Source of the DNA: Halomarina pelagica
GTDB taxonomy: Archaea > Halobacteriota > Halobacteria > Halobacteriales > Haloarculaceae
Reading direction: 5' to 3'
Length of the DNA: 64,000 nucleotides
Assembly (NCBI RefSeq): GCF_024228315.1
Contig: NZ_CP100454.1
Span: 3,224,001 to 3,288,000, forward strand
Of the stretch, positions 1-64,000 are shown piece by piece. The notes below the pieces were generated by a model. That model was not told where the DNA came from. It did no database searches and saw only the letters and a program-made list of their open reading frames with translations. The translations under genes were made by a program, and so were the position numbers. Numbering within the stretch: the first letter of the stretch is position 1; each line of letters begins with the position of its first letter.

Positions 1-345
1 GAAGGCGTCCTCTGCCGGCGGTTCGGACCGTCCCTTCGTTCGAACTCCCCCGTCGTCGAGTTCCTCCTCGTCGTTGAGTTCCTCCTCGTCGTCGAGTTCC
101 CTCACCTCGTCGAGTTCGATTACGACGGGTTCCCGTCGCACCGTCGGTGCCAGTCGGGTTCCGCCTCGGTACATCGCCGCCACCTGTCGCATGGCGATCG
201 CCCCCTGGTGGTTCAGCCAGCGCTGCTCGCCGGCGAGCGTCTGCACGGCGTCGTAGACGGCGCGCTGTCCGGAGACCGCCGCGGTCGTCAGCGGTTGCGC
301 CGTCACGTCCGTCCGCCCCTCGGTCTGTGCGGAGTCTGAACTCAT
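1..345 (-). CDS. Unrecognised protein, N-terminal part (runs off left edge)
   Basis: The first 115 residues are visible, from an ATG at 343-345 on the minus strand; the C-terminus lies outside the window. No family is recognised. Residues about 25-62 look like a soluble helical segment ([14 protein letters not shown]), and no membrane span is seen. From about residue 82 the chain becomes strongly acidic, with three near copies of E-L-D/N-D-E-E encoded by an 18-base unit repeated at about 52-108. Slippage in such a unit could change its length between strains. Function is unknown. Confidence 0.6.
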
Positions 346-572
346 AGTGTGCGTGACAGTGGCGGTCGCGCCACCACCTGCCATCCCCACGCGGGGGGAC
401 GGCAGAGCGGCGCAAAAGCGTTCCGTCGGTCGCTCTCCCGGACAGTCTCCGGGGGCATCGCTCGCCTGTCGCCGATTGTCGGTTGCCGGTCGTCGGTTGC
501 CGGTCGCCGCTCGGCGTTCGTACCCGTTCACGCGGCGACAGCCCGATACCCGCGTCGCCCGTACCGTTCGCT

Positions 573-1247
573 ATGTCCGTGCTCACGATGCGCTGGCGGG
601 ACACCCTCTTCGCCCACTGGCCCGTCGCGCCCGAGGTGGTGGCCGAGCGCCTGCCGGACGCGCTCTCGCTCGACACCTACGACGGACGGGCGTGGCTCGG
701 CGTGGTCGGGTTCCTGATGGAGGACGTCGGTCCGCGCGGGGTTCCGTTCGGCCTCACCTTCCCGGAACTCAACCTGCGAACGTACGTGACCCGCGGCGGC
801 GAGCCGGGGGTCTACTTCTTCAACCTCGACGCCGGCGACCGGCTGAGCGTCGCGATCGCACGTCGGTTCTTTCGGCTTCCGTACTACCGCGCCGAGATGC
901 GGTTCGAGCGTCGCGGCCGGGGGGTGACGCTCCGCAGCCGTCGGCTCCACCCCGGCGCGTACCCGCTCGGGTTCGAGGCCACCTACGGTCCGACGAGCGG
1001 GGGCGTGAGGGACCGCGAACGGGCCGACTTCCTCACCGAGCGCTACCGCTTCTACACGGAGAGCGACGACGGGCGGCTCTACGCCGGCGACGTCGAGCAC
1101 GACCCGTGGCCGCTCCGCCGCGGGCAGGCGACGTTCGAGCGCAACGACTGCTTCGCGGCGAACGACTTCGACCACCCGACGGGCGACCCCGTGCTGTACT
1201 ACTGCCCACGTCTCGACGTGCGCGCCGGTCGCCTCCGACGCGCGTGA
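573..1247 (+). CDS. DUF2071 (YqjF-like) family protein
   Basis: A 224-residue protein starting at the ATG at 573; the longer open frame upstream has low-complexity, non-protein-like content. The opening [11 protein letters not shown] and the later [11 protein letters not shown] match the DUF2071/YqjF family, soluble beta-rich proteins related to acetoacetate decarboxylase folds and of no settled function. The length is normal for the family. It stands alone, followed 74 bases later by the PH-domain pair. The family is likely; no substrate can be inferred. Confidence 0.8.
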
Positions 1248-1321
1248 TCCGTCCCCCGGCGAGCGCCCGGGGGTCGCCGGTTCCGCCCAGCTATTTAGCG
1301 CTCCCGGCCGACCTCCCGCCA

Positions 1322-1822
1322 ATGGAGGCTGCCGAACAGGACGTCTCGTCGCTGACCGGTCCCGACCGGTCGCTCGATCCCCGCGTGCGGTTCGTCTGGG
1401 TGGGACAGTCGCTCGTGAGCGCGGCCGTGCTCGCGGCGGTGGTCGGCGCGGCCGCCGTCCTCACCCGCGGACTCCTCTGGCCGGGCGTCGTCGCGTTTCT
1501 CCTCCTCGCGGCCGTCGGCGTCGCGCACGCCCTGCTCCGGTACCGCACGTGGCGCTACCGCGTCCGCGAGGACTCGCTCTACCTCGAACGCGGCGTCCTC
1601 ACGCGCGTGACGACGGTCGTCCCCTACGTCCGGGTCCAGCACATTGACACGAGCCGGGGACCGCTCGAGCGGTCGATCGGCCTCGCGACGCTCGTCGTCT
1701 ACACCGCCGGGTCGCGGGGTGCGGACGTCACCGTCCCGGGCCTCACCCCCGAGGACGCGGAGGACCTGCAGGCGCGCCTGAAGCGCCTCGCCATCGCGGC
1801 GGAGGGCGAGGAGGCCGTCTGA
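1322..1822 (+). CDS. Membrane protein with bacterial PH domain (YdbS-like)
   Basis: A 166-residue protein with two hydrophobic segments (about residues 27-47 and 52-72) followed by one bacterial-PH (DUF304/bPH2) domain at about 74-155, with the family signature [18 protein letters not shown]. This is the YdbS architecture. Its stop codon (1820-1822) is immediately followed by the ATG of the larger YdbT-like gene, so the two form an operon and probably a membrane complex. In bacteria such pairs are linked to envelope functions; the archaeal role is unknown. Confidence 0.85.
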
Positions 1823-3346
1823 ATGCGTCTCGACCCCCGGTCGGTGGTCTATCGCACGGCGAGAGCCACCGTGCGGTTCCTCTGGGCGATCGTCATCCTC
1901 GTCGTCAGCTCGCAGTTCGACGACGGTCGCGGCGGGCTGCTCGTCGGTGGCGTCGCCCTCCTGCTCGTCGCCGTCGCGCTCTACCAGGTGGCGTACTACC
2001 GGCGCTTCGAGTACGACCTCACCGAGGACACCTTCGACATCCGCTCGGGCGTCGTCTCGCGGCGCGACCGGGAGATCCCGCTCCGGCGCGTCCAGAACGT
2101 CGACGTCGGCCGGAACGTCCTCCAGCAGGTGCTCGGCATCGCCGAGGTCCGCCTCGAGACGGCCGGCGGGGACGAGACGGAGGCCGTCCTGCGCTGCGTC
2201 TCGGCCGCCGAGGCGACGCGGTTGCAGGACGAGATCAGCCGCCTGAAGCGGGGCGAGCGCGCGCGAGCCGGGGCGACCGCCGACCGCGACGCCGAGACGG
2301 TGTTCGCCATCACGATCCGCGAGCTGTTCCTCCTCGGCGTCGTCTCGCTCGACCTGCGGCTCGTCCCCGTCTTCTCGGTCGTCGCCGGCGTGCTCGTGCC
2401 GTCGCTCGCCGCCGACGCGTCACCGTTCGACCCCTTCGGACCGATCGCGGGATCGATGGCCGCCTCGCCGCTGGTCGCGATCTCGGTCAGCACGGTGGCG
2501 CTGTACGCGGTCGCGGCCGCCGCGAGCGGCCTCATCGCCGCGACGAACTACTACGGCTTCCGGCTGACCCGCGGCCCCGACGAACTGCGATACGAGCGCG
2601 GCCTCCTCCAGCGGTACACCGGGACGATCCCGCTCTCGAAGGTCCAGACGCTCACGATCGGGGAGAACGCCCTCGCCCGCCTCGGCGGGTACGCCTCGCT
2701 CGCCGTCGAGACGGCGGGCTACGCCCCCGGCGACGGCGACGGGTCGCAGTCGGCGATCCCCTTCGCCGACCGCGAGCGGGTGTGGTCGCTCGTGCGGAGC
2801 GTCGAGGACGTGGGCGAGGTGACGTTCGAGCGCCCGCCGAAGCGCGCCCGGACGCGCTACGCCGTGCGCTACCTCCTCCTCGTCCTCGGGCTCACGGCGG
2901 GGTTCTACGCGCTGACGCGTCTCGACGGCATCGACGGGCGGTGGTGGGCCACGCTCGCGCTCCTGCCGGTCGCGCTCGCGGCCGCGCACCTCAAGTGGCG
3001 GAGTCGAGGCTACGCCGTGGACGACGGTCACGTCGTCACCCGCAACGGCTTTCTCGTCCGGACGACGCGGATCGTCCCCTACCACCGCGTGCAGACGGTG
3101 CTCACCTCCCAGACGGTGTTCCAGCGGCGGCGCGACCTCGCCACGCTCGTCGTCGACACCGCCGGATCGCGGAGCCTCACGGGCGGCGGCGTGCGCGCGG
3201 TCGACGTCGACGCCGGCACCGCGGAACGACTACGCGACGACGTCGAGGCGCGACTGTACTGGTCGCTTGCGGCGCGACGCGAGCAGCGGCGACGCGAGCG
3301 GGAATCGGCCCTCTCGGACGAGGACTGGTCGCCGTCGCCGGCGTGA
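1823..3346 (+). CDS. Multi-PH-domain membrane protein (YdbT-like)
   Basis: A 507-residue membrane protein starting directly after the stop of the upstream YdbS-like gene. Three PH-like modules are visible by repeated signatures: IPLRRVQNVDVGRNVLQQ near residue 90, IPLSKVQTLTIGENALAR near 270 and VPYHRVQTVLTSQTVFQR near 420. Hydrophobic pairs lie before and between them. This is the typical YdbT layout. The C-terminal 25 residues are arginine-rich and probably cytoplasmic. The partner gene and zero-base spacing support joint translation and function at the membrane. Confidence 0.85.
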   Translation: MRLDPRSVVYRTARATVRFLWAIVILVVSSQFDDGRGGLLVGGVALLLVAVALYQVAYYRRFEYDLTEDTFDIRSGVVSRRDREIPLRRVQNVDVGRNVLQQVLGIAEVRLETAGGDETEAVLRCVSAAEATRLQDEISRLKRGERARAGATADRDAETVFAITIRELFLLGVVSLDLRLVPVFSVVAGVLVPSLAADASPFDPFGPIAGSMAASPLVAISVSTVALYAVAAAASGLIAATNYYGFRLTRGPDELRYERGLLQRYTGTIPLSKVQTLTIGENALARLGGYASLAVETAGYAPGDGDGSQSAIPFADRERVWSLVRSVEDVGEVTFERPPKRARTRYAVRYLLLVLGLTAGFYALTRLDGIDGRWWATLALLPVALAAAHLKWRSRGYAVDDGHVVTRNGFLVRTTRIVPYHRVQTVLTSQTVFQRRRDLATLVVDTAGSRSLTGGGVRAVDVDAGTAERLRDDVEARLYWSLAARREQRRRERESALSDEDWSPSPA

Positions 3347-3423
3347 GCGGGGGCCCCGACGGGCACCCTCCCACCACCGGCGTTGCGGAAACGCTCTTGA
3401 CGCGTCGGGACGGTGGTGGAGGC

Positions 3424-4032
3424 GTGGACGCCGACCAGAACGCCGATCGGCGCGCCGATCCGGAGCGACTCGGAACCGCGGCCGGCGTGCTCGCGCCGGT
3501 CGTCGCGCTCGGTGCCATCGCACTCGCCGCCCTCCGGTCCCCGACGTTCACCTGGGCCGGGAGCGCCCTCTCCGACCTCGGCGCGCCCGGGACCCGCACC
3601 GCGTGGCTGTTCAACGGCGGACTCGCGCTCGGCGGGGCGCTCGCGCTCCCCTTCGCGTGGCGACTGTGGCGGGCGGCGCGCAACCGCGCCGAACGGGCGG
3701 GCGCGGTCCTCCTCGCGCTCGACGCCGTCGCGCTCGCGCTCGTCGGCGTCTTCCCGATCGGTACCGCCCTCCACGCGCCGGCCGCGGTGTCGTTCTTCCT
3801 CCTGCTGTCGCTCGCGCTGTGGACCTACAGCGCGGGGAACCTCCTCGCGGGGGAGCGCCGACGCGGGGCCGCGACGGTCGCGCTCGGGGTCGTCACACTC
3901 GGGGCGTGGGTCGTCTGGGCGGCGGCGCTCCGCGACCTCGCGCCGGGACTCGCGCTCCCGGAGGCCGTCGGGGCGGTCGCGCTCGGCGCGTGGACGGCGA
4001 CGACCGCCGTTCGTCTGTGGAGGACCGCGTAG
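3424..4032 (+). CDS. DUF998-type integral membrane protein
   Basis: About 202 residues, mostly hydrophobic, with roughly six predicted membrane helices and the SALSDLGAPG segment typical of DUF998 proteins between helices one and two. No ATG exists in frame near the hydrophobic start; the GTG at 3424 is chosen because it follows a T-containing promoter-like stretch (GCTCTTGACG at about 3392) and leaves a short charged N-terminus. The function of the family is unknown. It appears monocistronic. Confidence 0.7.
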   Translation: MDADQNADRRADPERLGTAAGVLAPVVALGAIALAALRSPTFTWAGSALSDLGAPGTRTAWLFNGGLALGGALALPFAWRLWRAARNRAERAGAVLLALDAVALALVGVFPIGTALHAPAAVSFFLLLSLALWTYSAGNLLAGERRRGAATVALGVVTLGAWVVWAAALRDLAPGLALPEAVGAVALGAWTATTAVRLWRTA

Positions 4033-4095
4033 CGGGTGGGGAGGACGTGGAGGGCAGTGAGGGCGGGAAGATCGGGGCGGGCGAGGGGGAACGGC

Positions 4096-4179
4096 CTACC
4101 GATCGAGTTCGATCCGGGACGCCCCGAGGGCGAACAGCGCCCAGCCGGCGAGCGCGAGCGGCGCGTTCAGTAGTCTGAC
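4096..4179 (-). pseudogene. Possible C-terminal remnant of a membrane protein gene
   Basis: Read on the minus strand, the 28 codons between the stop of the potassium channel gene and a TAG at 4096-4098 encode a protein-like hydrophobic tail (LNAPLALAGWALFALG, then a charged end ASRIELDR). There is no start codon. The content is what remains when the 3' end of a membrane-protein gene is left after a deletion. It could also be chance, since G+C-rich DNA often reads as Ala/Leu-rich. Confidence 0.3.
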
Positions 4180-5865
4180 TCACCCCTCGACCCACTGCGT
4201 GAACTCCCTGACGTCGTCGTCCGTCCCGGCGACGATGAGGTCGTCGCCCGCGCGGATCGTGAAGTCCGGTCCGACGTCTGTGACGACGCTCCCGTTTCGC
4301 TCGACGGCGACGACCGTACAGCCGGTTCGGGCGCGGACGTCCGCCTCGCCGAGCGACCTGCCGGCGAGCGGTCCCGGTTCGGCGCGGATGATCTCGACCT
4401 GCTGGTCGAAGGTGATGACCTCCTCGTCGAGGATGGTCGAGGCGAGCATCCGCCCGCTGACGATGGCGAGCGAGAGGACGTAGTCGGCCCCGGCGCGGTA
4501 GAGCTTGCGGACGCTCTCGGGCGAGTCGGCGCGGGCGATGATCTCGATGTCCGGGGCGAGTTCGCGGACGACGAGCGTCGCGAAGATGGTCGTCGTGTCG
4601 TCGGGGAGCGCGAGGATGACCGTGCTCGCCCCCTCGATCCCCGCCTCCGTGAGCACCTCCGCCTTCGTCACGTCGCCGACCACCTCGACGCCCTCCTTGT
4701 CCACCTTGTCGACGGTGAGGCAGGAGATCCCCGCGGCTTCGAGGGCGTCCTCGACCGTCGAGCCGACCATTCCGTACCCCGCGACGATGACCCGGCCGCG
4801 CCGGAGGCGGCGCTGCTCTGAGAGCGTGAGGCGCTTCAGCCGCTCGAGCTGGCGCTCGTTTCCCGCCACGAGGAGGATGGTCTGCTCGTCGATGTACGAA
4901 TCCGGGGAGGGGGGACTGACGAACTCGCCGCGGAACCACGCGCCGATGACGTTCGCGCCGGTCCGCTCGCGGATGCCGCTCTCCGCGACGGTGACGCCCG
5001 CGATGTCGCTTCCCGACTGCACCGGTAGCTCCACGATGTCGAAGTCCTCGGCGATTTCGACCGCCCCGCCGAGGTCGCGGGAGAGTCCCGCCGTGACCTT
5101 CGTCGCGAGGCTCTCGCCGATCAGTCGGCGGGGCGAGAGCACCTGGTCGCTGCCGGCGAGACGCTGGTACTCCGCGAGGCCGGCGTCCTCGACGAACGTG
5201 ATGACGGGCACGTCGCAGACCTCCTTGGCCGTGAGCGCGATGCTCGCGTTCGTCTCGTCGTCCACGTCGACGACGAGCGCCCGCGCGTCGGGGAGGTTCA
5301 CCCCGTCCCTGCAGGTCTCGATGCGCTCTGGGTCGCCGTGGACGACCGTCGTCCCCGTCTCGTAGACGTCGGCGGCGCGCTCGCGGTCCGATTCGACGAC
5401 GACGTACGGAATGTCGCGCGTCTCGAGTTCGCGGACCAGCGCCTGCCCGCGGGCGGTGTAGCCGGCCACGACGACGTGGTCCGCGTAGCCGTTGATCCGG
5501 GTCGGCGCGCTCGTCGAGAGCCGCTCTTCGACCCACGGTGCGAGGAACACGGGGAGCGCGAGGAAGATGAGCGCGACCCCGGTGAACTGCATCAGGACGG
5601 CGAACAGCTGCATCTGCCACGTCGTCCACTGCTGGGCGTCCTCGCCGTAGCCGGTGGTGGTGAACGACTCAACGACGGCGAGCAGCGCCTTGGCGAACGT
5701 GATCTGTCGTCCCTCGAACGCCGCCATCCCCGCCTGGTACGCGAGGGTGTAGAGCACGATGATGCCGACGAGACCGTAGAGATAGCGGACGACGCGGCGA
5801 CGTTGTTTGCTCCCGCCCCGTCCGCCGAAGGCGGTCAGCAGTCGTCGTACCCGCCGGACGTTCAT
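4180..5865 (-). CDS. Potassium channel with two RCK (TrkA-N/TrkA-C) modules
   Basis: A 561-residue channel subunit starting at the ATG at 5865 (the longer open frame adds an unconvincing 47 residues). Residues about 28-48 and 86-110 are the two membrane helices, with the pore filter TTTGYGE at 69-75. Then come an RCK domain (nucleotide loop AGYTARG near 134-140) and its TrkA-C part, and a second RCK (VIVAGYGMVGS near 350) with a terminal TrkA-C. It should pass K+ and be gated by nucleotides or cations. Having both RCK modules on one chain is known in haloarchaea. It is divergent from the CDGSH gene at 5948. Confidence 0.9.
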   Translation of the reverse strand: MNVRRVRRLLTAFGGRGGSKQRRRVVRYLYGLVGIIVLYTLAYQAGMAAFEGRQITFAKALLAVVESFTTTGYGEDAQQWTTWQMQLFAVLMQFTGVALIFLALPVFLAPWVEERLSTSAPTRINGYADHVVVAGYTARGQALVRELETRDIPYVVVESDRERAADVYETGTTVVHGDPERIETCRDGVNLPDARALVVDVDDETNASIALTAKEVCDVPVITFVEDAGLAEYQRLAGSDQVLSPRRLIGESLATKVTAGLSRDLGGAVEIAEDFDIVELPVQSGSDIAGVTVAESGIRERTGANVIGAWFRGEFVSPPSPDSYIDEQTILLVAGNERQLERLKRLTLSEQRRLRRGRVIVAGYGMVGSTVEDALEAAGISCLTVDKVDKEGVEVVGDVTKAEVLTEAGIEGASTVILALPDDTTTIFATLVVRELAPDIEIIARADSPESVRKLYRAGADYVLSLAIVSGRMLASTILDEEVITFDQQVEIIRAEPGPLAGRSLGEADVRARTGCTVVAVERNGSVVTDVGPDFTIRAGDDLIVAGTDDDVREFTQWVEG

Positions 5866-5947
5866 GGCTACTCCCTCCCCGTCGGAACGGTTAACCGTTG
5901 GGTTAGCGCGGGAAACCGTTAACCCGCGCCGCGATCGACTCGCGTCC

Positions 5948-6178
5948 ATGGCCCGCGACGTGACCCACACCGCCGACGGTCCGCGCATCGTCACGCCGGA
6001 GGACATCGACGCCGAGAAGGGCGACGTCGCCGTCTGCCAGTGCGGGCTCTCCCGGGAGTACCCCTTCTGCGACGGCTCGCACCGCGCGACCCGCGACGAG
6101 GAGGAGGGCGTCGTCTACCGCTACGAGGGCGACGACCCGGAGGGCGAGCGACGGGTCGTCCGCGAGCGCGAGGGGTAG
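5948..6178 (+). CDS. CDGSH-type iron-sulfur protein
   Basis: A 76-residue protein with one complete CDGSH motif, CQCGLSREYPFCDGSH, giving the three Cys and one His that hold a [2Fe-2S] cluster. Small archaeal CDGSH proteins are thought to act in electron transfer or iron/redox sensing. The ATG at 5948 gives the usual short N-terminus. The gene lies between the divergent potassium channel and the M24 peptidase, and shares no obvious operon with either. Confidence 0.9.
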   Translation: MARDVTHTADGPRIVTPEDIDAEKGDVAVCQCGLSREYPFCDGSHRATRDEEEGVVYRYEGDDPEGERRVVREREG

Positions 6179-6263
6179 CGCGGGGGCGTCAGCGCGGGAC
6201 CGTCCGTCCCAGGGGGGACGCCCGCCTCGGTAGCGTTTTGGCCGCCGAGCGTGATCACCCCCT

Positions 6264-7436
6264 ATGCGACCGGACCTCTCGAAGCTCGACGCCTTCCTCG
6301 ACGAAGCGGGCGCTGACGGCTACCTCGTCTACGCCGACGCGGACGAGTCCGACCAGCGGTACCTCTCGGGCTTCGCCGCGCCCGACCCGTACGTGACCCT
6401 CTACGACGGCGACCTGCACCTGCTCGTCTCCAGCCTGGAGTACGGCCGGGCGACGCGCGAAGCGCCCGCGGACGACGTCGCCCGGATCGCCGACTTCGGG
6501 TACGACGCGAAGCGCGAGGAGTACGGCCCACACGGGGCGAGAGACCGCGTCCTCGCGGAGTTCCTCGCCGAGCGCGGCGTCTCGTCGGTCGCCGCGCCCG
6601 CCCGCTTCCCGCTCGCCACCGCCGACGGCCTGCGCGACCTCGGCGTCGAGGTGACCGCCGAGACCGACGGCGTCGTCACCGAGATCCGCGCCACGAAGAC
6701 CGACGAGGAGATCGAGTACGTCCGCGGCGCACAGCGCGCCAACGAGGTCGCGCTCGCCCGCGCGGAGGAACTCGTCCGCGAGGCCGAGATCGACGACGAG
6801 ACCCTCGTCTACGACGGCGAGGCGCTCACCAGCGAGCGCGTCAGGCGCGAGATGGAGATCGAACTCCTCCGGCGGGGCTACGCGCTCGAGGAGGCCATCG
6901 TCGCCTGCGGCGCGGCGGCGGCCGACCCCCACGACCGCGGCAGCGGCCCCCTCCGGCCGGACGAACCCATCATCGTCGACGTCTTCCCGCGCGACAAGGA
7001 GACGAAGTACTACGCCGACATGACCCGGACGTTCGTGAGGGGCGAGCCGACCGAGACGGTCCGCGAGTGGTACGACCTCACCGGGCGGGCGGTGGCGGCC
7101 GCCCTCGACGCCGTCGAGCCCGGCGCGACCGGCCGGGACGTCCACGACGCCGTCTGCGACGTGTACGAGGCGGCGGGCGAGCCGACCCTCCGGAGCGACC
7201 CCACGACGGAGACGGGGTTCATCCACTCGACGGGCCACGGCGTCGGCCTCGACGTGCACGAACTGCCGCGGCTCGCCGACGTGGACGAGGAACTCGAACC
7301 CGGACACGTCATCACGATCGAGCCGGGGCTGTACGACCCCGACGTCGGCGGCGTCCGCATCGAGGACCTCGTCCGCGTCACCGAGGACGGCTACGAGAAC
7401 CTGACGAGCTATCCGAAGGAACTGGTCGTGGAGTAA
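6264..7436 (+). CDS. M24 family metallopeptidase (Xaa-Pro aminopeptidase type)
   Basis: A 390-residue protein with a creatinase-like N-terminal half and the pita-bread catalytic half from about residue 150. Metal ligands are visible at the expected places: D239 (VDVF), D252 (ADMTRTF), H325 (STGHGVGLD), E353 (IEPGLYD) and E367 (VRIEDLV). It should remove N-terminal residues preceding proline or act on related dipeptides in the cytoplasm. The promoter-like T run GCGTTTTGG sits about 28 bases before the ATG, which fits a leaderless transcript. Confidence 0.92.
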
Positions 7437-7468
7437 GAACTTTCTCCCGACGGGTCGGACGCCCGACA

Positions 7469-8254
7469 ATGGACCGCTCCGCCTTCCGCTTTCCCCTCGC
7501 GCTCGGCGCGTACGCCGCGGGCGTTGCACTCACCGTTCTCTCGACCCTCGTGGGGTGGAACCCGTTCTCGGCATCGGTGATCGCCGCCGCGGTGCTCATC
7601 GGCGCGTTCGCCTGGGCGCTCGCCGCCTCGCGTCGCGTCGACGCCACGCGGTTGGTCGCCTCTCGCGCGATCCTGTTCGTCGAAGCCGTTCCGCTCGTCG
7701 TCCTCCTCGGCGTCACCGTCGGCGATCCGGGCGGTGACTGGCCGTACCCGGCGGTTCACGGGCCGTTCGTCTGGACCGCCGCCGCCCTCGCCGTCCACTG
7801 GACCGGCTACAGGGAGTTCGCGGCGACTCTGCGCGCCACCGAACCGGTCGTCGCCGAGTGGACGGCGCGCGCCGGCGACGCCTATCGCCGGCGACGGCGC
7901 GTCGTCGGCGTGGGGACGGGGGTCCCGCTGTTCGTCGGCGGCCTCGCGTTCTCGATGCGGTACCCAGATGCGTTCGTCCCCCTCCTGAGCGTCGCCGTCG
8001 TCCTCCTCGCGCAGGGCGTTCGCGCGGGGCGGCCCTATCACTACGTCGTCTTCGAACGCGGTATCCTCCGCGGCGAGGTCGGCTCGTCTATCCCGTCGTT
8101 CGTCCCGGCGGGACGAATCGAGCGCGTGTCCCTGGACGACGACGCGCTCGTCATCCGGCGGCGGCTTCCGTGGCCGTTCCCGTTCAACTCCCGGCGCGAC
8201 GCGATCCCCGACGCCGAGTCGGTCGCCGAGCGGGTTCGCCGCGCGCTGCACTGA
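7469..8254 (+). CDS. Unrecognised integral membrane protein
   Basis: A 261-residue protein. It has about six hydrophobic segments: two near residues 8-55, two near 70-110 and two near 148-190. A soluble C-terminal tail of about 65 residues (PAGRIERVSLDDDALVIRRR) resembles the PH-like tails of membrane-anchored DUF304 proteins, but this is not certain. It begins 33 bases after the M24 peptidase stop and may share its transcript. No specific function is proposed. Confidence 0.7.
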   Translation: MDRSAFRFPLALGAYAAGVALTVLSTLVGWNPFSASVIAAAVLIGAFAWALAASRRVDATRLVASRAILFVEAVPLVVLLGVTVGDPGGDWPYPAVHGPFVWTAAALAVHWTGYREFAATLRATEPVVAEWTARAGDAYRRRRRVVGVGTGVPLFVGGLAFSMRYPDAFVPLLSVAVVLLAQGVRAGRPYHYVVFERGILRGEVGSSIPSFVPAGRIERVSLDDDALVIRRRLPWPFPFNSRRDAIPDAESVAERVRRALH

Positions 8255-8302
8255 CCGCCAGTACTCGGACAGGCTTTTGCACCGCGCCGGACACCTCAGG
8301 GC

Positions 8303-9028
8303 ATGAACGTACTCGTCGTCGGCGCGGGCGAGATGGGGACGTGGTTCGGCTCCTGTCTGGACGCCGACCTCGCCTACGCCGACACCGACCCCGCGGCCGC
8401 GGAGCGCGCCGCCGAGACGACCGGCGGTCGGGCCGTCGCGCTCGACGCCGAGGAGCGCTTCGACGCCGTCTGCCTGGCCGTCCCGATGTCAGCGATCGCC
8501 GAGGCCGTCGCCGTGCACGCCGGGCGCGCGGAGCGCGCCGTCGTCGACCTGGCCGGGGTGATGCGCCCCGCGGTCGCGGCGATGCGGGAGCACGCCCCCG
8601 ACCGCGAGCGGCTGAGCCTCCACCCGCTGTTCGCCGCCAGCGCCGCGCCGGGGCGCGTCGCCGTCGTCGCAGACGAACCGGGCGAGGCGACCGATCGGAT
8701 TCGCGCCGACCTCGCCGCGGCGGGCAACGACCTCTTCGAGACGACGCCGGAGGAGCACGACCGCGCCATGCGGACGGTGCAGGCGCAGGCCCACGCCGCC
8801 GTCCTCGCCTACGGGCTGGCGCGCGAGGGGATCGACGAGCGGTTCCACACGCCCGTCTCGCGGCGGCTCGCGGACCTCGTCGAGCGGGTGACCGACGGCA
8901 CGCCCCGCGTCTACTCCGAGATCCAGGCCACCTTCGGCGGGGCCGACGCGGTCGCCGAGGCCGCAGAGCGCGTCGCGGGCGCGGACGACGACGCGTTCGA
9001 GGCGCTCTACCGGGAGGCCAGCCGGTGA
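8303..9028 (+). CDS. tyrA: Prephenate dehydrogenase
   Basis: A 241-residue NAD(P)-binding protein with the Rossmann loop VVGAGEMGTWFG at residues 5-16, followed by the TyrA-type segment around LSLHPLFAASAAP. It converts prephenate to 4-hydroxyphenylpyruvate in tyrosine synthesis. The length matches the short haloarchaeal enzymes, which lack a regulatory domain. A T-run promoter (GGCTTTTGC) lies about 28 bases upstream. The stop TGA overlaps the GTG start of the next gene (GTGA at 9025-9028), so the two are translationally coupled. aroQ and aroK of the same pathway lie 20 kb away. Confidence 0.85.
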   Translation: MNVLVVGAGEMGTWFGSCLDADLAYADTDPAAAERAAETTGGRAVALDAEERFDAVCLAVPMSAIAEAVAVHAGRAERAVVDLAGVMRPAVAAMREHAPDRERLSLHPLFAASAAPGRVAVVADEPGEATDRIRADLAAAGNDLFETTPEEHDRAMRTVQAQAHAAVLAYGLAREGIDERFHTPVSRRLADLVERVTDGTPRVYSEIQATFGGADAVAEAAERVAGADDDAFEALYREASR

Positions 9029-10434
9029 ACGCCGACCAGCGCGAGGGGGTGCTCGACGCGGCGCGCTACCTGCGCGAGGTGCGCCCGCTCGACCCCGAGG
9101 AGCTGTGCGAGTACGTCGAGGGGCGACCCCACCCGGCGGTCGTCCGGCAGGTGCTCCGCGAGGCGGCCTACGACCTCCGGATCCGCGAGCGCGAGGACGG
9201 AACGTTCGCCCCCGTCGAGGACGGCCCCCTCGACCTCCCCGTCGGCGAGATCCGTCGCTTCCCGCGGTCCCACGAGCGCCGCCTGGAGGACCTCCTCGTC
9301 GAGCGCTACGGCGCGCGCTGGCACGCGGGGGAGTCGGGCGATCGGCTTCGCGCGACGATCCGGCGGGTCAAGGACGAGTACTACCGCCAGCACCCCGTCG
9401 AGTACGACGAGGAGACGGCGCTCGCCTACGCGATCTACCACCTGCCGGACTACTACGCCGTCGGGGGGTACGTCGCCGCCGACCTCGCGAGCGGCGGGTT
9501 GCTCCCGCGGGCGGTCCGCGTCCTCGACGTGGGCGCGGGCGTCGGCGGCCCCGCACTGGGGCTGCTCGATCTCCTCGCCGGCGAGGCGGTCGTCGAGTAC
9601 CACGCGGTCGAGCCGAGCGCGGCGGCCGACGTGTTCGAGCGACTGGTCGAATCGGGGCCGAACCGCCGGGTGACGGTCCACCGCGAGACGGCGGAGGCGT
9701 TCGAGCCGGCGGGCGAGTACGACGTCGTGCTGTTCGCCAACGTCTGGAGCGAACTGGACGACCCGGAAGCCGTCGCCCGGCGCTACGTCGAGTCGATCGC
9801 CGAGGACGGGACGATGGTCGGGGTCGCTCCCGCCGACAGGAACACCGCGATCGGCCTGCGCGAGGTCGAGCGGGCGCTCGAACGCGACCCCGGCCTCACC
9901 GTCTACGCGCCCGAGGTTCGCCTCTGGCCGGGGCGGACGCCGAGCGACCGCGGCTGGTCGTTCGACGCGAAGCCCGACCTCGCCGTCCCCGACGTGCAGC
10001 GCCGCCTCGACGACGCCGCGGCCGACCCCGAGCACTCCCCCGGCGAGTTCGTCAACGCGGACGTGCAGTACGCCTACACGTTCCTCAGACGGGACGGGCG
10101 GCGCGCGATCGACTTCGCGCCGGAGGCCTCCCGGTTCGCCCGGATGGCAGACGCCGAGGAGCACGTCACCGAGCGCATCGACCTCACGGCGATCAAGCTC
10201 AGCCGCGACCTCGGGCGGAACAACCCGCTGTTCAAGATCGGCGACGGGAGCGAGGCGGTCGACCACTACGCCGTGCTCACCCGCGAGTCGGCGCTGAACC
10301 GCGACCTCCGCCGGGCCGACTACGGCGACCTGCTCGTGATCGAGAACGGCCTGCTCCTGTGGAACGACGACGAGCGGGCGTACAACCTCGTCGTGGACGG
10401 CGAGACCGCCGTCGACGCCGTCTCCGTACCGTGA
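9025..10434 (+). CDS. Class I SAM-dependent methyltransferase, Rsm22-like
   Basis: A 469-residue protein beginning at the GTG that overlaps the tyrA stop. An N-terminal 140-residue region precedes YAIYHLPDYYAVGGYV and the SAM-binding loop LDVGAGVGGPALG at about residues 170-182. This order is typical of the small-ribosomal-subunit Rsm22 family, which is linked to ribosome assembly in mitochondria and archaea. The C-terminal third (SRDLGRNNPLFKIGDG) is conserved in haloarchaeal homologues as far as I recall. Coupling to tyrA looks like simple operon packing rather than shared chemistry. Confidence 0.75.
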   Translation: MNADQREGVLDAARYLREVRPLDPEELCEYVEGRPHPAVVRQVLREAAYDLRIREREDGTFAPVEDGPLDLPVGEIRRFPRSHERRLEDLLVERYGARWHAGESGDRLRATIRRVKDEYYRQHPVEYDEETALAYAIYHLPDYYAVGGYVAADLASGGLLPRAVRVLDVGAGVGGPALGLLDLLAGEAVVEYHAVEPSAAADVFERLVESGPNRRVTVHRETAEAFEPAGEYDVVLFANVWSELDDPEAVARRYVESIAEDGTMVGVAPADRNTAIGLREVERALERDPGLTVYAPEVRLWPGRTPSDRGWSFDAKPDLAVPDVQRRLDDAAADPEHSPGEFVNADVQYAYTFLRRDGRRAIDFAPEASRFARMADAEEHVTERIDLTAIKLSRDLGRNNPLFKIGDGSEAVDHYAVLTRESALNRDLRRADYGDLLVIENGLLLWNDDERAYNLVVDGETAVDAVSVP

Positions 10435-11034
10435 TCATCGGACGGCCTGCCGCCGGATCTCGTATCGCTCGACGCCCTGCTCGGACCGGACGACCGTCTC
10501 GACGGTGACGACGCCGCCGTTCCCCCTGACGGCGAGCGCGCCGCCGAGATCGGTCTCGATCGTCCGCTTGCTCGTGTGCGTCTCCCCGGGCGCGAGGCGA
10601 CCGACTCGTTCCGCGCCCCGCCAGACGTGCTCGCCGTCGGCGGAGATGCGGGTCTCGACCACGACGCCCGTCCTGGGCCGATCGTCGCGGTTGGTCACGG
10701 AAGCGACGACGGTCGCTCCGGTTGGGGTGATGGGTTCGACCCGCGTGACGCTGAACGCGTAGGAACCGGGGCCGCCCCCGCTCGTCGCGGCCGTCGGCGT
10801 CGGGGAACCGCCCCCGCCGTTCCGTCCGCTCGCCGGCGGCACCGTCCCCTCCGCGAGTCGGCTGTCGTCGACGACGATCGAACCGGCGCTGCCGGTCCGG
10901 TCGCCGTCGTCGTTCGGTACGAGCGATCCCTGGTGGCCGGGGGCGGGCGCGCCGCCGACCACGAAGACGAGGCCCGTCGCCGTAGCGAGGATAGCGCCGA
11001 GGCTGACGAGCGTAACGAATCTGTGTGCGTGCAT
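10435..11034 (-). CDS. Secreted or membrane-anchored protein with CARDB-like domain
   Basis: A 199-residue protein with an N-terminal hydrophobic segment (about residues 8-28), a disordered Gly/Ser/Pro/Thr-rich linker (about 70-90), and a beta-rich C-terminal domain (VVASVTNRDDRPRTGVVVET) like the CARDB/transglutaminase-accessory folds in haloarchaeal surface proteins. No lipobox cysteine is visible, so it is probably anchored by its N-terminal helix. Its stop abuts the stop of the convergent methyltransferase with no spacer. Function is unknown. Confidence 0.65.
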   Translation of the reverse strand: MHAHRFVTLVSLGAILATATGLVFVVGGAPAPGHQGSLVPNDDGDRTGSAGSIVVDDSRLAEGTVPPASGRNGGGGSPTPTAATSGGGPGSYAFSVTRVEPITPTGATVVASVTNRDDRPRTGVVVETRISADGEHVWRGAERVGRLAPGETHTSKRTIETDLGGALAVRGNGGVVTVETVVRSEQGVERYEIRRQAVR

Positions 11035-11195
11035 CGTGCTTCAACTGCCAGTCCGCGTGTGCCACCTGCGGGTTTCCTGCAGACCCGAATAAACGACGTG
11101 GCTATACGTACTCCGCTCCCCCATCAGCGGGCTAGTGGGTCCCCGACGTTCTCCCGGCCCGATGCGTTTTTGCGGTACGGCGGCACAGGGCACGC

Positions 11196-11963
11196 ATGAA
11201 CGTCCTCCTGACGAACGACGACGGCATCGAGGAGACCGGGTTGCAGGCGCTCTACGAGGCGCTCTCGCCGGTCGCGGACGTGACGGCGATCGCCCCCGCG
11301 AAGGACCAGAGCGCCGTCGGGCGATCGATGTCGAGCCGCGTCGCCGTCGACGAACACGAACTCGGCTACGCCATCCACGGGACGCCCGCCGACTGCGTCG
11401 TGGCGGGTCTCGAGGCGCTCGCGCCCGAGACGGACCTCGTCGTCTCGGGGTGCAATCGGGGGGCGAACCTCGGACAGTACGTCCTCGGGCGGTCGGGGAC
11501 CATCAGCGCCGCCGTCGAGGCGGCCTTCTTCGGCGTCCCCGCGGTCGCCGTCTCGATGTACATCCCCACCGGCGAGGTGGACTACACGACGTTCGACCCC
11601 GGCGTCGAGGAGTACGCCGAGGCGATGCGCGTCGCCCGTCACGTCGCGGAGCACGCCCTCGAGGAGGGCGTCTTCGAGGAGGCGGACTACCTCAACGTGA
11701 ACGTCCCCCTCGCCGACGGCGAGCCGTGCGAGATGGAGATCACGACCCCCTCGACGGTGTACGACATGGGAGCGGACCGGACCGAGGGCCACATCACGCT
11801 CGTCGATCGCATCTGGAACCGGATGGCCGAAGGCGAGGTGGTCGACCCCGAGGGGACCGACCGCCGGGCGATCATGGAACGGCGGGTGAGCGTCTCGCCG
11901 CTGACGGCGTCGCACACTCCTTACCAGCACGACGCGCTCGACCGCCTCGCCGCGATGTACTGA
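11196..11963 (+). CDS. surE: 5'/3'-nucleotidase SurE
   Basis: A 255-residue SurE phosphatase. The metal-binding N-terminus LLTNDDG is at residues 4-10. The loop VGRSMSSR, the GTPADCV segment and SGCNRGANLG supply the remaining active-site Ser and Asn residues. It dephosphorylates nucleoside 5'- and 3'-monophosphates and is proposed to act in nucleotide salvage or stationary-phase survival. A strong T run (GCGTTTTTGCGG) lies about 28 bases before the ATG, consistent with a leaderless mRNA. Confidence 0.93.
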   Translation: MNVLLTNDDGIEETGLQALYEALSPVADVTAIAPAKDQSAVGRSMSSRVAVDEHELGYAIHGTPADCVVAGLEALAPETDLVVSGCNRGANLGQYVLGRSGTISAAVEAAFFGVPAVAVSMYIPTGEVDYTTFDPGVEEYAEAMRVARHVAEHALEEGVFEEADYLNVNVPLADGEPCEMEITTPSTVYDMGADRTEGHITLVDRIWNRMAEGEVVDPEGTDRRAIMERRVSVSPLTASHTPYQHDALDRLAAMY

Positions 11964-12005
11964 CGGGCCCGCTTTCCCCTTGACCGAGTATCGGGCATCC
12001 CGCGG

Positions 12006-13595
12006 TCAATCTCGCCGGGCGACGACCGGCACCTCGACGGTCGACTCGTCCGGCGCGTGGTGGACCGTGACGCCGACGGCCTCCCGCGAGTTGTAGAAGC
12101 CGGCGTCCGTCGTCGCGACGGTGAACCGGAGCGCATCACCCGCGCGCAGGCGGCGCTGGATCGCGACCATCTCGGCCCTGACCGTCCGCTCGTCCGTCCC
12201 GCGGAGGCGAAGCGGCGTCACCTGGTTGCCGACGAGCGTCGCGTCCCCGTCGCTGAGGTGGTAGAACTTGGCGAAGAGCTGCGCGTCGGGGCCGAGCGGG
12301 GAGACGCGCAGGGAGAGCCGCGGCGCGCCGAGCACCTCCAGGTCGCGCTCGATCGGGACGTCGAAGTGCGCCGCCGTCCCGGGCACGTGGTCGCCGTTGA
12401 CCGGCGAGAGCTGGCTCGTCGAGGTCGGAACGAGGGTGTTGGCGATCGTCGTCGCGTCGAGGGAGGACGCGTCCGCGAGGTCGATCGTCCGCGCGTCGGC
12501 GTTCGCCGGCGGCAGGGCGTTCGCCCGGCGGAACCGACCGGTCTGGACCTCGTAGAAGGTGACCGGGGCGAGGTCGGCCGCGCCGCGCCCGGCGACGTGC
12601 TCGTCCAGCCACGCGAGCGCGAGGTCGTCGAGCACCCGACGCTGCTCCGCGCCCGCCGTGTCCGTGAGCGTGTGGCCGCCCTGGAACAGGACGAGCCGCG
12701 TCTCGACGCCGCGCTCGCGAAGCCCCTCGAACGTGCGGATCGCCTCGTTCGGGACGAACAGCGTGTCCGGCCACCCCGAGACGAGGAGCGTCGGCGTCTC
12801 GACGGCGTCGAGCTTCCGCCCCGGCGAGCGCGCGGCGTAGTACGCCCGCCCCTCGTCGGGGAACTCGTTGGTCGCCGTCGCGTACAGGATCGTCCCGTGG
12901 ACCTCCGGATCGAGGCCGTTCTCCACGTCCTCGTACGTCGGCCAGCCGTCGCCGGAGGTGAGGCCGCGCGATCCCGTGATGCCGGTCGCGTAGAGCAGCG
13001 CGTCCCAGCCCGCCTTGACCACGCCGTTCGGGGCCAGCGAGTAGGGGAGGTCGTTCCACGCCCACCGCGGGACGATGGCGTCGAGGCGCGGCTCCTCCGC
13101 GGCCGCCTCGAGCTGGATCCCGCCCGCGTAGGAGACGTTGTCCATGCCCACCGTCGGATCGCCCGGCGCGTCGGTCGCCACCGTCGGGCGCGCGGCCAGC
13201 CAGTCGAGCAGCGCGCTCACGTCGCGCACCTCGTTCGGGCCGTCGACGCCGACCCGACCGCCGCTCTCGCCGAACCCCCGCGAGTCGTACGCGAGGACGG
13301 CGTACCCGTGGCCCGCGTAGAGATCCGTCAGCCGCCGCACCCGCTCGCTCCCGTGGTCGCCGCCCCAGCCGTGGGTCATGAGCACCGACGGGAACGGCCC
13401 CTCGCCGTCGGGCGTCGTGAACCGCCCCGCCAGGGTCGTCCCGTCGAACGAGTCGATCTCGACCGGGCGACCGGAGTAACCGCTTCCGGTCGCCGCGGCG
13501 GTGCGCACGCTCGCACCCGCGGTCGCGCCCGTCGCGGCCGCCGCCAGCGCCCCGAGCGCCCCCAGCACCGCCCGCCTCGTCGGTCGGTCGCGCAT
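12006..13595 (-). CDS. Tat-exported CocE/NonD family alpha/beta hydrolase
   Basis: A 529-residue protein with a clear twin-arginine signal (RPTRRAVLGALGALAAAA, residues 4-21), as expected for folded export in haloarchaea. The alpha/beta-hydrolase core carries HGWGGDHGSER and YDSRGFGESGG. The probable nucleophile is the Ser of NVSYAGG, the acid lies near VSGWPDTLF and the His in QGGHTL. The C-terminal beta-sandwich (from about residue 370) is typical of X-Pro dipeptidyl-peptidase/CocE enzymes. The substrate (peptide, ester or acyl) cannot be read from sequence. Confidence 0.85.
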   Translation of the reverse strand: MRDRPTRRAVLGALGALAAAATGATAGASVRTAAATGSGYSGRPVEIDSFDGTTLAGRFTTPDGEGPFPSVLMTHGWGGDHGSERVRRLTDLYAGHGYAVLAYDSRGFGESGGRVGVDGPNEVRDVSALLDWLAARPTVATDAPGDPTVGMDNVSYAGGIQLEAAAEEPRLDAIVPRWAWNDLPYSLAPNGVVKAGWDALLYATGITGSRGLTSGDGWPTYEDVENGLDPEVHGTILYATATNEFPDEGRAYYAARSPGRKLDAVETPTLLVSGWPDTLFVPNEAIRTFEGLRERGVETRLVLFQGGHTLTDTAGAEQRRVLDDLALAWLDEHVAGRGAADLAPVTFYEVQTGRFRRANALPPANADARTIDLADASSLDATTIANTLVPTSTSQLSPVNGDHVPGTAAHFDVPIERDLEVLGAPRLSLRVSPLGPDAQLFAKFYHLSDGDATLVGNQVTPLRLRGTDERTVRAEMVAIQRRLRAGDALRFTVATTDAGFYNSREAVGVTVHHAPDESTVEVPVVARRD

Positions 13596-13704
13596 GGACG
13601 GTCACTCCCGCCGTGAGGGCAACCCGCTGTCGCCGGGCATGACCGGGGTACTATGTCGGTCACCGCAACGGGTACCTCGCGTCGGCGTGACGAGGAACGC
13701 GTAG

Positions 13705-14097
13705 ATGCGAACGAGTCTCAACGTCCCCGACGACCTCGTCGAGGAGTTCGACCGCGTGTGGAGGGAACAGGGGTTGGACAGCCGGTCGCGGGCGGTCAGG
13801 GAGGCGATGCTCGAGTACGTCGAGTCGCACTCGCGCCTCGAGGCGATGACCGGCGAGATCGTCGCGCTCGTGGGGTTCGACTACCGTCACCACGAGGTGA
13901 TCCGGGAACTCCACGCCGTGCAGCACGACTATCAGGACGTCATCCTCAACACGAGTCACACCCACCAGGGGGAGTGGTGTCTGGAGTCGCTGTTCTGTCG
14001 CGGGGAGGCGAAGCGGGTGCGCGAACTCACGTACCGACTCCGCGACTTCGACGGCGTTCGTCGGGTGAAGGTCATGGTGATCCGGGAGCGCGCGTGA
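13705..14097 (+). CDS. nikR: NikR-like nickel-responsive ribbon-helix-helix regulator
   Basis: A 130-residue regulator: N-terminal ribbon-helix-helix DNA-binding domain (MRTSLNVPDDLVEEFDRV) and a C-terminal ACT-like metal-binding domain. The likely nickel ligands are H74, H85, H87 and C92 (HTHQGEWC). The His-to-Cys gap is one residue shorter than in the E. coli protein, a form I associate with haloarchaeal homologues. It probably represses nickel uptake genes when nickel is present; no nickel transporter lies next to it. It begins 109 bases from the divergent hydrolase gene. Confidence 0.8.
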   Translation: MRTSLNVPDDLVEEFDRVWREQGLDSRSRAVREAMLEYVESHSRLEAMTGEIVALVGFDYRHHEVIRELHAVQHDYQDVILNTSHTHQGEWCLESLFCRGEAKRVRELTYRLRDFDGVRRVKVMVIRERA

Positions 14098-14151
14098 TCG
14101 CCCGGCGTTCGGAGGCCCACATACTTGCTCGCCGCGCGCGAACGCCCGGTC

Positions 14152-14367
14152 GTGTCGAACCGACCGGCGCGGACCGCGCTCGTGACGGCGCTCGGCGACC
14201 GGCGACGGCACCTCGTCGCGCTCGCGCTCGTCGCGGCGGCGTTCGGGGTCGCGGCCGTCCTCGCGTCCAGCGTCGCGTACTACGCCGCGGCCCTGATCGC
14301 CTTCGCGGTCTGGATGGGCTGGTTCGTGCTGACGGCCGTCGACTGGCTAGACCGCGCGGACTTCTGA
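14152..14367 (+). CDS. Small two-helix membrane protein
   Basis: A 71-residue protein if started at the GTG at 14152, with an arginine-rich N-terminus and two membrane helices (about residues 22-42 and 44-64). A promoter-like ATACTTGC at 14121-14128 lies about 28 bases upstream of this GTG, which favours it over the TTG at 14125. Unrecognised; small membrane proteins of this kind are common in haloarchaea. Confidence 0.6.
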   Translation: MSNRPARTALVTALGDRRRHLVALALVAAAFGVAAVLASSVAYYAAALIAFAVWMGWFVLTAVDWLDRADF

Positions 14368-14424
14368 GGCGGTGCGCTCCCCGACGACACCGATCCCCGG
14401 ACTCTCGTCTCCGCTGGCCGACGG

Positions 14425-14958
14425 TCAGGCAGTCCCCTCGTCTTCCGGGTAGAGGACGCGACCGTCGCGGATCTCGGCGAACCGGGTCAGTTCGTGTTCG
14501 TCGGCGCGATCGGGACCGAAGACGTGGACGACGTCGTGACCGCGGGCGACGAGCCAGTCGGCGACGATCCGCCGGTGACAGCGCCAGTAGACCGCCTCGG
14601 CGCACGTGATCGCCGGCGTCCGCTCCGCGGCGAGCGCGATCAGTTCCTCGAGGGCGTCCTGGAAGTCCGCGGTGAGCGCGTAGTCGGCGTAGGCCCGGAA
14701 GGAGGCGTTCTCCCAGGCGGCGTTCGGCGACGCCGAGAGGGGACTCGAACGTCGGCCGCCGAGCGCCTCGATGTGACGGTACTCGATCCCGTGCTCGCCG
14801 AGGGTTTCGGCGAGGGCCTCCGCGTCGAACTGCGGGTTGCGTTCGGAGCCGGGAAAGCGGCGAACGTCGACGACGAGCGTCACTCCGTGAGCGCGCACCG
14901 TCTCGACGAACTCCTCCGCGGAGCGCGAGGAGTGCCCGACGGTGTAGAACCGGGCCAT
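14425..14958 (-). CDS. DUF488 family protein
   Basis: A 177-residue protein with the conserved DUF488 features VGHSSRSAEEFVE near the N-terminus, VDVRRFPGSERNPQFD, and CAEAVYWRCHRRIVADWL near residue 140, including the conserved Cys and His residues. The ATG at 14958 fits family length. DUF488 proteins are soluble and of unknown biochemical role, sometimes found near stress or nucleic-acid repair genes. It is divergent from the carbonic anhydrase gene. Confidence 0.85.
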   Translation of the reverse strand: MARFYTVGHSSRSAEEFVETVRAHGVTLVVDVRRFPGSERNPQFDAEALAETLGEHGIEYRHIEALGGRRSSPLSASPNAAWENASFRAYADYALTADFQDALEELIALAAERTPAITCAEAVYWRCHRRIVADWLVARGHDVVHVFGPDRADEHELTRFAEIRDGRVLYPEDEGTA

Positions 14959-15110
14959 ACGACGGGTAGGCGACCGACCCGGGTATGCGTTCGGACCGCT
15001 ACCGGAGGACTTCGATCGAACGCGGCCGTCCCCAACGAGGGGGAAGGATCGCGACAACTTCGGCCGCAGGGGAAGCAAAGATCCTACTCGGGCGAGTCCT
15101 ATCGGGTACC

Positions 15111-15791
15111 ATGCGCCAGGTATTCGCCGAGTTGCTCCGGAACAATTCGGAGCACGTGAGCGCGTTCAAGGACCGGTTCGACGACGTACAGGACGCCCAG
15201 CGGCCGGACGCGGTCACCGTCTGCTGCTCCGACTCGCGTGTCCTGCAGGACCAGATGTGGGGGAACGACCAGCCCGGTCGCCTCTTCACGTGTAGCAACA
15301 TCGGGAACCGCGTCGTCCAGCGGACCGACGCCGGCGACGTCGTCTCGGGGGACGTCCTCTACCCGATCGAGCACACGGGTACGGAGACCGCGATCGTGGT
15401 GGGACACACGGGCTGTGGAGCCGTCACGGCGGCGTACGCAGACCTCACGGACGGGCTCTCCGAACCTGCCGGTATCGACCACTGTCTCGGGCTGTTGGAG
15501 ACGCACCTCGAGGGGGGCGTCGAGTTGCTCCCCCCGGACGTGGGTGAAACGGACGCCGTAAACCGCCTCGTCGAGTACAACGTCGACAGGCAGGTCGAGT
15601 TCCTCGTCGAGAGCGACAAGATCCCCGCGGACGTCGACGTCGCGGGCGTCGTGTACGACTTCCAGGACGTGTACTCCGGGAATCGGGGTGAGGTCCACGT
15701 CGTCAACGTCGACGGCGAGACGAGCGTGGAGGCGCTCCGGGAGGAACATCCCGAGATCGACTCGCGGATCGAACGACTCTGGGAGTACTGA
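15111..15791 (+). CDS. Beta-class carbonic anhydrase
   Basis: A 226-residue beta-carbonic anhydrase. The zinc site is visible: C39, D41 and R43 in CSDSR, H99 and C102 in VVGHTGCGAV. The enzyme interconverts CO2 and bicarbonate in the cytoplasm. The ATG at 15111 gives the usual N-terminus. It is monocistronic, between DUF488 and the convergent alpha/beta hydrolase. The long acidic surface is normal for a halophile. Confidence 0.93.
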   Translation: MRQVFAELLRNNSEHVSAFKDRFDDVQDAQRPDAVTVCCSDSRVLQDQMWGNDQPGRLFTCSNIGNRVVQRTDAGDVVSGDVLYPIEHTGTETAIVVGHTGCGAVTAAYADLTDGLSEPAGIDHCLGLLETHLEGGVELLPPDVGETDAVNRLVEYNVDRQVEFLVESDKIPADVDVAGVVYDFQDVYSGNRGEVHVVNVDGETSVEALREEHPEIDSRIERLWEY

Positions 15792-15902
15792 TACTGAGCG
15801 TCCCGTCGACGTGCGGGGCGACCGGGAACTGACGGCGGGAAAACGAGGCGGGGGAAACGCGGTGGTCCTCCCGTCGTTCGTCACCCGACCGGGTACGAAT
15901 CG

Positions 15903-16769
15903 TCACCGCGACCCGGTCCCGGAGTTCCCGTCGGAGGCATCCGCTCCATCGATCGGACGAGTGCGTGCGAGGAACGCCCGAACGGCGGCGGTGAAGTAGT
16001 CGGGGGTATCGAGGTTCGAGGCGTGGCCGGCGTGCGGTACTTCGTCGATCTCGACGTTCGAGAGGCGAACCGCCAGCTCCGCCGCGTGGCGCTTCACGAA
16101 CGGCAGTTCGTTCTCGCCGTACAGGACGAGCGTCGGGACGGTGATCGCCGAGAGGTCGATCGACGCCCCGTGAAATCGCGTCATCGACCGGATCACCTTG
16201 GCGAACTCGTCGGTGGTCATCTTCGGTCCCGCCTCGCGGAGTCGTTCGATCCGCCCGTAGTCGCCGCTGACGCCGCCGAAGAGCCGTTCCGTCAGCCACA
16301 CGTTGGCACGCTCGACCCGTTCGTATCCGACGAGTCGAACGGGCGGGATCAGCGCGTTCAACGCGACCCGACGCAGGAACCACTCGCCGCGGGTGAGGAT
16401 CCTCGGGGTGAACGTGTCGGCGAGGATCAGGCCGGCCAGTCGGTCGGGGTGGGCCGCCGCGTACGTCTGGGCGATCATCCCGCCCATGGAGAGTCCGCAG
16501 AGAACCGGTCGGTCGAGATCTAACGCGGTAACGAGGGCGTGCAGATCCGCCGCGAAGAGATCCATCGTGTACTCGGGTTCGGCCGAGCCGCCGGTCCGGC
16601 CGTGCCCGCGGACGTCGTAGACGACCGTCGTGTAGTCGTCCGCGATCGCGTCCGCCTGTCGGTCCCACATCGCGTGATCGACGATGGACGCGTGGACGAA
16701 CACGATCGGCGGCCCCTCGCCGCGTCGCTCGTAGTACGTCTCGACGTCGTTCGTTCGCACTGTCGGCAT
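15903..16769 (-). CDS. Alpha/beta hydrolase
   Basis: A 288-residue alpha/beta hydrolase with oxyanion motif VFVHAS (about 23-28), nucleophile elbow GLSMGG (Ser94), a late acidic turn VLYGENELP and catalytic His in VPHAGHAS. The order and size match 3-oxoadipate enol-lactonase or haloperoxidase-like esterases. Without a degradative operon nearby, a specific substrate should not be assigned. It is the last ordinary-composition gene before the accessory region. Confidence 0.85.
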   Translation of the reverse strand: MPTVRTNDVETYYERRGEGPPIVFVHASIVDHAMWDRQADAIADDYTTVVYDVRGHGRTGGSAEPEYTMDLFAADLHALVTALDLDRPVLCGLSMGGMIAQTYAAAHPDRLAGLILADTFTPRILTRGEWFLRRVALNALIPPVRLVGYERVERANVWLTERLFGGVSGDYGRIERLREAGPKMTTDEFAKVIRSMTRFHGASIDLSAITVPTLVLYGENELPFVKRHAAELAVRLSNVEIDEVPHAGHASNLDTPDYFTAAVRAFLARTRPIDGADASDGNSGTGSR

Positions 16770-17086
16770 ATGGACCTCTCAGACGCGCTCGACCGGCATG
16801 AACGCGAGGTCGACGTCGAGGACCCCACGACGGGACGGGTGGCGGGGATCTCACCCCCGGAGACGGACGCCCGCTCTCTCGGCCCGGACTCTCTCGTTCG
16901 TCTTCGGTTCCTCCGCTCTACTTCGTTCGGGTAGCCGAAATCCGCGTTCGGCCCCTGGCCCCCGGAGATGACCGCATCTAAAACCGCTATGATGGGACGA
17001 GAGTGGTCTTAGATACGTTACGAACGTGAACTCACGACCGGCGAACCGCACGACAAGAATATTGTCTGCTACTACGTAGCACGAAT
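16770..17086. other. Intergenic region between divergent genes
   Basis: About 317 bases carrying the promoters of the minus-strand hydrolase and the plus-strand regulator. No gene was found. The left part is pyrimidine-rich. The right 45 bases hold two palindromes described separately. Base composition changes from very G+C-rich to more A+T-rich here, marking the edge of the accessory region. Confidence 0.5.
17052..17080. promoter_or_regulatory. Two palindromes overlapping the promoter of a winged-helix regulator
   Basis: GACAAGAATATTGTC at 17052-17066 has 5-base arms around an A/T-rich centre that also serves as a TATA-like box about 28 bases before the ATG at 17087. GCTACTACGTAGC at 17068-17080 follows at once. 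Operator-like palindromes over a regulator's own TATA box suggest autoregulation; this is inference from position only. Confidence 0.45.
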
Positions 17087-17875
17087 ATGGATGCAGCCCT
17101 CGACGAGATCAAGTATCTCGCAGCCTCAGCGCACCGCATCGAGGTGATCGACGCACTGGCTGACGGGCCACACAGCCGGGCCGACCTCCGGGCACTGACC
17201 GGGGCATCGTCGTCCACGATCGGGCGGACGTTGGCCGAATTCGAGGATCGGGGGTGGGCCGTACGAAACGGGCATCAGCACAGGGCGACCTCGACAGGAG
17301 CGTTCGTCGCGGAGGAGGTCGTAAGTTTACTTCACCGGATGGAAACCAGACAGAAGCTGCGCGAGGTCGCGCAGTGGCTTCCGACCGAGAAGCTCGGCAT
17401 TACGATCGATGCGTTCTCCGAAGCGGTCGTCACAGTCGACGACACCGACGACCCATACCGGTCCGTCCGTCGCTACGACGACCTGATCGAAGAGGCGGAA
17501 ACGATGCGCGCGTTCGGCACTGCGACGCTCAAGTCGGCCAACGCGGGCACGCTGTTCCGGAACGTCCGGAGCGGTATGGAGACCGAGATCATCTACCCAC
17601 CCCCTATCGTCGAAGCGGTGCTGGACTGGTCCCCCGAAGCGGCCAAGAGAGGACTCGACAGCGGTACCCTCACCATCCTTCTACACGACGCCCTCCCGTG
17701 TGGACTCACGATCTTCGACGACCGTGTCGCGCTCACCGGCTACGATCCGGATACCGGGATGTTACGGGCCATCGTCGACACCGACGCCCCGGAGGCGCGC
17801 GAGTGGGCGACGTCGCTCTACGAGTCCTATCGAGCCGAGGCCCGGCCGCTCGACCCACGTGCTCTCGAAGCCTGA
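17087..17875 (+). CDS. Winged-helix transcriptional regulator with C-terminal sensor-like domain
   Basis: A 262-residue protein. Residues 1-75 form a winged helix (AASAHRIEVIDALADG, then ASSSTIGRTLAEFEDRGW). The remaining 180 residues are a mixed alpha/beta domain typical of haloarchaeal regulators of the FilR1/DUF7343-like group, possibly ligand-binding. It is clearly paralogous to the regulator at 21415: EDRGW, the EVAQW-P motif and the closing LDPR-L are shared. Its own promoter holds two palindromes. Targets are unknown; the SnoaL-like gene 250 bases downstream is the nearest candidate. Confidence 0.8.
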   Translation: MDAALDEIKYLAASAHRIEVIDALADGPHSRADLRALTGASSSTIGRTLAEFEDRGWAVRNGHQHRATSTGAFVAEEVVSLLHRMETRQKLREVAQWLPTEKLGITIDAFSEAVVTVDDTDDPYRSVRRYDDLIEEAETMRAFGTATLKSANAGTLFRNVRSGMETEIIYPPPIVEAVLDWSPEAAKRGLDSGTLTILLHDALPCGLTIFDDRVALTGYDPDTGMLRAIVDTDAPEAREWATSLYESYRAEARPLDPRALEA

Positions 17876-18124
17876 GCCAGGGAGTGCGTCGTGGCCGTGG
17901 GCCTGCTCGCGTGCCGATCACTCTCCTCGATTTCTGTTTCGTCGTCCGGTCGCAAAGCGATCGGTCAGCGGACCGATCGAGTGACCATCCGAACCGAGCG
18001 CGGGTTCCCCACGTGCAGGTGACGACGTTCTTTCGCCCCCTGCAAGTCGCCCAGGGGTTGCGCGAATCCCACTAGGTGCCTATACGTTTCCCGCGCCCGT
18101 ACGGCTGTGCCAGGAGGCGTACCC

Positions 18125-18757
18125 ATGACAGATTCGAAGGAATCGGATGAAACCGGGGCATCAGAGGCGTTGGAAGCCTCGCTTTCCGGAGTTTCGGACG
18201 AGAGTGATGCCCGGAATGTAACGACTCACGATCGACACGATCGTCTCGCTCGTGAACACTTGCGCATCGTGGCTGCCGCCGACTTCGACGCGGTCGATGG
18301 CAACGTCACGCCCGACTACGTCAACCATCGTTCTGCCGACGAGCCGATGGGGACGCGCCAGCGCGGTCCCGACGGATTGAAAGCCACGATCCGCTGGCTG
18401 CACAGAGCCTTCACCGATATACGGTTCGAATTCCACGACGTCATCGTCGACCGAGACCGGGTAGCGGCACTGGTGACCATGCACGGCCAACAGCACGGGC
18501 CGTTCGTAGTACACGACTCGCCCGACGGGGAAGTCACGGACGTGTTCCCATCGATGAATCGAGCGTTCTCCGTCGAACAGACGCACTGGTTTCGGATCGC
18601 CGACGGTGCCGTCGCGGAACACGACGCCGTGCGTGACGATCTCGGCATGGCCAAGCAGCTCGGGTGGATTCCACCGCGACCCGACTACTTGATCCGAATG
18701 GTCCTGGGCCGATGGCGTGAACGCCACGCACAGCGCCGCTTGACGGGTCGGCCATAG
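18125..18757 (+). CDS. SnoaL-like (ester cyclase family) protein
   Basis: A 210-residue protein whose residues about 45-185 form a SnoaL-like/NTF2 fold: AREHLRIVAAADFDAVDG, then the PDYVNHRSADEP turn, and FRIADGAVAEHDAVRDDLGM at the end. The N-terminal 40 residues are acidic and disordered. It has a TATA-like CCTATACGTTT at about 18076-18086 and an unusually clear Shine-Dalgarno AGGAGG at 18110-18115, ten bases before the ATG. SnoaL-like proteins bind small hydrophobic ligands; the reaction is unknown. Confidence 0.75.
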   Translation: MTDSKESDETGASEALEASLSGVSDESDARNVTTHDRHDRLAREHLRIVAAADFDAVDGNVTPDYVNHRSADEPMGTRQRGPDGLKATIRWLHRAFTDIRFEFHDVIVDRDRVAALVTMHGQQHGPFVVHDSPDGEVTDVFPSMNRAFSVEQTHWFRIADGAVAEHDAVRDDLGMAKQLGWIPPRPDYLIRMVLGRWRERHAQRRLTGRP

Positions 18758-18893
18758 CGCGAATGGAATCGGGCGTTATCGGAGGCCGATTGCGTGATTC
18801 CGAACCTCGCGTCGACCGTCTGGCCGACCGAGTAAGTGAGTAACTACGAATAAAACCGAGAAGAGGCCCTTTCTATCAATAACTTCACGATAA

Positions 18894-18998
18894 AAGCAAG
18901 CACAGCTAGCGGAAGAAAATTTGGCTAACTAGCCGTCGATAGAACCCCTGAACGTCCGAACTCGACTACCGCTTGTCCCGTTGTTCCACTTTATTCAG
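18894..18998 (-). repeat. aroQ-3'-end repeat, copy A
   Basis: About 105 bases related to the 3' end and downstream flank of chorismate mutase (native copy at 28935-29041). On the minus strand the right part encodes LNKVEQRDKR followed by TAG at 18966-18968, matching the enzyme's final LNKVEQRESR-stop. The left part keeps the GGAAGAAAATTTGG and CGATAGAACCCCTGAA blocks shared with copies C, D and E. Complementary words CAAGC (18897) and GCTTG (18971) could pair. It lies in the gene-free stretch 18758-19108, which holds nothing else recognisable apart from the promoter at 19081. Confidence 0.75.
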
Positions 18999-19080
18999 AT
19001 AGTGAACTCCACCATGCAAAACTGCGCACGCTACCGCTTCGTTCGCTCTCCGAACGGGTGGCCCATCCACTGGAGCGAAG

Positions 19081-19110
19081 TATTTTACCTGTACACACAC
19101 AAGTGTGTAT
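19081..19110 (+). promoter_or_regulatory. Promoter and palindromic operator of the first antitoxin gene
   Basis: TATTTTAC at 19081-19088 is a TATA-like box. TACACAC (19092-19098) and GTGTGTA (19103-19109) form a perfect 7-base inverted repeat with a 4-base spacer that runs into the start ATG at 19109. This is the position expected for autorepression by the antitoxin. The word TACACAC also precedes the ATG of the second antitoxin (minus strand, 20717). Confidence 0.55.
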
Positions 19111-19378
19111 GGACATGGCGACCAAGACTATCTCGCTCGACGAGGAAGCGTACGAGCGGTTGAAAGCTCGAAAGCAGGAGGGAGAGAGCTTCAGTGATGT
19201 CGTCAAGCGACTCGCTGGAGAACGGTCGTGGAAGGAGATCGCCGGTATTCTGGACGACGAAGAAGCGGATGCCCTCGAAGCCGCCATCGGAGAGGGTCGC
19301 TCCCGGTCTCGAGAGCGGAGCGACCGACTCGCAGACGAGTTCGGCGAAGCCGTCGGGAGTGACGAGAGAGCGGAATGA
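19109..19378 (+). CDS. Antitoxin of VapB type
   Basis: An 89-residue protein (or 87 if started at the ATG at 19115). The N-terminal MATKTISLDEEAYERLK followed by GESFSDVVKRL is the DNA-binding half of VapB antitoxins of the DUF217/AbrB-related group; the acidic C-terminal half should wrap the toxin. The last codons overlap the toxin start (ATGA at 19375-19378), the standard antitoxin-toxin arrangement. A palindrome covers its start region. Confidence 0.85.
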   Translation: MDMATKTISLDEEAYERLKARKQEGESFSDVVKRLAGERSWKEIAGILDDEEADALEAAIGEGRSRSRERSDRLADEFGEAVGSDERAE

Positions 19379-19767
19379 TTCAGGACACGTCCTTCATCGT
19401 CGACCTCCTGCGAGGCGACGAGGACGCTGAGACACTTCTCGATGCGATAGAGAAGGAATCACGCCCACAGAAGGTGTCTTCGATAACGGTACTCGAACTC
19501 TACGAGGGTGTCGCACGTTCCGAGACGCCGAGGGAGAAACGAGAACGGATTCTCGGCGTGCTGGATAGTAAATCCGTCGTCCCCGCCGACCACCCCGTCA
19601 TGCGGAAAGCGGGGAAACTTTCGGGTGAACTGATTACTCGTGGAGAACAGATCGAGCGGGAGGATTGCATCATCGCCGCTACTGCACTCCTGAACGACGA
19701 ACCAGTCGTCACGAGGAACACCGAGCATTTCGAACGCATCGAAAACCTCGATGTGCGGTCGTACTAG
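19375..19767 (+). CDS. vapC: PIN-domain toxin of VapC type
   Basis: A 130-residue PIN-domain ribonuclease. The metal-binding acids appear in order: D4 (IQDTSFIVDLL), E42 (TVLELYEG), and D97 (REDCIIAATAL), with the late NTEHFERI typical of VapC. It would cleave RNA, usually tRNA or rRNA, when freed from its antitoxin. It overlaps the antitoxin by four bases. Such pairs often stabilise mobile or dispensable DNA, which fits its place inside the repeat-bounded segment. Confidence 0.9.
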   Translation: MIQDTSFIVDLLRGDEDAETLLDAIEKESRPQKVSSITVLELYEGVARSETPREKRERILGVLDSKSVVPADHPVMRKAGKLSGELITRGEQIEREDCIIAATALLNDEPVVTRNTEHFERIENLDVRSY

Positions 19768-19871
19768 TCAGGGGGAGACGATACCGACTCTTCTTCGACG
19801 CGCTCCCGTGCGCTCTCAGTAGAGAGACGAACAGGGAAACGAAACGTCACAGGTCGTGATTTCGGATCGAG

Positions 19872-20396
19872 TCAACCGCCCTCGCGTCGCTGTCGAAGCG
19901 TGGCCTTCGCACGCTCGACGTAGGAGTTCGACGACCAACTGCGAGCATCACTCATCTCGCCCAGGAACTCATCAGCAGCGTCAGGTGAGAGCGCGTCGTT
20001 GCGAACCAGCGCAGTGAGAAGGATCGGTGTCGTTACGAGACGGGTTTCGGCCAGCGAGACGTGGACGAGCGCGAGTCTATTGAACTCGTCACAGAGTAGT
20101 TGCACGGCGTCGATTTCGTTCGCCAGCGTGACCGCCGCGTTCTCGCCGTCGTCCAGTGGAAACGTCTCATCCAGTTCGACGGAACGCACCTCAACTGCGG
20201 AGCGACGATCGAGAACCTCTTGCGCCGCCTCACCTGAGGCGTCGTCGTAGGATGCCGTCTCGGTGAGTTCATCGACGACCCGCCTCGGGACAACCACGTT
20301 ATGCGAATCGAGGAGAAGGTCAAGTGGGTTCGGGGAAGCGTCCGCCACTGTCCCGAGGCTAACGAGGGCTGACGTATCGGCGACTAGCAGAACCAT
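19872..20396 (-). CDS. PIN-domain protein, probable toxin of a second pair
   Basis: A 174-residue PIN-domain protein with D7 in LLVADTSALVSLG, the acid pair in VVDELTE, and a third acidic site in LLCDEFNRLALVH. It is longer than VapC and belongs to a group common in haloarchaea. It starts one base after the stop of the upstream ribbon-helix-helix gene, so the two are cotranscribed and very likely a toxin-antitoxin pair. It is convergent with the first vapC. Confidence 0.8.
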   Translation of the reverse strand: MVLLVADTSALVSLGTVADASPNPLDLLLDSHNVVVPRRVVDELTETASYDDASGEAAQEVLDRRSAVEVRSVELDETFPLDDGENAAVTLANEIDAVQLLCDEFNRLALVHVSLAETRLVTTPILLTALVRNDALSPDAADEFLGEMSDARSWSSNSYVERAKATLRQRREGG

Positions 20397-20717
20397 CTAC
20401 GAGTCGGCCAGCTCCTCCGCAACCTCGTCCACGAACGCATCGGTCAGTTGCTCTTTCAGCAGTCGGAAGTTAGCGGCCTCCTCGTGACCGACGAGGCCCT
20501 TCAGTTCCTCGAACGTGATGTCGTCGTCGTAGAAGGCGTCTGCGACCTCCTGTTTCATTTCGTCGGAGTGCGCGGCGTCCCGCAGGTAGTCCCGAAGCGC
20601 GGAGATGAGGATGTCCGTCCGATCCGTCTCGAGCACCGCAGCGAGCGCGTCAGCCCGGTCCACCAGCCCTCTCGGTGCGCGGAACTGCACGCGCTTCTTC
20701 TCGGACCCGGAACTCAT
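20397..20717 (-). CDS. Ribbon-helix-helix antitoxin
   Basis: A 106-residue protein started at the ATG at 20717 (the longer frame adds a Gly/Pro-rich stretch from the promoter region). Residues 8-55 (KKRVQFRAPRGLVDRADALA, then DRTDILISALRDYL) form a ribbon-helix-helix dimerisation domain. The acidic C-terminal half should bind the PIN partner downstream. TACACAC lies directly before the ATG, as in the first antitoxin gene, suggesting similar autoregulation. Confidence 0.8.
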   Translation of the reverse strand: MSSGSEKKRVQFRAPRGLVDRADALAAVLETDRTDILISALRDYLRDAAHSDEMKQEVADAFYDDDITFEELKGLVGHEEAANFRLLKEQLTDAFVDEVAEELADS

Positions 20718-20821
20718 GTGTGTACATTGTGAGTGCAGGAGCAAAACGCTTGCCCTCCCATCACTGCCCCATCCCCCGGGGCCACCGGGAGGAAATATGG
20801 TGTTTTTCACCGAACTCGGAC

Positions 20822-21030
20822 CGAAAGACCAGCAATCAGAAGAATATCTTCGAGACTAAATGGGTGCTATACGATTCGTATCGCCCGAATTCGGCTACCG
20901 ATTGCTCCGTTGCTCGACCTTGTTCAGGTAACTGAAATCCGTAACGGATTTGGGCGAAAGAAAGTCATATTTCGAATCTGAAACCCTCGAATACGACAGG
21001 TAGAATCGATTACTCGACACCGCATATAAA
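20822..21030 (-). repeat. aroQ-3'-end repeat, copy B, with extended flank shared with copy D
   Basis: The core at 20822-20930 carries, on the minus strand, LNKVEQRSNR and a TAG at 20896-20898. Complementary words AGCAATC (20831) and GATTGCT (20900) could form a stem. To the right, bases 20931-21030 align without gaps to the flank of copy D: CTGAAATCCGTAACGGATTT, then CCCTCGAA at the same offset, and CATATAAA exactly 102 bases from the TGTTCAG in both copies. The shared flank suggests both belong to related elements. Confidence 0.75.
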
Positions 21031-21119
21031 CAATAGAGTGCAGCGGTTAGCGGTCCGCCGCGAACTACCCTCAGAAACGCCCGTCAACCGACCGGCGATC
21101 GCGTCCACGATGGTAATGT

Positions 21120-21240
21120 GCCGTGGCTCTGTTGAGACCCACAAACGGTGATATCTTTGGACACCTGTACTGAATACAGGGCGCGAATGCAGCATGAGAT
21201 TCGGCTCGATCTGAGAAAGTGGTGATCGCTCAGTACAGGA
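21120..21240. mobile_element. Possible insertion-sequence end remnant
   Basis: The run GGCTCTGTTGAGACCC at about 21124 resembles terminal sequences of some haloarchaeal insertion sequences, and GAGACCC-CACA recurs in direct orientation near 21239. No transposase reading frame survives. This is recognition from memory of IS termini and is weak. Confidence 0.2.
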
Positions 21241-21383
21241 GACCCCACATACCGTAGCAAATCTCGATCTACCTGACTTTTGCCAAAAACTGTGTGCAAG
21301 ATACAGAGGGAGTACCAAAAGAGGCTCGGGCAAGGATGACGACCACGGCGTAGACCCGGGGCCTGAGCACCCAACTCGCTAAT

Positions 21384-21398
21384 CGCTAAATGGTAGCG
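21384..21398. promoter_or_regulatory. Palindrome upstream of the second winged-helix regulator
   Basis: CGCTA-AATGG-TAGCG is a 5-base inverted repeat ending 16 bases before the ATG at 21415. It sits where an autoregulatory operator would, as in the paralogous regulator at 17087, but the sequence differs. Confidence 0.35.
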
Positions 21399-21414
21399 CG
21401 TCTAACGCCCAGAA

Positions 21415-22230
21415 ATGAGTCTACCATTCGACGACATCCAGTCGTCTCTCGAAGAGATCGAGTTTCTCGCTCGGTCACCGAACCGTATCAGAGTGCTCGA
21501 CACGCTCACAGCGGAGCCGATGAAGCGACATGAGATCGAAGCTGGCACCGGCATTTCGAGAGCGACTCTCGCCCGCATCCTTGACGACTTCGAAGATCGG
21601 GGATGGGTGATACGAGAGGGCAAGCAATACGAGACGACACCCGTCGGCAACTACGTCGCGCAAGAATTCACGGATGTCTTGAAGCGCTTCGCGCCCGTTC
21701 CGGGACTCAACGAGGTGGCGCAGTGGTTCCCTGAGGAGGGGTTCGATTTCGACCTTGGATGTCTGGCCGGGGCGGAGATCATCCGTCCAGCCAGGAGCGA
21801 CGCGCTCGCACCGACGACACACATTACTCGCCGGCTCCGGACCGCCGACCGGGTTCGAGTCATCTCGTATTCCCACCTCTCCGACGTCATGGAGGTGTGC
21901 TGGCGAGCAACCGCCGAGAGAACCCTCGAACTCGAAAGCATCGTTGATCGGGGAGTGCTCGAACGGATCGAAACCGATCCCCGAATGCTCGATCACGCGC
22001 AGGAGATGGTCGAGTCCGGGCAGGCGAAGTTCTTCTGGCACGAGGGTCCAATCCCGGTCACCGTGTTCCTTATCGACGACGTGGTACTGCTGTGTCTGTC
22101 CGGTGACGAAGGGGCTCCACACGCGGTGATAGAAACTTCAGACGAGACGGTCCACTCGTGGGCAGAATCGATTATCGATACCTATCGCTGTGAGGGAGAA
22201 GTACTCGACCCGAGACTGCTCACGGAGTGA
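21415..22230 (+). CDS. Winged-helix transcriptional regulator (paralogue of the one at 17087)
   Basis: A 271-residue regulator. Residues 10-80 are the winged helix (LARSPNRIRVLDTLTAEP, then GISRATLARILDDFEDRGW). The rest is the same alpha/beta sensor-like domain as the 17087 protein, including EVAQWFP and the closing LDPRLL. Having two paralogues 4 kb apart, one inside and one outside the repeat array, suggests duplication or separate capture. It may regulate the methyltransferase gene that starts 73 bases downstream. Confidence 0.8.
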   Translation: MSLPFDDIQSSLEEIEFLARSPNRIRVLDTLTAEPMKRHEIEAGTGISRATLARILDDFEDRGWVIREGKQYETTPVGNYVAQEFTDVLKRFAPVPGLNEVAQWFPEEGFDFDLGCLAGAEIIRPARSDALAPTTHITRRLRTADRVRVISYSHLSDVMEVCWRATAERTLELESIVDRGVLERIETDPRMLDHAQEMVESGQAKFFWHEGPIPVTVFLIDDVVLLCLSGDEGAPHAVIETSDETVHSWAESIIDTYRCEGEVLDPRLLTE

Positions 22231-22303
22231 GAGCCGCTTACGGTGTGAGAGATTCTCTGTACGCGTCTATACCACGCTGGAGCACCTCTCTCCGAGTGGA
22301 AGC

Positions 22304-23110
22304 ATGACTCCCGACACACTCTCTCCAGACGAGCGAGCAAAACGCGTGTGGTCTCTCGGATCGTATCCCGATATCGCGCCGAATTTCCTGGGCATGGCGG
22401 CTCATCTCGTCGAGGCTGTCGGGATCGGTACAACCGACACCGTCCTCGACGTTGGCTGCGGGACCGGGAACGCCGCCATCACCGCCGCTCGTCGAGGAGC
22501 ACGCGTCACAGGGTTGGACATCGTCCCGGCGATGCTCGATGAAGCATGTGAGAACGCGACGATCACTGACATTGAGACGATCGACTGGCGGGAGGGCTCC
22601 GCGACGGATCTTCCATTCGAAGATGACGTGTTCGACGTCACCCTCTCGTGTCTCGGCCACATGTTCGCAGAACCGCCCGATGACGCTGGTCAAGAACTGC
22701 TCCGTGTGACGCGACCGGGTGGACGAATCGCGTTCACCTCGTGGACGCCCGATGGCCTCGTTCCCGCCATGGGTGCAGTACTGAACAACTATCTCCCGCC
22801 GAATCCCAATCCGCCGGAGCCACCGTTTCTATGGGGCGACCCCGATGTCGTCCGTGAGCGAGTGGGTGGCGGGGTCGAGAGCCTCGTGTTCGAGACCGGA
22901 ACGGCGCTGACTCCCGTGCTGTCACCGGCCCACTACTGGGAGAAGGCAATCACGGAGTCGGGACTGTTCATCGTGGCGCTCGACACGGTTGCCGAGGCCG
23001 ATCACCCGGCACTCCGCGAGGAGATGATCGAGACGATCGAGCACTTTTTCGACGCCAGTCAGAACGCGGTCCCCATGAACTATGTACTGACGACGGCGAC
23101 GGTCACCTGA
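22304..23110 (+). CDS. Class I SAM-dependent methyltransferase
   Basis: A 268-residue methyltransferase with SAM-binding loop VLDVGCGTGNAAI at about residues 44-56, acidic strand end VTGLDIV, and the post-II region SATDLPFEDDVFDVT, as in the UbiE/Methyltransf_11 group. It starts at the ATG at 22304. It closes segment B-C. The substrate is unknown; the regulator upstream is the only functional neighbour. Confidence 0.85.
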   Translation: MTPDTLSPDERAKRVWSLGSYPDIAPNFLGMAAHLVEAVGIGTTDTVLDVGCGTGNAAITAARRGARVTGLDIVPAMLDEACENATITDIETIDWREGSATDLPFEDDVFDVTLSCLGHMFAEPPDDAGQELLRVTRPGGRIAFTSWTPDGLVPAMGAVLNNYLPPNPNPPEPPFLWGDPDVVRERVGGGVESLVFETGTALTPVLSPAHYWEKAITESGLFIVALDTVAEADHPALREEMIETIEHFFDASQNAVPMNYVLTTATVT

Positions 23111-23795
23111 CCGGATCGTCCACCTCCGTCGACGGTGGGTGCGAGAAAATCTCGCTGTCTCTATGGAGTCTTCTCTTCTCGTTTGCAGTATCAGCGATTG
23201 AGGGATATGCGCCGTGTATCTTGCACGGGTTCAAGAATATCTATCACAACTGGTAGGAATCCCACCGGTCAATGCGCAGATTCTCTTTCGGGTAGTTCAG
23301 ATCCAATCACGCGGAATAAATGGCGACGGCTTGCTGTATATATCCTCTAAATGCAGCCAAGCGGCTCCTATTTAACTGAAGGATTCAAGGACTCTGATTC
23401 TCGTGACGCATCGACCGGGTAGCGATCCCTACCAATAGATGGACTCGTGAGCGGACGTCCTCAAATATTTCGTCAGTCGCCGCAAGGTCACTCTTTGATT
23501 CAGTGCCCGAGATGGCTATGGAACTGTGTTATCGTTCACCGATCCGGGAATGAAAGAGCAACTGCCGGAAGAAGATTTGACCTCCCGACCGCCAATAGAA
23601 GCCCTGAAACAGCCGAATTCGACTGCCGGTTGCTCCGTTGCTCTACTTTGTTCAGGTTTTGGACTGACGTTACAGATTTCGTTTACTTTGCCGCTACTTT
23701 CCCATGGCAGTGAGTTTTGAATATTGGATAAATATCATATATGGTGATGTGAATGATGTGGTTAGTGTCAAGCGCCGGGAGAAACATCCGAACGG
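23111..23795. other. Gene-free stretch holding repeat copy C
   Basis: About 685 bases, noticeably A+T-rich. No supported gene was found; short frames at 23135-23720 have no recognisable features. Repeat copy C occupies 23551-23656, and a TATA-like CATATATGG lies near 23736. The left 430 bases look like decayed DNA of unknown origin. Confidence 0.5.
23551..23656 (-). repeat. aroQ-3'-end repeat, copy C
   Basis: It shares with the native copy the blocks GAGCAACTGCCGG, GAAGAAGATTTGACC, CCGACCGCCAATAGAAG, CTGAAACAGCCGAATTCG and CTCTACTTTGTTCAG. On the minus strand it reads LNKVEQRSNR, but the stop is changed to CAG (23623-23625), the only copy without TAG. Complementary words GAGCAAC (23556) and GTTGCTC (23629), plus CCGG/CCGG, could form a stem. 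Confidence 0.75.
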
Positions 23796-24365
23796 TTACT
23801 GTTCGAGTGCGGCGATACAGTCCTCACGAATCTCCCACAGTTCATCCGTAGAACATTCTGGACGTTCTTGCTCACCCCATTCAGCCAAATACCGTCGATG
23901 GAGCCGAACCTTGTATGCTCCGATTTGAGGCGGCTGAATCGTTTCCTCGTACAATAACTCACCGACAGGCACACTTGCATTCGGTTTGGTAAAGTCGAAT
24001 CGTTGACTTTGGGTGCTAAGGTAACAGTGTGCTTCCGGAATCGATTCAAGTCCATAATCAGACAAAACTCGACCGACACCGGAGGTGTTTCGCTCGCTCA
24101 TCTCGTAGATACCGAGTGTCAGTTGGAATGTGTCGACACCGTGTTCCGTGGCGAGTTGAGCGAGGAGTGCATGTTTCGTGCTGCACGTTCCTCGCTCTTC
24201 CACTAAAACCAGCGGCAGGTTGGTCTTGTTTGACGTACGACCATATGGGAGGTCTCGAACGTGCTCAACGGCTCGATGGAAATCAGTTATACCGCGTTCA
24301 CAGAATGCGGCAGAAATCATTCCGTAAGAACGAATCGAGAAATTCGGAAATTGTTTGGACTCCAT
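23796..24365 (-). CDS. Transglutaminase-like superfamily protein
   Basis: A 189-residue protein from the ATG at 24365 (a TTG six codons upstream is less likely). The segment ERGTCSTKHALLAQLATEHG has the catalytic-cysteine context of transglutaminase-like cysteine proteases; candidate His and Asp residues lie later (PEAHCYLST, FDFTKPNAS). Codon use is far less G/C-biased than in the chromosome flanks. It is the only gene of segment C-D. It might crosslink, hydrolyse or modify proteins; no partner is evident. Confidence 0.65.
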   Translation of the reverse strand: MESKQFPNFSIRSYGMISAAFCERGITDFHRAVEHVRDLPYGRTSNKTNLPLVLVEERGTCSTKHALLAQLATEHGVDTFQLTLGIYEMSERNTSGVGRVLSDYGLESIPEAHCYLSTQSQRFDFTKPNASVPVGELLYEETIQPPQIGAYKVRLHRRYLAEWGEQERPECSTDELWEIREDCIAALEQ

Positions 24366-24819
24366 ATATGTTACCGTCCTCAATATTGTGAGGCGGTATA
24401 GTTTCTAGGGTATTAGGTGTAGTGCGATACTTCACCTAACTCCTTGACCCGGAAAGATAACACTGCAGACGGAAGAAGAATCGACTATCCGACCACCAAT
24501 AGAAGCTCTGAGACTGTCGAATTCGACTATCTGCTTTCCCGCTGCTCTACTTTGTTCAGATAGGTGAAATCTGTAATGGATTGGAGCGAAAATAACACAA
24601 CTCTGGGAACTCAACCCCTCGAAAATCCACCACACGGGCGTCCAGTCGCGCCTACATATAAATGAGTGACCGTAGGAGAGATCACTGGAAAAGAGTCACC
24701 CCGGTCATCTGAACTTGAGCGACGACAGTGATGAAACGAAGTGTGTCCTAATCGGAATGTTCGCGACGAAACTAGCCGCTCCCAACCGGCTGGCGGTTGC
24801 CTATTCTCAGAGTGGCAGG
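24366..24819. other. Gene-free stretch holding repeat copy D
   Basis: About 450 bases between the transglutaminase-like gene and the first HxlR gene. It contains the A+T-rich promoter of the former, repeat D with its extended flank, and about 150 bases (24665-24819) in which no gene or structure was recognised. Confidence 0.5.
24450..24664 (-). repeat. aroQ-3'-end repeat, copy D, with extended flank shared with copy B
   Basis: The core at 24450-24560 reads on the minus strand LNKVEQRESR followed by TAG at 24528-24530, identical in peptide to the native aroQ end. Complementary words GCAGA (24465) and TCTGC (24530) could pair. The right flank continues to align with copy B: GTGAAATCTGTAATGGATT, CCCTCGAA at the same offset, and CATATAAA at 24655, 102 bases from TGTTCAG as in B. 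Confidence 0.75.
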
Positions 24820-25188
24820 TCAGGCACAGGACGACGTCTCTTGGAGATGCTCGTCTCCCCACTCGTCCATCGCCTCGATTATGGGTTCTAATGAGGCTCC
24901 TTGCTCGGTCAAGGAGTACTCGACGCGGAACGGTTTCTCGCTCACGATCGCCCGGTTCACCAATCCGTTCTCCTCTAAGTCCTCCAGACTGTTTGAGAGG
25001 ACGGTACTCGAGATCGTGCCGATCTCGGCTTTGAGGGCGTTGAACCCCAGGGGGCCGTGCGCGAGCAAGCGGTGAACGATGACCGGATGCCACTTCTTCC
25101 CGATGAGGTGGGCCGTGCACGTCACGGTACACCAGTCGTCGTCAGCACACCACGACGCGACACACTCCTGCTCGGTCTTTTTGCTCAT
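24820..25188 (-). CDS. HxlR-type winged-helix regulator
   Basis: A 122-residue HxlR regulator from the ATG at 25188: IGKKWHPVIVHRLLAHGPLGF is followed by the recognition helix region ISSTVLSNSLEDLEENGLV and the wing EYSLTEQG. The N-terminus has four cysteines (CVASWC, CTVTC) that could sense redox or electrophiles, as HxlR-family YodB/HypR do. A TATA-like TAATAATAATAG (minus strand, 25215-25226) lies about 30 bases before the start. It is divergent from the DoxX gene and is probably its regulator. Confidence 0.85.
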   Translation of the reverse strand: MSKKTEQECVASWCADDDWCTVTCTAHLIGKKWHPVIVHRLLAHGPLGFNALKAEIGTISSTVLSNSLEDLEENGLVNRAIVSEKPFRVEYSLTEQGASLEPIIEAMDEWGDEHLQETSSCA

Positions 25189-25282
25189 CCTGTCCGTCGG
25201 TAGTGGATGTGGAGCTATTATTATTACGAGACTAAGTTGCCAACCCACAGTAGATCAGCAAACAGTACCACCTCAGTCTGCC

Positions 25283-25299
25283 CTTCGCTTACGCTTATT
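25283..25299 (+). promoter_or_regulatory. Promoter of the DoxX gene (same type as at 25774 and 26323)
   Basis: CTTCGCTTACGCTTATT aligns with CTTGTCTTAGCCTTATT at 25774-25790 and CTTGTCTTAGCTTTACG at 26323-26339. In the latter two the motif starts exactly 41 bases before the chosen start codon; here the same spacing points to 25323/25324, where the DoxX frame has ACG. Confidence 0.5.
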
Positions 25300-25322
25300 C
25301 GAGTCCTCGGACACCAGCCACT

Positions 25323-25730
25323 ACGGAAGCGACATATACAGACCGCGTTCGGTCGATACGACGGTCGATACCAGACTGGGCGCTGCTCGGCCTCCGTCTC
25401 GTCGTCGCCGCCCTCATAGCGAAACCAGCACTCGGCAAGTTCCTGACATACGGGGGTTCCGTTGCGTTCTTCGATGCCATCGGGATGCCGGCTCCGGCGG
25501 CGATGGTCATCGTCGCTGGAGTCGTCGAAGTGGGAGCAGTCGCACTGCTACTTGTCGGTACAGGCGAGCGACTCGCAGCCCTCTCGCTCATCCCTGTGAT
25601 GATCGTTGCGATACTGTACGTTGGACCAGACTGGAAGAACGTCGGCGTCCTGTTCGGCTCTCTAGCGGTACTCGTGCTCGGAGCCGATTCGACTCCCATC
25701 AAGTGGTCGCCCCACAAACTCCGGGGTTAG
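25323..25730 (+). CDS. DoxX family membrane protein with apparent ACG start
   Basis: The frame reads as a full DoxX protein of about 135 residues (WALLGLRLVVAALIAKPALG, then KFLTYGGSVAFFDAIGMP and three more membrane helices). However, no ATG, GTG or TTG occurs in frame between the stop at 25251 and the ATG at 25485, which lies inside helix two. The ACG at 25323, next to GAA, stands where the promoter spacing predicts the start. Either ACG is used, the start was mutated, or only an 81-residue form is made. DoxX proteins act in thiosulfate/thiol redox or membrane stress. Confidence 0.6.
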   Translation, partial: TEATYTDRVRSIRRSIPDWALLGLRLVVAALIAKPALGKFLTYGGSVAFFDAIGMPAPAAMVIVAGVVEVGAVALLLVGTGERLAALSLIPVMIVAILYVGPDWKNVGVLFGSLAVLVLGADSTPIKWSPHKLRG

Positions 25731-25773
25731 CTCGCCCTCACCTAGTCCGGATCATCGAGCCCATCAGCTCGGC

Positions 25774-25790
25774 CTTGTCTTAGCCTTATT
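25774..25790 (+). promoter_or_regulatory. Promoter motif CTTGTCTTAGCCTTATT
   Basis: It carries a TATA-like TTAGCCTTA. It is nearly identical to the element at 26323, with the same 41-base distance to the start codon (GTG 25815). This supports leaderless transcription and common control of the two genes. Confidence 0.55.
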
Positions 25791-25814
25791 GCGACGCTTG
25801 TGGTCGCTTCGAAC

Positions 25815-26282
25815 GTGACACAACACAGACTCAGGGACGGATTCGGCTACGGTGTCGTCGCGACAATTGCGATGTCTGTCCTCATGCTAATGGCACTGAT
25901 CTCGGGGCTGTCGCCGATGCCTCAGCCGGTCCCGAAGGCCGTCGTTGAGCAACTCTTCAGTGCCGGGCTCCCGAAGCCAGCGATGATGGCACTCGCGATC
26001 GGCCTCCACCTCGGCTATGGCGGGCTGATCGGCGCGGTCCTCGCACGAATCGCCCGCCCGGTGACCCTGCTGAAGGGCCTCGCACTCGGCGTCGGGCTCT
26101 GGGCGATGATGCAGGTCACGTTCCTCCCGTTCCTCGGATGGGGCCTGTTCGGGATGGCGATCACGCCGAAGATCGCGGTTGCAACGCTCGTCTTGCACCT
26201 CGTGTACGGTGGCGTGCTTGGGTGGGCGCTCGATCACGACACGTCCTCTACGGGTAGGACGTCACCGACAACGACAGACTGA
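25815..26282 (+). CDS. Four-helix membrane protein, DUF6789-like
   Basis: A 155-residue protein from the GTG at 25815 (GTG at 25800 is also possible; promoter spacing favours 25815). Four membrane helices are visible at about 10-32, 50-75, 80-105 and 113-140, with HLGYGGLIGAVLARIAR and the partly repeated HLVYGGVLGWALDHD, suggesting an internal duplication. It resembles DUF6789-type haloarchaeal membrane proteins of unknown role. It belongs to the DoxX/SelT/glutaredoxin cluster by promoter similarity. Confidence 0.65.
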   Translation: MTQHRLRDGFGYGVVATIAMSVLMLMALISGLSPMPQPVPKAVVEQLFSAGLPKPAMMALAIGLHLGYGGLIGAVLARIARPVTLLKGLALGVGLWAMMQVTFLPFLGWGLFGMAITPKIAVATLVLHLVYGGVLGWALDHDTSSTGRTSPTTTD

Positions 26283-26291
26283 TTCGATCCT

Positions 26292-26309
26292 GGTTAGGGC
26301 AGGCTAACC
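26292..26309. promoter_or_regulatory. Inverted repeat upstream of the SelT-like gene
   Basis: GGTTAG-GGCAGG-CTAACC is a perfect 6-base inverted repeat placed 14 bases before the promoter motif at 26323. It could be an operator for an HxlR protein of the cluster or a weak terminator for the gene ending at 26282. Confidence 0.35.
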
Positions 26310-26322
26310 CGGTCAGGGAACC

Positions 26323-26339
26323 CTTGTCTTAGCTTTACG
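26323..26339 (+). promoter_or_regulatory. Promoter motif CTTGTCTTAGCTTTACG
   Basis: A copy of the element at 25774, starting 41 bases before the ATG at 26364. The shared sequence and spacing were used to choose the start of the SelT-like gene over the ATG at 26343. Confidence 0.55.
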
Positions 26340-26363
26340 GCGATGACAGTTCAAGAGTGTAGT

Positions 26364-26612
26364 ATGACGTCAGTCGAAATCGAATACTGCGTTCCCTGCG
26401 GACTGCTCGACCCGGCGGTCCAAACCCAGACACGGCTCCTTGACGAATTCGGCCAGGATCTGGATGGTGTGACGCTCGTCCCCGGCCATGGTGGTGTGTT
26501 CGTCGTCCGAGCCGATAGCGAGACGATCTGGGACAAAGACGTCCACGGCGCTGACCTTGATCTCGAATTGGTCGCCGAGGCTGTCGAGGACCGTCTTCAG
26601 GTGACCGCCTAA
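26364..26612 (+). CDS. SelT/SelW/SelH (Rdx) family thioredoxin-fold protein
   Basis: An 82-residue protein with the CxxC redox centre CVPC at residues 9-12 (EIEYCVPCGLLDPAV) and the later WDKDVHGADLDLELVAEAV segment of the Rdx family. Archaeal members carry Cys in place of selenocysteine and are thought to be thiol oxidoreductases. It is followed 18 bases later by a glutaredoxin-like gene, so the two form a small redox operon. Confidence 0.85.
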   Translation: MTSVEIEYCVPCGLLDPAVQTQTRLLDEFGQDLDGVTLVPGHGGVFVVRADSETIWDKDVHGADLDLELVAEAVEDRLQVTA

Positions 26613-26630
26613 TCACCTTCCCATGATCAT

Positions 26631-26891
26631 ATGTTGGAACTCTACCAGGCAGAGGCGTGTGGCTACTCGCAGAAGGTGCGCGAAACGCTGACCGACCTTG
26701 GTGTCTCGTATGTGGTTCACAACCCACGGTCAGCAGCCGGTGAGCCCCGGAACGAACAGACTCACGACGAGCTTCGAACATTGGGCGGACGGGACCAGAT
26801 TCCGTTCCCCGTCGATCACCAGCGAGGCGTCACAATGTACGAAAGCGACGACATCGTGGACTATCTACGAACACACTATTCACGAGAGTGA
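26631..26891 (+). CDS. Glutaredoxin/GST-N-type thiol protein
   Basis: An 86-residue thioredoxin-fold protein: LELYQAEACGYSQKVRETL has a CxxS (CGYS) active site of monothiol type. The cis-proline region is IPFPVDH and the end YESDDIVDYLRTHY is typical of glutaredoxin-like GST N-terminal domains. It is cotranscribed with the SelT-like gene. It probably reduces mixed disulfides or carries a thiol ligand. Confidence 0.85.
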   Translation: MLELYQAEACGYSQKVRETLTDLGVSYVVHNPRSAAGEPRNEQTHDELRTLGGRDQIPFPVDHQRGVTMYESDDIVDYLRTHYSRE

Positions 26892-26926
26892 CGCCCGAAA
26901 CGGGGTGACTGCCCTATCCGGAGTGT

Positions 26927-27127
26927 ATGAGCTGGCGGCACCCTTCGGTCCCCGACAACGTCGAACTGGTCTCGGCCCGCACCGGCTGGGTTGAGCGGAG
27001 ATGCGGCTAGCGTCCCGAGATACTCGACGCCAGCACCGTGGAGAACGCTCAACCAATTATTGAGACCGTCACCGAGTGTTTCCAGTGCGGCAGTAACCGA
27101 GAATACGAACCACCAAACCCCACATGA
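26927..27127 (+). pseudogene. Small CxxC protein gene interrupted by an in-frame TAG
   Basis: One reading frame runs from the ATG at 26927 (MSWRHPSVPDNVELVSARTG) to a TAG at 27008-27010, then continues open as RPEILDASTVENAQPIIETV and a CFQC motif to a TGA at 27125-27127 that overlaps the ATG of the transporter gene (ATGA). The protein-like content after the stop and the operon-style overlap suggest a 66-codon gene broken by a nonsense mutation, or a short gene whose 5' half has decayed. The family is unrecognised; the CxxC suggests metal or redox binding. Confidence 0.45.
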
Positions 27128-28068
27128 ACGAATCCACCACATCGATGTCGGACACCGTCGTGACTCGTGTTGCAGGCTTCGTCGACGAGTATCTGCTCCT
27201 CTGGGTGCTTCTTTCAGTCGGCATCGGGTTGCTCTTCCCATCCATCGCAGTTCTCACTCCATTGTCGACGCCGATTCTGGCGGTCATGATCGGAGCGGTC
27301 TCGTTGACCCTCGCCCCCGAACGATTTCGGCGACTGCGTGGGCGAACCGTACTCACGATTCTCGTCGTGCAGATGGGAATGCCGCTGCTCGCATTTGTCA
27401 TCGCCCGGACGCTCGGGCTCTCCCTTGCATTCACCGCAGGGTTCGTCGTCCTCGGTGCGGTGACGCCCGAACTCGTCACGCCCACGATGACCGAACTCAG
27501 TGGTGGGGACACTGCTCTTGCGACCGTTGTCCTGGTCCTGGTTGGCCTCGGTACACTCGTGTTCGTCCCGGGAGTCGTCACCGTCGTCTTAGGCACCTCG
27601 GTCGCGGTTGAGCCGCTGGTAATCGTCGAGCAGTTGTTGCTCGCTGTGGTCCTCCCGATGAGCCTCGCAGTCGGGGCTCGGTACCGGTGGCCCGACCCCA
27701 TCGGACAGTACGACGACCTCTACCCGTCGGTATCGGGTCTCATGGTGATCCTCATCATCGGCATCGTCGCTGCGGCCAACGCGTCGCTCGTTCGAGAAAG
27801 TGGGAGTGTCCTCCTCCTCGTCTTGCTCGGTGCAGTCGTCCTCAACGGGACCGGCTACGTCGCGGGGTGGCTCGCCAGTTGGACGTTCTCCCGTCCGGAG
27901 CGAATCGCGGCGACACTGTCGATAGGAATGCGTGACTTCGCCGTCGCCGCTGCACTCCTCGTCGGAGCCGGGTTCCCGACGGCAGCAACGCTTCCTGCTA
28001 TCGTGTTCGGCATCGTCGAGATGACGACGAGTGCGGGGCTCGTGAAGTTGTTCAGCCGATCATCCTGA
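27124..28068 (+). CDS. BASS-family (bile acid:sodium symporter-like) transporter
   Basis: A 314-residue membrane protein with nine to ten helices. Two family signatures are visible: GAVTPELVTPTMTELSGG around residue 115 and ERIAATLSIGMRDFAVAAAL around residue 260. These form the crossover and ion-binding regions of BASS/ACR3-type carriers. It should move an organic anion or metalloid with Na+ or H+; the ACR3 cysteine pattern is absent, so arsenite is not proposed. It ends 9 bases inside the convergent HxlR gene. Confidence 0.8.
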   Translation: MNESTTSMSDTVVTRVAGFVDEYLLLWVLLSVGIGLLFPSIAVLTPLSTPILAVMIGAVSLTLAPERFRRLRGRTVLTILVVQMGMPLLAFVIARTLGLSLAFTAGFVVLGAVTPELVTPTMTELSGGDTALATVVLVLVGLGTLVFVPGVVTVVLGTSVAVEPLVIVEQLLLAVVLPMSLAVGARYRWPDPIGQYDDLYPSVSGLMVILIIGIVAAANASLVRESGSVLLLVLLGAVVLNGTGYVAGWLASWTFSRPERIAATLSIGMRDFAVAAALLVGAGFPTAATLPAIVFGIVEMTTSAGLVKLFSRSS

Positions 28069-28446
28069 ACGTTCTCCTCGGGGCTCCTGTTCGTCCACCC
28101 ATTCGAGGAGCGGGCCGAGTTTCTCTCTGAGTTCGTCGCCCTTATCGGTGAGTTCGTACTCGACGCGGGGTGGGATCTCCGCGTACTGTTCTCGGGAGAG
28201 GTACCCTGCCTTAACGAAGTCGTCGAGGCGGGTCGAGAGTGTCGAACTGCTCACGTCGCCGAAGGCGTTTTCTATGTCGCCGTACCTGGCGGGACCGATT
28301 GCGCCGACGATGCAGATCACCTGCATGGCGTAGCGGCGACTCAGCAGGTCCATCACCCCACCCAGCGGGCAGTAACAGTCTATCTCGGTGTTCTTCGATT
28401 TGGAGGCGTCGGTTGATGTGTCGGGTATCTTCGCCATAGCTTTCAT
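28060..28446 (-). CDS. HxlR-type winged-helix regulator (second)
   Basis: A 128-residue protein from the ATG at 28446 (ATG at 28437 is an alternative). DCYCPLGGVMDLLSRRYAMQ is the HxlR opening with its conserved cysteine. VSSSTLSTRLDDFVKAGYL is the recognition region and VEYELTDKG the wing. It overlaps the transporter's last codons on the opposite strand and is divergent from the CC-motif gene, with which it shares a promoter region. It likely controls one or both. Confidence 0.85.
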   Translation of the reverse strand: MKAMAKIPDTSTDASKSKNTEIDCYCPLGGVMDLLSRRYAMQVICIVGAIGPARYGDIENAFGDVSSSTLSTRLDDFVKAGYLSREQYAEIPPRVEYELTDKGDELREKLGPLLEWVDEQEPRGERSG

Positions 28447-28481
28447 CCACCGCAGTTCGTTCAATACTTCGGACTTGACAG

Positions 28482-28496
28482 TATAAGCGTTTCCGG
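28482..28496. promoter_or_regulatory. Shared divergent promoter
   Basis: CTTGACAGTATAAG reads as a TATA element in both directions. It lies about 30 bases before the plus-strand ATG at 28517 and about 40 bases before the minus-strand ATG at 28446. A regulator bound here would control both genes at once. Confidence 0.45.
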
Positions 28497-28516
28497 ATTC
28501 GAAGTAATTCTGTACC

Positions 28517-28855
28517 ATGCGTCAGAACGACTCGACACCAGATGTTGCATGTACGCTGACTGAAGAACAGGAGAAGGAACGGAGCGAGGAAGTTCGCTCG
28601 CGTCTCATCACCAGCTACGTCGGGTTCGACGAGTTCGAAAACGGTCTGAGGATTCGTTTCGACGGAACTGAGGAGTCGCTGCTAGCGGTCGCAGAATTCA
28701 CGTCGGCTGAACTGAAGTGTTGTGCGTTCGCCGAGTACGCGATCTCGGTATCGCCGCCGTACGAGGAGACAGTTCTGACTATCACCGGCCCCGAAGGGAC
28801 GAGACAGATATTCCGCGATGGTCTGGTTGACCGACTGGAGGTAGAAGCCTCATAG
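28517..28855 (+). CDS. Small protein with CC motif and LTI-x-GPEG end
   Basis: A 112-residue soluble protein containing SAELKCCAFAEYAISV and the closing TITGPEGTRQIF. The arrangement resembles small bacterial proteins encoded next to mercury or arsenic resistance genes, which also have an E-x-K/Q-CC-x-F motif and a TGPEG tail. The adjacent cysteines suggest metal or metalloid binding. It is divergent from the second HxlR gene and is the last gene before the aroQ junction. Confidence 0.6.
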   Translation: MRQNDSTPDVACTLTEEQEKERSEEVRSRLITSYVGFDEFENGLRIRFDGTEESLLAVAEFTSAELKCCAFAEYAISVSPPYEETVLTITGPEGTRQIFRDGLVDRLEVEAS

Positions 28856-28934
28856 ACGCAGTACCGAAAAACGGTTTAGCACGGTAGAAACTGACATAGT
28901 GACTCTATTCTGCGTTTCGTTAAGATAGCGATGG

Positions 28935-29041
28935 TCGAAAGAGCAACCGCCGGGAGAAGATTTAGCCACCCGACCAGCAATAGAGGGTCTGAAACAGTCG
29001 AATTCGGCTACCTGCTCTCCCTTTGCTCAACTTTGTTCAAC
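28935..29041 (-). repeat. aroQ-3'-end repeat, native copy E
   Basis: This is the 3' end of the intact aroQ gene (codons for LNKVEQRESR, TAG at 29008-29010) plus about 73 bases downstream. Blocks shared with copies A-D include AGAAGATTTAGCC, CCGACCAGCAATAGA, CTGAAACAGTCGAATTCG and CTCAACTTTGTTCAA. Complementary words AGAGCA (28940) and TGCTCT (29013) could pair. The similarity stops at the TTCAA within the gene, as expected if only the 3' end was copied. Confidence 0.75.
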
Positions 29042-29313
29042 TCGATCAACAGCCGAAAGACCGCCTTCACGAGGTTCGAGTCCACGTCGAATCGTTCCGC
29101 GTTCTCGCCCGCGCGTTCCATCACCTGCTCCTCTTGCGCCTCGTCGGTCGTGGCGAGCCCGCGCTCCCGTTTCACGCCGGCGATGGACTCCGCGACGTAG
29201 GTTCGCTGGGCGATGAGTTCCACGATCTCCCGGTCGATGCTCTCTATCTCCTCGCGGAGCGCGTCGAGGCTCACGTCCTCCGAGCGCCCGTCTGTTGCGT
29301 TCTCGTCAACCAT
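29008..29313 (-). CDS. aroQ: Chorismate mutase (AroQ class)
   Basis: A 101-residue monofunctional AroQ: an acidic N-terminus, then LDALREEIESIDREIVELIAQR, VAESIAGVKRERG, and the helix ending FRLLIELNKVEQRESR. It converts chorismate to prephenate for Phe and Tyr synthesis. The ATG at 29313 lies 43 bases inside the end of the shikimate kinase gene, a tight overlap implying coupled translation. Its last ten codons are the conserved part of the dispersed repeats A-E, so it appears to be the integration target of the island. Confidence 0.92.
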   Translation of the reverse strand: MVDENATDGRSEDVSLDALREEIESIDREIVELIAQRTYVAESIAGVKRERGLATTDEAQEEQVMERAGENAERFDVDSNLVKAVFRLLIELNKVEQRESR

Positions 29314-30185
29314 GTGGTTCCCTCGTAGGTGTTCCAGATCTCCCGGACGGGATCGAGCGCCTCCCGGTCGCCGACGGCGACGAAGCTCGGCCCGGTTCCC
29401 GACAGCGAGACGCCCTCCGCGTGGGGCATCGCCGCCACGAGCGGGTCGGTCGGGAAGTCGAGCGCGGCGCAGAAGGCGAGGCCGTTCACGGTCATCGCCC
29501 GGCCGTAGTCGCCGGCCATCGCGAGGTCGGCGACGAGGTCGGCCATCGGGGCGACGCGCTCGCAGTTCGCCACGTCGGCGTCGGCGCTGAACGCCCGCTC
29601 GTCCGGCGTCCAGACGAGCACGTCCCACTCGACGACGTCGCGCTTCAGCACCTCGTCGCGCTCGTTGTCGGTGACGGTCAGGCCGCCGAGCATGGACGCG
29701 CTGGCGTCGTCGAACGCCCCGGTGACGGTGACGCCCGCCTCGCGAGCGGCGCGCACGCCGATCCGGGCTGCGTCCTCGCGGTCGACCGTCGCGTCGGGGT
29801 CGTCGGGGCCATCCGACGCGTCGCGGCCGTCGGCGTCGTCCGACGGTTCGACGCCGAGCGCGCCGAGGGTCGCGAGCACCGTCGCGTTGGCCGCGGCGCT
29901 CGAACTCTTCAGTCCGCCCGCCATCGGCACCTCGCTCTCCGTGCGGACGCGCCCGCCCTCTCCGTCGCCGAAGCGCTCGACGACGAGTTCGACGCACCGC
30001 TCGACGAGGCGGGTGTCGGCGTCCGGCGCGCCGGCGATCTCACCCACGACCGCGTCGCTGCCGGCGTCGAGTTCGACGGTCGCCGTCGTGTGCGCGTCGA
30101 TGGCGAAGGCGCTCCCGACGCCCGTGGCGAGCGCGTTGAGCACCGTCCCCGCCGCGGGGGCGGTCGCCCGTCCGGTCCCGGTCAC
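29271..30185 (-). CDS. aroK: Shikimate kinase, archaeal GHMP type
   Basis: A 304-residue GHMP kinase: the ATP-binding motif is PMAGGLKSSSAAANA near residues 87-101, and SLSGTGPSFVAVG near 265 is motif 3. An internal Asp-rich stretch (about 113-132) is a halophilic insertion. It phosphorylates shikimate at the 3-OH with ATP. No ATG is in frame; the GTG at 30185 gives MTGTGRATAPAAGTV, the usual N-terminus. It is followed by aroQ with overlap, linking two steps of the aromatic pathway. Confidence 0.92.
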   Translation of the reverse strand: MTGTGRATAPAAGTVLNALATGVGSAFAIDAHTTATVELDAGSDAVVGEIAGAPDADTRLVERCVELVVERFGDGEGGRVRTESEVPMAGGLKSSSAAANATVLATLGALGVEPSDDADGRDASDGPDDPDATVDREDAARIGVRAAREAGVTVTGAFDDASASMLGGLTVTDNERDEVLKRDVVEWDVLVWTPDERAFSADADVANCERVAPMADLVADLAMAGDYGRAMTVNGLAFCAALDFPTDPLVAAMPHAEGVSLSGTGPSFVAVGDREALDPVREIWNTYEGTTWLTRTQQTGARRT

Positions 30186-30210
30186 GGACGCTCATCGCCC
30201 GCGCGAACAC

Positions 30211-30232
30211 TTACCGCTGCTGATCGCGGTAA
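30211..30232. promoter_or_regulatory. Inverted repeat between divergent aroK and DUF5796-like genes
   Basis: TTACCGC (30211-30217) and GCGGTAA (30226-30232) form a perfect 7-base inverted repeat with an 8-base loop, 26 bases upstream of the aroK start. It is placed to act as an operator for aroK-aroQ. No regulator is known from this sequence. Confidence 0.4.
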
Positions 30233-30344
30233 CGGTCGGCGTCGTCGGTTCGGCCGGCCGCGTCGAACGCCGCCGACGATCATCCCTGTCCGTCTCGGCG
30301 GTCGCGAACGCGGCGCTTTTCCGCGCTCCGACGGAAGGACCGAC

Positions 30345-30779
30345 ATGGAGTTCCGCAGCGACATCGCGCCGGACACGCTCCCGGTCGAACTCGACCCGGC
30401 GGGCGTCGGCGTCGAGTACACCGACGGCCGGACGGTCTTCTACCACGGCGTCCCCGAGCGGGCCGGAGGGTCCGTCCTCACGCCGCCCGGGAAGGAGGTC
30501 CACGTCCTCGTCACCGACCCGACGGGGACACAGGGCGTCATGGTCTACGTGAACGATCGGAAGACCGCGGACGAGATCCTGGAGGACACCGGCGTCGGGC
30601 GCGTCCTGCTCGATCAGGGGGGGGAGTCCTCGATCTTCCCCGGCGTCACCGTCCGACAGAAGCCCTACCGCGTGGAGGTGGAGGCCGACCTCGAGGAGGT
30701 CGACGGGCGGGTGTTCGTCTTCGCCGAGGACGAACGAGGCGAGTTCTCCTGGGAACTCGGCACGGCGGACGACTCGTGA
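30345..30779 (+). CDS. Haloarchaeal DUF5796-like protein
   Basis: A 144-residue soluble protein, rich in beta strands and acidic (RSDIAPDTLPVELDPAGVGV, later VFVFAEDERGEFSWELG). I associate it with the haloarchaea-specific family DUF5796, conserved next to aroK; the function is unknown. A T run (GCGCTTTTCCGCG) lies about 28 bases before the ATG at 30345. Confidence 0.75.
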   Translation: MEFRSDIAPDTLPVELDPAGVGVEYTDGRTVFYHGVPERAGGSVLTPPGKEVHVLVTDPTGTQGVMVYVNDRKTADEILEDTGVGRVLLDQGGESSIFPGVTVRQKPYRVEVEADLEEVDGRVFVFAEDERGEFSWELGTADDS

Positions 30780-30803
30780 CGCGTGAGTAGCTCCGCCACC
30801 GTG

Positions 30804-30938
30804 TCACTGGATGTAGGTCGGTTCCTCGGCGTCACAGTGCTCCTCGTGGCGCTTCGCGTCGTCGCGGTTGTCGAACATGAGTCCGCAGTCCTCACAGGAG
30901 TACCACGTCATGTCGTCCCGTTCGACCTGTGTCACCAT
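30804..30938 (-). CDS. Small C2H2-type zinc-finger protein
   Basis: A 44-residue protein: WYSCEDCGLMFDNRDDAKRH followed by EEHC gives a C-x2-C ... H-x3-C/H zinc site. The ATG at 30938 removes an unlikely upstream extension. Such small finger proteins are abundant in haloarchaea and often affect motility, biofilm or regulation. The gene is divergent from cdc48, sharing its 74-base promoter region. Confidence 0.8.
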   Translation of the reverse strand: MVTQVERDDMTWYSCEDCGLMFDNRDDAKRHEEHCDAEEPTYIQ

Positions 30939-30967
30939 ACCCGATACTCTCCGCCCCTCGCCTATAG

Positions 30968-33232
<2,265 letters not shown>

Positions 33233-33321
33233 ACGCGACTGTCGCGGGCCGATCGGTCACGCGCCGCCCGCGAGCACCTCTCCCGACAGGTCCATTCACC
33301 TCGGGAGCGTAGGGGAGCGCT

Positions 33322-33864
33322 ATGAACGCCGCCCGAGTGCTCGCTCCGATCGTCTCGGCCCTCGCGGTCTGCGCGTACCGGCTGGTCGGTCCCGCCCGGT
33401 TGGATCCGGACGCCCGCTGGCCCGAGCGCCTGCACCGACGCTGGTTCCCCGCGCTCACGTCCCCCGTGCGGCGGTGGCTCCCGGGAACCGCCGCGCGCGA
33501 GGTGTCCGAGGACGAGTACGCGCTGACGCTTCCGCTCCCGCCCGGGGAGGTCGAGCGAGGGCTCCACGAGCGCGGGTTCGTGCGTCACCCCCTCTCCCGG
33601 GTGAAGACGCGCGAGGGGGTCGAGAGCGTCGGGTCGTGGGTCCGCCTCGATCGCCTCCTCGCCCGTCGGATGCTCCACGTGATGCTGTTCGCGGGCGAGG
33701 ACGGCGAGACGACGCACGTCTACGCCCACGAGGAGTACTCCAGTCTGAACCCGCTGGTCGCCTACGCCCACTACGCGGGCGAGGGCCAGAGCGCGGCGGC
33801 GGGCGTCGAACGGGTGCGCGAACTACTGCCCCGCCCCTCGCGTGACGTCACGCCGTCTCCGTAA
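33322..33864 (+). CDS. Unrecognised haloarchaeal protein
   Basis: A 180-residue protein: a short hydrophobic N-terminus (APIVSALAVCAYRLVG) that may anchor it, then a soluble domain with EYALTLPLPPGEVERGLHER and HVYAHEEYSSLNPLVAYAHY. It ends immediately before the convergent HAD gene. No family is recognised with confidence. The conserved-looking Tyr/His-rich segment near residue 140 is its most distinctive feature. Confidence 0.65.
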   Translation: MNAARVLAPIVSALAVCAYRLVGPARLDPDARWPERLHRRWFPALTSPVRRWLPGTAAREVSEDEYALTLPLPPGEVERGLHERGFVRHPLSRVKTREGVESVGSWVRLDRLLARRMLHVMLFAGEDGETTHVYAHEEYSSLNPLVAYAHYAGEGQSAAAGVERVRELLPRPSRDVTPSP

Positions 33865-34515
33865 TCACGCGCAGAGCGCCTCGACGCGCTCGCGCAACGC
33901 CGCCGGCCCCGTGGCGATCGCGTCCGCGGACGAGAGGTCCTGCGACTCGTTCGCGTCGGTCCGGTAGCCGACGCAGTACATCCCGGCGGCGGCCGCCGCG
34001 GCGACGCCGTGGGCCGAGTCCTCGACGGCGACGCACCGCTCGGGGGCGACGTCGAGGCGCGCGGCGGCGCGCTCGTACACGTCGGGCGCGGGCTTGCTCG
34101 GGCCGTCGACGTCCTCCGCGCTCACGACCGCGTCGAACGTCCCGCGGAGGTCGAACCGATCCAGAACGAGACGGATCCAGCGGTTGGGCGACGAGGAGAC
34201 GATCGAGAGCGCCGTGCCGCGATCGCGCAGGCGCTCGCACAGCGGCTCGAACCCCTCCAGGAGCGCGACGCGCTCCGTGTACAGTTCCTCCGCGGCCTCG
34301 TCGTACAGCGCGACGAACGCCGCCTCGCTCATCGTCGTCCCGTACTCCTCGGCGAGGTGGGCGTGGAGGTCGGTGACGTTCATCCCGGTGATGTCGCTCG
34401 CCGTCACGGTCCCCGACTCGACCGCCCGCGGGAGGATGCGCTCGTTCTCCAGGGGGACCCAGTGGCGCTCTGAGTCGACGATCACCCCGTCCATGTCGAA
34501 GCAGACGGCGTCCAT
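33865..34515 (-). CDS. HAD-superfamily phosphatase (phosphoglycolate/beta-phosphoglucomutase type)
   Basis: A 216-residue HAD hydrolase: motif I FDMDGVIVDSE, motif II SIVSSSPN, motif III lysine in GPSKPAPDVYE, and motif IV CVAVEDSAHG. The cap domain lies between residues 15 and 80. It should dephosphorylate a small sugar phosphate or glycolate phosphate; sequence alone does not fix which. The ATG at 34515 is directly at motif I, as usual. Confidence 0.9.
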   Translation of the reverse strand: MDAVCFDMDGVIVDSERHWVPLENERILPRAVESGTVTASDITGMNVTDLHAHLAEEYGTTMSEAAFVALYDEAAEELYTERVALLEGFEPLCERLRDRGTALSIVSSSPNRWIRLVLDRFDLRGTFDAVVSAEDVDGPSKPAPDVYERAAARLDVAPERCVAVEDSAHGVAAAAAAGMYCVGYRTDANESQDLSSADAIATGPAALRERVEALCA

Positions 34516-34584
34516 GTCCCGACGGTCACGCGACGTGACGATAGTCGTACCGGCGGACGGCGTCGCTGGTCGGCGTAGGGTCGA

Positions 34585-34980
34585 TCAGTCCTCCCCGTCG
34601 ACGATCGCGTCGGCCTCGATCTCGACCAGCATGTCGGGGTCGACGAGCCGGCTCACCTCGACCATGCTCGTCGCGGGTCGGATCTCGCCGAAGTACTCGG
34701 CGTGGGCGTCCCCGATCCGCTCCCAGTCGTCGATGTCGGTCACGAAGATACGGGTGCGGACGACGTCCGCCAGGGAGGCGTCCGCGCGTTCGAGGGCCGC
34801 CTCGACGTTCTCGATCGCCCGGACGGCCTGCCGGTAGGGATCGCCGCGGCCGACGATCGCGCCGTCCTCGTCGGTCGCCGTCGTGCCGGACACCCGCACG
34901 TGCGGGCCGACGCGGACGGCCCGCGAGTAGCCGACGCGCGACTCCCACTCCGTCCCGCTCGAAACGCGGTGGCGCTCCAT
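34585..34980 (-). CDS. RidA/YjgF/UK114 family protein
   Basis: A 131-residue RidA-family protein: GPHVRVSGTTATDEDGAIVG, the arginine in VVRTRIFVTDIDDWE, and the end DPDMLVEIEADAIVDGED. RidA proteins hydrolyse reactive enamine/imine intermediates from PLP enzymes; the arginine is the key catalytic contact. It is 69 bases from the HAD gene and may be cotranscribed. Confidence 0.9.
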   Translation of the reverse strand: MERHRVSSGTEWESRVGYSRAVRVGPHVRVSGTTATDEDGAIVGRGDPYRQAVRAIENVEAALERADASLADVVRTRIFVTDIDDWERIGDAHAEYFGEIRPATSMVEVSRLVDPDMLVEIEADAIVDGED

Positions 34981-35190
34981 GCCCGCCCATCGCGCGGCGG
35001 GAGGATAGCCGTGGCGGCGTCCGACCGCTAAAGCACGGTGCTTTCCCCTCGACGTTCCGTAACGGAGAACGGAGAGGCGGTCGAGCGGAACTCCGAATCC
35101 CTCGTGCTATGGACTCGCCCTTCGAGTCTACCAAGACGGATGCACCAGGCGACAGCTCGGCACTGGCTGGATTGACCAACCGCCCCTGGC

Positions 35191-35314
35191 GGATTGAAAG
35201 GGCGAGCGCTCTCGGTCCCTCCCGGACGAAGCAAGCACTACAGCGAGCGACCGAGGGGAGCGAGCGAAGCGCGCAGCGAGGCCCGGAGCGGTCGAGAGCG
35301 CGAGGGCTTTCGAG
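35191..35314. ncRNA. Long-range hairpin element (possible structured RNA)
   Basis: Within the gene-free stretch 34981-35408, GATTGAAAGGGCGAGCGCTC (35193-35212) is complementary, with few mismatches, to GAGAGCGCGAGGGCTTTCGA (35294-35313), enclosing about 80 bases that hold repeated GAGCGA/GCGAGCG words. I recall similar GAAAGGGCGAG ... GAGGGCTTTC elements between genes of other haloarchaea. Whether it is transcribed, a terminator or a mobile relic is unknown. The rest of this stretch shows only the minus-strand RidA promoter and the 3' flank of the helicase gene. Confidence 0.45.
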
Positions 35315-35408
35315 AACTGATCTTCGGGTCGACCGTCGTGACGTCCACGTCCTACGTCTACACGAACTGACGGAGTACACGACTCGTTTCGCAAATGTCG
35401 CTGTAAGC

Positions 35409-38258
35409 TCAATCCCAGAACGACTTCGTTCGGGCGTACTGGCGCTCCTGGGCGAGGATGTCGCGGTAGAAGTCGTCCTCGTTCTCGCGGAGCTTCGAGA
35501 TGATTCGGGCGGCGTTGTGGGGGCCGACGCCGCGCGCCGCCAGCGCGATCACCGCCCGCTTGCCGTGGCTCTGGACGAGTCCGGCCGCGCGGTGGGCGCG
35601 CCGGGTCTGCTTCTCCTGCTCCTCGTCCTTCTCGGTCGCCCGGACGGCCGTCACCACCTCGTCGGCCCACGGGTTGAGCGCGGCGATCCGCGTCGACCCG
35701 CAGTGCGGACACTCGGGTTGCTCGGGGACGCGCCTCACCTGCTGGGTGCGCTTCCACTCCTCGCAGTGGACGCAGAACAGGAGGACGCGGTCCTCCCGGA
35801 TGCGCTCGCGCACCGTCTCGACGACGCTCGCGTCGGCGTTCTCGGGCGCGAGCAGTTCGCGCCCGGACGAGCGGCCGCCGCGCCCGATCGACGTGCGCTC
35901 GTTGATCGCCTCGACGGCGACCTCGCCCGATCGGATCCGGCGCAGGACGGCGCTCGCGGTCGGAACGTCGAGGTCCTCGTGGAGCACCTCCCGGACGGCC
36001 TCGTCGTAGATCGGCGTGTCGCGGAGCGCTTCGAGCAAGCGCGAGCGCCCGAAGCCGTTCGTCCCCCCGCGCCAGCGCTTGAGCGCGCCGAACTTCGCCG
36101 CGACCTGCGCCAGCTTGAACTTCAGCGCGTCGGCGTTCTTGAGCGACAGTTCGATGAGCGTTCGCACGTGGTCCGGGTCGGTTTCTTCGAGCACTTCGAC
36201 CACGTCGTAGCCCGTCACCCCGCGGGGGACCTCCAGTTCGATCCGGTAGGGGTCGACGTCCATCGCCACCGACGACCCGGTACGCTGGCCGAGCAGCGCG
36301 GAGACGAGCCGCCCGAGCGTCTCGTTCGCGCGGTGGCCGAAGGCCGCGTTGACCACGACCTCGCGGCCGAAGAACTCGACGACGACGCGGTCGGCCGCGG
36401 GCACCGCCGCCTCGTGGGCCTCGATCTGCTTCAGGGCCTCGCCCGCCGTGTGCTCGTCCGTCGGGTACCGCTCGCCGAGCCAGCGGGCGACCGCCTCGCG
36501 CGACTCCCCGGCGTCGAACCGCTCGCGCGCCCGCGCCCGGAGGTCGGCCACCTCCTGGGCCACCGGGAACGGGACGGGGATCTCCTGACCGGTCCAGGAG
36601 GGCACCTCGCCGGCGGGATCCCCGACGGGCGTCACCTTCACCTCCTCGTCCTCCTCGTCGACCTCCGTGATGCGCCACATCTCGCCGCGCTGGATGAACA
36701 CCTCCCCCGGCGTGGCGAAGTTGACGACGAAGCGCTCGTCGAGCGTCCCCACCCCCCGCCCGGCGGCCATGTCGTACACCCGGTAGGTGGACTCGTCGGG
36801 GATCATCGAGAGGTTGGCGTAGACGTACTGCCACGTCCCGCTCGACTTCTCCAGCCGGTCGGCCGCCTCGTCGAGCCAGAGGATGCGGTTGCCCGAGAGT
36901 TCGCGCACCACCTCGCGGAACGCCTCCGGTTCGAGGTCGCGAAACGGGTAGGCGCGGGTGACGATCTCGTACGCCCGCACCGCGTCGATCTCGCTGAAGT
37001 CCATCAGCAGGCCGGCGATCTGGTTCGCTACCGTGTCGAGGCTGCCGTGGTGGATGTTGGCGGGTTCGACCGCGCCGCGTCGCGCCCGGTCCGCGATGAC
37101 CAGCGCCTCGAACGTGTCGTCCGGGCGCGTCGTGACGACCGTCCCCGAGGAGACCACGTCCCGGCGGTGGCCCGCTCGCCCCACGCGCTGGAGCAGACGG
37201 GAGACCTGCCGCGGACTGGAGTACTGCACCACGTGGTCGATCCGACCCACGTCGATGCCGAGTTCCATCGACGACGTGCAGAGGAGCGCGTCGAGCGCCC
37301 CCGCCTTGAAGTCGTCCTCCACCTCGATCCGCGCCTCCTTCGAGAGCGAGCCGTGGTGGATGCCGATGTTCACGTCGAGTTCCTTGAACCGCGAGCCGAG
37401 CGCCTCCGCCGTCTGCCGGGTGTTGACGAACACGAGCGTCGACTCGTTGGCCTCGATCACGTCCCGGATCGCCCGGACGTGGCTCGCGACGTCGGGGTCG
37501 GTCATCAGCCGCCCCGCGAGGCGCTCGTCCTCCGGCGTGACCTCGGGCGTGAGCACGCGCAGGTCGAGTTCGCTCCCCACGTCGACCTCCACGATCGCGC
37601 ACCTCCGGTCGCCCGTGAGGAACCGCCCGACCTCCTCCGGGTCCCCCACCGTCGCCGAGAGGCCGACGCGCTGGAAGTCCCCGGCGAGTTCGTACAGCCG
37701 CTCCAGCCCGACGGTCAACTGCGCGCCGCGCTTCGAACTCGCCAGCTCGTGCACCTCGTCGACGACGACGTGGCGTACGTCCGCGAGCGCCCGCCGGAGC
37801 TTCTCGCCCGTGAGCATCGCCTGGAGCGTCTCGGGCGTCGTCACGAGCACGTCGGGCGGGTCGTTCGCCTGCTGCGTGCGCCGGTACCGCGAGGTGTCGC
37901 CGTGGCGGACGTCGATGTCGAGGTCAAGCTCCTCGCCCCACCACTCCAGGCGCTCGCGCATGTCGCGGTTCAGCGCCCGCAGCGGCGTGACGTAGAGCGC
38001 CGAAATGCCGTGGACGCCCGCCGCCTCGTCGGCCCGCCGCCGCACGACGGCGTCGAGCACCGGCAGCATCGCCGTCTCGGTCTTCCCCGTCCCCGTCGGC
38101 GCGATGACGAGCGCGTTGCGCCCGGCGACCAGGGCGGGGATCGCCCGGCGCTGGGGCTCCGTGGGCGTCTCGAACCCCCGCTCGGACAGCGCCGCCCGCA
38201 CCCGGTCGCCGAGGTGCGTGAACGCGTCCATCCCCGCCGTCACCTCGCGCTCACCCAT
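35409..38258 (-). CDS. Lhr-type superfamily 2 helicase
   Basis: A 949-residue DExH helicase from the ATG at 38258. Motifs: Walker A APTGTGKTE near residue 55, motif II VVDEVHEL near 170, motif III GLSATVG near 200, motif VI QRVGRAGHRRD near 355. Then come the winged helix and Lhr-specific C-terminal core, and a Cys-rich segment at about 840-875 (CVHCEEWK, CPHCGS) that probably binds zinc. Lhr helicases unwind DNA and RNA-DNA hybrids in repair. The zinc site points to the archaeal Lhr2-like branch. It is monocistronic. Confidence 0.9.
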   Translation of the reverse strand: MGEREVTAGMDAFTHLGDRVRAALSERGFETPTEPQRRAIPALVAGRNALVIAPTGTGKTETAMLPVLDAVVRRRADEAAGVHGISALYVTPLRALNRDMRERLEWWGEELDLDIDVRHGDTSRYRRTQQANDPPDVLVTTPETLQAMLTGEKLRRALADVRHVVVDEVHELASSKRGAQLTVGLERLYELAGDFQRVGLSATVGDPEEVGRFLTGDRRCAIVEVDVGSELDLRVLTPEVTPEDERLAGRLMTDPDVASHVRAIRDVIEANESTLVFVNTRQTAEALGSRFKELDVNIGIHHGSLSKEARIEVEDDFKAGALDALLCTSSMELGIDVGRIDHVVQYSSPRQVSRLLQRVGRAGHRRDVVSSGTVVTTRPDDTFEALVIADRARRGAVEPANIHHGSLDTVANQIAGLLMDFSEIDAVRAYEIVTRAYPFRDLEPEAFREVVRELSGNRILWLDEAADRLEKSSGTWQYVYANLSMIPDESTYRVYDMAAGRGVGTLDERFVVNFATPGEVFIQRGEMWRITEVDEEDEEVKVTPVGDPAGEVPSWTGQEIPVPFPVAQEVADLRARARERFDAGESREAVARWLGERYPTDEHTAGEALKQIEAHEAAVPAADRVVVEFFGREVVVNAAFGHRANETLGRLVSALLGQRTGSSVAMDVDPYRIELEVPRGVTGYDVVEVLEETDPDHVRTLIELSLKNADALKFKLAQVAAKFGALKRWRGGTNGFGRSRLLEALRDTPIYDEAVREVLHEDLDVPTASAVLRRIRSGEVAVEAINERTSIGRGGRSSGRELLAPENADASVVETVRERIREDRVLLFCVHCEEWKRTQQVRRVPEQPECPHCGSTRIAALNPWADEVVTAVRATEKDEEQEKQTRRAHRAAGLVQSHGKRAVIALAARGVGPHNAARIISKLRENEDDFYRDILAQERQYARTKSFWD

Positions 38259-38367
38259 TCGGGTTCGGTAGGACCCTCGGCCGATTAAGGCCTGCGTGTT
38301 CGCGGTTGGCACGGCCCCAACGTATCAGAAAGCGTAATGTACCATTGAGCTTTGATATCACACCACG

Positions 38368-39240
38368 ATGGATTCGACGATCTCGGCGCGAGGGAGTCAC
38401 ACCCGACGGTTGAACGCGGACGGGAAGGGACTGGCGGCGTTTTTCGCGCTCGCCTTTTTCCTCTCCTGGCTCCTCTGGATCCCCGCCGCGCTCGCTTCGC
38501 GCGAGATCGTCGAAGCGCCGTTGTCGACCGGAACGGCGCGGTTTCTCGGAGTATTCGGGCCGACCGTCGCTGCGCTCGTCGTAACCGGTGCGACGGAAGG
38601 TCGGCCGGGCGTCCGTCGCCTGCTCGCCGGGCTCCACAGGTGGCGCGTCGGTGGCAGATGGTACCTCTTCGTCCTGCTCTGGCCGCCGGCTCTACTGCTC
38701 GGCGTCGGAGTGCTCGCGACTGCGCTCGGCGGCCCGTTCCCCGACTACGCGACCCCACCGGTACTCGATCTGTATCCGGTCCCGCCCGAGGTGGCGGCGC
38801 TCGGTCCGTGGCCGCTCTTCCCCGTCGTCTTCCTCCAAACGCTCCTGCTCGGTAGTCCGCTGGGTGAAGAACTAGGGTGGCGGGGATACGCACTTCCGCG
38901 ACTTCAGGCGGGACGGAGCGCCCTCGTAGCGAGCGTCCTGATCGGGTTCGCCTGGGGTCTCTGGCACCTCCCGCTTGCACTGACAGTCGGCGATCCGCTC
39001 AACGGCACGCGGTTCGCGCCGTACCTGGCGACGGTCGTCCTCGACGCGATACTGTTCACGTGGGTGTTCAACAACACGGACGGTAGCCTCCTGCTCGCGA
39101 TACTCTTCCACACGTCGATCGCCGTAGCGGGACTGTTCGTCGCCGCACCGGACGCACCGCTGCTCTCACTCGGACTGCGCGCCGCGACCGTCGGGGCGGT
39201 GCTCGCGCTGACCGATCCGGCGACGTTGACGAGGCGGTGA
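38368..39240 (+). CDS. CPBP-family intramembrane protease (CAAX-like)
   Basis: A 290-residue membrane protein with about eight helices and the Abi/CPBP motifs GEELGWRGYALPRLQ (EExxxR), FAWGLWHLPLAL (FxxxH) and the late FNNTDGS/HTSIA segment. These supply the glutamates and histidines of the glutamic-type intramembrane protease. In archaea its targets are unknown. Composition is slightly less G+C-rich than the flanks. A TATA-like AAAGCGTAATG lies about 30 bases upstream. Confidence 0.88.
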   Translation: MDSTISARGSHTRRLNADGKGLAAFFALAFFLSWLLWIPAALASREIVEAPLSTGTARFLGVFGPTVAALVVTGATEGRPGVRRLLAGLHRWRVGGRWYLFVLLWPPALLLGVGVLATALGGPFPDYATPPVLDLYPVPPEVAALGPWPLFPVVFLQTLLLGSPLGEELGWRGYALPRLQAGRSALVASVLIGFAWGLWHLPLALTVGDPLNGTRFAPYLATVVLDAILFTWVFNNTDGSLLLAILFHTSIAVAGLFVAAPDAPLLSLGLRAATVGAVLALTDPATLTRR

Positions 39241-39250
39241 GCGCCGTCCG

Positions 39251-40003
39251 TCACACCCGCGTGTACTCCCCCAGCCGCGTCCCGTCGAGCAGGTACGCCT
39301 GCGCGCCGTCCATCCCCTCCGGGAGGAACGGCGCGAGGAAGCCCTGGCCGGCGTTCGTCCACGTCCCGCCGAGGAGGTCGTTGAACGCCGGGCAAACGAC
39401 GAGTTCGCCGTCGATCTCCACCGACCCGTGGAACGCCTCGAACGGCTCGGGATCCAGGCGGCCGCGGAGCCACGCGCGCTCGGCGCGGCTGCCGCCCACC
39501 TCGTCCTCCAGTCGGACCATCGGGTGCTCGTGACCCATCGCGACCACGTCCGCCCGGAGCACGTCCGGGCCGGGCCACGTGTGCCCGTGGACGAACCCGA
39601 CCCGACCGAAGCGCGCGCCGCGGCTCGGGGTCGTCTCGATCGGGTGGGCGGCGTCGATCGCGTCGGCCGCGTCCTCGACGCCGCCGTCGTGGTTGCCCCG
39701 TACCACGGTGACGGGGACGCGCGCCGCGACCGCAGACAGCAGGCGCTCTAACTCGCGGCGCTCCTCGCGGCCCGGCGCGCCGATGGCGTTCCCGAGGTCG
39801 CCGAGGAAGACGACGCGCTCCGCGTCGGTGCGCGAGAGCAGGTCGAGCACCGCCTCGCGTCGCGCCGCGGCGCGGCTGCGCAACTCGACACCGTCGTACC
39901 GGAGCGCGACCTCCAGGCCCGCGTGGTAGTCGGCGACGACGAGCGCGCGGTCCCCGTCGAGCGTCGCGACGGCCGCCGGCTCACCCGGGACCGGCTCGAA
40001 CAC
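39251..40003 (-). CDS. rpe: Calcineurin-like phosphoesterase of the RPA operon
   Basis: A 250-residue metallophosphoesterase from the GTG at 40003, two bases past the upstream stop. Metal motifs: DYHAGLE near residue 30, FLGDLGNAIG, VRGNHDGGVED, VHGHTWPG and MGHEHPM. In Haloferax volcanii a gene of this type (rpe) sits in the rpa1 operon with rpa1 and rpap1; the same order is present here. It is probably a phosphodiesterase acting on nucleic acid or nucleotides. The specific role in DNA metabolism is not settled. Confidence 0.85.
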   Translation of the reverse strand: MFEPVPGEPAAVATLDGDRALVVADYHAGLEVALRYDGVELRSRAAARREAVLDLLSRTDAERVVFLGDLGNAIGAPGREERRELERLLSAVAARVPVTVVRGNHDGGVEDAADAIDAAHPIETTPSRGARFGRVGFVHGHTWPGPDVLRADVVAMGHEHPMVRLEDEVGGSRAERAWLRGRLDPEPFEAFHGSVEIDGELVVCPAFNDLLGGTWTNAGQGFLAPFLPEGMDGAQAYLLDGTRLGEYTRV

Positions 40004-40005
40004 CG

Positions 40006-41685
40006 CTAGATGGGCTTGAGGCGGTCGTCGCTCGGCTCGTAGCACTGGCCGCTCATCAGCGCGTCCTGTATCGCGTCCTCGACCTCGTCCCCGCCCGCGC
40101 CGGTGGCGTCGGCCACCCGCCCGATCAGCTCGTCGCGCGGCGCGCCGTCGCCGTCGTCGAGTTCGCGCATCGTCGCCAGCAGAACCTCCTCGAGGTCGAA
40201 GTCCTCGGCCGGTGCCTCGGCCGGTTCGTCACCGGCCGACGCCTCGGGTGTCTCCGTGGGCTCGGGCTCCTCGGCGGGTTCGTCGCTCACCTCCGCCGCG
40301 AGTTCGCGGTCGGAGTCGAGTTCGGGTTCCCCCCCGGCGGTGGGCTCCGCCTCGGCCTCTGTCTCCGACTCGGACTCGGACTCCGGCGTCGGTTCCGGTT
40401 CGGGTTCCGCCTCGGACGCGCCCTCGGGTTCGGCGGCGGGCGTCTCGGGTTCGATGTCGGCCTCGCCCGCGGGCTCGACCTCGCCGCCGGTCGAGAACTC
40501 CGTGCCGAACTCCTCCTCGACCTCCTGGCGGGTCTCCTCGTCGAGTTCGAAGTCGTCCGGGTCGAACTCGCCCGGATCGAAGTCGCCGAGTTCGTCCTCC
40601 GCGGTCGGTTCACCCTCGGCGGCCGCGCCCTCCGCGGCGTCTTCCGACTCGGCGGCGGGCTCGGAGTCGGCGGTCGATTCGGTCTCGGCGGACGCCGATT
40701 CGGCCTCGGCGGCGTCCCCCGTCGGCGTCGGTTCGGGCGACGCCGATTCGGGTTCCGGCTCGGGTTCGGGCTCTGTGTCCCCGACGTCGGCCTCCCGCTC
40801 CTCAGCCGCCGCCTCGGACTCGGCGTCCGCGTCCGCCGCCGTCCGCTCCGTCGTCTCGGGGTCGGCCTCCGACGCCGACTCGGTCTCCGCGGTCCGCTCC
40901 ATCTCCTCCGCGTCGGTGCTGGTCGCCATCGTACCCGGCGCGACCGCCTCCACGTCAAGGTCGAGGGCCACGTCGACGGCGGGCGCGAACGGTTCGTCGC
41001 CGCCCTCGTCGGGCGCGACGGCGAGGTCGCCAACCTCGTCCACCTCGTCGGCGACGAGGCGCGCGGCGTCGAGTGCGAGGTCCTGTAGCGCAGCGAGGTA
41101 CCCGCGGGTGGTTCCGTACTGCTCCATCGCGATGGGGATGCCGGCGGCGAGGCTCGCGTCCACGCCGGCGTCGGAGAGCGCCTCGCGCAGCCCCGATCCG
41201 CTCAGCCCGGAGTCGAGCGCCGCCGCGAAGGTGGCGACGCGTTCGAGCGTCCGCTCCGCGGCGTTGACCGTCCAGCGGTCGCGCGTGTCGGCGTCGATCT
41301 CGCTCACGCTCTCCGGGCGCACGGAGGTGTAGACGACCGCAGAGTCCTCCGGCTGGAAGGTGCGAGCCTTGCCGGTCACGGCGACGAACGCGGGCGGTTC
41401 GGCGCGGTCGAGGAACGCCATCGCCTCGGGCTGGTACTGCCCGGCGTAGACGACGAACGCGCCCGTCGGGTCCACGACCCGCGCCCGGAGGATGTTCTCG
41501 CCCGCCTGGGTCACCTCCGTGAGGACGCCCGCGACGAACAGCCGGTTGACCCGCGCGCCCGTCGGCGTGACGACGTAGTTCGGCGCGCGCTCCTCGTCGC
41601 TCTCCGAGTAGGAGTACTCCGCGTCGTCGAACTCGGCGGCGAACAGGCGGTGGGCGACCTCCCGGCGGCCGGGCGCGGAACTCAC
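40006..41685 (-). CDS. rpap1: RPA-associated protein (COG3390) with long acidic insert
   Basis: A 559-residue protein starting at a GTG overlapping the rpa stop (GTGA, 41682-41685). Residues 1-250 are the RPA-associated region with an OB-fold (VNRLFVAGVLTEVTQAGENI). Residues about 270-480 are a low-complexity Glu/Asp/Ser/Thr/Pro/Ala tract made of short repeats (PEPEPEPES, ESESETEAE). The last 80 residues (EDFDLEEVLLATMRELDDG) form a conserved C-terminal domain. It works with RPA in binding single-stranded DNA. The insert is the likely cause of its size above the usual length. Confidence 0.85.
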   Translation of the reverse strand: MSSAPGRREVAHRLFAAEFDDAEYSYSESDEERAPNYVVTPTGARVNRLFVAGVLTEVTQAGENILRARVVDPTGAFVVYAGQYQPEAMAFLDRAEPPAFVAVTGKARTFQPEDSAVVYTSVRPESVSEIDADTRDRWTVNAAERTLERVATFAAALDSGLSGSGLREALSDAGVDASLAAGIPIAMEQYGTTRGYLAALQDLALDAARLVADEVDEVGDLAVAPDEGGDEPFAPAVDVALDLDVEAVAPGTMATSTDAEEMERTAETESASEADPETTERTAADADAESEAAAEEREADVGDTEPEPEPEPESASPEPTPTGDAAEAESASAETESTADSEPAAESEDAAEGAAAEGEPTAEDELGDFDPGEFDPDDFELDEETRQEVEEEFGTEFSTGGEVEPAGEADIEPETPAAEPEGASEAEPEPEPTPESESESETEAEAEPTAGGEPELDSDRELAAEVSDEPAEEPEPTETPEASAGDEPAEAPAEDFDLEEVLLATMRELDDGDGAPRDELIGRVADATGAGGDEVEDAIQDALMSGQCYEPSDDRLKPI

Positions 41686-42953
41686 GCGCTCACCTCCGTC
41701 AGGAGCGCCCGAGCGCGTTCGCCGGGGTCCTCCTCGACGAGGTCGAACTCGCTCGCGTCGAGGTTCGCGCCGTACTCGTCCACGGAGAGCACCCCGCGGA
41801 CGCGGTACTCCTTGCCGACGACCCGCGCCGCGATGTCGTCGGCGACGACCTCCTTGTCCATCGCGTCGCGGGCGTGTTCGAGGGCGTCTGCGAGCGTCCC
41901 GCCGTAGACTTCCTCGGTGAGGTCGCGGTCGAGGACGGCGGTGACGGTGCCCGTTCCGTCGTCGAGGATGGCCTTCACGCGCAGGTCGTCCACGCCGTCC
42001 ACCTCGCCGTGGCTGCGACACTGGCCGTTCTGGATGACGCGGTTGCACTCCGGACAGCGCTGGATGAGGCCGGAGCCGTCGCGCACGTCGAGCAGGTTGC
42101 CGACGAGTTCGACGTCGAACGCGCCGCCCTCGTCGACCGCCTCCCCCACGGCCCTGCGCGGGGCCGCGTCGCTCACCTCGACCGCGCGGTCGAGCGGCGT
42201 CACCGTCGTGAACTCAGACAGGTTGACCGAGGGGACGCCCCGGAACTCGCGGACGTAGCAGTCCTCGAGTCTGAGCGACGCGCCCTCGGCGACGTCGGGG
42301 TGCGGGTTCCAGTCGGTGAACGGGAGGCGGGCGGTCTCGTCGGCGAGCACGCCGCTCAGGATGTCCGTCGGGCCGTCGCGCCCGTCGATGGTGCGCGACT
42401 CCACCTCGATGACGGCGACCTCGACGTTGGCGCCGCGGTCGCCGGGGTCGAGGTCCGCGAGCGACGCGTCGCCGCCGACCTCGTAGGGGACCGAGAGCGT
42501 CTCGTCTGCGAACGTGACGTCGGTGCTCTCGCCGAGGTTGAGTTCCGGCTCGCCCTCCCACTCGCGGACGCCCGCGTTCCCGGCGGTGATCGTCGCGCCC
42601 GGTTCGAGGCCGAAGTCGGTCCAGGCGGTGTAGGAGATCCTCCCGCTCTCGTCGGCGAGTTCACCCTCGAAGATGGTGTAGTCGTCGCCCTGGTAGCGGA
42701 TGGTCCGCTTGCCGACGGTCAGGACGCGGGCGGTGACGGTCACGCTCGCGTCCTCGGTCGTGACGTCGCCGATCGACTTCGAGGCGGGGGCCGCCCCGCC
42801 GCCGCTCCCCCCGCCGTACTTCCGGCGGAGGCTCTGGACGGCCTCGTCGATCGGGACGTCGTACTCCAGGAGGTTCTGCAGGTCCGCTTTGACCTCCTCT
42901 GTGTCTGCGCCGAGGTCGGAGGCGAGTGCCTCGGCACGGTCGTCGATGTCCAT
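41682..42953 (-). CDS. rpa1: Replication protein A, single-stranded-DNA-binding subunit
   Basis: A 423-residue RPA: three OB-folds (starting near residues 70, 175 and 270) and a zinc finger CPECNRVIQNGQCRSHGEVD at about residues 312-331. N-terminal residues 1-45 form a helical domain (AEALASDLGADTEEVKADLQ). It coats single-stranded DNA in replication and repair. It heads the operon rpa-rpap-rpe, with overlapping reading frames. The ATG at 42953 follows an A/T box (TTACAGACC on the plus strand near 42975). Confidence 0.92.
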   Translation of the reverse strand: MDIDDRAEALASDLGADTEEVKADLQNLLEYDVPIDEAVQSLRRKYGGGSGGGAAPASKSIGDVTTEDASVTVTARVLTVGKRTIRYQGDDYTIFEGELADESGRISYTAWTDFGLEPGATITAGNAGVREWEGEPELNLGESTDVTFADETLSVPYEVGGDASLADLDPGDRGANVEVAVIEVESRTIDGRDGPTDILSGVLADETARLPFTDWNPHPDVAEGASLRLEDCYVREFRGVPSVNLSEFTTVTPLDRAVEVSDAAPRRAVGEAVDEGGAFDVELVGNLLDVRDGSGLIQRCPECNRVIQNGQCRSHGEVDGVDDLRVKAILDDGTGTVTAVLDRDLTEEVYGGTLADALEHARDAMDKEVVADDIAARVVGKEYRVRGVLSVDEYGANLDASEFDLVEEDPGERARALLTEVSA

Positions 42954-43039
42954 CGGGAGAGCATTGCCCGGTCTGTAATAAAAGCGTTCGCACCACCGGG
43001 ATCCGAAATTCCGATACCCCTCGGCGGTGCACTCACCCC

Positions 43040-43696
43040 ATGCACGTCCTCGTCAACGCCGCGACGAGCGCGGACGGGAAGCTCTCGACTCGACGGCGCG
43101 AGCAGGTTCGCATCAGCGGCGACGACGACTTCGCCCGCGTCGACCGCCTGCGGGCGGAGGCCGACGCCGTGATGGTCGGCGTCGGGACCGTCCTCGCGGA
43201 CGACCCCTCGCTCGTCCGGTTCGACCGCCGGCACCGCGAGCGGATCGGGAAGTCGGGCGTCCCCGCCCGCGTCGTCGCGGACTCGCGGGCGCGCACGCCC
43301 CCCGACGCGGAGATCCTGCGAGGCGACGCGCCGACCTACGTCCTCGCGAGCGAGGCCGCCCCCGCGGACCGCCGCGAGGCGCTCGTCGGGGCGGGGGCGG
43401 AACTCGTCGTCGCCGGGGAGGGGCGCGTGGACCTCGACGCCGCCCTCGACGCGCTCGCGGACGACGGCGTCGCCGACCTCATGGTCGAGGGGGGCGGCGA
43501 ACTGATCTTCTCGCTGGTCGAGGCGGGCCTCGTGGACGAACTGTCGGTGTTCGTCGGCCCCCTCCTGATCGGCGGCCGGGACGCGCCGACGCTCGCCGAC
43601 GGCCAGGGGTTCGTCGAGGACTTCCCACGCCTCGAACTCGACGACGTGGAACTCCTCGACGGCGGCGCGGTGCTCACCTGGACCGTCGTCGGATGA
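43040..43696 (+). CDS. Pyrimidine reductase of riboflavin synthesis (RibD C-terminal type)
   Basis: A 218-residue protein: NAATSADGKLSTRRREQVRI at the start, AVMVGVGTVLADDPSLVR around residue 45, and LMVEGGGELIFSLVEAGLVD near 155. This is the archaeal 2,5-diamino-6-ribosylaminopyrimidinone-5'-phosphate reductase family, which uses NAD(P)H in an early step of riboflavin synthesis. It lacks the deaminase domain of bacterial RibD, as usual in archaea. It is divergent from rpa. Confidence 0.88.
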   Translation: MHVLVNAATSADGKLSTRRREQVRISGDDDFARVDRLRAEADAVMVGVGTVLADDPSLVRFDRRHRERIGKSGVPARVVADSRARTPPDAEILRGDAPTYVLASEAAPADRREALVGAGAELVVAGEGRVDLDAALDALADDGVADLMVEGGGELIFSLVEAGLVDELSVFVGPLLIGGRDAPTLADGQGFVEDFPRLELDDVELLDGGAVLTWTVVG

Positions 43697-43769
43697 CCGC
43701 GTCCCACCGGATCGCCGTCGAGCGACGCCCTCCTCCGAGCGAGACCGGAATCACCAGGTAATACCACTC

Positions 43770-43779
43770 GATTTATACC
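43770..43779 (+). promoter_or_regulatory. TATA box of the Nramp-like transporter gene
   Basis: GATTTATACC lies about 27 bases before the ATG at 43801, an ideal spacing for a leaderless haloarchaeal transcript. Confidence 0.6.
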
Positions 43780-43800
43780 CGCCTCGTCGGAGGGTGACGT

Positions 43801-45144
43801 ATGTTCGACCGACTGACCCGACTCCGCGAGGTCGCACGGTGGATGGGTCCCTCGTGGCTCGCGGGGGCGATCGCGGCCGGCCCGGCGACGATGGCGAGCC
43901 TCCTGACGGCGGGGGCGGCGTTCGGCTACGACCTGCTCTGGGTCGTCGTCCTCTCGGCCGTCCTCGGCACCCTGGCGCAGTACCTCTCCATGCGTCTCGG
44001 CCTGCTGACCGAGCGCGGCATCGTCGCCGCCGTCGAGCGGCACCTCGGCGGCGGCTGGGCGTGGGTGCTCGTGGTCGACGCCGTCCTCGCCGCGGGGCTG
44101 GCGCAGCTCGTCATCATGAAGGGGCTCGCGGACGTGACGGCGGCGCTCACGGGGATCGACGCGCGGGTCGCGGGCGTCGGCTGGGCGCTCGTCCTCGCGG
44201 TCGGTCTCGCCGGCGGCGGGTACCGCGTCGCCGAACTCGGGGCGAAGGTGCTCGTCGCGGGCGTCGTGCTCGCGTTCGTCGCCACGCTGTCGGCGGTCCC
44301 GGTCGACGCGACGGCCGCCCTCGGCGGTCTCGTCCCCGCGGTCCCCGACGGCGGCGCGTTGCTCGTCGCGGGGATCCTCGGCGGGGCGGTCCACGTCACG
44401 CTCGTGACCATGCACACCTACACCGTCCGCGCCCGGGGGTGGACCCGCGAGGACCACGCCGCGGCGACGCTCGACGTGGTGGGGTCGATGGGCGTCGCCT
44501 TCGGCGCGTACAGCCTCGCCATCTTCCTCGTCGCCGCGAGCGTCCTCGGCGGGACCCCCGACGTCACGGCGGTCGCGGCCGGCCGCGCGCTCGCGCCCGT
44601 CGCGGGCGCGTCGGCGGAGTGGCTGTTCCTCCTCGGCCTGCTCGGCGCGGCCGTCTCGACGCTCGGCGGGAACACCGTCGTCCCGCCCTACCTCGTGGCC
44701 GACCGACTCGGCTGGGACACCGACGTGGAGGACCCCCGCTACCGCGCCCTGCTCGCCGGGACGGCGCTCGCCTCCGCCGCCGGCGCGTTCCTCGGCGGCG
44801 CGTTCTTTCCGCTGCTCGTGCTCGTCATCGCCTTCGGTCTCGTCGCGACGCCGTTCGCCCTCGCGGTCGTGCTCTACCTCCTCAACGACCCGGCGGCCGT
44901 CCCCTCGGTGAACGGCCGCCTCGCCAACCTCGCTGGCGGCGCGCTGCTGGCGATCGTCGTCGCGGTGAACGTCGCCCGACTGCGCGAGCGGGTCGCGCTC
45001 TCCGGCGGCGCGGGTGCGCTCGATCTGGCCGTGCTCGCGTTCGCGGTCGTCACCGGCGCGGCGACGCTCCTCGTACTGGGGAAGCTCTGGCGTCGATCGT
45101 ACGCCCCCGGACGGCGTCGCCGGACCGATTCCGATTCGCGCTGA
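43801..45144 (+). CDS. Nramp-related transporter lacking the DPGN motif
   Basis: A 447-residue membrane protein with about eleven helices. The first helix aligns with Nramp (GPSWLAGAIAAGPATMASLL, then TAGAAFGY), but the metal-binding DPGN is replaced by GPAT. The TM6 MPHN site is replaced by TMHT (VTLVTMHTYTVRARG). The overall fold is the Nramp/LeuT type. The lost ligands argue against ordinary Mn/Fe transport; Mg2+ or another substrate is possible, as in Nramp-related magnesium transporters. The gene is monocistronic. Confidence 0.8.
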   Translation: MFDRLTRLREVARWMGPSWLAGAIAAGPATMASLLTAGAAFGYDLLWVVVLSAVLGTLAQYLSMRLGLLTERGIVAAVERHLGGGWAWVLVVDAVLAAGLAQLVIMKGLADVTAALTGIDARVAGVGWALVLAVGLAGGGYRVAELGAKVLVAGVVLAFVATLSAVPVDATAALGGLVPAVPDGGALLVAGILGGAVHVTLVTMHTYTVRARGWTREDHAAATLDVVGSMGVAFGAYSLAIFLVAASVLGGTPDVTAVAAGRALAPVAGASAEWLFLLGLLGAAVSTLGGNTVVPPYLVADRLGWDTDVEDPRYRALLAGTALASAAGAFLGGAFFPLLVLVIAFGLVATPFALAVVLYLLNDPAAVPSVNGRLANLAGGALLAIVVAVNVARLRERVALSGGAGALDLAVLAFAVVTGAATLLVLGKLWRRSYAPGRRRRTDSDSR

Positions 45145-45164
45145 GCGCGCGGGAGAGAAGGGCG

Positions 45165-45455
45165 CTAGTGCTGGTGTCCCGTCGCCTCGCCGAAGGACAT
45201 CCCGAAGCGCTGCTCGAAGAGGTCCATGGTGGTGCCCTCGATGGCCTGTAGTCGCTCGTCGGCCTCGCCCTGGCCGTGCGCGACGGTCGCGTGGATGCGC
45301 TGTGCGCAGGACATGAGCGCGAGGTCGCCGACGACCTCGGCGGCGCTCTGGCCGTCCTCCGCGAGGAGGTCGAGCAGGTGGGAGGGGAGCGTCACTTCGT
45401 CCTCGCCGTCCGGCGATTCGATGGTGATCAGGACCGTGTCGTCGTTCGTCGTCAT
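45165..45455 (-). CDS. Small unrecognised haloarchaeal protein
   Basis: A 96-residue acidic protein from the ATG at 45455: a beta-rich start (TVLITIESPDGEDEVTLPSH), then a helical middle (SAAEVVGDLALMSCAQRIHA) and a C-terminal His pair. It is conserved-looking and resembles uncharacterised haloarchaeal DUF proteins, but no function is known. It is convergent with the Nramp-like gene, 20 bases apart. Confidence 0.65.
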   Translation of the reverse strand: MTTNDDTVLITIESPDGEDEVTLPSHLLDLLAEDGQSAAEVVGDLALMSCAQRIHATVAHGQGEADERLQAIEGTTMDLFEQRFGMSFGEATGHQH

Positions 45456-45530
45456 GGCGCTCGCTTGCGGCCGCGAACGTAAACCTCTGCTGGGTCCGGA
45501 CGCGCCGCTCGTCCGTCCCACTCGCCCGTC

Positions 45531-45570
45531 AGTCTTCGTGCTCGTCGGTCAGTCTTCGTGCTCGTCCGTC
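45531..45570. repeat. Tandem 20-base repeat
   Basis: CAGTCTTCGTGCTCGTCGGT is followed directly by a second copy differing at one base, then by a more distant third fragment. On the minus strand each unit reads DEHED-stop. It lies between two minus-strand genes and may be a slipped 3' end. Confidence 0.5.
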
Positions 45571-45583
45571 GGTCCTCGTTCTG

Positions 45584-45703
45584 CTACGGTTCGTCGCGAC
45601 AGTCCGGACACTCGCCGTCTTCGACGTACACCTCCAGGACCGTCTGGCCGCAGCTCGGGCACTCCACGAGGACGTCGTCGGGTGTTCGCTTGGGCTTCGA
45701 CAT
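45584..45703 (-). CDS. Small zinc-ribbon protein (CPxCG type)
   Basis: A 39-residue protein: VECPSCGQTVLEVYVEDGEC and then PDC give two CxxC knuckles that bind one zinc. It is too short for automatic gene calls but has clean halophilic codon use and an ATG at 45703. Small CPxCG proteins are a recognised large group in haloarchaea with regulatory roles. Confidence 0.75.
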   Translation of the reverse strand: MSKPKRTPDDVLVECPSCGQTVLEVYVEDGECPDCRDEP

Positions 45704-46003
45704 GGTTCTCTCGCGCAGCGGGCGGGACGTCGGGTCGCGGTGGGTGAGGCCGACTCCTCGCCCGATCCGCCGCGAACGAGCGTCTCGTCCCCGTTCCCCG
45801 GCGTTCGGTCCCGACCGACCCGCACCTCCTCGATGCGAACGGAGGGAGTACGCCGGTATAAGGCTGCTTGCCGAACGGCCGTCGGAGATGGAGAGCGGCG
45901 AGCAGTGAACGGCGATCGGCGAGCGACGTTCGACGTTCGGCCTTCCGGGACGGGGGACGGGAGACGGGAGACGGGGGTCGTCCCCGGAGGAGGGCGTCCG
46001 TTC
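45704..46003. other. Gene-free stretch left of the epimerase insert
   Basis: About 300 bases without a supported gene. It has short tandem runs of GACGGGAGACGGGAGACGGG (45955-45975) and GACGTTCGACGTTCGG, typical slippage-prone spacer DNA. It ends at the direct repeat of the trxB 3' end. Confidence 0.5.
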
Positions 46004-46033
46004 AGTCGTCCGATTCGGCCGCCGCGGGTTTGA
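46004..46033. repeat. Left copy of a 30-base direct repeat of the trxB 3' end
   Basis: 29 of 30 bases match 47490-47519, which are the last codons of trxB. On the minus strand the left copy reads KPAAAESDD followed by TGA, keeping both reading frame and stop although no gene precedes it. This is the expected scar of integration into the 3' end of trxB. Confidence 0.8.
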
Positions 46034-46100
46034 TTCGTTAGTGGTGGCGTACCGAAGATTCGACCAAAAGAGTCTTGCCATCGGGAAAGGAGCATCATTC

Positions 46101-47477
46101 ATGACGGGAGACATTTCTGTGTACGGCGATCGTTTAGCTCGGCAGATGGAGGCGGGCGAGTTCGTCCTCGCCGTCGTCACGGCGACGAAGCCGGACTTCT
46201 ATAAGCAGGCTCCACTTGTCGCTGCCGCACGCGATCACGGTGTCCCGTGCTTCGTCCTCCACACGGGACAGCACTACGACGACGTCCTCGGCCACGGGTT
46301 AGTTGAGTACGACCTCGAAGATCGTATCGCCGTCGATCTCGGCGTACGAGGCGGTCTTTCGCAAAAGACAGCCGAACTGATGACGAAAATCGAGCGCTTC
46401 GCCGACTGTCTCAACGCCGACTATCCGGACACAGAGGTCCTCCCTATCGTTCACGGAGACACCCTCGCGGCGGGTATAGTCCCCCAGGCGTGGCTGTTCG
46501 CGACGAACCGACTCGTCGCGCACAACGAGGCCGGACTCAGGAGTATGGCCCCTGATTTCGGAAACTATCGCGACCCCGCTGCCTTCATCCGCAGCCAGTG
46601 GGAAGGTGAATGGTCGCTCAACCGTACTGAACCGTTTCCCGAACAGTACGACACCTTTGTCGGATCAGCGGGGGCATTGTATCACTTCGCCCCGACGGAC
46701 CTCAACCGAGAGCATCTCGCCCGTGAGGGATATCCGGTCGCGGTTCACGGCGACGAACGTATCCCAGTAGTCGGTAACTCCGTCGTCGACGCGATCGAGA
46801 TGAAGAGCGGTGTAGATTCGAACGAATCGGTCTTCGACGTGTATCCCGACCTGGAGCGCCGCGACGATTGGATCCGCGTCGATATACACCGTCGCGCGAA
46901 CCTCCTCCCGGATCGCTTTCGGGCCATCGTCGACTGCGTGATCCGATTGGTCGAATCGGGATACGGCGTCAACTTCGTCGAACTCAACGCAACCCGGACG
47001 GCGCTCGAGAGCTACGGTCTCCGGGACCGGCTCCTCCGGCTCGCAGACGAACGGGAGAACCTTCTCTTCACTGAACTATGGAAGAAGCACGCTCACGTAT
47101 ACGAGTTTTTCCGATCGGGCCGATGTTTCGCTGCACTGACTGACTCTGGGAGCATGCAGGAGGAGTTGAACCATATCCCCGAGACGTATTGCCTCACCGC
47201 ACGGTACAATACGGATCGACCGGAGACGGTATTCGAGGCTAACACGAATCTCCTCGTCCCGCCGACAGACGGCGAGGCGATGTTCGAACTGATCGAGCAC
47301 GTCTTTGAATCGGACGACGTGCGCCACCGACTTCGAGAGGGGCCGACGCTCTACGGCGAGAACGTCGCCGATCAGATCGTCTCGTTTCTCGATGAACGCT
47401 GGGAGTCGCGTCCATTCGAGTGGGCGCACGAACGCCTCGGTTTCCGTGGTAGCGAACAGGATTTCGAGTACCTCTGA
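46101..47477 (+). CDS. UDP-N-acetylglucosamine 2-epimerase family protein
   Basis: A 458-residue protein from the ATG at 46101, preceded by a Shine-Dalgarno-like GGAAAGGAG 12 bases upstream. LAVVTATKPDFYKQAPLVAA, FVLHTGQHYDDVL, VLPIVHGDTLAAGI and TDSGSMQEELNHIPE follow the WecB/epimerase order, with the conserved Arg and Glu residues of the UDP site. It is longer than typical WecB (about 380) through an insert near residues 170-215. It probably supplies ManNAc-type sugars or splits UDP-GlcNAc for surface glycans. No glycan cluster accompanies it. Confidence 0.85.
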   Translation: MTGDISVYGDRLARQMEAGEFVLAVVTATKPDFYKQAPLVAAARDHGVPCFVLHTGQHYDDVLGHGLVEYDLEDRIAVDLGVRGGLSQKTAELMTKIERFADCLNADYPDTEVLPIVHGDTLAAGIVPQAWLFATNRLVAHNEAGLRSMAPDFGNYRDPAAFIRSQWEGEWSLNRTEPFPEQYDTFVGSAGALYHFAPTDLNREHLAREGYPVAVHGDERIPVVGNSVVDAIEMKSGVDSNESVFDVYPDLERRDDWIRVDIHRRANLLPDRFRAIVDCVIRLVESGYGVNFVELNATRTALESYGLRDRLLRLADERENLLFTELWKKHAHVYEFFRSGRCFAALTDSGSMQEELNHIPETYCLTARYNTDRPETVFEANTNLLVPPTDGEAMFELIEHVFESDDVRHRLREGPTLYGENVADQIVSFLDERWESRPFEWAHERLGFRGSEQDFEYL

Positions 47478-47487
47478 CCGTGTATTC

Positions 47488-48537
47488 CTAGTCGTCCGAT
47501 TCGGCCGCCGCGGGTTCGACTGCGCGCTCGGCCCGGTCGAGTTCGTCGAGGTAGTCGTCGGCGTCGAGCGCCGCCATCACGCCCATGCCGCCGGCCGTCG
47601 CCGCCTGCTGGTAGTGGTGGTCCACCACGTCGCCCGCGCCGAAGAGCCCGGGGACGGCGGTGGCCGTCTGGTCGCCGCCGCGGCCGCCCTTCGTGAACAG
47701 GTAGCCCTCCTCGTCGAGTTCGACGCCGGTGTCGGCCAGGTAGTCGGTGTTGGGCGTGTGGCCGATGGCGAGGAACACGGCACCCACGTCGAGGTCGAAC
47801 TGCTCCGTGTCGGGGTCCTCGAGCCTCTCCGACGGGTGGCCCTCGGGGTTCCGGACGAGGGTGACGTGCGAGACGCCCTCCTCCTGGCTCCCGTGGATCT
47901 CCCGCACCTCGGTGTCGAGCAGGAGTTCGATATTCCCCTCCTCGACCTGCTCCATCGTGCGGTCGACCCAGTAGTCCTCCGCGCGGAACTCCTCGCGGCG
48001 GTGGGCGACGTACACCGTGTCGGCGAACTTCGTGAGGAAGTTGGCCTCCTCCATGGCGGCGTCGCCCCCGCCGACGACGAGCATGTCCTCGCCGCGGAAG
48101 AACGCCCCGTCGCAGGTCGCGCACGTGGAGACGCCGTAGCCCATCAGCAGATCCTCGCCGGGGACGCCGAGCGTGCGCGCGCTCGCACCCGAGGCGGCGA
48201 TGACGGCGTCCGCGGTGTAGACGTCGCCGTTCGTGAGTTCGACCCGGAAGGGACCGCCCTCCTCCTCGCGCTCGACGCGCTCGACGACGCCGTGCTCGAT
48301 CTCCGCGCCGAAGCGCTCGGCCTGCTGGCGCATGTTCTGGACGAGTTCCGGGCCGCTGATCCCCTCGGGGAAGCCGGGGTAGTTGGCCACGTCCGTCGTG
48401 AGCGTCAGCTGGCCGCCGGGCTCGCGCCCTTCGAGGACGAGCGGATCGTTGTTCGCCCGCGCCGCGTAGATGGCGGCGCTGAGGCCCGCGATGCCCGATC
48501 CGGCGATGACGAGCCGTCGATGGGGGGCGTCTGTCAT
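47488..48537 (-). CDS. trxB: Thioredoxin reductase (FAD-dependent)
   Basis: A 349-residue TrxB from the ATG at 48537. FAD-binding GSGIAGLSAAIYAAR starts at residue 12, the redox pair is in STCATCDGAFF near 137-147, NADPH-binding GGGDAAMEEANF follows, and GLFGAGDVVDHHYQQAATA completes the FAD site. It reduces thioredoxin-like proteins using NAD(P)H or another donor. The last nine codons and stop (EPAAAESDD-TAG) are duplicated at 46004, marking this gene end as an integration site. The gene itself is intact. Confidence 0.93.
   Translation of the reverse strand: MTDAPHRRLVIAGSGIAGLSAAIYAARANNDPLVLEGREPGGQLTLTTDVANYPGFPEGISGPELVQNMRQQAERFGAEIEHGVVERVEREEEGGPFRVELTNGDVYTADAVIAASGASARTLGVPGEDLLMGYGVSTCATCDGAFFRGEDMLVVGGGDAAMEEANFLTKFADTVYVAHRREEFRAEDYWVDRTMEQVEEGNIELLLDTEVREIHGSQEEGVSHVTLVRNPEGHPSERLEDPDTEQFDLDVGAVFLAIGHTPNTDYLADTGVELDEEGYLFTKGGRGGDQTATAVPGLFGAGDVVDHHYQQAATAGGMGVMAALDADDYLDELDRAERAVEPAAAESDD
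47490..47519. repeat. Right copy of the trxB 3'-end direct repeat
   Basis: These are the native last codons of trxB. They match 46004-46033 except for one base (C for T at position 28 of the repeat). The match ends sharply on both sides. Confidence 0.8.
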
Positions 48538-48723
48538 GGCTACAACTACACGGCGAGCGGGCTTTGTAGCTTGCGCACGAGTACGGCGGGCGCACACTCG
48601 CGCCGGCCGACGGATAGGTGAGCGGCTCACAGGTGAGCCACTCACGGGCGAGCGGCTCGGTTCGCGAACGGGCGCGCGTGAGCGAGCGGAACCTTGACGC
48701 CGCCGGCCGCGTCAGGTGGGGCC

Positions 48724-49824
48724 GTGACCCCAGAAGACCTCGGCGCGTCGATCCCCGCGCTCGACGACGGCGTCTACCTGAACACCGGGGCGTCCGGCCC
48801 CTGTCCCGAACCGGTCATCGAGGCGACGACCGACTACGTCCGGTACCACGAGGCCGACGCGCCGACCGGCGAGGGGGCGTATCCGGCCGCCTTCGACACC
48901 TTCGAGGAGACGCGCGAGCGCGTCGCCGACTTCCTCGGCGCGCGCCCCGCCGAGATCGCCCTCACGTCGAGCACCGCGGACGGCATCAGTCGGATCGCCG
49001 CGAGCGTCGACTGGCGGCCCGGCGACGTCGTCGTCCGCACCGACCTCGAACACTCCGCCGGCGTCCTCCCGTGGTGGAACCTCGAACGCCGCGGCGTGGA
49101 GACGCGCGTGCTCGAGACCGAGGGCGGGCGCGTCGATCGCGACGCCTACGCGGCGGCCGTCCAGGACGCCCGCCTCGTCTGCTTCAACTCCATCACGTGG
49201 AACTACGGGACGCGACTGCCCGTCGCCGACCTCGTGGACGTCGCTCACGACGCCGGCGCGCTGGTGCTCGTCGACGCCGTGCAGTCGCCCGGACAGACCC
49301 GCGTGAACGTGCGCGAGTGGGACGCCGACTTCGCGGCCGGGGCGGGACACAAGTGGCTGCTCGGGCCGTGGGGCGCGGGCTTCCTCCACGTCCGCGAGGA
49401 GGCGATCGACGACCTCCGGCCCGCGATGGTCGGGTACCGGAGCGTCGAGGAACCCGACGCCGACGAGCCGACGCTCAAGCCCGGCGCGGCGCGCCTGGAG
49501 GTCGGGACAACCAACCCCGCGCCCTACGTCGGCCTGCGGGCGGCGATGGACCTGATCGAGTCGGTCGGGCTCGACGCGATCGAGTCGCACGTCGCGGGGC
49601 TCGCGGAGCGGCTGGCCGACGGCCTCGGCGACCGGTACCTCGGCCCGGCAGACCCCGAGTCCGGGCTGGTTGCGTTCGAGGTCGACGACCCGGAGGCGAC
49701 CGTCGAGCGCCTCGCGGCCGAGGGGATCGTCGTCCGGTCGCTCCCCCACCCCGACGCGGTCCGGGCGTCGCTGCACGTCTTCAACACCGAGTCCGACGTG
49801 GAGGCGCTGCTCGACGCCCTGTGA
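48724..49824 (+). CDS. Class V aminotransferase / cysteine desulfurase-like protein
   Basis: A 366-residue PLP enzyme from the GTG at 48724 (VTPEDLGASIPALDDGVYLN). SSTADGISRIAASVDW, the Asp-x-x-Gln of VLVDAVQSPGQTRV and the PLP lysine in AAGAGHKWLLGPWG are visible. This branch also includes kynureninase-like and isopenicillin-epimerase-like proteins, and no catalytic Cys loop of SufS type is evident near the end. A sulfur-transfer role is therefore possible but not certain. Confidence 0.85.
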   Translation: MTPEDLGASIPALDDGVYLNTGASGPCPEPVIEATTDYVRYHEADAPTGEGAYPAAFDTFEETRERVADFLGARPAEIALTSSTADGISRIAASVDWRPGDVVVRTDLEHSAGVLPWWNLERRGVETRVLETEGGRVDRDAYAAAVQDARLVCFNSITWNYGTRLPVADLVDVAHDAGALVLVDAVQSPGQTRVNVREWDADFAAGAGHKWLLGPWGAGFLHVREEAIDDLRPAMVGYRSVEEPDADEPTLKPGAARLEVGTTNPAPYVGLRAAMDLIESVGLDAIESHVAGLAERLADGLGDRYLGPADPESGLVAFEVDDPEATVERLAAEGIVVRSLPHPDAVRASLHVFNTESDVEALLDAL

Positions 49825-49882
49825 GGTGACGAAGTCACCGAGTTCCGCTACCGATTTCCGTCCCCGCGCCGCCCCTCGGGAC

Positions 49883-50167
49883 ATGGCCGCCGACCTGGAG
49901 GAGAAGACGGACCGCTACGAGCGACTGCTGGCCGAGGCGCTCGACGCCGCGACCGTGGCCGTCCCCGAGGGATCGCCGCTGGCCGACGCCGCCGCGGAGT
50001 ACCGCGAGATGGCGCGGTCCTACCTCGACGACGGCCGGCACTTCCGCGAGCGCGGCGACCTCGTGAACGCCCTCGCGTCCTTCTCGTACGGCCACGGGTG
50101 GCTGGACGCCGGCGCGCGGATCGGGCTGTTCGACGTGCCCGACGAGGGACACCTGTTCACCGTCTGA
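49883..50167 (+). CDS. DUF357 family protein
   Basis: A 94-residue helical protein: KTDRYERLLAEALDAATVAV, then AAAEYREMARSYLDDGRHF and NALASFSYGHGWLDAGARIG, the closing motif of archaeal DUF357. It is conserved across archaea and of unknown function. The ATG at 49883 is 58 bases after the aminotransferase, so the two may be cotranscribed. Confidence 0.85.
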   Translation: MAADLEEKTDRYERLLAEALDAATVAVPEGSPLADAAAEYREMARSYLDDGRHFRERGDLVNALASFSYGHGWLDAGARIGLFDVPDEGHLFTV

Positions 50168-50194
50168 CGTACCGTTCGGAGCCCCGCCCGCTGT

Positions 50195-50308
50195 TCACGC
50201 CCACCCCCACTCGCGCGCCAGTTCGTACACCTCGTAGGCGAAGACGACGAGGACGAGCGCGATCGACCCCCACGCGAGCGCGGCGAACGCGAGCGGCGAG
50301 AGGATCAT
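50195..50308 (-). CDS. 37-residue membrane microprotein coupled to the SSS transporter
   Basis: A very short gene read from the ATG at 50308, whose first bases overlap the transporter's stop (ATGA at 50305-50308, minus strand). It encodes one membrane helix (LAFAALAWGSIALVLVVFAY) and a charged end EVYELAREWGWA. The overlap means translational coupling and a 1:1 partner, like the small subunits accompanying other sodium:solute symporters. It is too short for ordinary gene calling. Confidence 0.75.
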   Translation of the reverse strand: MILSPLAFAALAWGSIALVLVVFAYEVYELAREWGWA

Positions 50309-51825
50309 CGCTCACCCCTCCGTTCGCGCGCTCCCCCGCCCGCCTGACCGCCGTCGGCGACCGGTTCCGACTCGTCGAGTCGGGCGATCTCGCGGTCGAG
50401 TCGCCCGAGGTCGAAGCGCCTCCCGGAGGCGACCGCGGCGAGGGCCGTCAGTCCGCCCGAGACGGCCGCCGCCCCGACGAACGCGTTGAAGAACGACGCT
50501 CGCAGGGGGAGCACCTGGAGCGGTGCGGGCGTGAGCGGGAAGAGCGCCCCGCCGACGGCGAGTCCCGACACGCTGGCGACGAGCGCCCCGAGGCCGGTGA
50601 GCCGACGGGAGTACAGCCCCGCGAGCAGGGGGACGAACGTGGCCGTCGCGAGCAGGTCGGCGACGAAGAACACCGTCAGGACGCTGTACCCCTGCGCGGC
50701 GACGAAGACGCTCGCGAGCGCGACGACCACGGTGAGGAGTCGCGCCGCGAGCGTGAGCGTCCGATCCCCGGCGTCGACGAGTCGCGGGAGGTCGGCCGTG
50801 ACGACGCTCGCGATGGCGTTGAACAGCGTGTCGGCGCTGCTCGTCACCAGGAGCACGGCGAGGACGACCACCGCGAGGACGATCGGCTCGGCGAACGCGT
50901 CCCGGACGACGACGAAGAACGCCACGCTCGCGCGCTCGGTTCCGATCCCCCGCCCGCGGGCGACGAGACCGAACAGGCCGGCGACGAGCACCATCGGGAC
51001 CACCGCGACCGCCGCGACGAGGAACGACCGGCGGAGCGTCCCCCGGTCGTCGGCCGCGTAGATGCGCTGCCACCAGGCCTGGTTGAGCATCTCGGCGGCG
51101 AGGATGGCGACGATCACGTACGCGCCGAACTCGACCCCGGCGGCGAAGCCGGGATCGAGCAGCGAGGGATCCGCCGCGACCACGTTCGAGTAGATCTCGT
51201 CCGTGCCGCCGAGCGAGAGGAGCGCCGCGCCGAAGCCCACCGCGAGCAGCGGGAGGATGACGAGCGTCTGCACCGCGTCCGTGAAGATGCTCGCCTTGAG
51301 GCCGCCGTAGGCGGTGTAGAGCAGGACCGCCCCGCCGACGACGAGCGCCGTCTGCCACGCCGGGACGCCCGCGACCACCTTCAGCCCGCCGGCGATCCCC
51401 GTCATCTCCGCCGCGAGGAAAGTGAACATGTACGCGACGCTGATGACGAGCACGAAGGCGTACATCGCCGGGCCGTAGCGGACGTAGGCGTACTCCGTGA
51501 GGCTGTGGCCCTCGGGGATGAGGCCGCGGATCCGCGGCCCGAGGACGGCGTACGCCGCGAGCGGGGCCGCGCTCCCGAGGGCGTAGCCGACCACGGCCGC
51601 GATCCCGCCGAACCTCGCGCCCGCCTCGGCGGGCGAGAACAGTATCCACGCCCCCATGCTGGAGGCGACGATCGTCGCCGTCAACGAACCGCGCCCGACC
51701 GTATTCCGCGCCGAGATGAAGTCCTCGACGGTGTCGATACCCCGCCGCGCCGCGACGACGCCGACGACGGCCGTCACCGCGACGACGAGGAACGTCATCG
51801 CGAGGGCGGTCTCGGCGCTCACCAC
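50305..51825 (-). CDS. Sodium:solute symporter (SSS family)
   Basis: A 506-residue membrane protein with about thirteen helices: FISARNTVGRGSLTATIVAS (first unwound helix region), GYALGSAAPLAAYAVLGP, EMLNQAWWQRIYAADD and LLVTSSADTLFNAIASVVTAD are SSS hallmarks, the last near the sodium site. It starts at adjacent GTG codons (51825/51822). The substrate cannot be read; the branch resembles proline/pantothenate-type carriers. The Arg/Gly-rich C-terminus leads into the coupled microprotein. Confidence 0.88.
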   Translation of the reverse strand: MVSAETALAMTFLVVAVTAVVGVVAARRGIDTVEDFISARNTVGRGSLTATIVASSMGAWILFSPAEAGARFGGIAAVVGYALGSAAPLAAYAVLGPRIRGLIPEGHSLTEYAYVRYGPAMYAFVLVISVAYMFTFLAAEMTGIAGGLKVVAGVPAWQTALVVGGAVLLYTAYGGLKASIFTDAVQTLVILPLLAVGFGAALLSLGGTDEIYSNVVAADPSLLDPGFAAGVEFGAYVIVAILAAEMLNQAWWQRIYAADDRGTLRRSFLVAAVAVVPMVLVAGLFGLVARGRGIGTERASVAFFVVVRDAFAEPIVLAVVVLAVLLVTSSADTLFNAIASVVTADLPRLVDAGDRTLTLAARLLTVVVALASVFVAAQGYSVLTVFFVADLLATATFVPLLAGLYSRRLTGLGALVASVSGLAVGGALFPLTPAPLQVLPLRASFFNAFVGAAAVSGGLTALAAVASGRRFDLGRLDREIARLDESEPVADGGQAGGGARERRGER

Positions 51826-52109
51826 GGGCGCTCACCCGCTGTCTGGGTCATTAAGGGGTGGTACTAATCAGTGGTACAAAGGCGTGGCGACATCCGTCGA
51901 GAATGGCGAAACTCTAATAAAGGGATACGCTCGGAAATTCCGTCATCACAATACCGACTCGATAGTCGATACCGCCCTCGTCAGTCGATTTCTGACCGCG
52001 AGAAAACGAAGGGTTTAAATATCTCGCTCACTAACTGAGGGTGAGTAGCCCCTGTGAGGAGTCTGTCTCTTCTCCCTCCCTCGCAGTGACACGAGCACAA
52101 CCCATCACC
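51826..52109. promoter_or_regulatory. Upstream region and promoter of tfb
   Basis: The TATA element GGGTTTAAATATC (52012-52024) has an adjacent A-rich BRE-like GAAAACGAA. The predicted transcript start near 52045 gives a leader of about 65 bases before the ATG at 52110, unusual among the mostly leaderless genes here. Upstream, CGACTCGATAGTCG (51957-51970) is a palindrome that could bind a regulator. Confidence 0.5.
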
Positions 52110-53084
52110 ATGACAGATACCACGATCCGAACCTACGACGAAACGGTATCCGAAGCGGACGCCGAAACCGAGGCGGTCGAATCGGAGACGACCTGCCCGG
52201 AGTGCGGCGGCCGACTCGTTACCGACACCGAACACGGCGAGACAGTCTGTACGGACTGCGGTCTCGTCGTCGAGGAGGACAGCATCGACCGCGGCCCCGA
52301 GTGGCGCGCCTTCGACTCCGCCGAGCGCGACCAGAAATCCCGCGTCGGCGCGCCGACGACCAACATGATGCACGACAAGGGCCTGTCGACCAACATCGGC
52401 TGGCAGGACAAAGACGCCTACGGGAGGGCCCTGTCGTCGCGCCAGCGGGCGAAGATGCAGCGGTTGCGCACCTGGAACGAGCGCTTCCGCACGCGCGACT
52501 CGAAAGAGCGCAACCTCAAGCAGGCGCTCGGCGAGATCGACCGCATGGCCAGCGCCCTCGGCCTCCCCGAGAACGTCCGCGAGACCGCCAGCGTGATCTA
52601 TCGCCGCGCGCTCAACGAGGACCTCCTGCCCGGTCGCTCCATCGAGGGGGTGGCGACGTCGGCCCTGTACGCCGCCGCCCGCCAGGCCGGCACCCCCCGC
52701 AGCCTCGACGAGGTGACGATGGTCTCGCGCATCGACAAGATGGAACTGACCCGGACGTACCGGTACATCATCCGGCAGTTGAACCTGGAGATCAAGCCGG
52801 CGGACCCCGAGAGTTACGTCCCGCGCTTCGCCAGCGACCTCGGCCTCTCCGACGAGGTCGAACGCCGCGCCCGCGAACTGCTCAAGACCGCCCGCGAGGC
52901 GGGTCTGCTGAGCGGCAAGTCGCCGGTGGGGCTGGCGGCGGCGGCGATCTACGCGGCGGCGCTGCTCTCGAACGAGAAGGTCACCCAGAGCCAGGTCTCC
53001 GACGTCGCCAACATCTCCGAGGTCACCATCCGCAACCGGTACAAGGAACTCCTCGAAGCGAGCGAGGTCACGGCGGCGCTATAA
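52110..53084 (+). CDS. tfb: Transcription initiation factor IIB
   Basis: A 324-residue TFB. The N-terminal zinc ribbon is CPECGGRLVTDTEHGETVCT followed by DCG (residues about 29-51). The B-finger/linker contains GPEWRAFDSAERDQKSRVGA, followed by two cyclin folds (about 125-215 and 220-320) ending in TIRNRYKEL. It recruits RNA polymerase to TBP-bound promoters. Haloarchaea carry several TFB paralogues; which one this is cannot be told here. Confidence 0.94.
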   Translation: MTDTTIRTYDETVSEADAETEAVESETTCPECGGRLVTDTEHGETVCTDCGLVVEEDSIDRGPEWRAFDSAERDQKSRVGAPTTNMMHDKGLSTNIGWQDKDAYGRALSSRQRAKMQRLRTWNERFRTRDSKERNLKQALGEIDRMASALGLPENVRETASVIYRRALNEDLLPGRSIEGVATSALYAAARQAGTPRSLDEVTMVSRIDKMELTRTYRYIIRQLNLEIKPADPESYVPRFASDLGLSDEVERRARELLKTAREAGLLSGKSPVGLAAAAIYAAALLSNEKVTQSQVSDVANISEVTIRNRYKELLEASEVTAAL

Positions 53085-53133
53085 CGCGAGTCGAGGCTCA
53101 AGACTTTTGTCCGCGCGCGGCGCACGTCGATGC

Positions 53134-53316
53134 ATGCCGACCGAAACGTACGTTCGGTTGCTCTGTCCCGAATGCGGTAAGCAGTGGGAGGCCGCCCCCC
53201 GCGACCTGCCGGCGCACAAGGATCAGTATCACTGTCCGAACTGTCACGCCACGCGTCGAATGGCCGAGTTCACGCGGACCGAGCGCGACCTGGAGACGCT
53301 GAAACAACTCGGCTGA
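53134..53316 (+). CDS. Small zinc-ribbon protein (DUF7836-like)
   Basis: A 60-residue protein: VRLLCPECGKQWEAAPRDLP and later YHCPNCHATRRMAEF form a two-knuckle zinc ribbon. The C-terminal RTERDLETLKQLG is helical. A T run (AGACTTTTGTCCG) lies about 30 bases upstream of the ATG. Its position next to tfb hints at a transcription-related role, but this is only context. Confidence 0.8.
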   Translation: MPTETYVRLLCPECGKQWEAAPRDLPAHKDQYHCPNCHATRRMAEFTRTERDLETLKQLG

Positions 53317-53415
53317 ACGCCACACCGTTTCGGCACCGTTTCGAGGGGCGTCGTTCGCGGTTAACTGCCGATTATCGCCGGTTAATCCCTCCTTAGCGCC
53401 GGAGGACGCCCGACC

Positions 53416-53426
53416 GATATAAAAAC
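53416..53426 (+). promoter_or_regulatory. Strong TATA element of unknown target
   Basis: CGATATAAAAA is among the best TATA matches in the window, but no gene starts 25-30 bases downstream (only ATG-TGC-TAA at 53463). A second TATA-like ACTATATGC near 53488 serves the gene at 53522. The upstream element may start a leader or a small RNA. Confidence 0.4.
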
Positions 53427-53521
53427 TCGCTCACCGGCCGTCTCACGGCTTCTCAGACAGGAATGTGCTAACGGTACTCAGGGTAATACTATATGCCCCC
53501 AGTCGTTATCGAGTCCTGAGC

Positions 53522-53758
53522 ATGAAGAAGCAGGAGCTCATTCACCTTCATGGCCTGCTCGCACAGGTACGAGACCACTACCAGCAGCAGATGGAGACCA
53601 ACATAGAACACGAGACGTACGACGAACTCGGCGTCCGGCCGACGTCTATTCACAAATCGAAGACAGAACACAAGAGAGCCGTTTTCGCACTCGCTAACGG
53701 GATAACCTCCGAACTCGAGATCGTCGACGAACAGCCCGTTTCGGCGGCTGCCGACTGA
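53522..53758 (+). CDS. UPF0058 family protein
   Basis: A 78-residue protein: MKKQELIHLHGLLAQVRDHY, then LGVRPTSIHKSKTEHKRAVF and ALANGIT match the archaeal UPF0058 family, helical proteins of unknown function present in most haloarchaea. The ATG at 53522 follows the TATA-like ACTATATGC by about 30 bases. Confidence 0.88.
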   Translation: MKKQELIHLHGLLAQVRDHYQQQMETNIEHETYDELGVRPTSIHKSKTEHKRAVFALANGITSELEIVDEQPVSAAAD

Positions 53759-53784
53759 CTTCTCGACACGACCTATCCCGACTG

Positions 53785-54270
53785 TTACTCCGACGAGTCG
53801 CTACGCCCGTCGTCTACATCTTCCACGTCGTCCACACCGTCCGGATCGCGACCGTCCGTCTCCTCCGTCTCACCCGCCCCGTCCACTTCGTCCGCTTCGT
53901 CCGCTTCGTCCACTTCGTCCACTTCGCCGTCCTCCCCCACCCTGTCGACCCGGAGCACGTCGAGGGGGATGTTACGCATTCGCTGACCGATCTCCTTGCG
54001 CGCGATTCGGGCGGCGTGTTGGTCGTCCTCGACGTTAAACACCGTCATCTCCAGTTCGAGCGCGACTAACCCCTCGTCGGCGGCGACGAACGCGGGGTCG
54101 AGTTCGCCTTCGCAGTGCGGGCACGCCCGCATTCCCATCGTTATCTCCACGTAGTTCAGGTCTGGATTCAGCATGTCTCCGGTCTTGGAGATCGCGATGC
54201 GGACTGCCTCGTCCGCGGACGCGACGTCGTACACCGGAACGGCGGCCTCGACAACGACACGACAGTCCAT
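53785..54270 (-). CDS. DUF555 family protein with acidic repeat tail
   Basis: A 161-residue protein from the ATG at 54270: MDCRVVVEAAVPVYDVASAD is the DUF555 start, AISKTGDMLNPDLNYVEITM and the CPHC knuckle follow. The core ends near residue 115. The last 45 residues are an acidic tail of D-E-V/A units (DEVDEADEADEVDGAGE) encoded by a 6-9 base repeat prone to slippage. DUF555 is archaea-specific and of unknown function. Confidence 0.87.
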   Translation of the reverse strand: MDCRVVVEAAVPVYDVASADEAVRIAISKTGDMLNPDLNYVEITMGMRACPHCEGELDPAFVAADEGLVALELEMTVFNVEDDQHAARIARKEIGQRMRNIPLDVLRVDRVGEDGEVDEVDEADEADEVDGAGETEETDGRDPDGVDDVEDVDDGRSDSSE

Positions 54271-54352
54271 ACCATGCGATTTCTCGTGAAGTGTCATGAA
54301 CCTTCGCCCCGAGTCGGAACGGGGAAGCGACTGGGTCACGACCGTTCACGCG

Positions 54353-55267
54353 ATGGAGACGGGTAGCATTCCCGTAGACTCGCTCTCGGGTGGGTTCGAC
54401 CTGCAGGCGACCGTCGAGAGCGGCCAGACCTACGTCTGGTCGCGGGAGGACGACCGGATGTTCGAGGACGAGGTCGCACACGGTGGCGACGCCTGGTACG
54501 CGACGGTCCTCCCGTCGAGGCTCACCGACGGCGCGCCGGCGGTCGTCCAGGTTCGTCAGCGAGACGGGCAGATCGAGTGGAAGTCGAGCGTCGACGCGCA
54601 CGACCACCTCGTCCGCCTCCTGCGCCTCGACGACGACCTCGACGCGATCGCGGCGCGGACGCCCGACGACCCGCTGCTGACGACGGCCTACGACGCCTAC
54701 CGCGGGATGCGCCTCGTCCGGGACCCGCCGTTCGCGTCGCTCGTCTCGTTCATCTGCTCGGCGCAGATGCGCGTCTCGCGCATCCACGGCATGCAGACCC
54801 GCCTCGCCCGCGAGTTCGGCGACCCCGTCGAGTTCGACGGCCGGACCTACTACGCCTTCCCGCGACCCGAGCAACTCGCTCGCGCCACCGAGGAGCGGTT
54901 GCGCGAGTTGCGCCTCGGCTACCGCGCGCCGTACGTCGCCCGCACCGCCGAGATGGTCGCCTCCGGCGAGGCACGCCCCGAGGACGCCGCCGACCTCGAG
55001 TACGAGGACGCCCGCGAGTACCTCACCCGGTTCGTCGGCGTGGGGGAGAAGGTGGCCGACTGCGTGCTCCTGTTCTCGCTCGGCTTCCTCGAGGCCGTCC
55101 CGCTCGACACGTGGATCCGAACCGCCATCGCCGAGTACTACCCCGAGTGCGACCGGGGCGGGTACGCCGAGACCTCCCGGGCCATCCGCGAGCGCTTCGG
55201 CGGCGAGTACGCCGGCTACGTCCAGACGTACGTCTTCCTCTACCTGCGGACCGGCGGCGCGGTCTGA
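54353..55267 (+). CDS. ogg: HhH-GPD DNA glycosylase (OGG/AlkA-like)
   Basis: A 304-residue glycosylase from the ATG at 54353 (ATG at 54296 would overlap the divergent promoter). FDLQATVESGQTYVW is the N-terminal OGG-type start. The HhH-GPD motif is FVGVGEKVADCVLLFSLG with the catalytic Lys (GEKVAD) and the downstream Asp in VPLDTWIR. It should excise 8-oxoguanine or related bases as a bifunctional glycosylase-lyase. It is divergent from the DUF555 gene. Confidence 0.88.
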   Translation: METGSIPVDSLSGGFDLQATVESGQTYVWSREDDRMFEDEVAHGGDAWYATVLPSRLTDGAPAVVQVRQRDGQIEWKSSVDAHDHLVRLLRLDDDLDAIAARTPDDPLLTTAYDAYRGMRLVRDPPFASLVSFICSAQMRVSRIHGMQTRLAREFGDPVEFDGRTYYAFPRPEQLARATEERLRELRLGYRAPYVARTAEMVASGEARPEDAADLEYEDAREYLTRFVGVGEKVADCVLLFSLGFLEAVPLDTWIRTAIAEYYPECDRGGYAETSRAIRERFGGEYAGYVQTYVFLYLRTGGAV

Positions 55268-55530
55268 TAGGCGCTCCTTCGAACCCCCGACGGGTCGCCG
55301 CGCGGCGAGCCGCACGAGGACGCCTCGGGTGAACTACGTAGGTCGATATAGCGGACAGTATCCCTCTGACGGTACGTTTATCCGGGCGTCCTCGCAACTG
55401 ACGCGCGACGGGCGAGACGGGCGGGACGACCACTCGGTCCGACCCCCGTCCTCGCCGGCGTCGACCGCGGCGGCCCGCCGACCGATCGTCGGCGACGGCG
55501 CGACTGCGACACCGACACGATACACCGACT

Positions 55531-55971
55531 ATGTCCACCCCACCCGTCCGAATCGCGTTCGTGTGCGTCCAGAACGCCGGTCGATCGCAGATGGCGACCG
55601 CCTTCGCCGAGCGCGAGCGTGAGCGCCGCGGCCTCGACTGGGAGATACGAACCGGCGGCACCCACCCCGCCGAGCACGTCCACGAGGAGGTGATCGCGGT
55701 GATGCGCGAGGAGGGAATCGACCTCTCCGCCCGGACGCCGCGGGAGATACCGACGGACGAACTCCTGTCCTGTGACTACGTCGCCACGATGGGCTGTTCG
55801 ACGCTCGATCTGAGCGAGGCCGAATCCGCGGTCGACGTGCGCGACTGGGCGCTCTCGGACCCCGACGGCCGGGACCTCGATCGCGTCCGGGCGATCCGCG
55901 ACGAGATCGAGACGCGCGTGACCGCGCTGTTCGACGAGATCGAGGCCGACCTCGAGACGGCGACCTCGTAG
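55531..55971 (+). CDS. Low-molecular-weight phosphatase / arsenate reductase-like protein
   Basis: A 146-residue protein with the P-loop VCVQNAGRSQM (nucleophile C12) and the late DWALSDPDGRDLDRVR acid loop, the plan of ArsC-type thioredoxin-linked arsenate reductases and LMW protein tyrosine phosphatases. Further conserved cysteines are at LLSCDY and MGCS. The 263 bases before it contain a TATA-like ACGTTTATCC near 55374 and no other gene. Arsenate reduction is plausible; there is no ars operon context. Confidence 0.85.
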   Translation: MSTPPVRIAFVCVQNAGRSQMATAFAERERERRGLDWEIRTGGTHPAEHVHEEVIAVMREEGIDLSARTPREIPTDELLSCDYVATMGCSTLDLSEAESAVDVRDWALSDPDGRDLDRVRAIRDEIETRVTALFDEIEADLETATS

Positions 55972-56008
55972 GGGCACACTTTTTTCGCCCGACGGCGCAC
56001 GGGAAGAT

Positions 56009-56284
56009 ATGAACGGAACCCGCGCACACGTGTTCGTCAGCGGAAAGGTACAGGGCGTCTGGTACCGCGACTCGACCCGGGACGCCGCCCGTAAACGCGG
56101 CGTCGGCGGCTGGGTCCGCAATCTCGACGACGGGCGCGTGGAGGCGGTCTTCGAGGGCCGGGAGGACGCCGTCGAGTCGATGGTCGAGTGGTGTCACACG
56201 GGGAGCGACCTCGCGCGCGTCGAGAGCGTCGACGTGGAGTACGAGCAGCCGCGGGGCGTCGAGGGCTTCGAGGTGCGCCGGTAG
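56009..56284 (+). CDS. acyP: Acylphosphatase
   Basis: A 91-residue acylphosphatase: AHVFVSGKVQGVWYRDSTRD supplies the phosphate loop and catalytic Arg, and VGGWVRNLDDGRVEAVFEG supplies the catalytic Asn. It hydrolyses carboxyl-phosphate bonds such as acetyl phosphate or 1,3-bisphosphoglycerate. A T-rich box (CACTTTTTTCGCC) lies about 30 bases before the ATG. Confidence 0.93.
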   Translation: MNGTRAHVFVSGKVQGVWYRDSTRDAARKRGVGGWVRNLDDGRVEAVFEGREDAVESMVEWCHTGSDLARVESVDVEYEQPRGVEGFEVRR

Positions 56285-56439
56285 TCGGATCGGGATCGAC
56301 GGATCGGCGATACTCGACCAACAGTAGAATGCCGTCGGACGTACGTCCGTCGCGAATCTCGCCACCCGGGCGAGTAGCGTCACGACGGTACGTCCAACAG
56401 TATAAGCTCCCCGGCACGCAAGGCCGGGTAGAGTCCCCG

Positions 56440-56934
56440 ATGGCAACCGTCGAGACGAGATACTGTCGAAGCTGCGGAACCGAACTGGCTACGGAGGCGG
56501 AGGTCTGCGTCGAGTGCGGCGTCAACGTCCGCACGGACGACGTGGGCACGCCGACGGCGTACTGCCGCGACTGCGGCGAGGAGATCAAGGCCGCGGCGGA
56601 GATCTGCCCGCACTGCGGGGTGCGCCAGCGTCGGGCTCCGACGACGAGTAGCGACCTCGTCTCCGACGTCGAGCGCGCCGTCAAGGAGAACCGCGCGCTC
56701 GTCGCCGCCGTCGCGTCGTTCCTGTGGCCCGGCGTCGGGCAACTCGTGAACGGCGAGGTCGTGAAGGGGCTGGTACTCCTCGTCCTGTTTCCGGTCGCGG
56801 CGTTCACGATCGTCTTCGGGATCGGCTTCGTCCTCGCCCCGGCGGTCTGGCTGTACGCCGTCTACGACGCGTACACCACGGGCGAACGGCTCCAGGAGGA
56901 GTACCGCGCCCGGGAGGCTCCCCCGCAGGCTTAA
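56440..56934 (+). CDS. Double zinc-ribbon protein with membrane hairpin
   Basis: A 164-residue protein: two zinc ribbons (YCRSCGTELATEAEVCVECG and YCRDCGEEIKAAAEICPHCG, residues about 7-60), then a TM2-like membrane hairpin (about 95-145, FLWPGVGQLVNGEVVKG). Such proteins are common and poorly understood in haloarchaea. A TATA-like AGTATAAGC lies about 38 bases upstream. It begins a group running towards nnr. Confidence 0.78.
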   Translation: MATVETRYCRSCGTELATEAEVCVECGVNVRTDDVGTPTAYCRDCGEEIKAAAEICPHCGVRQRRAPTTSSDLVSDVERAVKENRALVAAVASFLWPGVGQLVNGEVVKGLVLLVLFPVAAFTIVFGIGFVLAPAVWLYAVYDAYTTGERLQEEYRAREAPPQA

Positions 56935-56959
56935 TCTCCCGCCGGCCGAAGCGCGGTGC

Positions 56960-58396
56960 ATGATTTCGAGCGACAGGATGGCCGCCGTCGACGAGAACGC
57001 GGAGGCGCTCGGCGTCCCCCGCAAACAGCTCATGGAGTCGAGCGGAAACGCCGTCGCCCGCCGCGTTCGGGACCTCGTCGACCCGGGCGCGTCGGTCGCG
57101 GTCGTGGCCGGACGCGGGAACAACGGCGGCGACGCGTTCGTCGCGGCGCGCTTTCTCGACGGCTACGACGTGACCGTCCACCTCCTCGGCCGCGCGGGGA
57201 CGATCGCCACCGACATCGCCCGCGAGAACTGGGACGCCCTCCGCGAGTGCGAGTACGACGCCCGCGAGGTGCGCGACTCGCGCAACCTCGACCTCGGGAC
57301 GCCCGACCTCGTGGTGGACGCGATGCTCGGCACCGGCGTGACGGGCGAGCCGCGGGAACCGGAGCGGAGCGCCGTCGAGGCGGTGAACGCGACCGACGCG
57401 GTCGTCCTCGCGGTCGACGTGCCCTCGGGCGTGGACGCGGACACCGGCGAGGCGGCCGGCGTCGCCGTCGAGGCGGACCACGTCGTCACCTTCCACGACC
57501 GGAAGCCCGGGCTGGACGCGCTCGACGCCGACGTGACGGTCGCGGACATCGGCATCCCGCCGGCCGCGGAGCGGTTCGTCGGCCCCGGCGACCTGGGTTC
57601 GACCCGCCGCGCCTCGGACAGCACGAAGGGCGACGCGGGCCGCGTCTTCGTCGTCGGGGGCGGGCCGTACACCGGCGCGCCGGCGCTCGCCGCGCAGGCG
57701 GCGCTCCGGGCGGGAGCGGACCTCTCGTTCGTGGCCGTGCCCGAGTCCGTCAAGACGCCGATCCAGGGGTACGCCGAGGACCTCATCGTTCAACCGTACG
57801 GGAGCGACCGGCTCACCCCAGAACGGGTGGACGGGCTGGTCGAGACGGCGACGAGCTACGACGACGTCGTCGTCCTCGGTCCCGGACTCGGCACCGCCGA
57901 CGAGACGCTCGCGGCCGTCGAGCGGTTCCTCGAATCCTTCGACGGGCGGGCGGTCGTGGACGCCGACGCCCTGTCGGTGGTGCCCGAGGTCGACACTGAC
58001 GCGACGCTCGTCTGCACCCCGAACCGCCACGAACTCGCGGAGATGGGCGGTCCCGACGCGGACGACCTCCGCGCGCGCGCCGAGGAGATCGAGGCGTTCG
58101 CGGCCGACCTCGGCCACGTCGTGCTGGCGAAGGGCGAGGACGACGTCGTCACCGACGGCGAGCGGACGCGGATCTGCCGGGTGGGGACCCCGGGGATGAC
58201 CGTCGGCGGCACCGGCGACACGCTCGCGGGCGTCGCCGCAGCGATGCTCGCCACGCGGGAGCCGTTCGACGCCGCGTGCGTCGCCCCCTACGTCAACGGT
58301 CGGGCCGCCGAACTCCTCGACGAGTCGCGGGGGGACGGCCTGCTCGCCTCGGACCTGCTCGACGCCATCCCGACGGCGATCTGGGGGGAGCGATGA
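56960..58396 (+). CDS. nnr: Bifunctional NAD(P)HX epimerase/dehydratase
   Basis: A 478-residue fusion. The N-terminal epimerase (about 1-210) has VVAGRGNNGGDAFVAARFL and VVDAMLGTGVTGEP. The C-terminal ADP/ATP-dependent dehydratase (about 220-478) has GGGPYTGAPALAAQ, VVLGPGLGT and TVGGTGDTLAG. It repairs hydrated NAD(P)H. The stop overlaps the moaC start (ATGA at 58393-58396), so the two are coupled. Confidence 0.93.
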   Translation: MISSDRMAAVDENAEALGVPRKQLMESSGNAVARRVRDLVDPGASVAVVAGRGNNGGDAFVAARFLDGYDVTVHLLGRAGTIATDIARENWDALRECEYDAREVRDSRNLDLGTPDLVVDAMLGTGVTGEPREPERSAVEAVNATDAVVLAVDVPSGVDADTGEAAGVAVEADHVVTFHDRKPGLDALDADVTVADIGIPPAAERFVGPGDLGSTRRASDSTKGDAGRVFVVGGGPYTGAPALAAQAALRAGADLSFVAVPESVKTPIQGYAEDLIVQPYGSDRLTPERVDGLVETATSYDDVVVLGPGLGTADETLAAVERFLESFDGRAVVDADALSVVPEVDTDATLVCTPNRHELAEMGGPDADDLRARAEEIEAFAADLGHVVLAKGEDDVVTDGERTRICRVGTPGMTVGGTGDTLAGVAAAMLATREPFDAACVAPYVNGRAAELLDESRGDGLLASDLLDAIPTAIWGER

Positions 58397-58914
58397 CCGA
58401 ACGGGAAGGCGGCGCGGGGGACGGAGACGGGGGCGACCTGACCCACACCGACGCGGAGGGGAACGTCCAGATGGTGGACGTGGGGGCGAAGCCCGACGCG
58501 GCCCGACGCGCGGTCGCGGCGGGGGAGATCCGACTCAGCCCCTCGACCGTCGAGGCAGTTCGAAACGACGAGATCGGCAAGGGCGACGTGCTCGCCACCG
58601 CCCGCGTCGGGGCGGTGCAGGCCGTGAAGCACACCTGGGAGGCGATCCCCATGTGCCACCAGATCCCGATCACGAACGTGGACACCGAGTTCGACGTGCG
58701 CGAGGACCGCGTGCTCCTCGAAGTCGCGGTCGAGACGACCGGCAAGACCGGCTGCGAGATGGAGGCGCTCTCGGGCGTCACGACCGGCCTCAACGTCGTC
58801 TGGGACATGGTGAAGGCCGCCGAGAAGGACGACGACGGCCAGTACCCCGGTACGCGCGTCGAGAACGTGCGCGTCGTCGCGAAGGAGAAGCGGGAGCTGT
58901 CGTCGCTCTCGTAA
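58393..58914 (+). CDS. moaC: Cyclic pyranopterin monophosphate synthase MoaC
   Basis: A 173-residue MoaC: LTHTDAEGNVQMVDVGAKPD, active-site region PMCHQIPITN near residue 92, and GKTGCEMEALSGV near 125 with the conserved Lys and Glu. It forms cyclic pyranopterin monophosphate in molybdenum cofactor synthesis. The N-terminal 15 residues are a Gly/Asp-rich halophilic extension. It is coupled to nnr by a four-base overlap and ends just before a convergent gene. Confidence 0.93.
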   Translation: MTEREGGAGDGDGGDLTHTDAEGNVQMVDVGAKPDAARRAVAAGEIRLSPSTVEAVRNDEIGKGDVLATARVGAVQAVKHTWEAIPMCHQIPITNVDTEFDVREDRVLLEVAVETTGKTGCEMEALSGVTTGLNVVWDMVKAAEKDDDGQYPGTRVENVRVVAKEKRELSSLS

Positions 58915-59505
58915 CTACCGCAGGGCGGCGTCGCCCGCCTTCCGAACGTCGGTCCGCGTCAGATCGGTGAGCGCGGGGAGGTCGCCCTCGGGGGCGAGTT
59001 CCCCGCCGACCGCGGCCGCCACGCCGCCGAACGCGCGATCGATCACGGGCGGTTCGGACGAGCCGAGCGACTCGCGAAGCGCCGTCCACCGCGCGTCGAG
59101 CGCGTCCGGGTCGGTCCCGTGCCACGGTCGCGGCGCGTCTGGCACGACGCGGGCGGCGAGTCGGTCGCCCGCGGCGAACGCGAGCAGGCGCTGCCAGCGG
59201 AACGCGACGCGCTCGACACGCTCGCGGTACCAGGCCTCGCCGTACAGGCGCGCCGCCTCCGGACCGAGGCGGTCCGCCCAGCCCTCGACGCTCGCGTTGA
59301 ACGCGAGTTCGACCTCGCCGTCCGGGTAGGTCGTCCCGGCGACGCCGCCGAACTCCTCGACGACGGTCTCCCCGTCGCTCCACCCGAGGGCGATAGAGAG
59401 GGGCGATTCGAGGGGACACTCGCGCTCGCAGGCGTCGAGCGTGACGGTCGCGAGCCCGCGGGCCTCGCTCAACTCGCGTTCTGTGGGTCGCAGGTCGTAC
59501 GGCAT
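58915..59505 (-). CDS. Unrecognised haloarchaeal protein
   Basis: A 196-residue soluble protein: LATVTLDACERECPLESPLS near the N-terminus has a Cys pair, then VELAFNASVEGWADRLGPEA, and a helical C-terminus. It resembles no family I can name with confidence. Its stop directly abuts the moaC stop. The clean codon use and length support a real gene. Confidence 0.65.
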   Translation of the reverse strand: MPYDLRPTERELSEARGLATVTLDACERECPLESPLSIALGWSDGETVVEEFGGVAGTTYPDGEVELAFNASVEGWADRLGPEAARLYGEAWYRERVERVAFRWQRLLAFAAGDRLAARVVPDAPRPWHGTDPDALDARWTALRESLGSSEPPVIDRAFGGVAAAVGGELAPEGDLPALTDLTRTDVRKAGDAALR

Positions 59506-59602
59506 GGCGGAACCGTCGGGGAGGGCCGGAAAGGCCCTGTCGGATCGGTCGGGGGAGGGTCGCCGCCCCGACCGGAGCGCGGTCGACGGTTCGGAAGCGA
59601 CG

Positions 59603-60916
59603 TCACTCGGCGGGGACGGGTAACTCGCCCGCCTTCGCCCGGGACTTCTCGACGACGACGGGCCGGGCCTCGAAGTCGACGACCACCTGCTCGCCGTAGT
59701 CCACGGCGTGGACGACGGCGTTGTCGTGGATCCACGAGACGAGGCTCATCGTCTCGTCGGTCATCGGCAGGACGAGCCGTTCGCGCTCGTACGGCGGGAG
59801 TTCGGCGTCGATTCGGTCGAGCAGGTCGTCGACGCCGGTCCCCTCCCTGCCGCTCACCGCGACGGGGGAGGGGGCGAGCGCCGAGAGCGCCGCCTTCTTC
59901 TCCTCGACCTCCTCCTCGGGGACCTTGTCCACCTTGTTCAGGACGGTGACGATGGGGGCCTCGTTGCGCTCGTAGAGCGTGTCGTGGCTCGTGACGAGCT
60001 TCTCGCGTATCTCCTCGATCGGCTCCGACACGTCCACGACCAGGAGGACGAGGTCGGCGCGGTAGACGGCGTCGAGCGTGGACTTGAACGACTCGACCAG
60101 CCAGTGAGGGAGGTCGGAGATGAATCCGACGGTGTCCGTCACGAGCACGTCCCGGCGGTCCATGTCCGCCCGGCGGGTCGTGGTCCCGAGCGTGGTGAAC
60201 AGCTCGTCCTGGGACTCGGCGGTCGCGTCGAGGTCCGGGTGGAGGTCGTCGTTCTCGTCCACGTCGAGATCCGCCGCCACGCGGCGCAGGAGCGTGGACT
60301 TCCCGGCGTTGGTGTAACCCGCGAGCGCCACGAGGTCGAACCCCGACTCGCGGCGCTGTTCGCGGCGGTGCTCCTCGTCGCGCTCGATCTGCGACAGCTC
60401 CTCGCGGATGCGGCTGATCCGCGACTTGATGTCCTGCTCGCGGGACTCGTCGTACTCGCCGAGACCCATGAAGCCGGGGCGTTCGTCGCGCTTCGCGAGG
60501 CTCACCTTCGCCTCGACGCGCGGCAGTTCGTATCGCAACTCGGCCAGTTCGACCTGCAGTTGCGCCTTGCGCGTCTGCGCGCGCTGCCCGAAGATGTCGA
60601 GGATGAGTCGGAACCGGTCGACGACCTCGACGCCGTCGGGGAGTCGATTGCCGAGGTTGTACGTCTGGTACGGCCCGAGGCGATTGTCGAAGATCACGAC
60701 GCCCGCGTCCGTCCGGGCGACGAGCGCCGCCAGATCGTCGACCTTCCCCTCGCCGAGACACAGCGCTGGGTCCTCCTTGCGGGTCTGCGTGACCTCGCCC
60801 GCGACGCGATAGCCCGCCGCGCGGGCCAGTTCGCGCACCTCCTCCGTGTCGGGCGTCCCTCGGTCGACCCGCTTCGCGATGACGGCCGTTTCGGGGTCTC
60901 TCTGTGCGCCAGTCAC
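59603..60916 (-). CDS. hflX: Ribosome-associated GTPase HflX
   Basis: About 437 residues. The N-terminal HflX domain contains VIFDNRLGPYQTYNLGNRLP and a coiled linker. The GTPase G1 is ALAGYTNAGKSTLL, G3 is VTDTVGFISDLPH, and G4 is TVLNKVDKV. It binds the 50S subunit and can split stalled ribosomes. Two in-frame GTG codons (60922, 60916) are possible starts; 60916 is preferred from its spacing to TATATAAC at 60941-60948. It is divergent from the FUN14-like gene. Confidence 0.9.
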   Translation of the reverse strand: MTGAQRDPETAVIAKRVDRGTPDTEEVRELARAAGYRVAGEVTQTRKEDPALCLGEGKVDDLAALVARTDAGVVIFDNRLGPYQTYNLGNRLPDGVEVVDRFRLILDIFGQRAQTRKAQLQVELAELRYELPRVEAKVSLAKRDERPGFMGLGEYDESREQDIKSRISRIREELSQIERDEEHRREQRRESGFDLVALAGYTNAGKSTLLRRVAADLDVDENDDLHPDLDATAESQDELFTTLGTTTRRADMDRRDVLVTDTVGFISDLPHWLVESFKSTLDAVYRADLVLLVVDVSEPIEEIREKLVTSHDTLYERNEAPIVTVLNKVDKVPEEEVEEKKAALSALAPSPVAVSGREGTGVDDLLDRIDAELPPYERERLVLPMTDETMSLVSWIHDNAVVHAVDYGEQVVVDFEARPVVVEKSRAKAGELPVPAE

Positions 60917-60940
60917 TCGCACGAGGGTACGACAGCCTCG

Positions 60941-60948
60941 TATATAAC
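60941..60948 (-). promoter_or_regulatory. TATA box of hflX
   Basis: On the minus strand this reads GTTATATA, 23-32 bases before the two candidate GTG starts, indicating a leaderless or nearly leaderless mRNA. Confidence 0.55.
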
Positions 60949-60970
60949 TCCGGGGCCGTTCGCCGAAAGA

Positions 60971-60980
60971 GCCTTATATG
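60971..60980 (+). promoter_or_regulatory. TATA box of the FUN14-like gene
   Basis: GCCTTATATG lies about 30 bases before the ATG at 61007. With the hflX box it forms a compact divergent promoter of fewer than 90 bases. Confidence 0.55.
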
Positions 60981-61006
60981 TCTTCCGCGTGTAGTATCAC
61001 GAAACA

Positions 61007-61321
61007 ATGAATGTCGACGTGGCGCAGTTGGGCCTCGACCTCGGGGCGGGAAGCGTCGTCGGGGCGGTGACGGGGTTCGCGGCCAAGAAGGTCGCCAAGC
61101 TCGTCGCCGTCCTCGTCGGCGTCCAGCTCGCGCTGTTCAAGTACCTCGAATCGCAGCGGATCCTCGTCGTCGATTGGGAACGCCTCTCGGCGGGTCTCCT
61201 GAAGGCCGGCGGTGCCGCGTCCTCGAACGCGCCCCCCTCCTGGCTGACGTCGCTCCTCTCTACGGCCTCCGTCACCGGCGGGTTCGCGGCGGGGTTCCTC
61301 CTCGGGTTCAGGGCAGGGTGA
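61007..61321 (+). CDS. FUN14 family membrane protein
   Basis: A 104-residue protein: LDLGAGSVVGAVTGFAAKKV, then LVAVLVGVQLALFKYLESQR and a C-terminal Gly-rich helix VTGGFAAGFLLGFRAG. This is the FUN14/FUNDC-like pattern with glycine-zipper helices. In eukaryotes the family acts at mitochondrial membranes; the archaeal role is unknown. Confidence 0.85.
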   Translation: MNVDVAQLGLDLGAGSVVGAVTGFAAKKVAKLVAVLVGVQLALFKYLESQRILVVDWERLSAGLLKAGGAASSNAPPSWLTSLLSTASVTGGFAAGFLLGFRAG

Positions 61322-61408
61322 GCGCCGTCGTCCGCACCGTCACATCGCCACGACCGACCCCGACCCGACGACAGAAAGCTTTTACCGAATCAGCGAATCC
61401 ACAGACCG

Positions 61409-61615
61409 ATGCCCGTCCACTCCCCGTACGCGAACCTCGCAGTCCTCGCGGCCGTCCTCGCCGCCGGCGCGCTCGTCACCCTCTCGGTCTCACCGGCGGT
61501 CGCGTTCGCCCCGATCGATCGTCCGACGCGAGCCACGACGCTCGGCGGTCTGGTCGCGCTCCTCGGCGGATGCTTCGCCGTCGCGGTTGCCGGTTCAACC
61601 CTCGGATCGCGATGA
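61409..61615 (+). CDS. Small two-helix membrane protein
   Basis: A 68-residue protein with two membrane helices (about 8-34 and 44-63) and a short loop FAPIDRPTRAT. The TATA-like AGCTTTTACCG lies about 27 bases before the ATG at 61409, supporting the call. Unrecognised; typical of haloarchaeal small membrane proteins. Confidence 0.65.
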   Translation: MPVHSPYANLAVLAAVLAAGALVTLSVSPAVAFAPIDRPTRATTLGGLVALLGGCFAVAVAGSTLGSR

Positions 61616-61671
61616 GGTCGCCCCGATAGCGTCGGTGGTACGGACGAGCGGCGGGGGCAGGCGGCCTCGGT

Positions 61672-62397
61672 TCACCGCGTGCTCAGTTCGTCCTCGTCCT
61701 TGATGATCCGCGTGTCCGCCTCGCCGCTCGACGTCTCGTTGACCAGGTCGTAGAACTCGTTCTGGAGCCCCGCCGGGAACTCGACGACGCCGACCCACGA
61801 GCCGTCGTTCTGCCACTCCTCGCGCTGGAGGTCGCCGAACTGACGGATGCGCGCCTGCGCGCTTCCGGCGTACTCCGGGGGGACGCGGACGGCCATCACC
61901 ACCTCGTCGAAGCGGATGGGGATGATCGGACGGAGCGCGTCGAGCGCGTCGTCGACCTGTCCCTCGACGGGGAGCATCGGATCGACCGTGAACCCCGCCT
62001 CCTCCAGCGCGCGCTCGATGCGCTCGGGCGGGTGGGGCGCGTTGTCCATCTGCGGGTTGACCGCGTTGCGCGCGATGCGGTCGACGAGGCGGCGGCGCTT
62101 CTGCTCCTGCATCTCGCGGCGCTGCTCGGCCGTGATCTGTATCTCGCCGCGTTTTATCACCTCGGGGATGATCTCCATCGGATCGGTCGTCCCGAACGCG
62201 TCCTCGAGATCGCTCTCGGCGGGCCGGTCGCCGCGCGAGGCGTCCTCGAAGACGTCCTCGGCGGCGATGACCTCCTCCAGTTCCCCGTCGAATTCGTCGC
62301 GTTTGATCGCCAGCGCGGCGTCCGGGTCCACGAGCACTTCGAATCGAGCGCCGTGCGATTCGAGTCGAGCCGTCACCGCCTCGTCGAGGGAAATCAT
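61672..62397 (-). CDS. Ribosome maturation protein SBDS/SDO1
   Basis: A 241-residue SBDS protein: an N-terminal FYSH domain (VTARLESHGARFEVLVDPD and later VFEDASRGDRP), a central helical domain (IITAEQ-like RGEIQITAEQRREMQ), and a C-terminal RNA-binding-like fold. It releases the anti-association factor aIF6 from the large subunit. It lies downstream of psmA and rnp2 in the same direction, a linkage typical of archaea. Confidence 0.92.
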   Translation of the reverse strand: MISLDEAVTARLESHGARFEVLVDPDAALAIKRDEFDGELEEVIAAEDVFEDASRGDRPAESDLEDAFGTTDPMEIIPEVIKRGEIQITAEQRREMQEQKRRRLVDRIARNAVNPQMDNAPHPPERIERALEEAGFTVDPMLPVEGQVDDALDALRPIIPIRFDEVVMAVRVPPEYAGSAQARIRQFGDLQREEWQNDGSWVGVVEFPAGLQNEFYDLVNETSSGEADTRIIKDEDELSTR

Positions 62398-62515
62398 GAC
62401 GGAGAATACCGCTTCGCTCCTAAAGTGTGTTTCTTCGGCGGCGAGCCGTCTCGACGCGGACCGACGAGCGGCGACGCCAGCGCCGGGCGCGGCGCGATCG
62501 GACGCGACCGCGCGG

Positions 62516-63262
62516 TTACTGCTCCTCGTCGGCGAGGAGGTCGTGCTCCTCGAGGTAGGACGCGATCTTCTCCTCGTCGAACTCGTCGTACTGCTCGGTC
62601 TCGGCGTCGATGGTGGCGATGCCGAGGCCGTCCGATCGGAGTCCGTCGTCGCTGACGGACGCGAGCGCGTTGAGCGCCAGGCCGACGCCCGAGTCGAGGT
62701 CCATCTCCTCGCGGTAGTGCTCCTTGAGGTAGTCCTCGATGGCGCTGCGGTCCGCGCCGACGGCGAGCGCCTTCCACTCGTAGGGCGTGCCCGACGGGTC
62801 CGTCTCGAACAGGCGGGGACGGCCGCTGTCGTCGATGCCCCCGATGATGAGCGCGACGCCGAAGGGGCGCGCGCCGCCGACCTGCGTGTACTGCTGGATG
62901 TTGTCGGTGACCGCCTTCGTCAGCGTCTCGACGCTGATGGGTTCGCCGTAGCGCAGCTGGTTGATCTGCGCCTGCCGACGGGCGTAGTCGATGAGCTGTC
63001 GGGCGTCGGCGACGTGGCCCGCGCTCGCGATGCCGATGTGATCGTCGGCCTTGTGGAGCTTCTCCACGCTCGATCCTTCGAGGAGCGGGGAACTGATGCG
63101 CTTGTCCGCGACGAGGACCACGCCGTCGGTCGTTCGAACGCCGATACTTGCGGACCCGCGCTTCACGGCTTCGCGGGCGTACTCGACCTGATAGAGCCGT
63201 CCGTCCGGGGAGAAGATGGTGATCCCCCGGTCGTAGGCCTGCTGTTGACTTTGACCCTGCAT
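62516..63262 (-). CDS. psmA: Proteasome subunit alpha
   Basis: A 248-residue alpha subunit: QQQAYDRGITIFSPDGRLYQ followed by VEYAREAVKRG is the N-terminal gate and alpha signature. RISSPLLEGSSVEKLHKADD and the acidic C-terminus DEEKIASYLEEHDLLADEEQ are also characteristic. It forms the outer rings of the 20S proteasome. It starts at the ATG at 63262, two bases after the rnp2 stop, so the two genes are cotranscribed. Confidence 0.95.
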   Translation of the reverse strand: MQGQSQQQAYDRGITIFSPDGRLYQVEYAREAVKRGSASIGVRTTDGVVLVADKRISSPLLEGSSVEKLHKADDHIGIASAGHVADARQLIDYARRQAQINQLRYGEPISVETLTKAVTDNIQQYTQVGGARPFGVALIIGGIDDSGRPRLFETDPSGTPYEWKALAVGADRSAIEDYLKEHYREEMDLDSGVGLALNALASVSDDGLRSDGLGIATIDAETEQYDEFDEEKIASYLEEHDLLADEEQ

Positions 63263-63264
63263 CG

Positions 63265-63744
63265 TTAGTTGAGATCGTGTCCTGTCGCCCCCGCGAACCC
63301 CGACTCGACCCGCACGTCGACGCGGTCGTCCCGCGCGACTGCCGGCCGCTCGGCGCCCTCGAACGCGACGGTGTTCTCCTCCGAAAGTTCCGGCGGGCGC
63401 CGTATATACCTTTCTTCGCAGGCCCGGACGGTCCCCCCGACTCCCCGGACGGTCACGCCGATCGGGTGGCCGTCCACCTCGCGGACGCAGGCGAGGACCG
63501 CCCGCCCCCGGCTCACCTCGCCGCGCCGGACGCGGACGACCGCGTACCCCGCGCCGTCCTCGAAGGCGAACCCGTAGACGCTCAGGTCGAGCGCCGCGCT
63601 CCCCGCGTCGCCGACGAGGTTCTGCGCGGCGTACCACACCTCGCGCTGGAACGCCCCGCGGTCGAAGTCGGCGTCCGGCCAGCCCTCGAGACCGACCCCG
63701 AGGTAGCGCCAGCGCGGGCGGAGGTGCTTCGGGAGGTGTCTCAC
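63265..63744 (-). CDS. rnp2: RNase P protein component 2 (Rpp14/Pop5 family)
   Basis: A 159-residue protein from a GTG at 63744: MRHLPKHLRPRWRYLGVGLE is the Pop5 start, and GDAGSAALDLSVYGFAFEDG and CEERYIRRPPELSEENTVAF follow. It binds RNase P RNA in tRNA 5' processing. The A/T-rich box GATTAAAC near 63770-63778 (minus strand) lies about 28 bases upstream. It forms an operon with psmA. The rnp3 gene often found beside it is not seen in the remaining 250 bases. Confidence 0.9.
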   Translation of the reverse strand: MRHLPKHLRPRWRYLGVGLEGWPDADFDRGAFQREVWYAAQNLVGDAGSAALDLSVYGFAFEDGAGYAVVRVRRGEVSRGRAVLACVREVDGHPIGVTVRGVGGTVRACEERYIRRPPELSEENTVAFEGAERPAVARDDRVDVRVESGFAGATGHDLN

Positions 63745-63858
63745 GTCCCGAAGTCGGCGTCGGCGGGGGTTTAATCGCTCGGAATCGCGTCGCTCGAACG
63801 CGCGCTCGCGGCCGAGCGCCGCCGGCGTCCGTCCGTCGGTTCGGGCGGCGCTCGGTTA

Positions 63859-63957
63859 TACGGCTGCGACGTGTGCGGGGCGATGGTTCGGCGGTTCGCA
63901 CACGAGGGGGCGAGAGCGTGCCCCGACTGTACGAGCGGGGTCCTACGACCGGTGTGA
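63859..63957 (+). other. Zinc-ribbon-like open frame without a start codon
   Basis: The frame reads YGCDVCGAMVRRFAHEGARA followed by CPDC and ends VLRPV with a TGA at 63955-63957, a plausible two-knuckle zinc ribbon. No ATG, GTG or TTG lies in frame between the stop at 63772 and the first Cys; an ATG at 63883 would lose the first knuckle. It may be a decayed or non-canonically started small gene, or chance. Confidence 0.3.
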
Positions 63958-64000
63958 TTCGGCACCGGGACGGCGAACTCCCCGTGTACTCTTCCCTCGG

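Follow-up and report, generated by a model that had tools for sequence, protein, structure and literature searches.

The ars operons of haloarchaea include arsADRC and arsR2M of Halobacterium NRC-1 (PMC3600143), and the mer operon consists of merR, merT, merP, merA and merB. In mer and ars islands of bacteria (for example of Rhodococcus ruber, Streptomyces liliifuscus and Cytobacillus plasmids), a domain with three cysteines, here termed CC, is found beside a carrier of the bile acid:sodium symporter family and a MerR regulator, to which it is often fused.

These systems were compared with a gene cluster at positions 24820 to 28855 of the window, which is the whole 64,000-nucleotide stretch of Halomarina pelagica DNA analyzed. 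The cluster shares with the bacterial islands the CC domain with the same three cysteines and its location next to such a carrier and a metal-type regulator. However, its regulators are HxlR instead of MerR proteins, its carrier is PanS-like instead of ACR3-like, and the HxlR1/DUF6789/Rdx/Grx module of the window is missing from the islands. The likeness to the mer operon lies in the relatives of the cluster, where merB occurs with CC, HxlR2 and the BASS carrier and, in two loci, with the same operator. In contrast, the window contains neither merB, merT, merP nor a merA above cut-off, and a MerR-family regulator is absent from the cluster. Common to the ars operons are a CC-ArsM fusion in two haloarchaea and the Pfam family that the carrier shares with ACR3, whereas ArsR, ArsA, ArsC and a true ACR3 are lacking in the window and the BASS carrier is free of cysteine.

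Composition and recurrence of the cluster

The genes named in the initial annotation (two HxlR regulators, DoxX, a DUF6789-like protein, Rdx, a glutaredoxin, a BASS carrier and CC) could all be identified, whereas a 'broken CxxC gene' was without support. The coding starts were corrected for DoxX (25323), Rdx (26364) and, probably, HxlR2 (28437). The following features were determined:

16901–24447, no strand: rest of the array, with repeats at about 16930, 18998, 20927 and 23655
24448–24559, plus strand: att-like 112-bp repeat, left bound of the unit; chorismate mutase 3′ end (read on the minus strand) and downstream DNA
24820–25188, minus strand: HxlR1, winged-helix regulator (Pfam HxlR, 2.8e-26)
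25282–25297, plus strand: promoter/operator motif CCTTNNCTTANNYTTA, copy 1, 5′ of DoxX
25323–25730, plus strand: DoxX membrane protein (Pfam DoxX, 2.4e-13)
25773–25788, plus strand: promoter/operator motif, copy 2, 5′ of DUF6789
25815–26282 (start 25800 or 25815), plus strand: DUF6789-like membrane protein (Pfam DUF6789, 1e-6)
26322–26337, plus strand: promoter/operator motif, copy 3, 5′ of Rdx
26364–26612 (start probable), plus strand: Rdx (SelT/SelW-like), thioredoxin fold, CVPC (Pfam Rdx, 5e-16)
26631–26891, plus strand: glutaredoxin/GST_N-like protein (Grx), single Cys (CGYS; Pfam GST_N_3, 1.2e-11; Glutaredoxin, 1.2e-5)
26892–27123, no strand: intergenic stretch, the former 'broken CxxC gene'; no supported gene
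27124–28068, plus strand: BASS (SBF) family carrier, BASS/PanS branch (Pfam SBF, 1.8e-11)
28060–28437, minus strand: HxlR2 regulator (Pfam HxlR, 1.3e-17)
28438–28516, no strand: HxlR2/CC intergenic operator region ACTTCGGACTTGACAGTATAA... (DNA alignment, 12 loci)
28517–28855, plus strand: CC protein, three-Cys family (unnamed in Pfam and NCBIfam)
28929–29040, plus strand: att-like 112-bp repeat, right bound of the unit; overlaps the intact chorismate mutase 3′ end
29008–29310, minus strand: chorismate mutase gene, whose 3′ end is the insertion site

The ORF at about 26.9–27.12 kb is not conserved in the related loci L005, L006 and L008. In L030, L037 and L046 this slot holds a genuine small CPVC/CPIC protein; since no similarity of this protein to the window slot sequence was detected by BLAST, the assumption of a broken gene is unsupported. 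One item is thus lost from the previous count of thiol proteins, while CVPC, CGYS and CC are conserved. The two HxlR genes had been regarded as the cluster edges, but CC is encoded beyond the second of them, and the unit is naturally delimited by the 112-bp repeats at 24448–24559 and 28929–29040.

A search for the same gene set in other haloarchaea had been set beforehand as the test of the grouping, and the set was found to co-occur in unrelated haloarchaea. The order HxlR1/DoxX-DUF6789-Rdx-Grx-BASS-HxlR2/CC is identical in Haloferax sp. Q22 and Haladaptatus halobius and is partial or rearranged in further loci. The cluster-type Rdx and CC were found together in 6 of 8 genomes (P=4e-7), and the thiol motifs of Rdx, Grx, HxlR1, HxlR2 and CC are kept in the homologues. 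Since the same gene order occurs in unrelated haloarchaea, the cluster is not a chance juxtaposition. An accidental gathering of unrelated genes in an unstable low-GC island would be in line with the repeats and toxin-antitoxin genes of this low-GC region, but it is already refuted by the order kept across distant genera and replicons. The three shared promoter motifs and the co-occurrence P values of Rdx with CC and of CC with merB likewise speak against it, and its probability is negligible. The cluster is real and moves horizontally in haloarchaea. It is composed of two linked modules, A (HxlR1/DoxX-DUF6789-Rdx-Grx) and B (the BASS carrier and the divergent pair HxlR2/CC).

In module A, HxlR1 reached 91.6 bits with the Pfam HxlR model (gathering score 20.8), and its residues C9, C14, C20 and C24 are invariant in all 10 homologues. 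The motif CCTTNNCTTANNYTTA was found in three copies in the window compared to none in 100 shuffles and is kept in L006, L048 and L137. DoxX starts with ACG at 25323, where six homologous loci have ATG; the frame is otherwise open. The DUF6789-like protein is kept in L005, L006, L029, L048 and L137. Rdx scored 59.1 bits (cut-off 22.6), and the cysteine of the CGYS motif in Grx is invariant (8 of 8 homologues).

As Rdx belongs to the SelT/W/H family, a selenium or tellurium handling cluster around this SelW-like protein could be considered. Family membership alone says little, since proteins of this family are widespread, being encoded in 201 of 292 haloarchaeal genomes. In addition, the motif is invariably CxxC and not CxxU in 13 of 13 loci, and SelD, SelA and tellurite genes do not recur among the loci, so that we regard such a function as very improbable. 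Rdx was also rejected as a selenoprotein, with CxxC throughout and the TGA flagged in G219 located away from the motif.

The CC protein and its neighbours among metal(loid) resistance genes

HxlR2 matched the Pfam HxlR model with 63.9 bits (gathering score 20.8). Its residues C48, C50 and C69 (numbered from 28518) are invariant in 25 of 25 homologues. The start is probably 28437, because Met28 is invariant and 28438–28516 is conserved non-coding DNA. The sequence of this operator region is also located 5′ of merB in L028 and L029, as determined by the DNA alignment of 12 loci.

For the CC protein, no match was obtained in Pfam and NCBIfam, and nothing was found among solved structures using phmmer. 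AlphaFold predictions for six sequences had a mean pLDDT of 48. Cys12, Glu65, Cys68 and Cys69 are invariant in all 37 sequences, which originate from archaea and four bacterial phyla. The distribution is sporadic, with CC being present in 17 of 292 haloarchaeal genomes.

In two haloarchaea (L043, L044) CC is fused to ArsM (334.7 bits for the ArsM part, cut-off 263), and in actinobacteria it is fused to MerR regulators. In Rhodococcus, Streptomyces and Mycobacterium, a BASS gene comes directly after such a MerR-CC fusion, and several of these fusions lie beside ars genes or alkylmercury lyase. Furthermore, CC lies beside merA, merRTPA, arsABCDR or arsM-acr3 in Peribacillus, Janthinobacterium, Cytobacillus and Adhaeribacter. 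Bacterial metal islands gather many unrelated functions, so the context there is suggestive only.

In haloarchaea, merB was identified in 34 of 292 genomes and together with CC in 7 (P=0.0013); the distance between both genes is at most about 1.3 kb in 5 of these 7 genomes (P about 5e-12). In the plasmid loci L029, L030, L031 and L032, merB is likewise located beside CC. Nine haloarchaeal loci have the two genes next to each other. Most genomes with merB are without CC, which shows that the two are separable. The merB proteins match Pfam MerB (7.9e-17); in a weak profile alignment to 1s6l, they retain the Cys..Asp and Cys residues known from E. coli MerB. With phmmer, a MerB homologue retrieved nothing among solved structures; the MerB profile alone reached E. 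coli MerB, weakly. A heavy-metal P-type ATPase is encoded near CC in L027, L028, L046 and L048.

In the window genome, neither a MerB match (PF03243) nor a MerA above cut-off (TIGR02053) was found, and the classical organomercury pathway is therefore incomplete there. MerA was rejected for this genome, in which only related sequences below cut-off were found. A literature search on organomercurial lyase with BASS, or HxlR with organomercurials, revealed nothing relevant.

With a probability of roughly 0.68, we consider that the cluster was acquired horizontally and is a module for resistance to a thiophilic metal(loid) under the control of HxlR proteins. The most likely targets are mercury, organic or inorganic, and trivalent (methylated) arsenic, with organomercurials or trivalent arsenicals as the probable substrates. 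The detoxification of a thiol-reactive compound, with metalloids among the candidates, had been suggested before and is supported by the co-occurring gene set and by the archaeal and bacterial loci in which CC accompanies merB, arsM, merRTPA or ars genes. For quinones and free thiols, which had been listed as well, nothing specific was found; the evidence leaves thiophilic metal(loid)s as the candidates.

Bacterial HxlR regulators of the YodB/HypR/QorR type act as redox sensors. The cluster might accordingly be a general electrophile or disulfide stress regulon, in which such HxlR proteins sense quinones or aldehydes by a cysteine, DoxX, Rdx and Grx repair thiols, and the metal link seen in the relatives is incidental. 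Rdx and Grx are indeed thiol proteins, and both HxlR proteins gave sub-threshold matches to the RrpA/RrpB models of redox regulators. However, their four and three invariant cysteines exceed the single redox cysteine, CC is associated with merB, arsM and MerR, and neither a quinone reductase nor an aldehyde enzyme recurs among the loci. This explanation is considered unlikely.

The BASS carrier and the proposed mechanism

The SBF domain of the BASS carrier scored 44.5 bits (gathering score 24.3). Its best NCBIfam match was PanS, with 67.5 bits far under the cut-off of 400, the nearest solved structures were bile acid:sodium symporters of the ASBT type, and an ACR3 match was absent among the NCBIfam profiles. 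By sequence, the carrier is nearer to PanS/ASBT than to ACR3. It is free of cysteine in 28 loci, and many homologous BASS genes stand alone.

The PanS and ASBT matches would suit an importer of organic acids, with the remaining genes merely serving its control. Against this, the slot holds a different carrier in L046, L048 and L137, which is distant and ACR3-like, and the bacterial context is metal resistance; organic acid uptake thus appears highly doubtful. Uptake, one of the options proposed in the initial annotation, finds no support in this context, as the ACR3-like carrier in the slot would fit export better.

For the proposed metal(loid) resistance module, we infer that binding of the metal(loid) to the cysteine clusters of HxlR1 (four Cys) and HxlR2 (three Cys) would release repression. 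Release of HxlR2 would lead to synthesis of the CC protein (and of merB in relatives), while release of HxlR1 would allow expression of DoxX, DUF6789, Rdx and Grx via the one repeated promoter motif. The metal(loid) could then be captured by a putative three-thiolate site of CC (C12, C68 and C69). Rdx and Grx may regenerate thiols or remove the metal from its adducts with low-molecular-weight thiols. The Cys-free BASS carrier would transport a conjugate or product through the membrane, probably in the outward direction.

The array at the chorismate mutase gene

The cluster forms a single unit within an array of foreign, cassette-like units, which extends over 12 kb between copies of the chorismate mutase gene 3′ end, and the module presumably arrived as such a unit. 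The units at 16901–24447 encode a regulator with a SnoaL-like protein, two toxin-antitoxin pairs, a regulator with a methyltransferase, and an unknown protein. The methyltransferase (22190–23110) was rejected as ArsM, with at most 67 bits compared to cut-offs of at least 158. Chorismate mutase, the product of a housekeeping gene, is present in 58 of 59 relatives, and synteny with shikimate kinase was observed. Its gene 3′ end was seen as a hot spot across haloarchaea.

The array resembles integron gene-cassette arrays in its tandem units with mostly toxin-antitoxin or adaptive genes, in the single recombination site per cassette in the same orientation, and in the occurrence of the same cassettes in different genera. 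It differs in that the site is the chorismate mutase 3′ end and that an IntI-type tyrosine recombinase is absent beside the array. No integrase was found in or near the array, the PF00589 matches listed for the genome being located elsewhere. A literature search on integration at the chorismate mutase gene in archaea yielded nothing relevant. Tentatively, and at somewhat less than even odds, the haloarchaeal chorismate mutase 3′ end may be a class-wide, integron-like capture site. There, a recombinase acting in trans would add integrase-less cassettes in tandem; these would comprise toxin-antitoxin pairs and, in the window genome, the metal(loid) cluster as one of the larger cassettes.

If the array works as the repeats suggest, it would represent a widespread haloarchaeal cassette-capture site without a description in the literature searched. 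The ArsM and MerR fusions and the operator common with merB link an unnamed three-Cys family, which is found in archaea and in four bacterial phyla, with the defence against metal(loid)s. This link makes a direct test possible, namely of Hg and As binding by one small protein with three cysteines. In addition, the findings suggest that haloarchaea can use HxlR proteins in place of the bacterial MerR and ArsR.

Gene content and recurrence of the cluster

The window is haloarchaeal chromosome with a G+C content of about 70%, and the cluster (24820-28855) lies inside a stretch of lower G+C at roughly 17-29 kb. The gene list of the initial annotation was confirmed for two HxlR regulators, DoxX, DUF6789, a SelT/SelW-like protein (Rdx), a glutaredoxin/GST_N-like protein (Grx), a BASS carrier (Pfam) and the CC-motif protein, but not for a "broken CxxC gene", as this ORF is not kept in loci sharing the cluster order. 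A small CPVC/CPIC protein fills its slot in three relatives, yet has no similarity to the window sequence. For the CC-motif protein (112 residues), no match was found among the Pfam or NCBIfam models. The DoxX start at 25323 (window 25323-25325) is ACG, standing where a leaderless start is expected; six homologous loci have ATG. Since the rest of the frame is open, sequence comparison suggests that the gene may have lost its start codon, or that its translation may be poor in this genome.

The gene set is more than a chance grouping. The search of other haloarchaea proposed in the initial annotation recovered the order HxlR1/DoxX-DUF6789-Rdx-Grx-BASS-HxlR2/CC at L005 of Haloferax sp. Q22 and at L006 of Haladaptatus halobius, where the CC gene is divergent. 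Halobacterium noricense (L030) and others have the genes linked in reshuffled order. The cluster behaves as two modules. Module A (HxlR1/DoxX-DUF6789-Rdx-Grx) was also found with a different carrier, BASS2, at two loci (L137 and L048), and DUF6789 is absent from H. noricense and other loci. Module B is HxlR2/CC, with BASS usually included. CC was identified in 17 of 292 haloarchaeal genomes and cluster-type Rdx, defined by a score of at least 89 bits, in 8, with CC nearby in 6 of these 8 (genome co-occurrence, P = 4e-7). Another combination of the same parts, an HxlR2-like regulator, merB and BASS adjoining without CC, is present at L131 5583-7598 (genome G003).

Putative upstream control regions

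The window has three copies of the motif CCTTNNCTTANNYTTA, upstream of DoxX, DUF6789 and Rdx only, with 0 copies expected from shuffles. A slightly relaxed form was found at equivalent places in L005, L006, L048 and L137 and had no match across 787 kb of other haloarchaeal DNA. Judged from sequence, these copies would form the promoters and operators of a single regulon, presumably that of HxlR1. The 79-bp region between HxlR2 and CC (28438..28516) is strongly conserved across 12 loci. It precedes merB, followed by CC, in Halorussus (L028) and Natrinema (L029), which argues that merB there is under the same control region.

The CC family and its association with mercury and arsenic genes

The residues C12, E65, C68 and C69 were invariant in 37 of 37 CC sequences from haloarchaea, Actinomycetota, Bacillota, Pseudomonadota and Bacteroidota; reading frames were picked preferring "CC", which partly favours the invariance of C68 and C69, but not that of C12 and E65. 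In two genomes the CC domain forms the N-terminus of an ArsM arsenite methyltransferase, whose ArsM part scored 334.7 bits against a cut-off of 263.

CC-ArsM fusions
L043 7876-9135, minus strand, CC-ArsM fusion
L044 8046-9203, minus strand, CC-ArsM fusion

In MerR regulators of Rhodococcus, Streptomyces and Mycobacterium, CC is the C-terminal part and a BASS carrier comes next. Stand-alone CC genes adjoin merA, merRTPA, arsABCDR or arsM-acr3, and the Rhizobium CC gene has a MerR gene, thioredoxin and CcdA as neighbours.

The merB family (PF03243) was detected in 34 of the 292 haloarchaeal genomes. It occurs together with CC in 7, with both genes within about 1.3 kb in 5 of them (P about 5e-12 for adjacency); counting plasmid records and Natrinema, merB stands beside CC/HxlR2 in nine loci. 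The Pfam assignment of MerB is strong (7.9e-17). In merB proteins of CC loci, a Cys-x-x-Asp and a later Cys, which we take to be the catalytic residues, align with E. coli MerB in a weak alignment (E 0.5). The window genome has no merB match (PF03243) and no MerA above the cut-off. It has one ArsM homologue above the cut-off, on another contig (C6 89237-90016), which contains a TAG inside the match and is possibly broken or misread.

A single redox cysteine is typical of the HxlR family. Comparison of homologues revealed four invariant cysteines in HxlR1 and three in HxlR2, which, together with the three thiolates of CC, is consistent with a thiophilic metal(loid) being sensed and captured. 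The cluster is probably an HxlR-controlled metal(loid)-resistance module with an unnamed three-Cys family. The earlier interpretation, uptake or detoxification of a reactive thiol, quinone or metalloid compound, is thereby partly supported and narrowed to metal(loid) resistance. We infer metal(loid) binding, induction, substrate and transport direction as follows: the cysteine clusters of HxlR1 and HxlR2 would sense the metal(loid), the CC protein would capture it via three thiolates, and Rdx (CxxC) and Grx (CGYS) would serve thiol repair or reduction. In 28 loci the BASS carrier is without Cys, so that it cannot bind metal by thiolates of its own and a conjugate or product is the likelier cargo that it would move. 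A distant ACR3-like carrier in the BASS slot of other loci favours export.

A review from 2013 on metal resistance in haloarchaea lists arsADRC and arsR2M, gives merA and merB as each annotated in only one haloarchaeal genome at that time, and leaves bile acid carriers unmentioned (PMC3600143). In the literature searched, with most subscription papers outside its scope, neither the CC family nor HxlR with organomercurials was described, and we found nothing on integration at chorismate mutase in archaea.

A repeat array at the 3' end of the chorismate mutase gene

The cluster is one unit bounded by 112-bp repeats (24448-24559 and 28929-29040). On the minus strand, the repeat corresponds to the last chorismate mutase codons (...LNKVEQRESR*) and some downstream DNA, and the right copy overlaps the intact gene (29008..29310, minus strand). 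With further copies at about 23655, 20927 and 18998 and a degenerate one at about 16930, a tandem, cassette-like array with repeats in the same orientation extends over 16901-29040. Among the genes of its units are two toxin-antitoxin pairs and those for regulators, a methyltransferase and an unknown protein. A 195-aa protein without Pfam or NCBIfam match (23796-24383, minus strand) has its own unit. No integrase was found in the array, nor near it among the matches listed for the window genome. Homologous clusters elsewhere are without the flanking repeats, which argues that the module was captured here and does not depend on the site. A sister species has one cassette and the outer flank in common with the window; the cluster is absent there.

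The array was compared at loci L139-L158 and L164-L171. Of 20 other genomes inspected, 12 have extra repeat copies in the same orientation downstream of the chorismate mutase gene, with 0 copies in 784 kb of background. At least two copies of the repeat core were present in 117 of 292 haloarchaeal genomes (hand count), nearly all on one strand, compared to about six matches overall for a reversed control pattern. The VapBC-type cassettes of the window (antitoxin plus PIN) recur at the site in other genera with 72-92% identity and had no comparable match in the background.

Recurring toxin-antitoxin cassettes
Window 19112-20717
L139 906-1748
L166 667-1620
L170 4074-5012
L150 14707-15353
L171 1687-2336

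Between two site copies, L167 carries a 5.5-kb unit (2191-7680) in which one gene resembles, by eye, a metal P-type ATPase and another a cupredoxin; this may be a further metal-resistance set as cargo at the site. The cassette-like array around the cluster is a more novel lead than the proposed resistance module itself.
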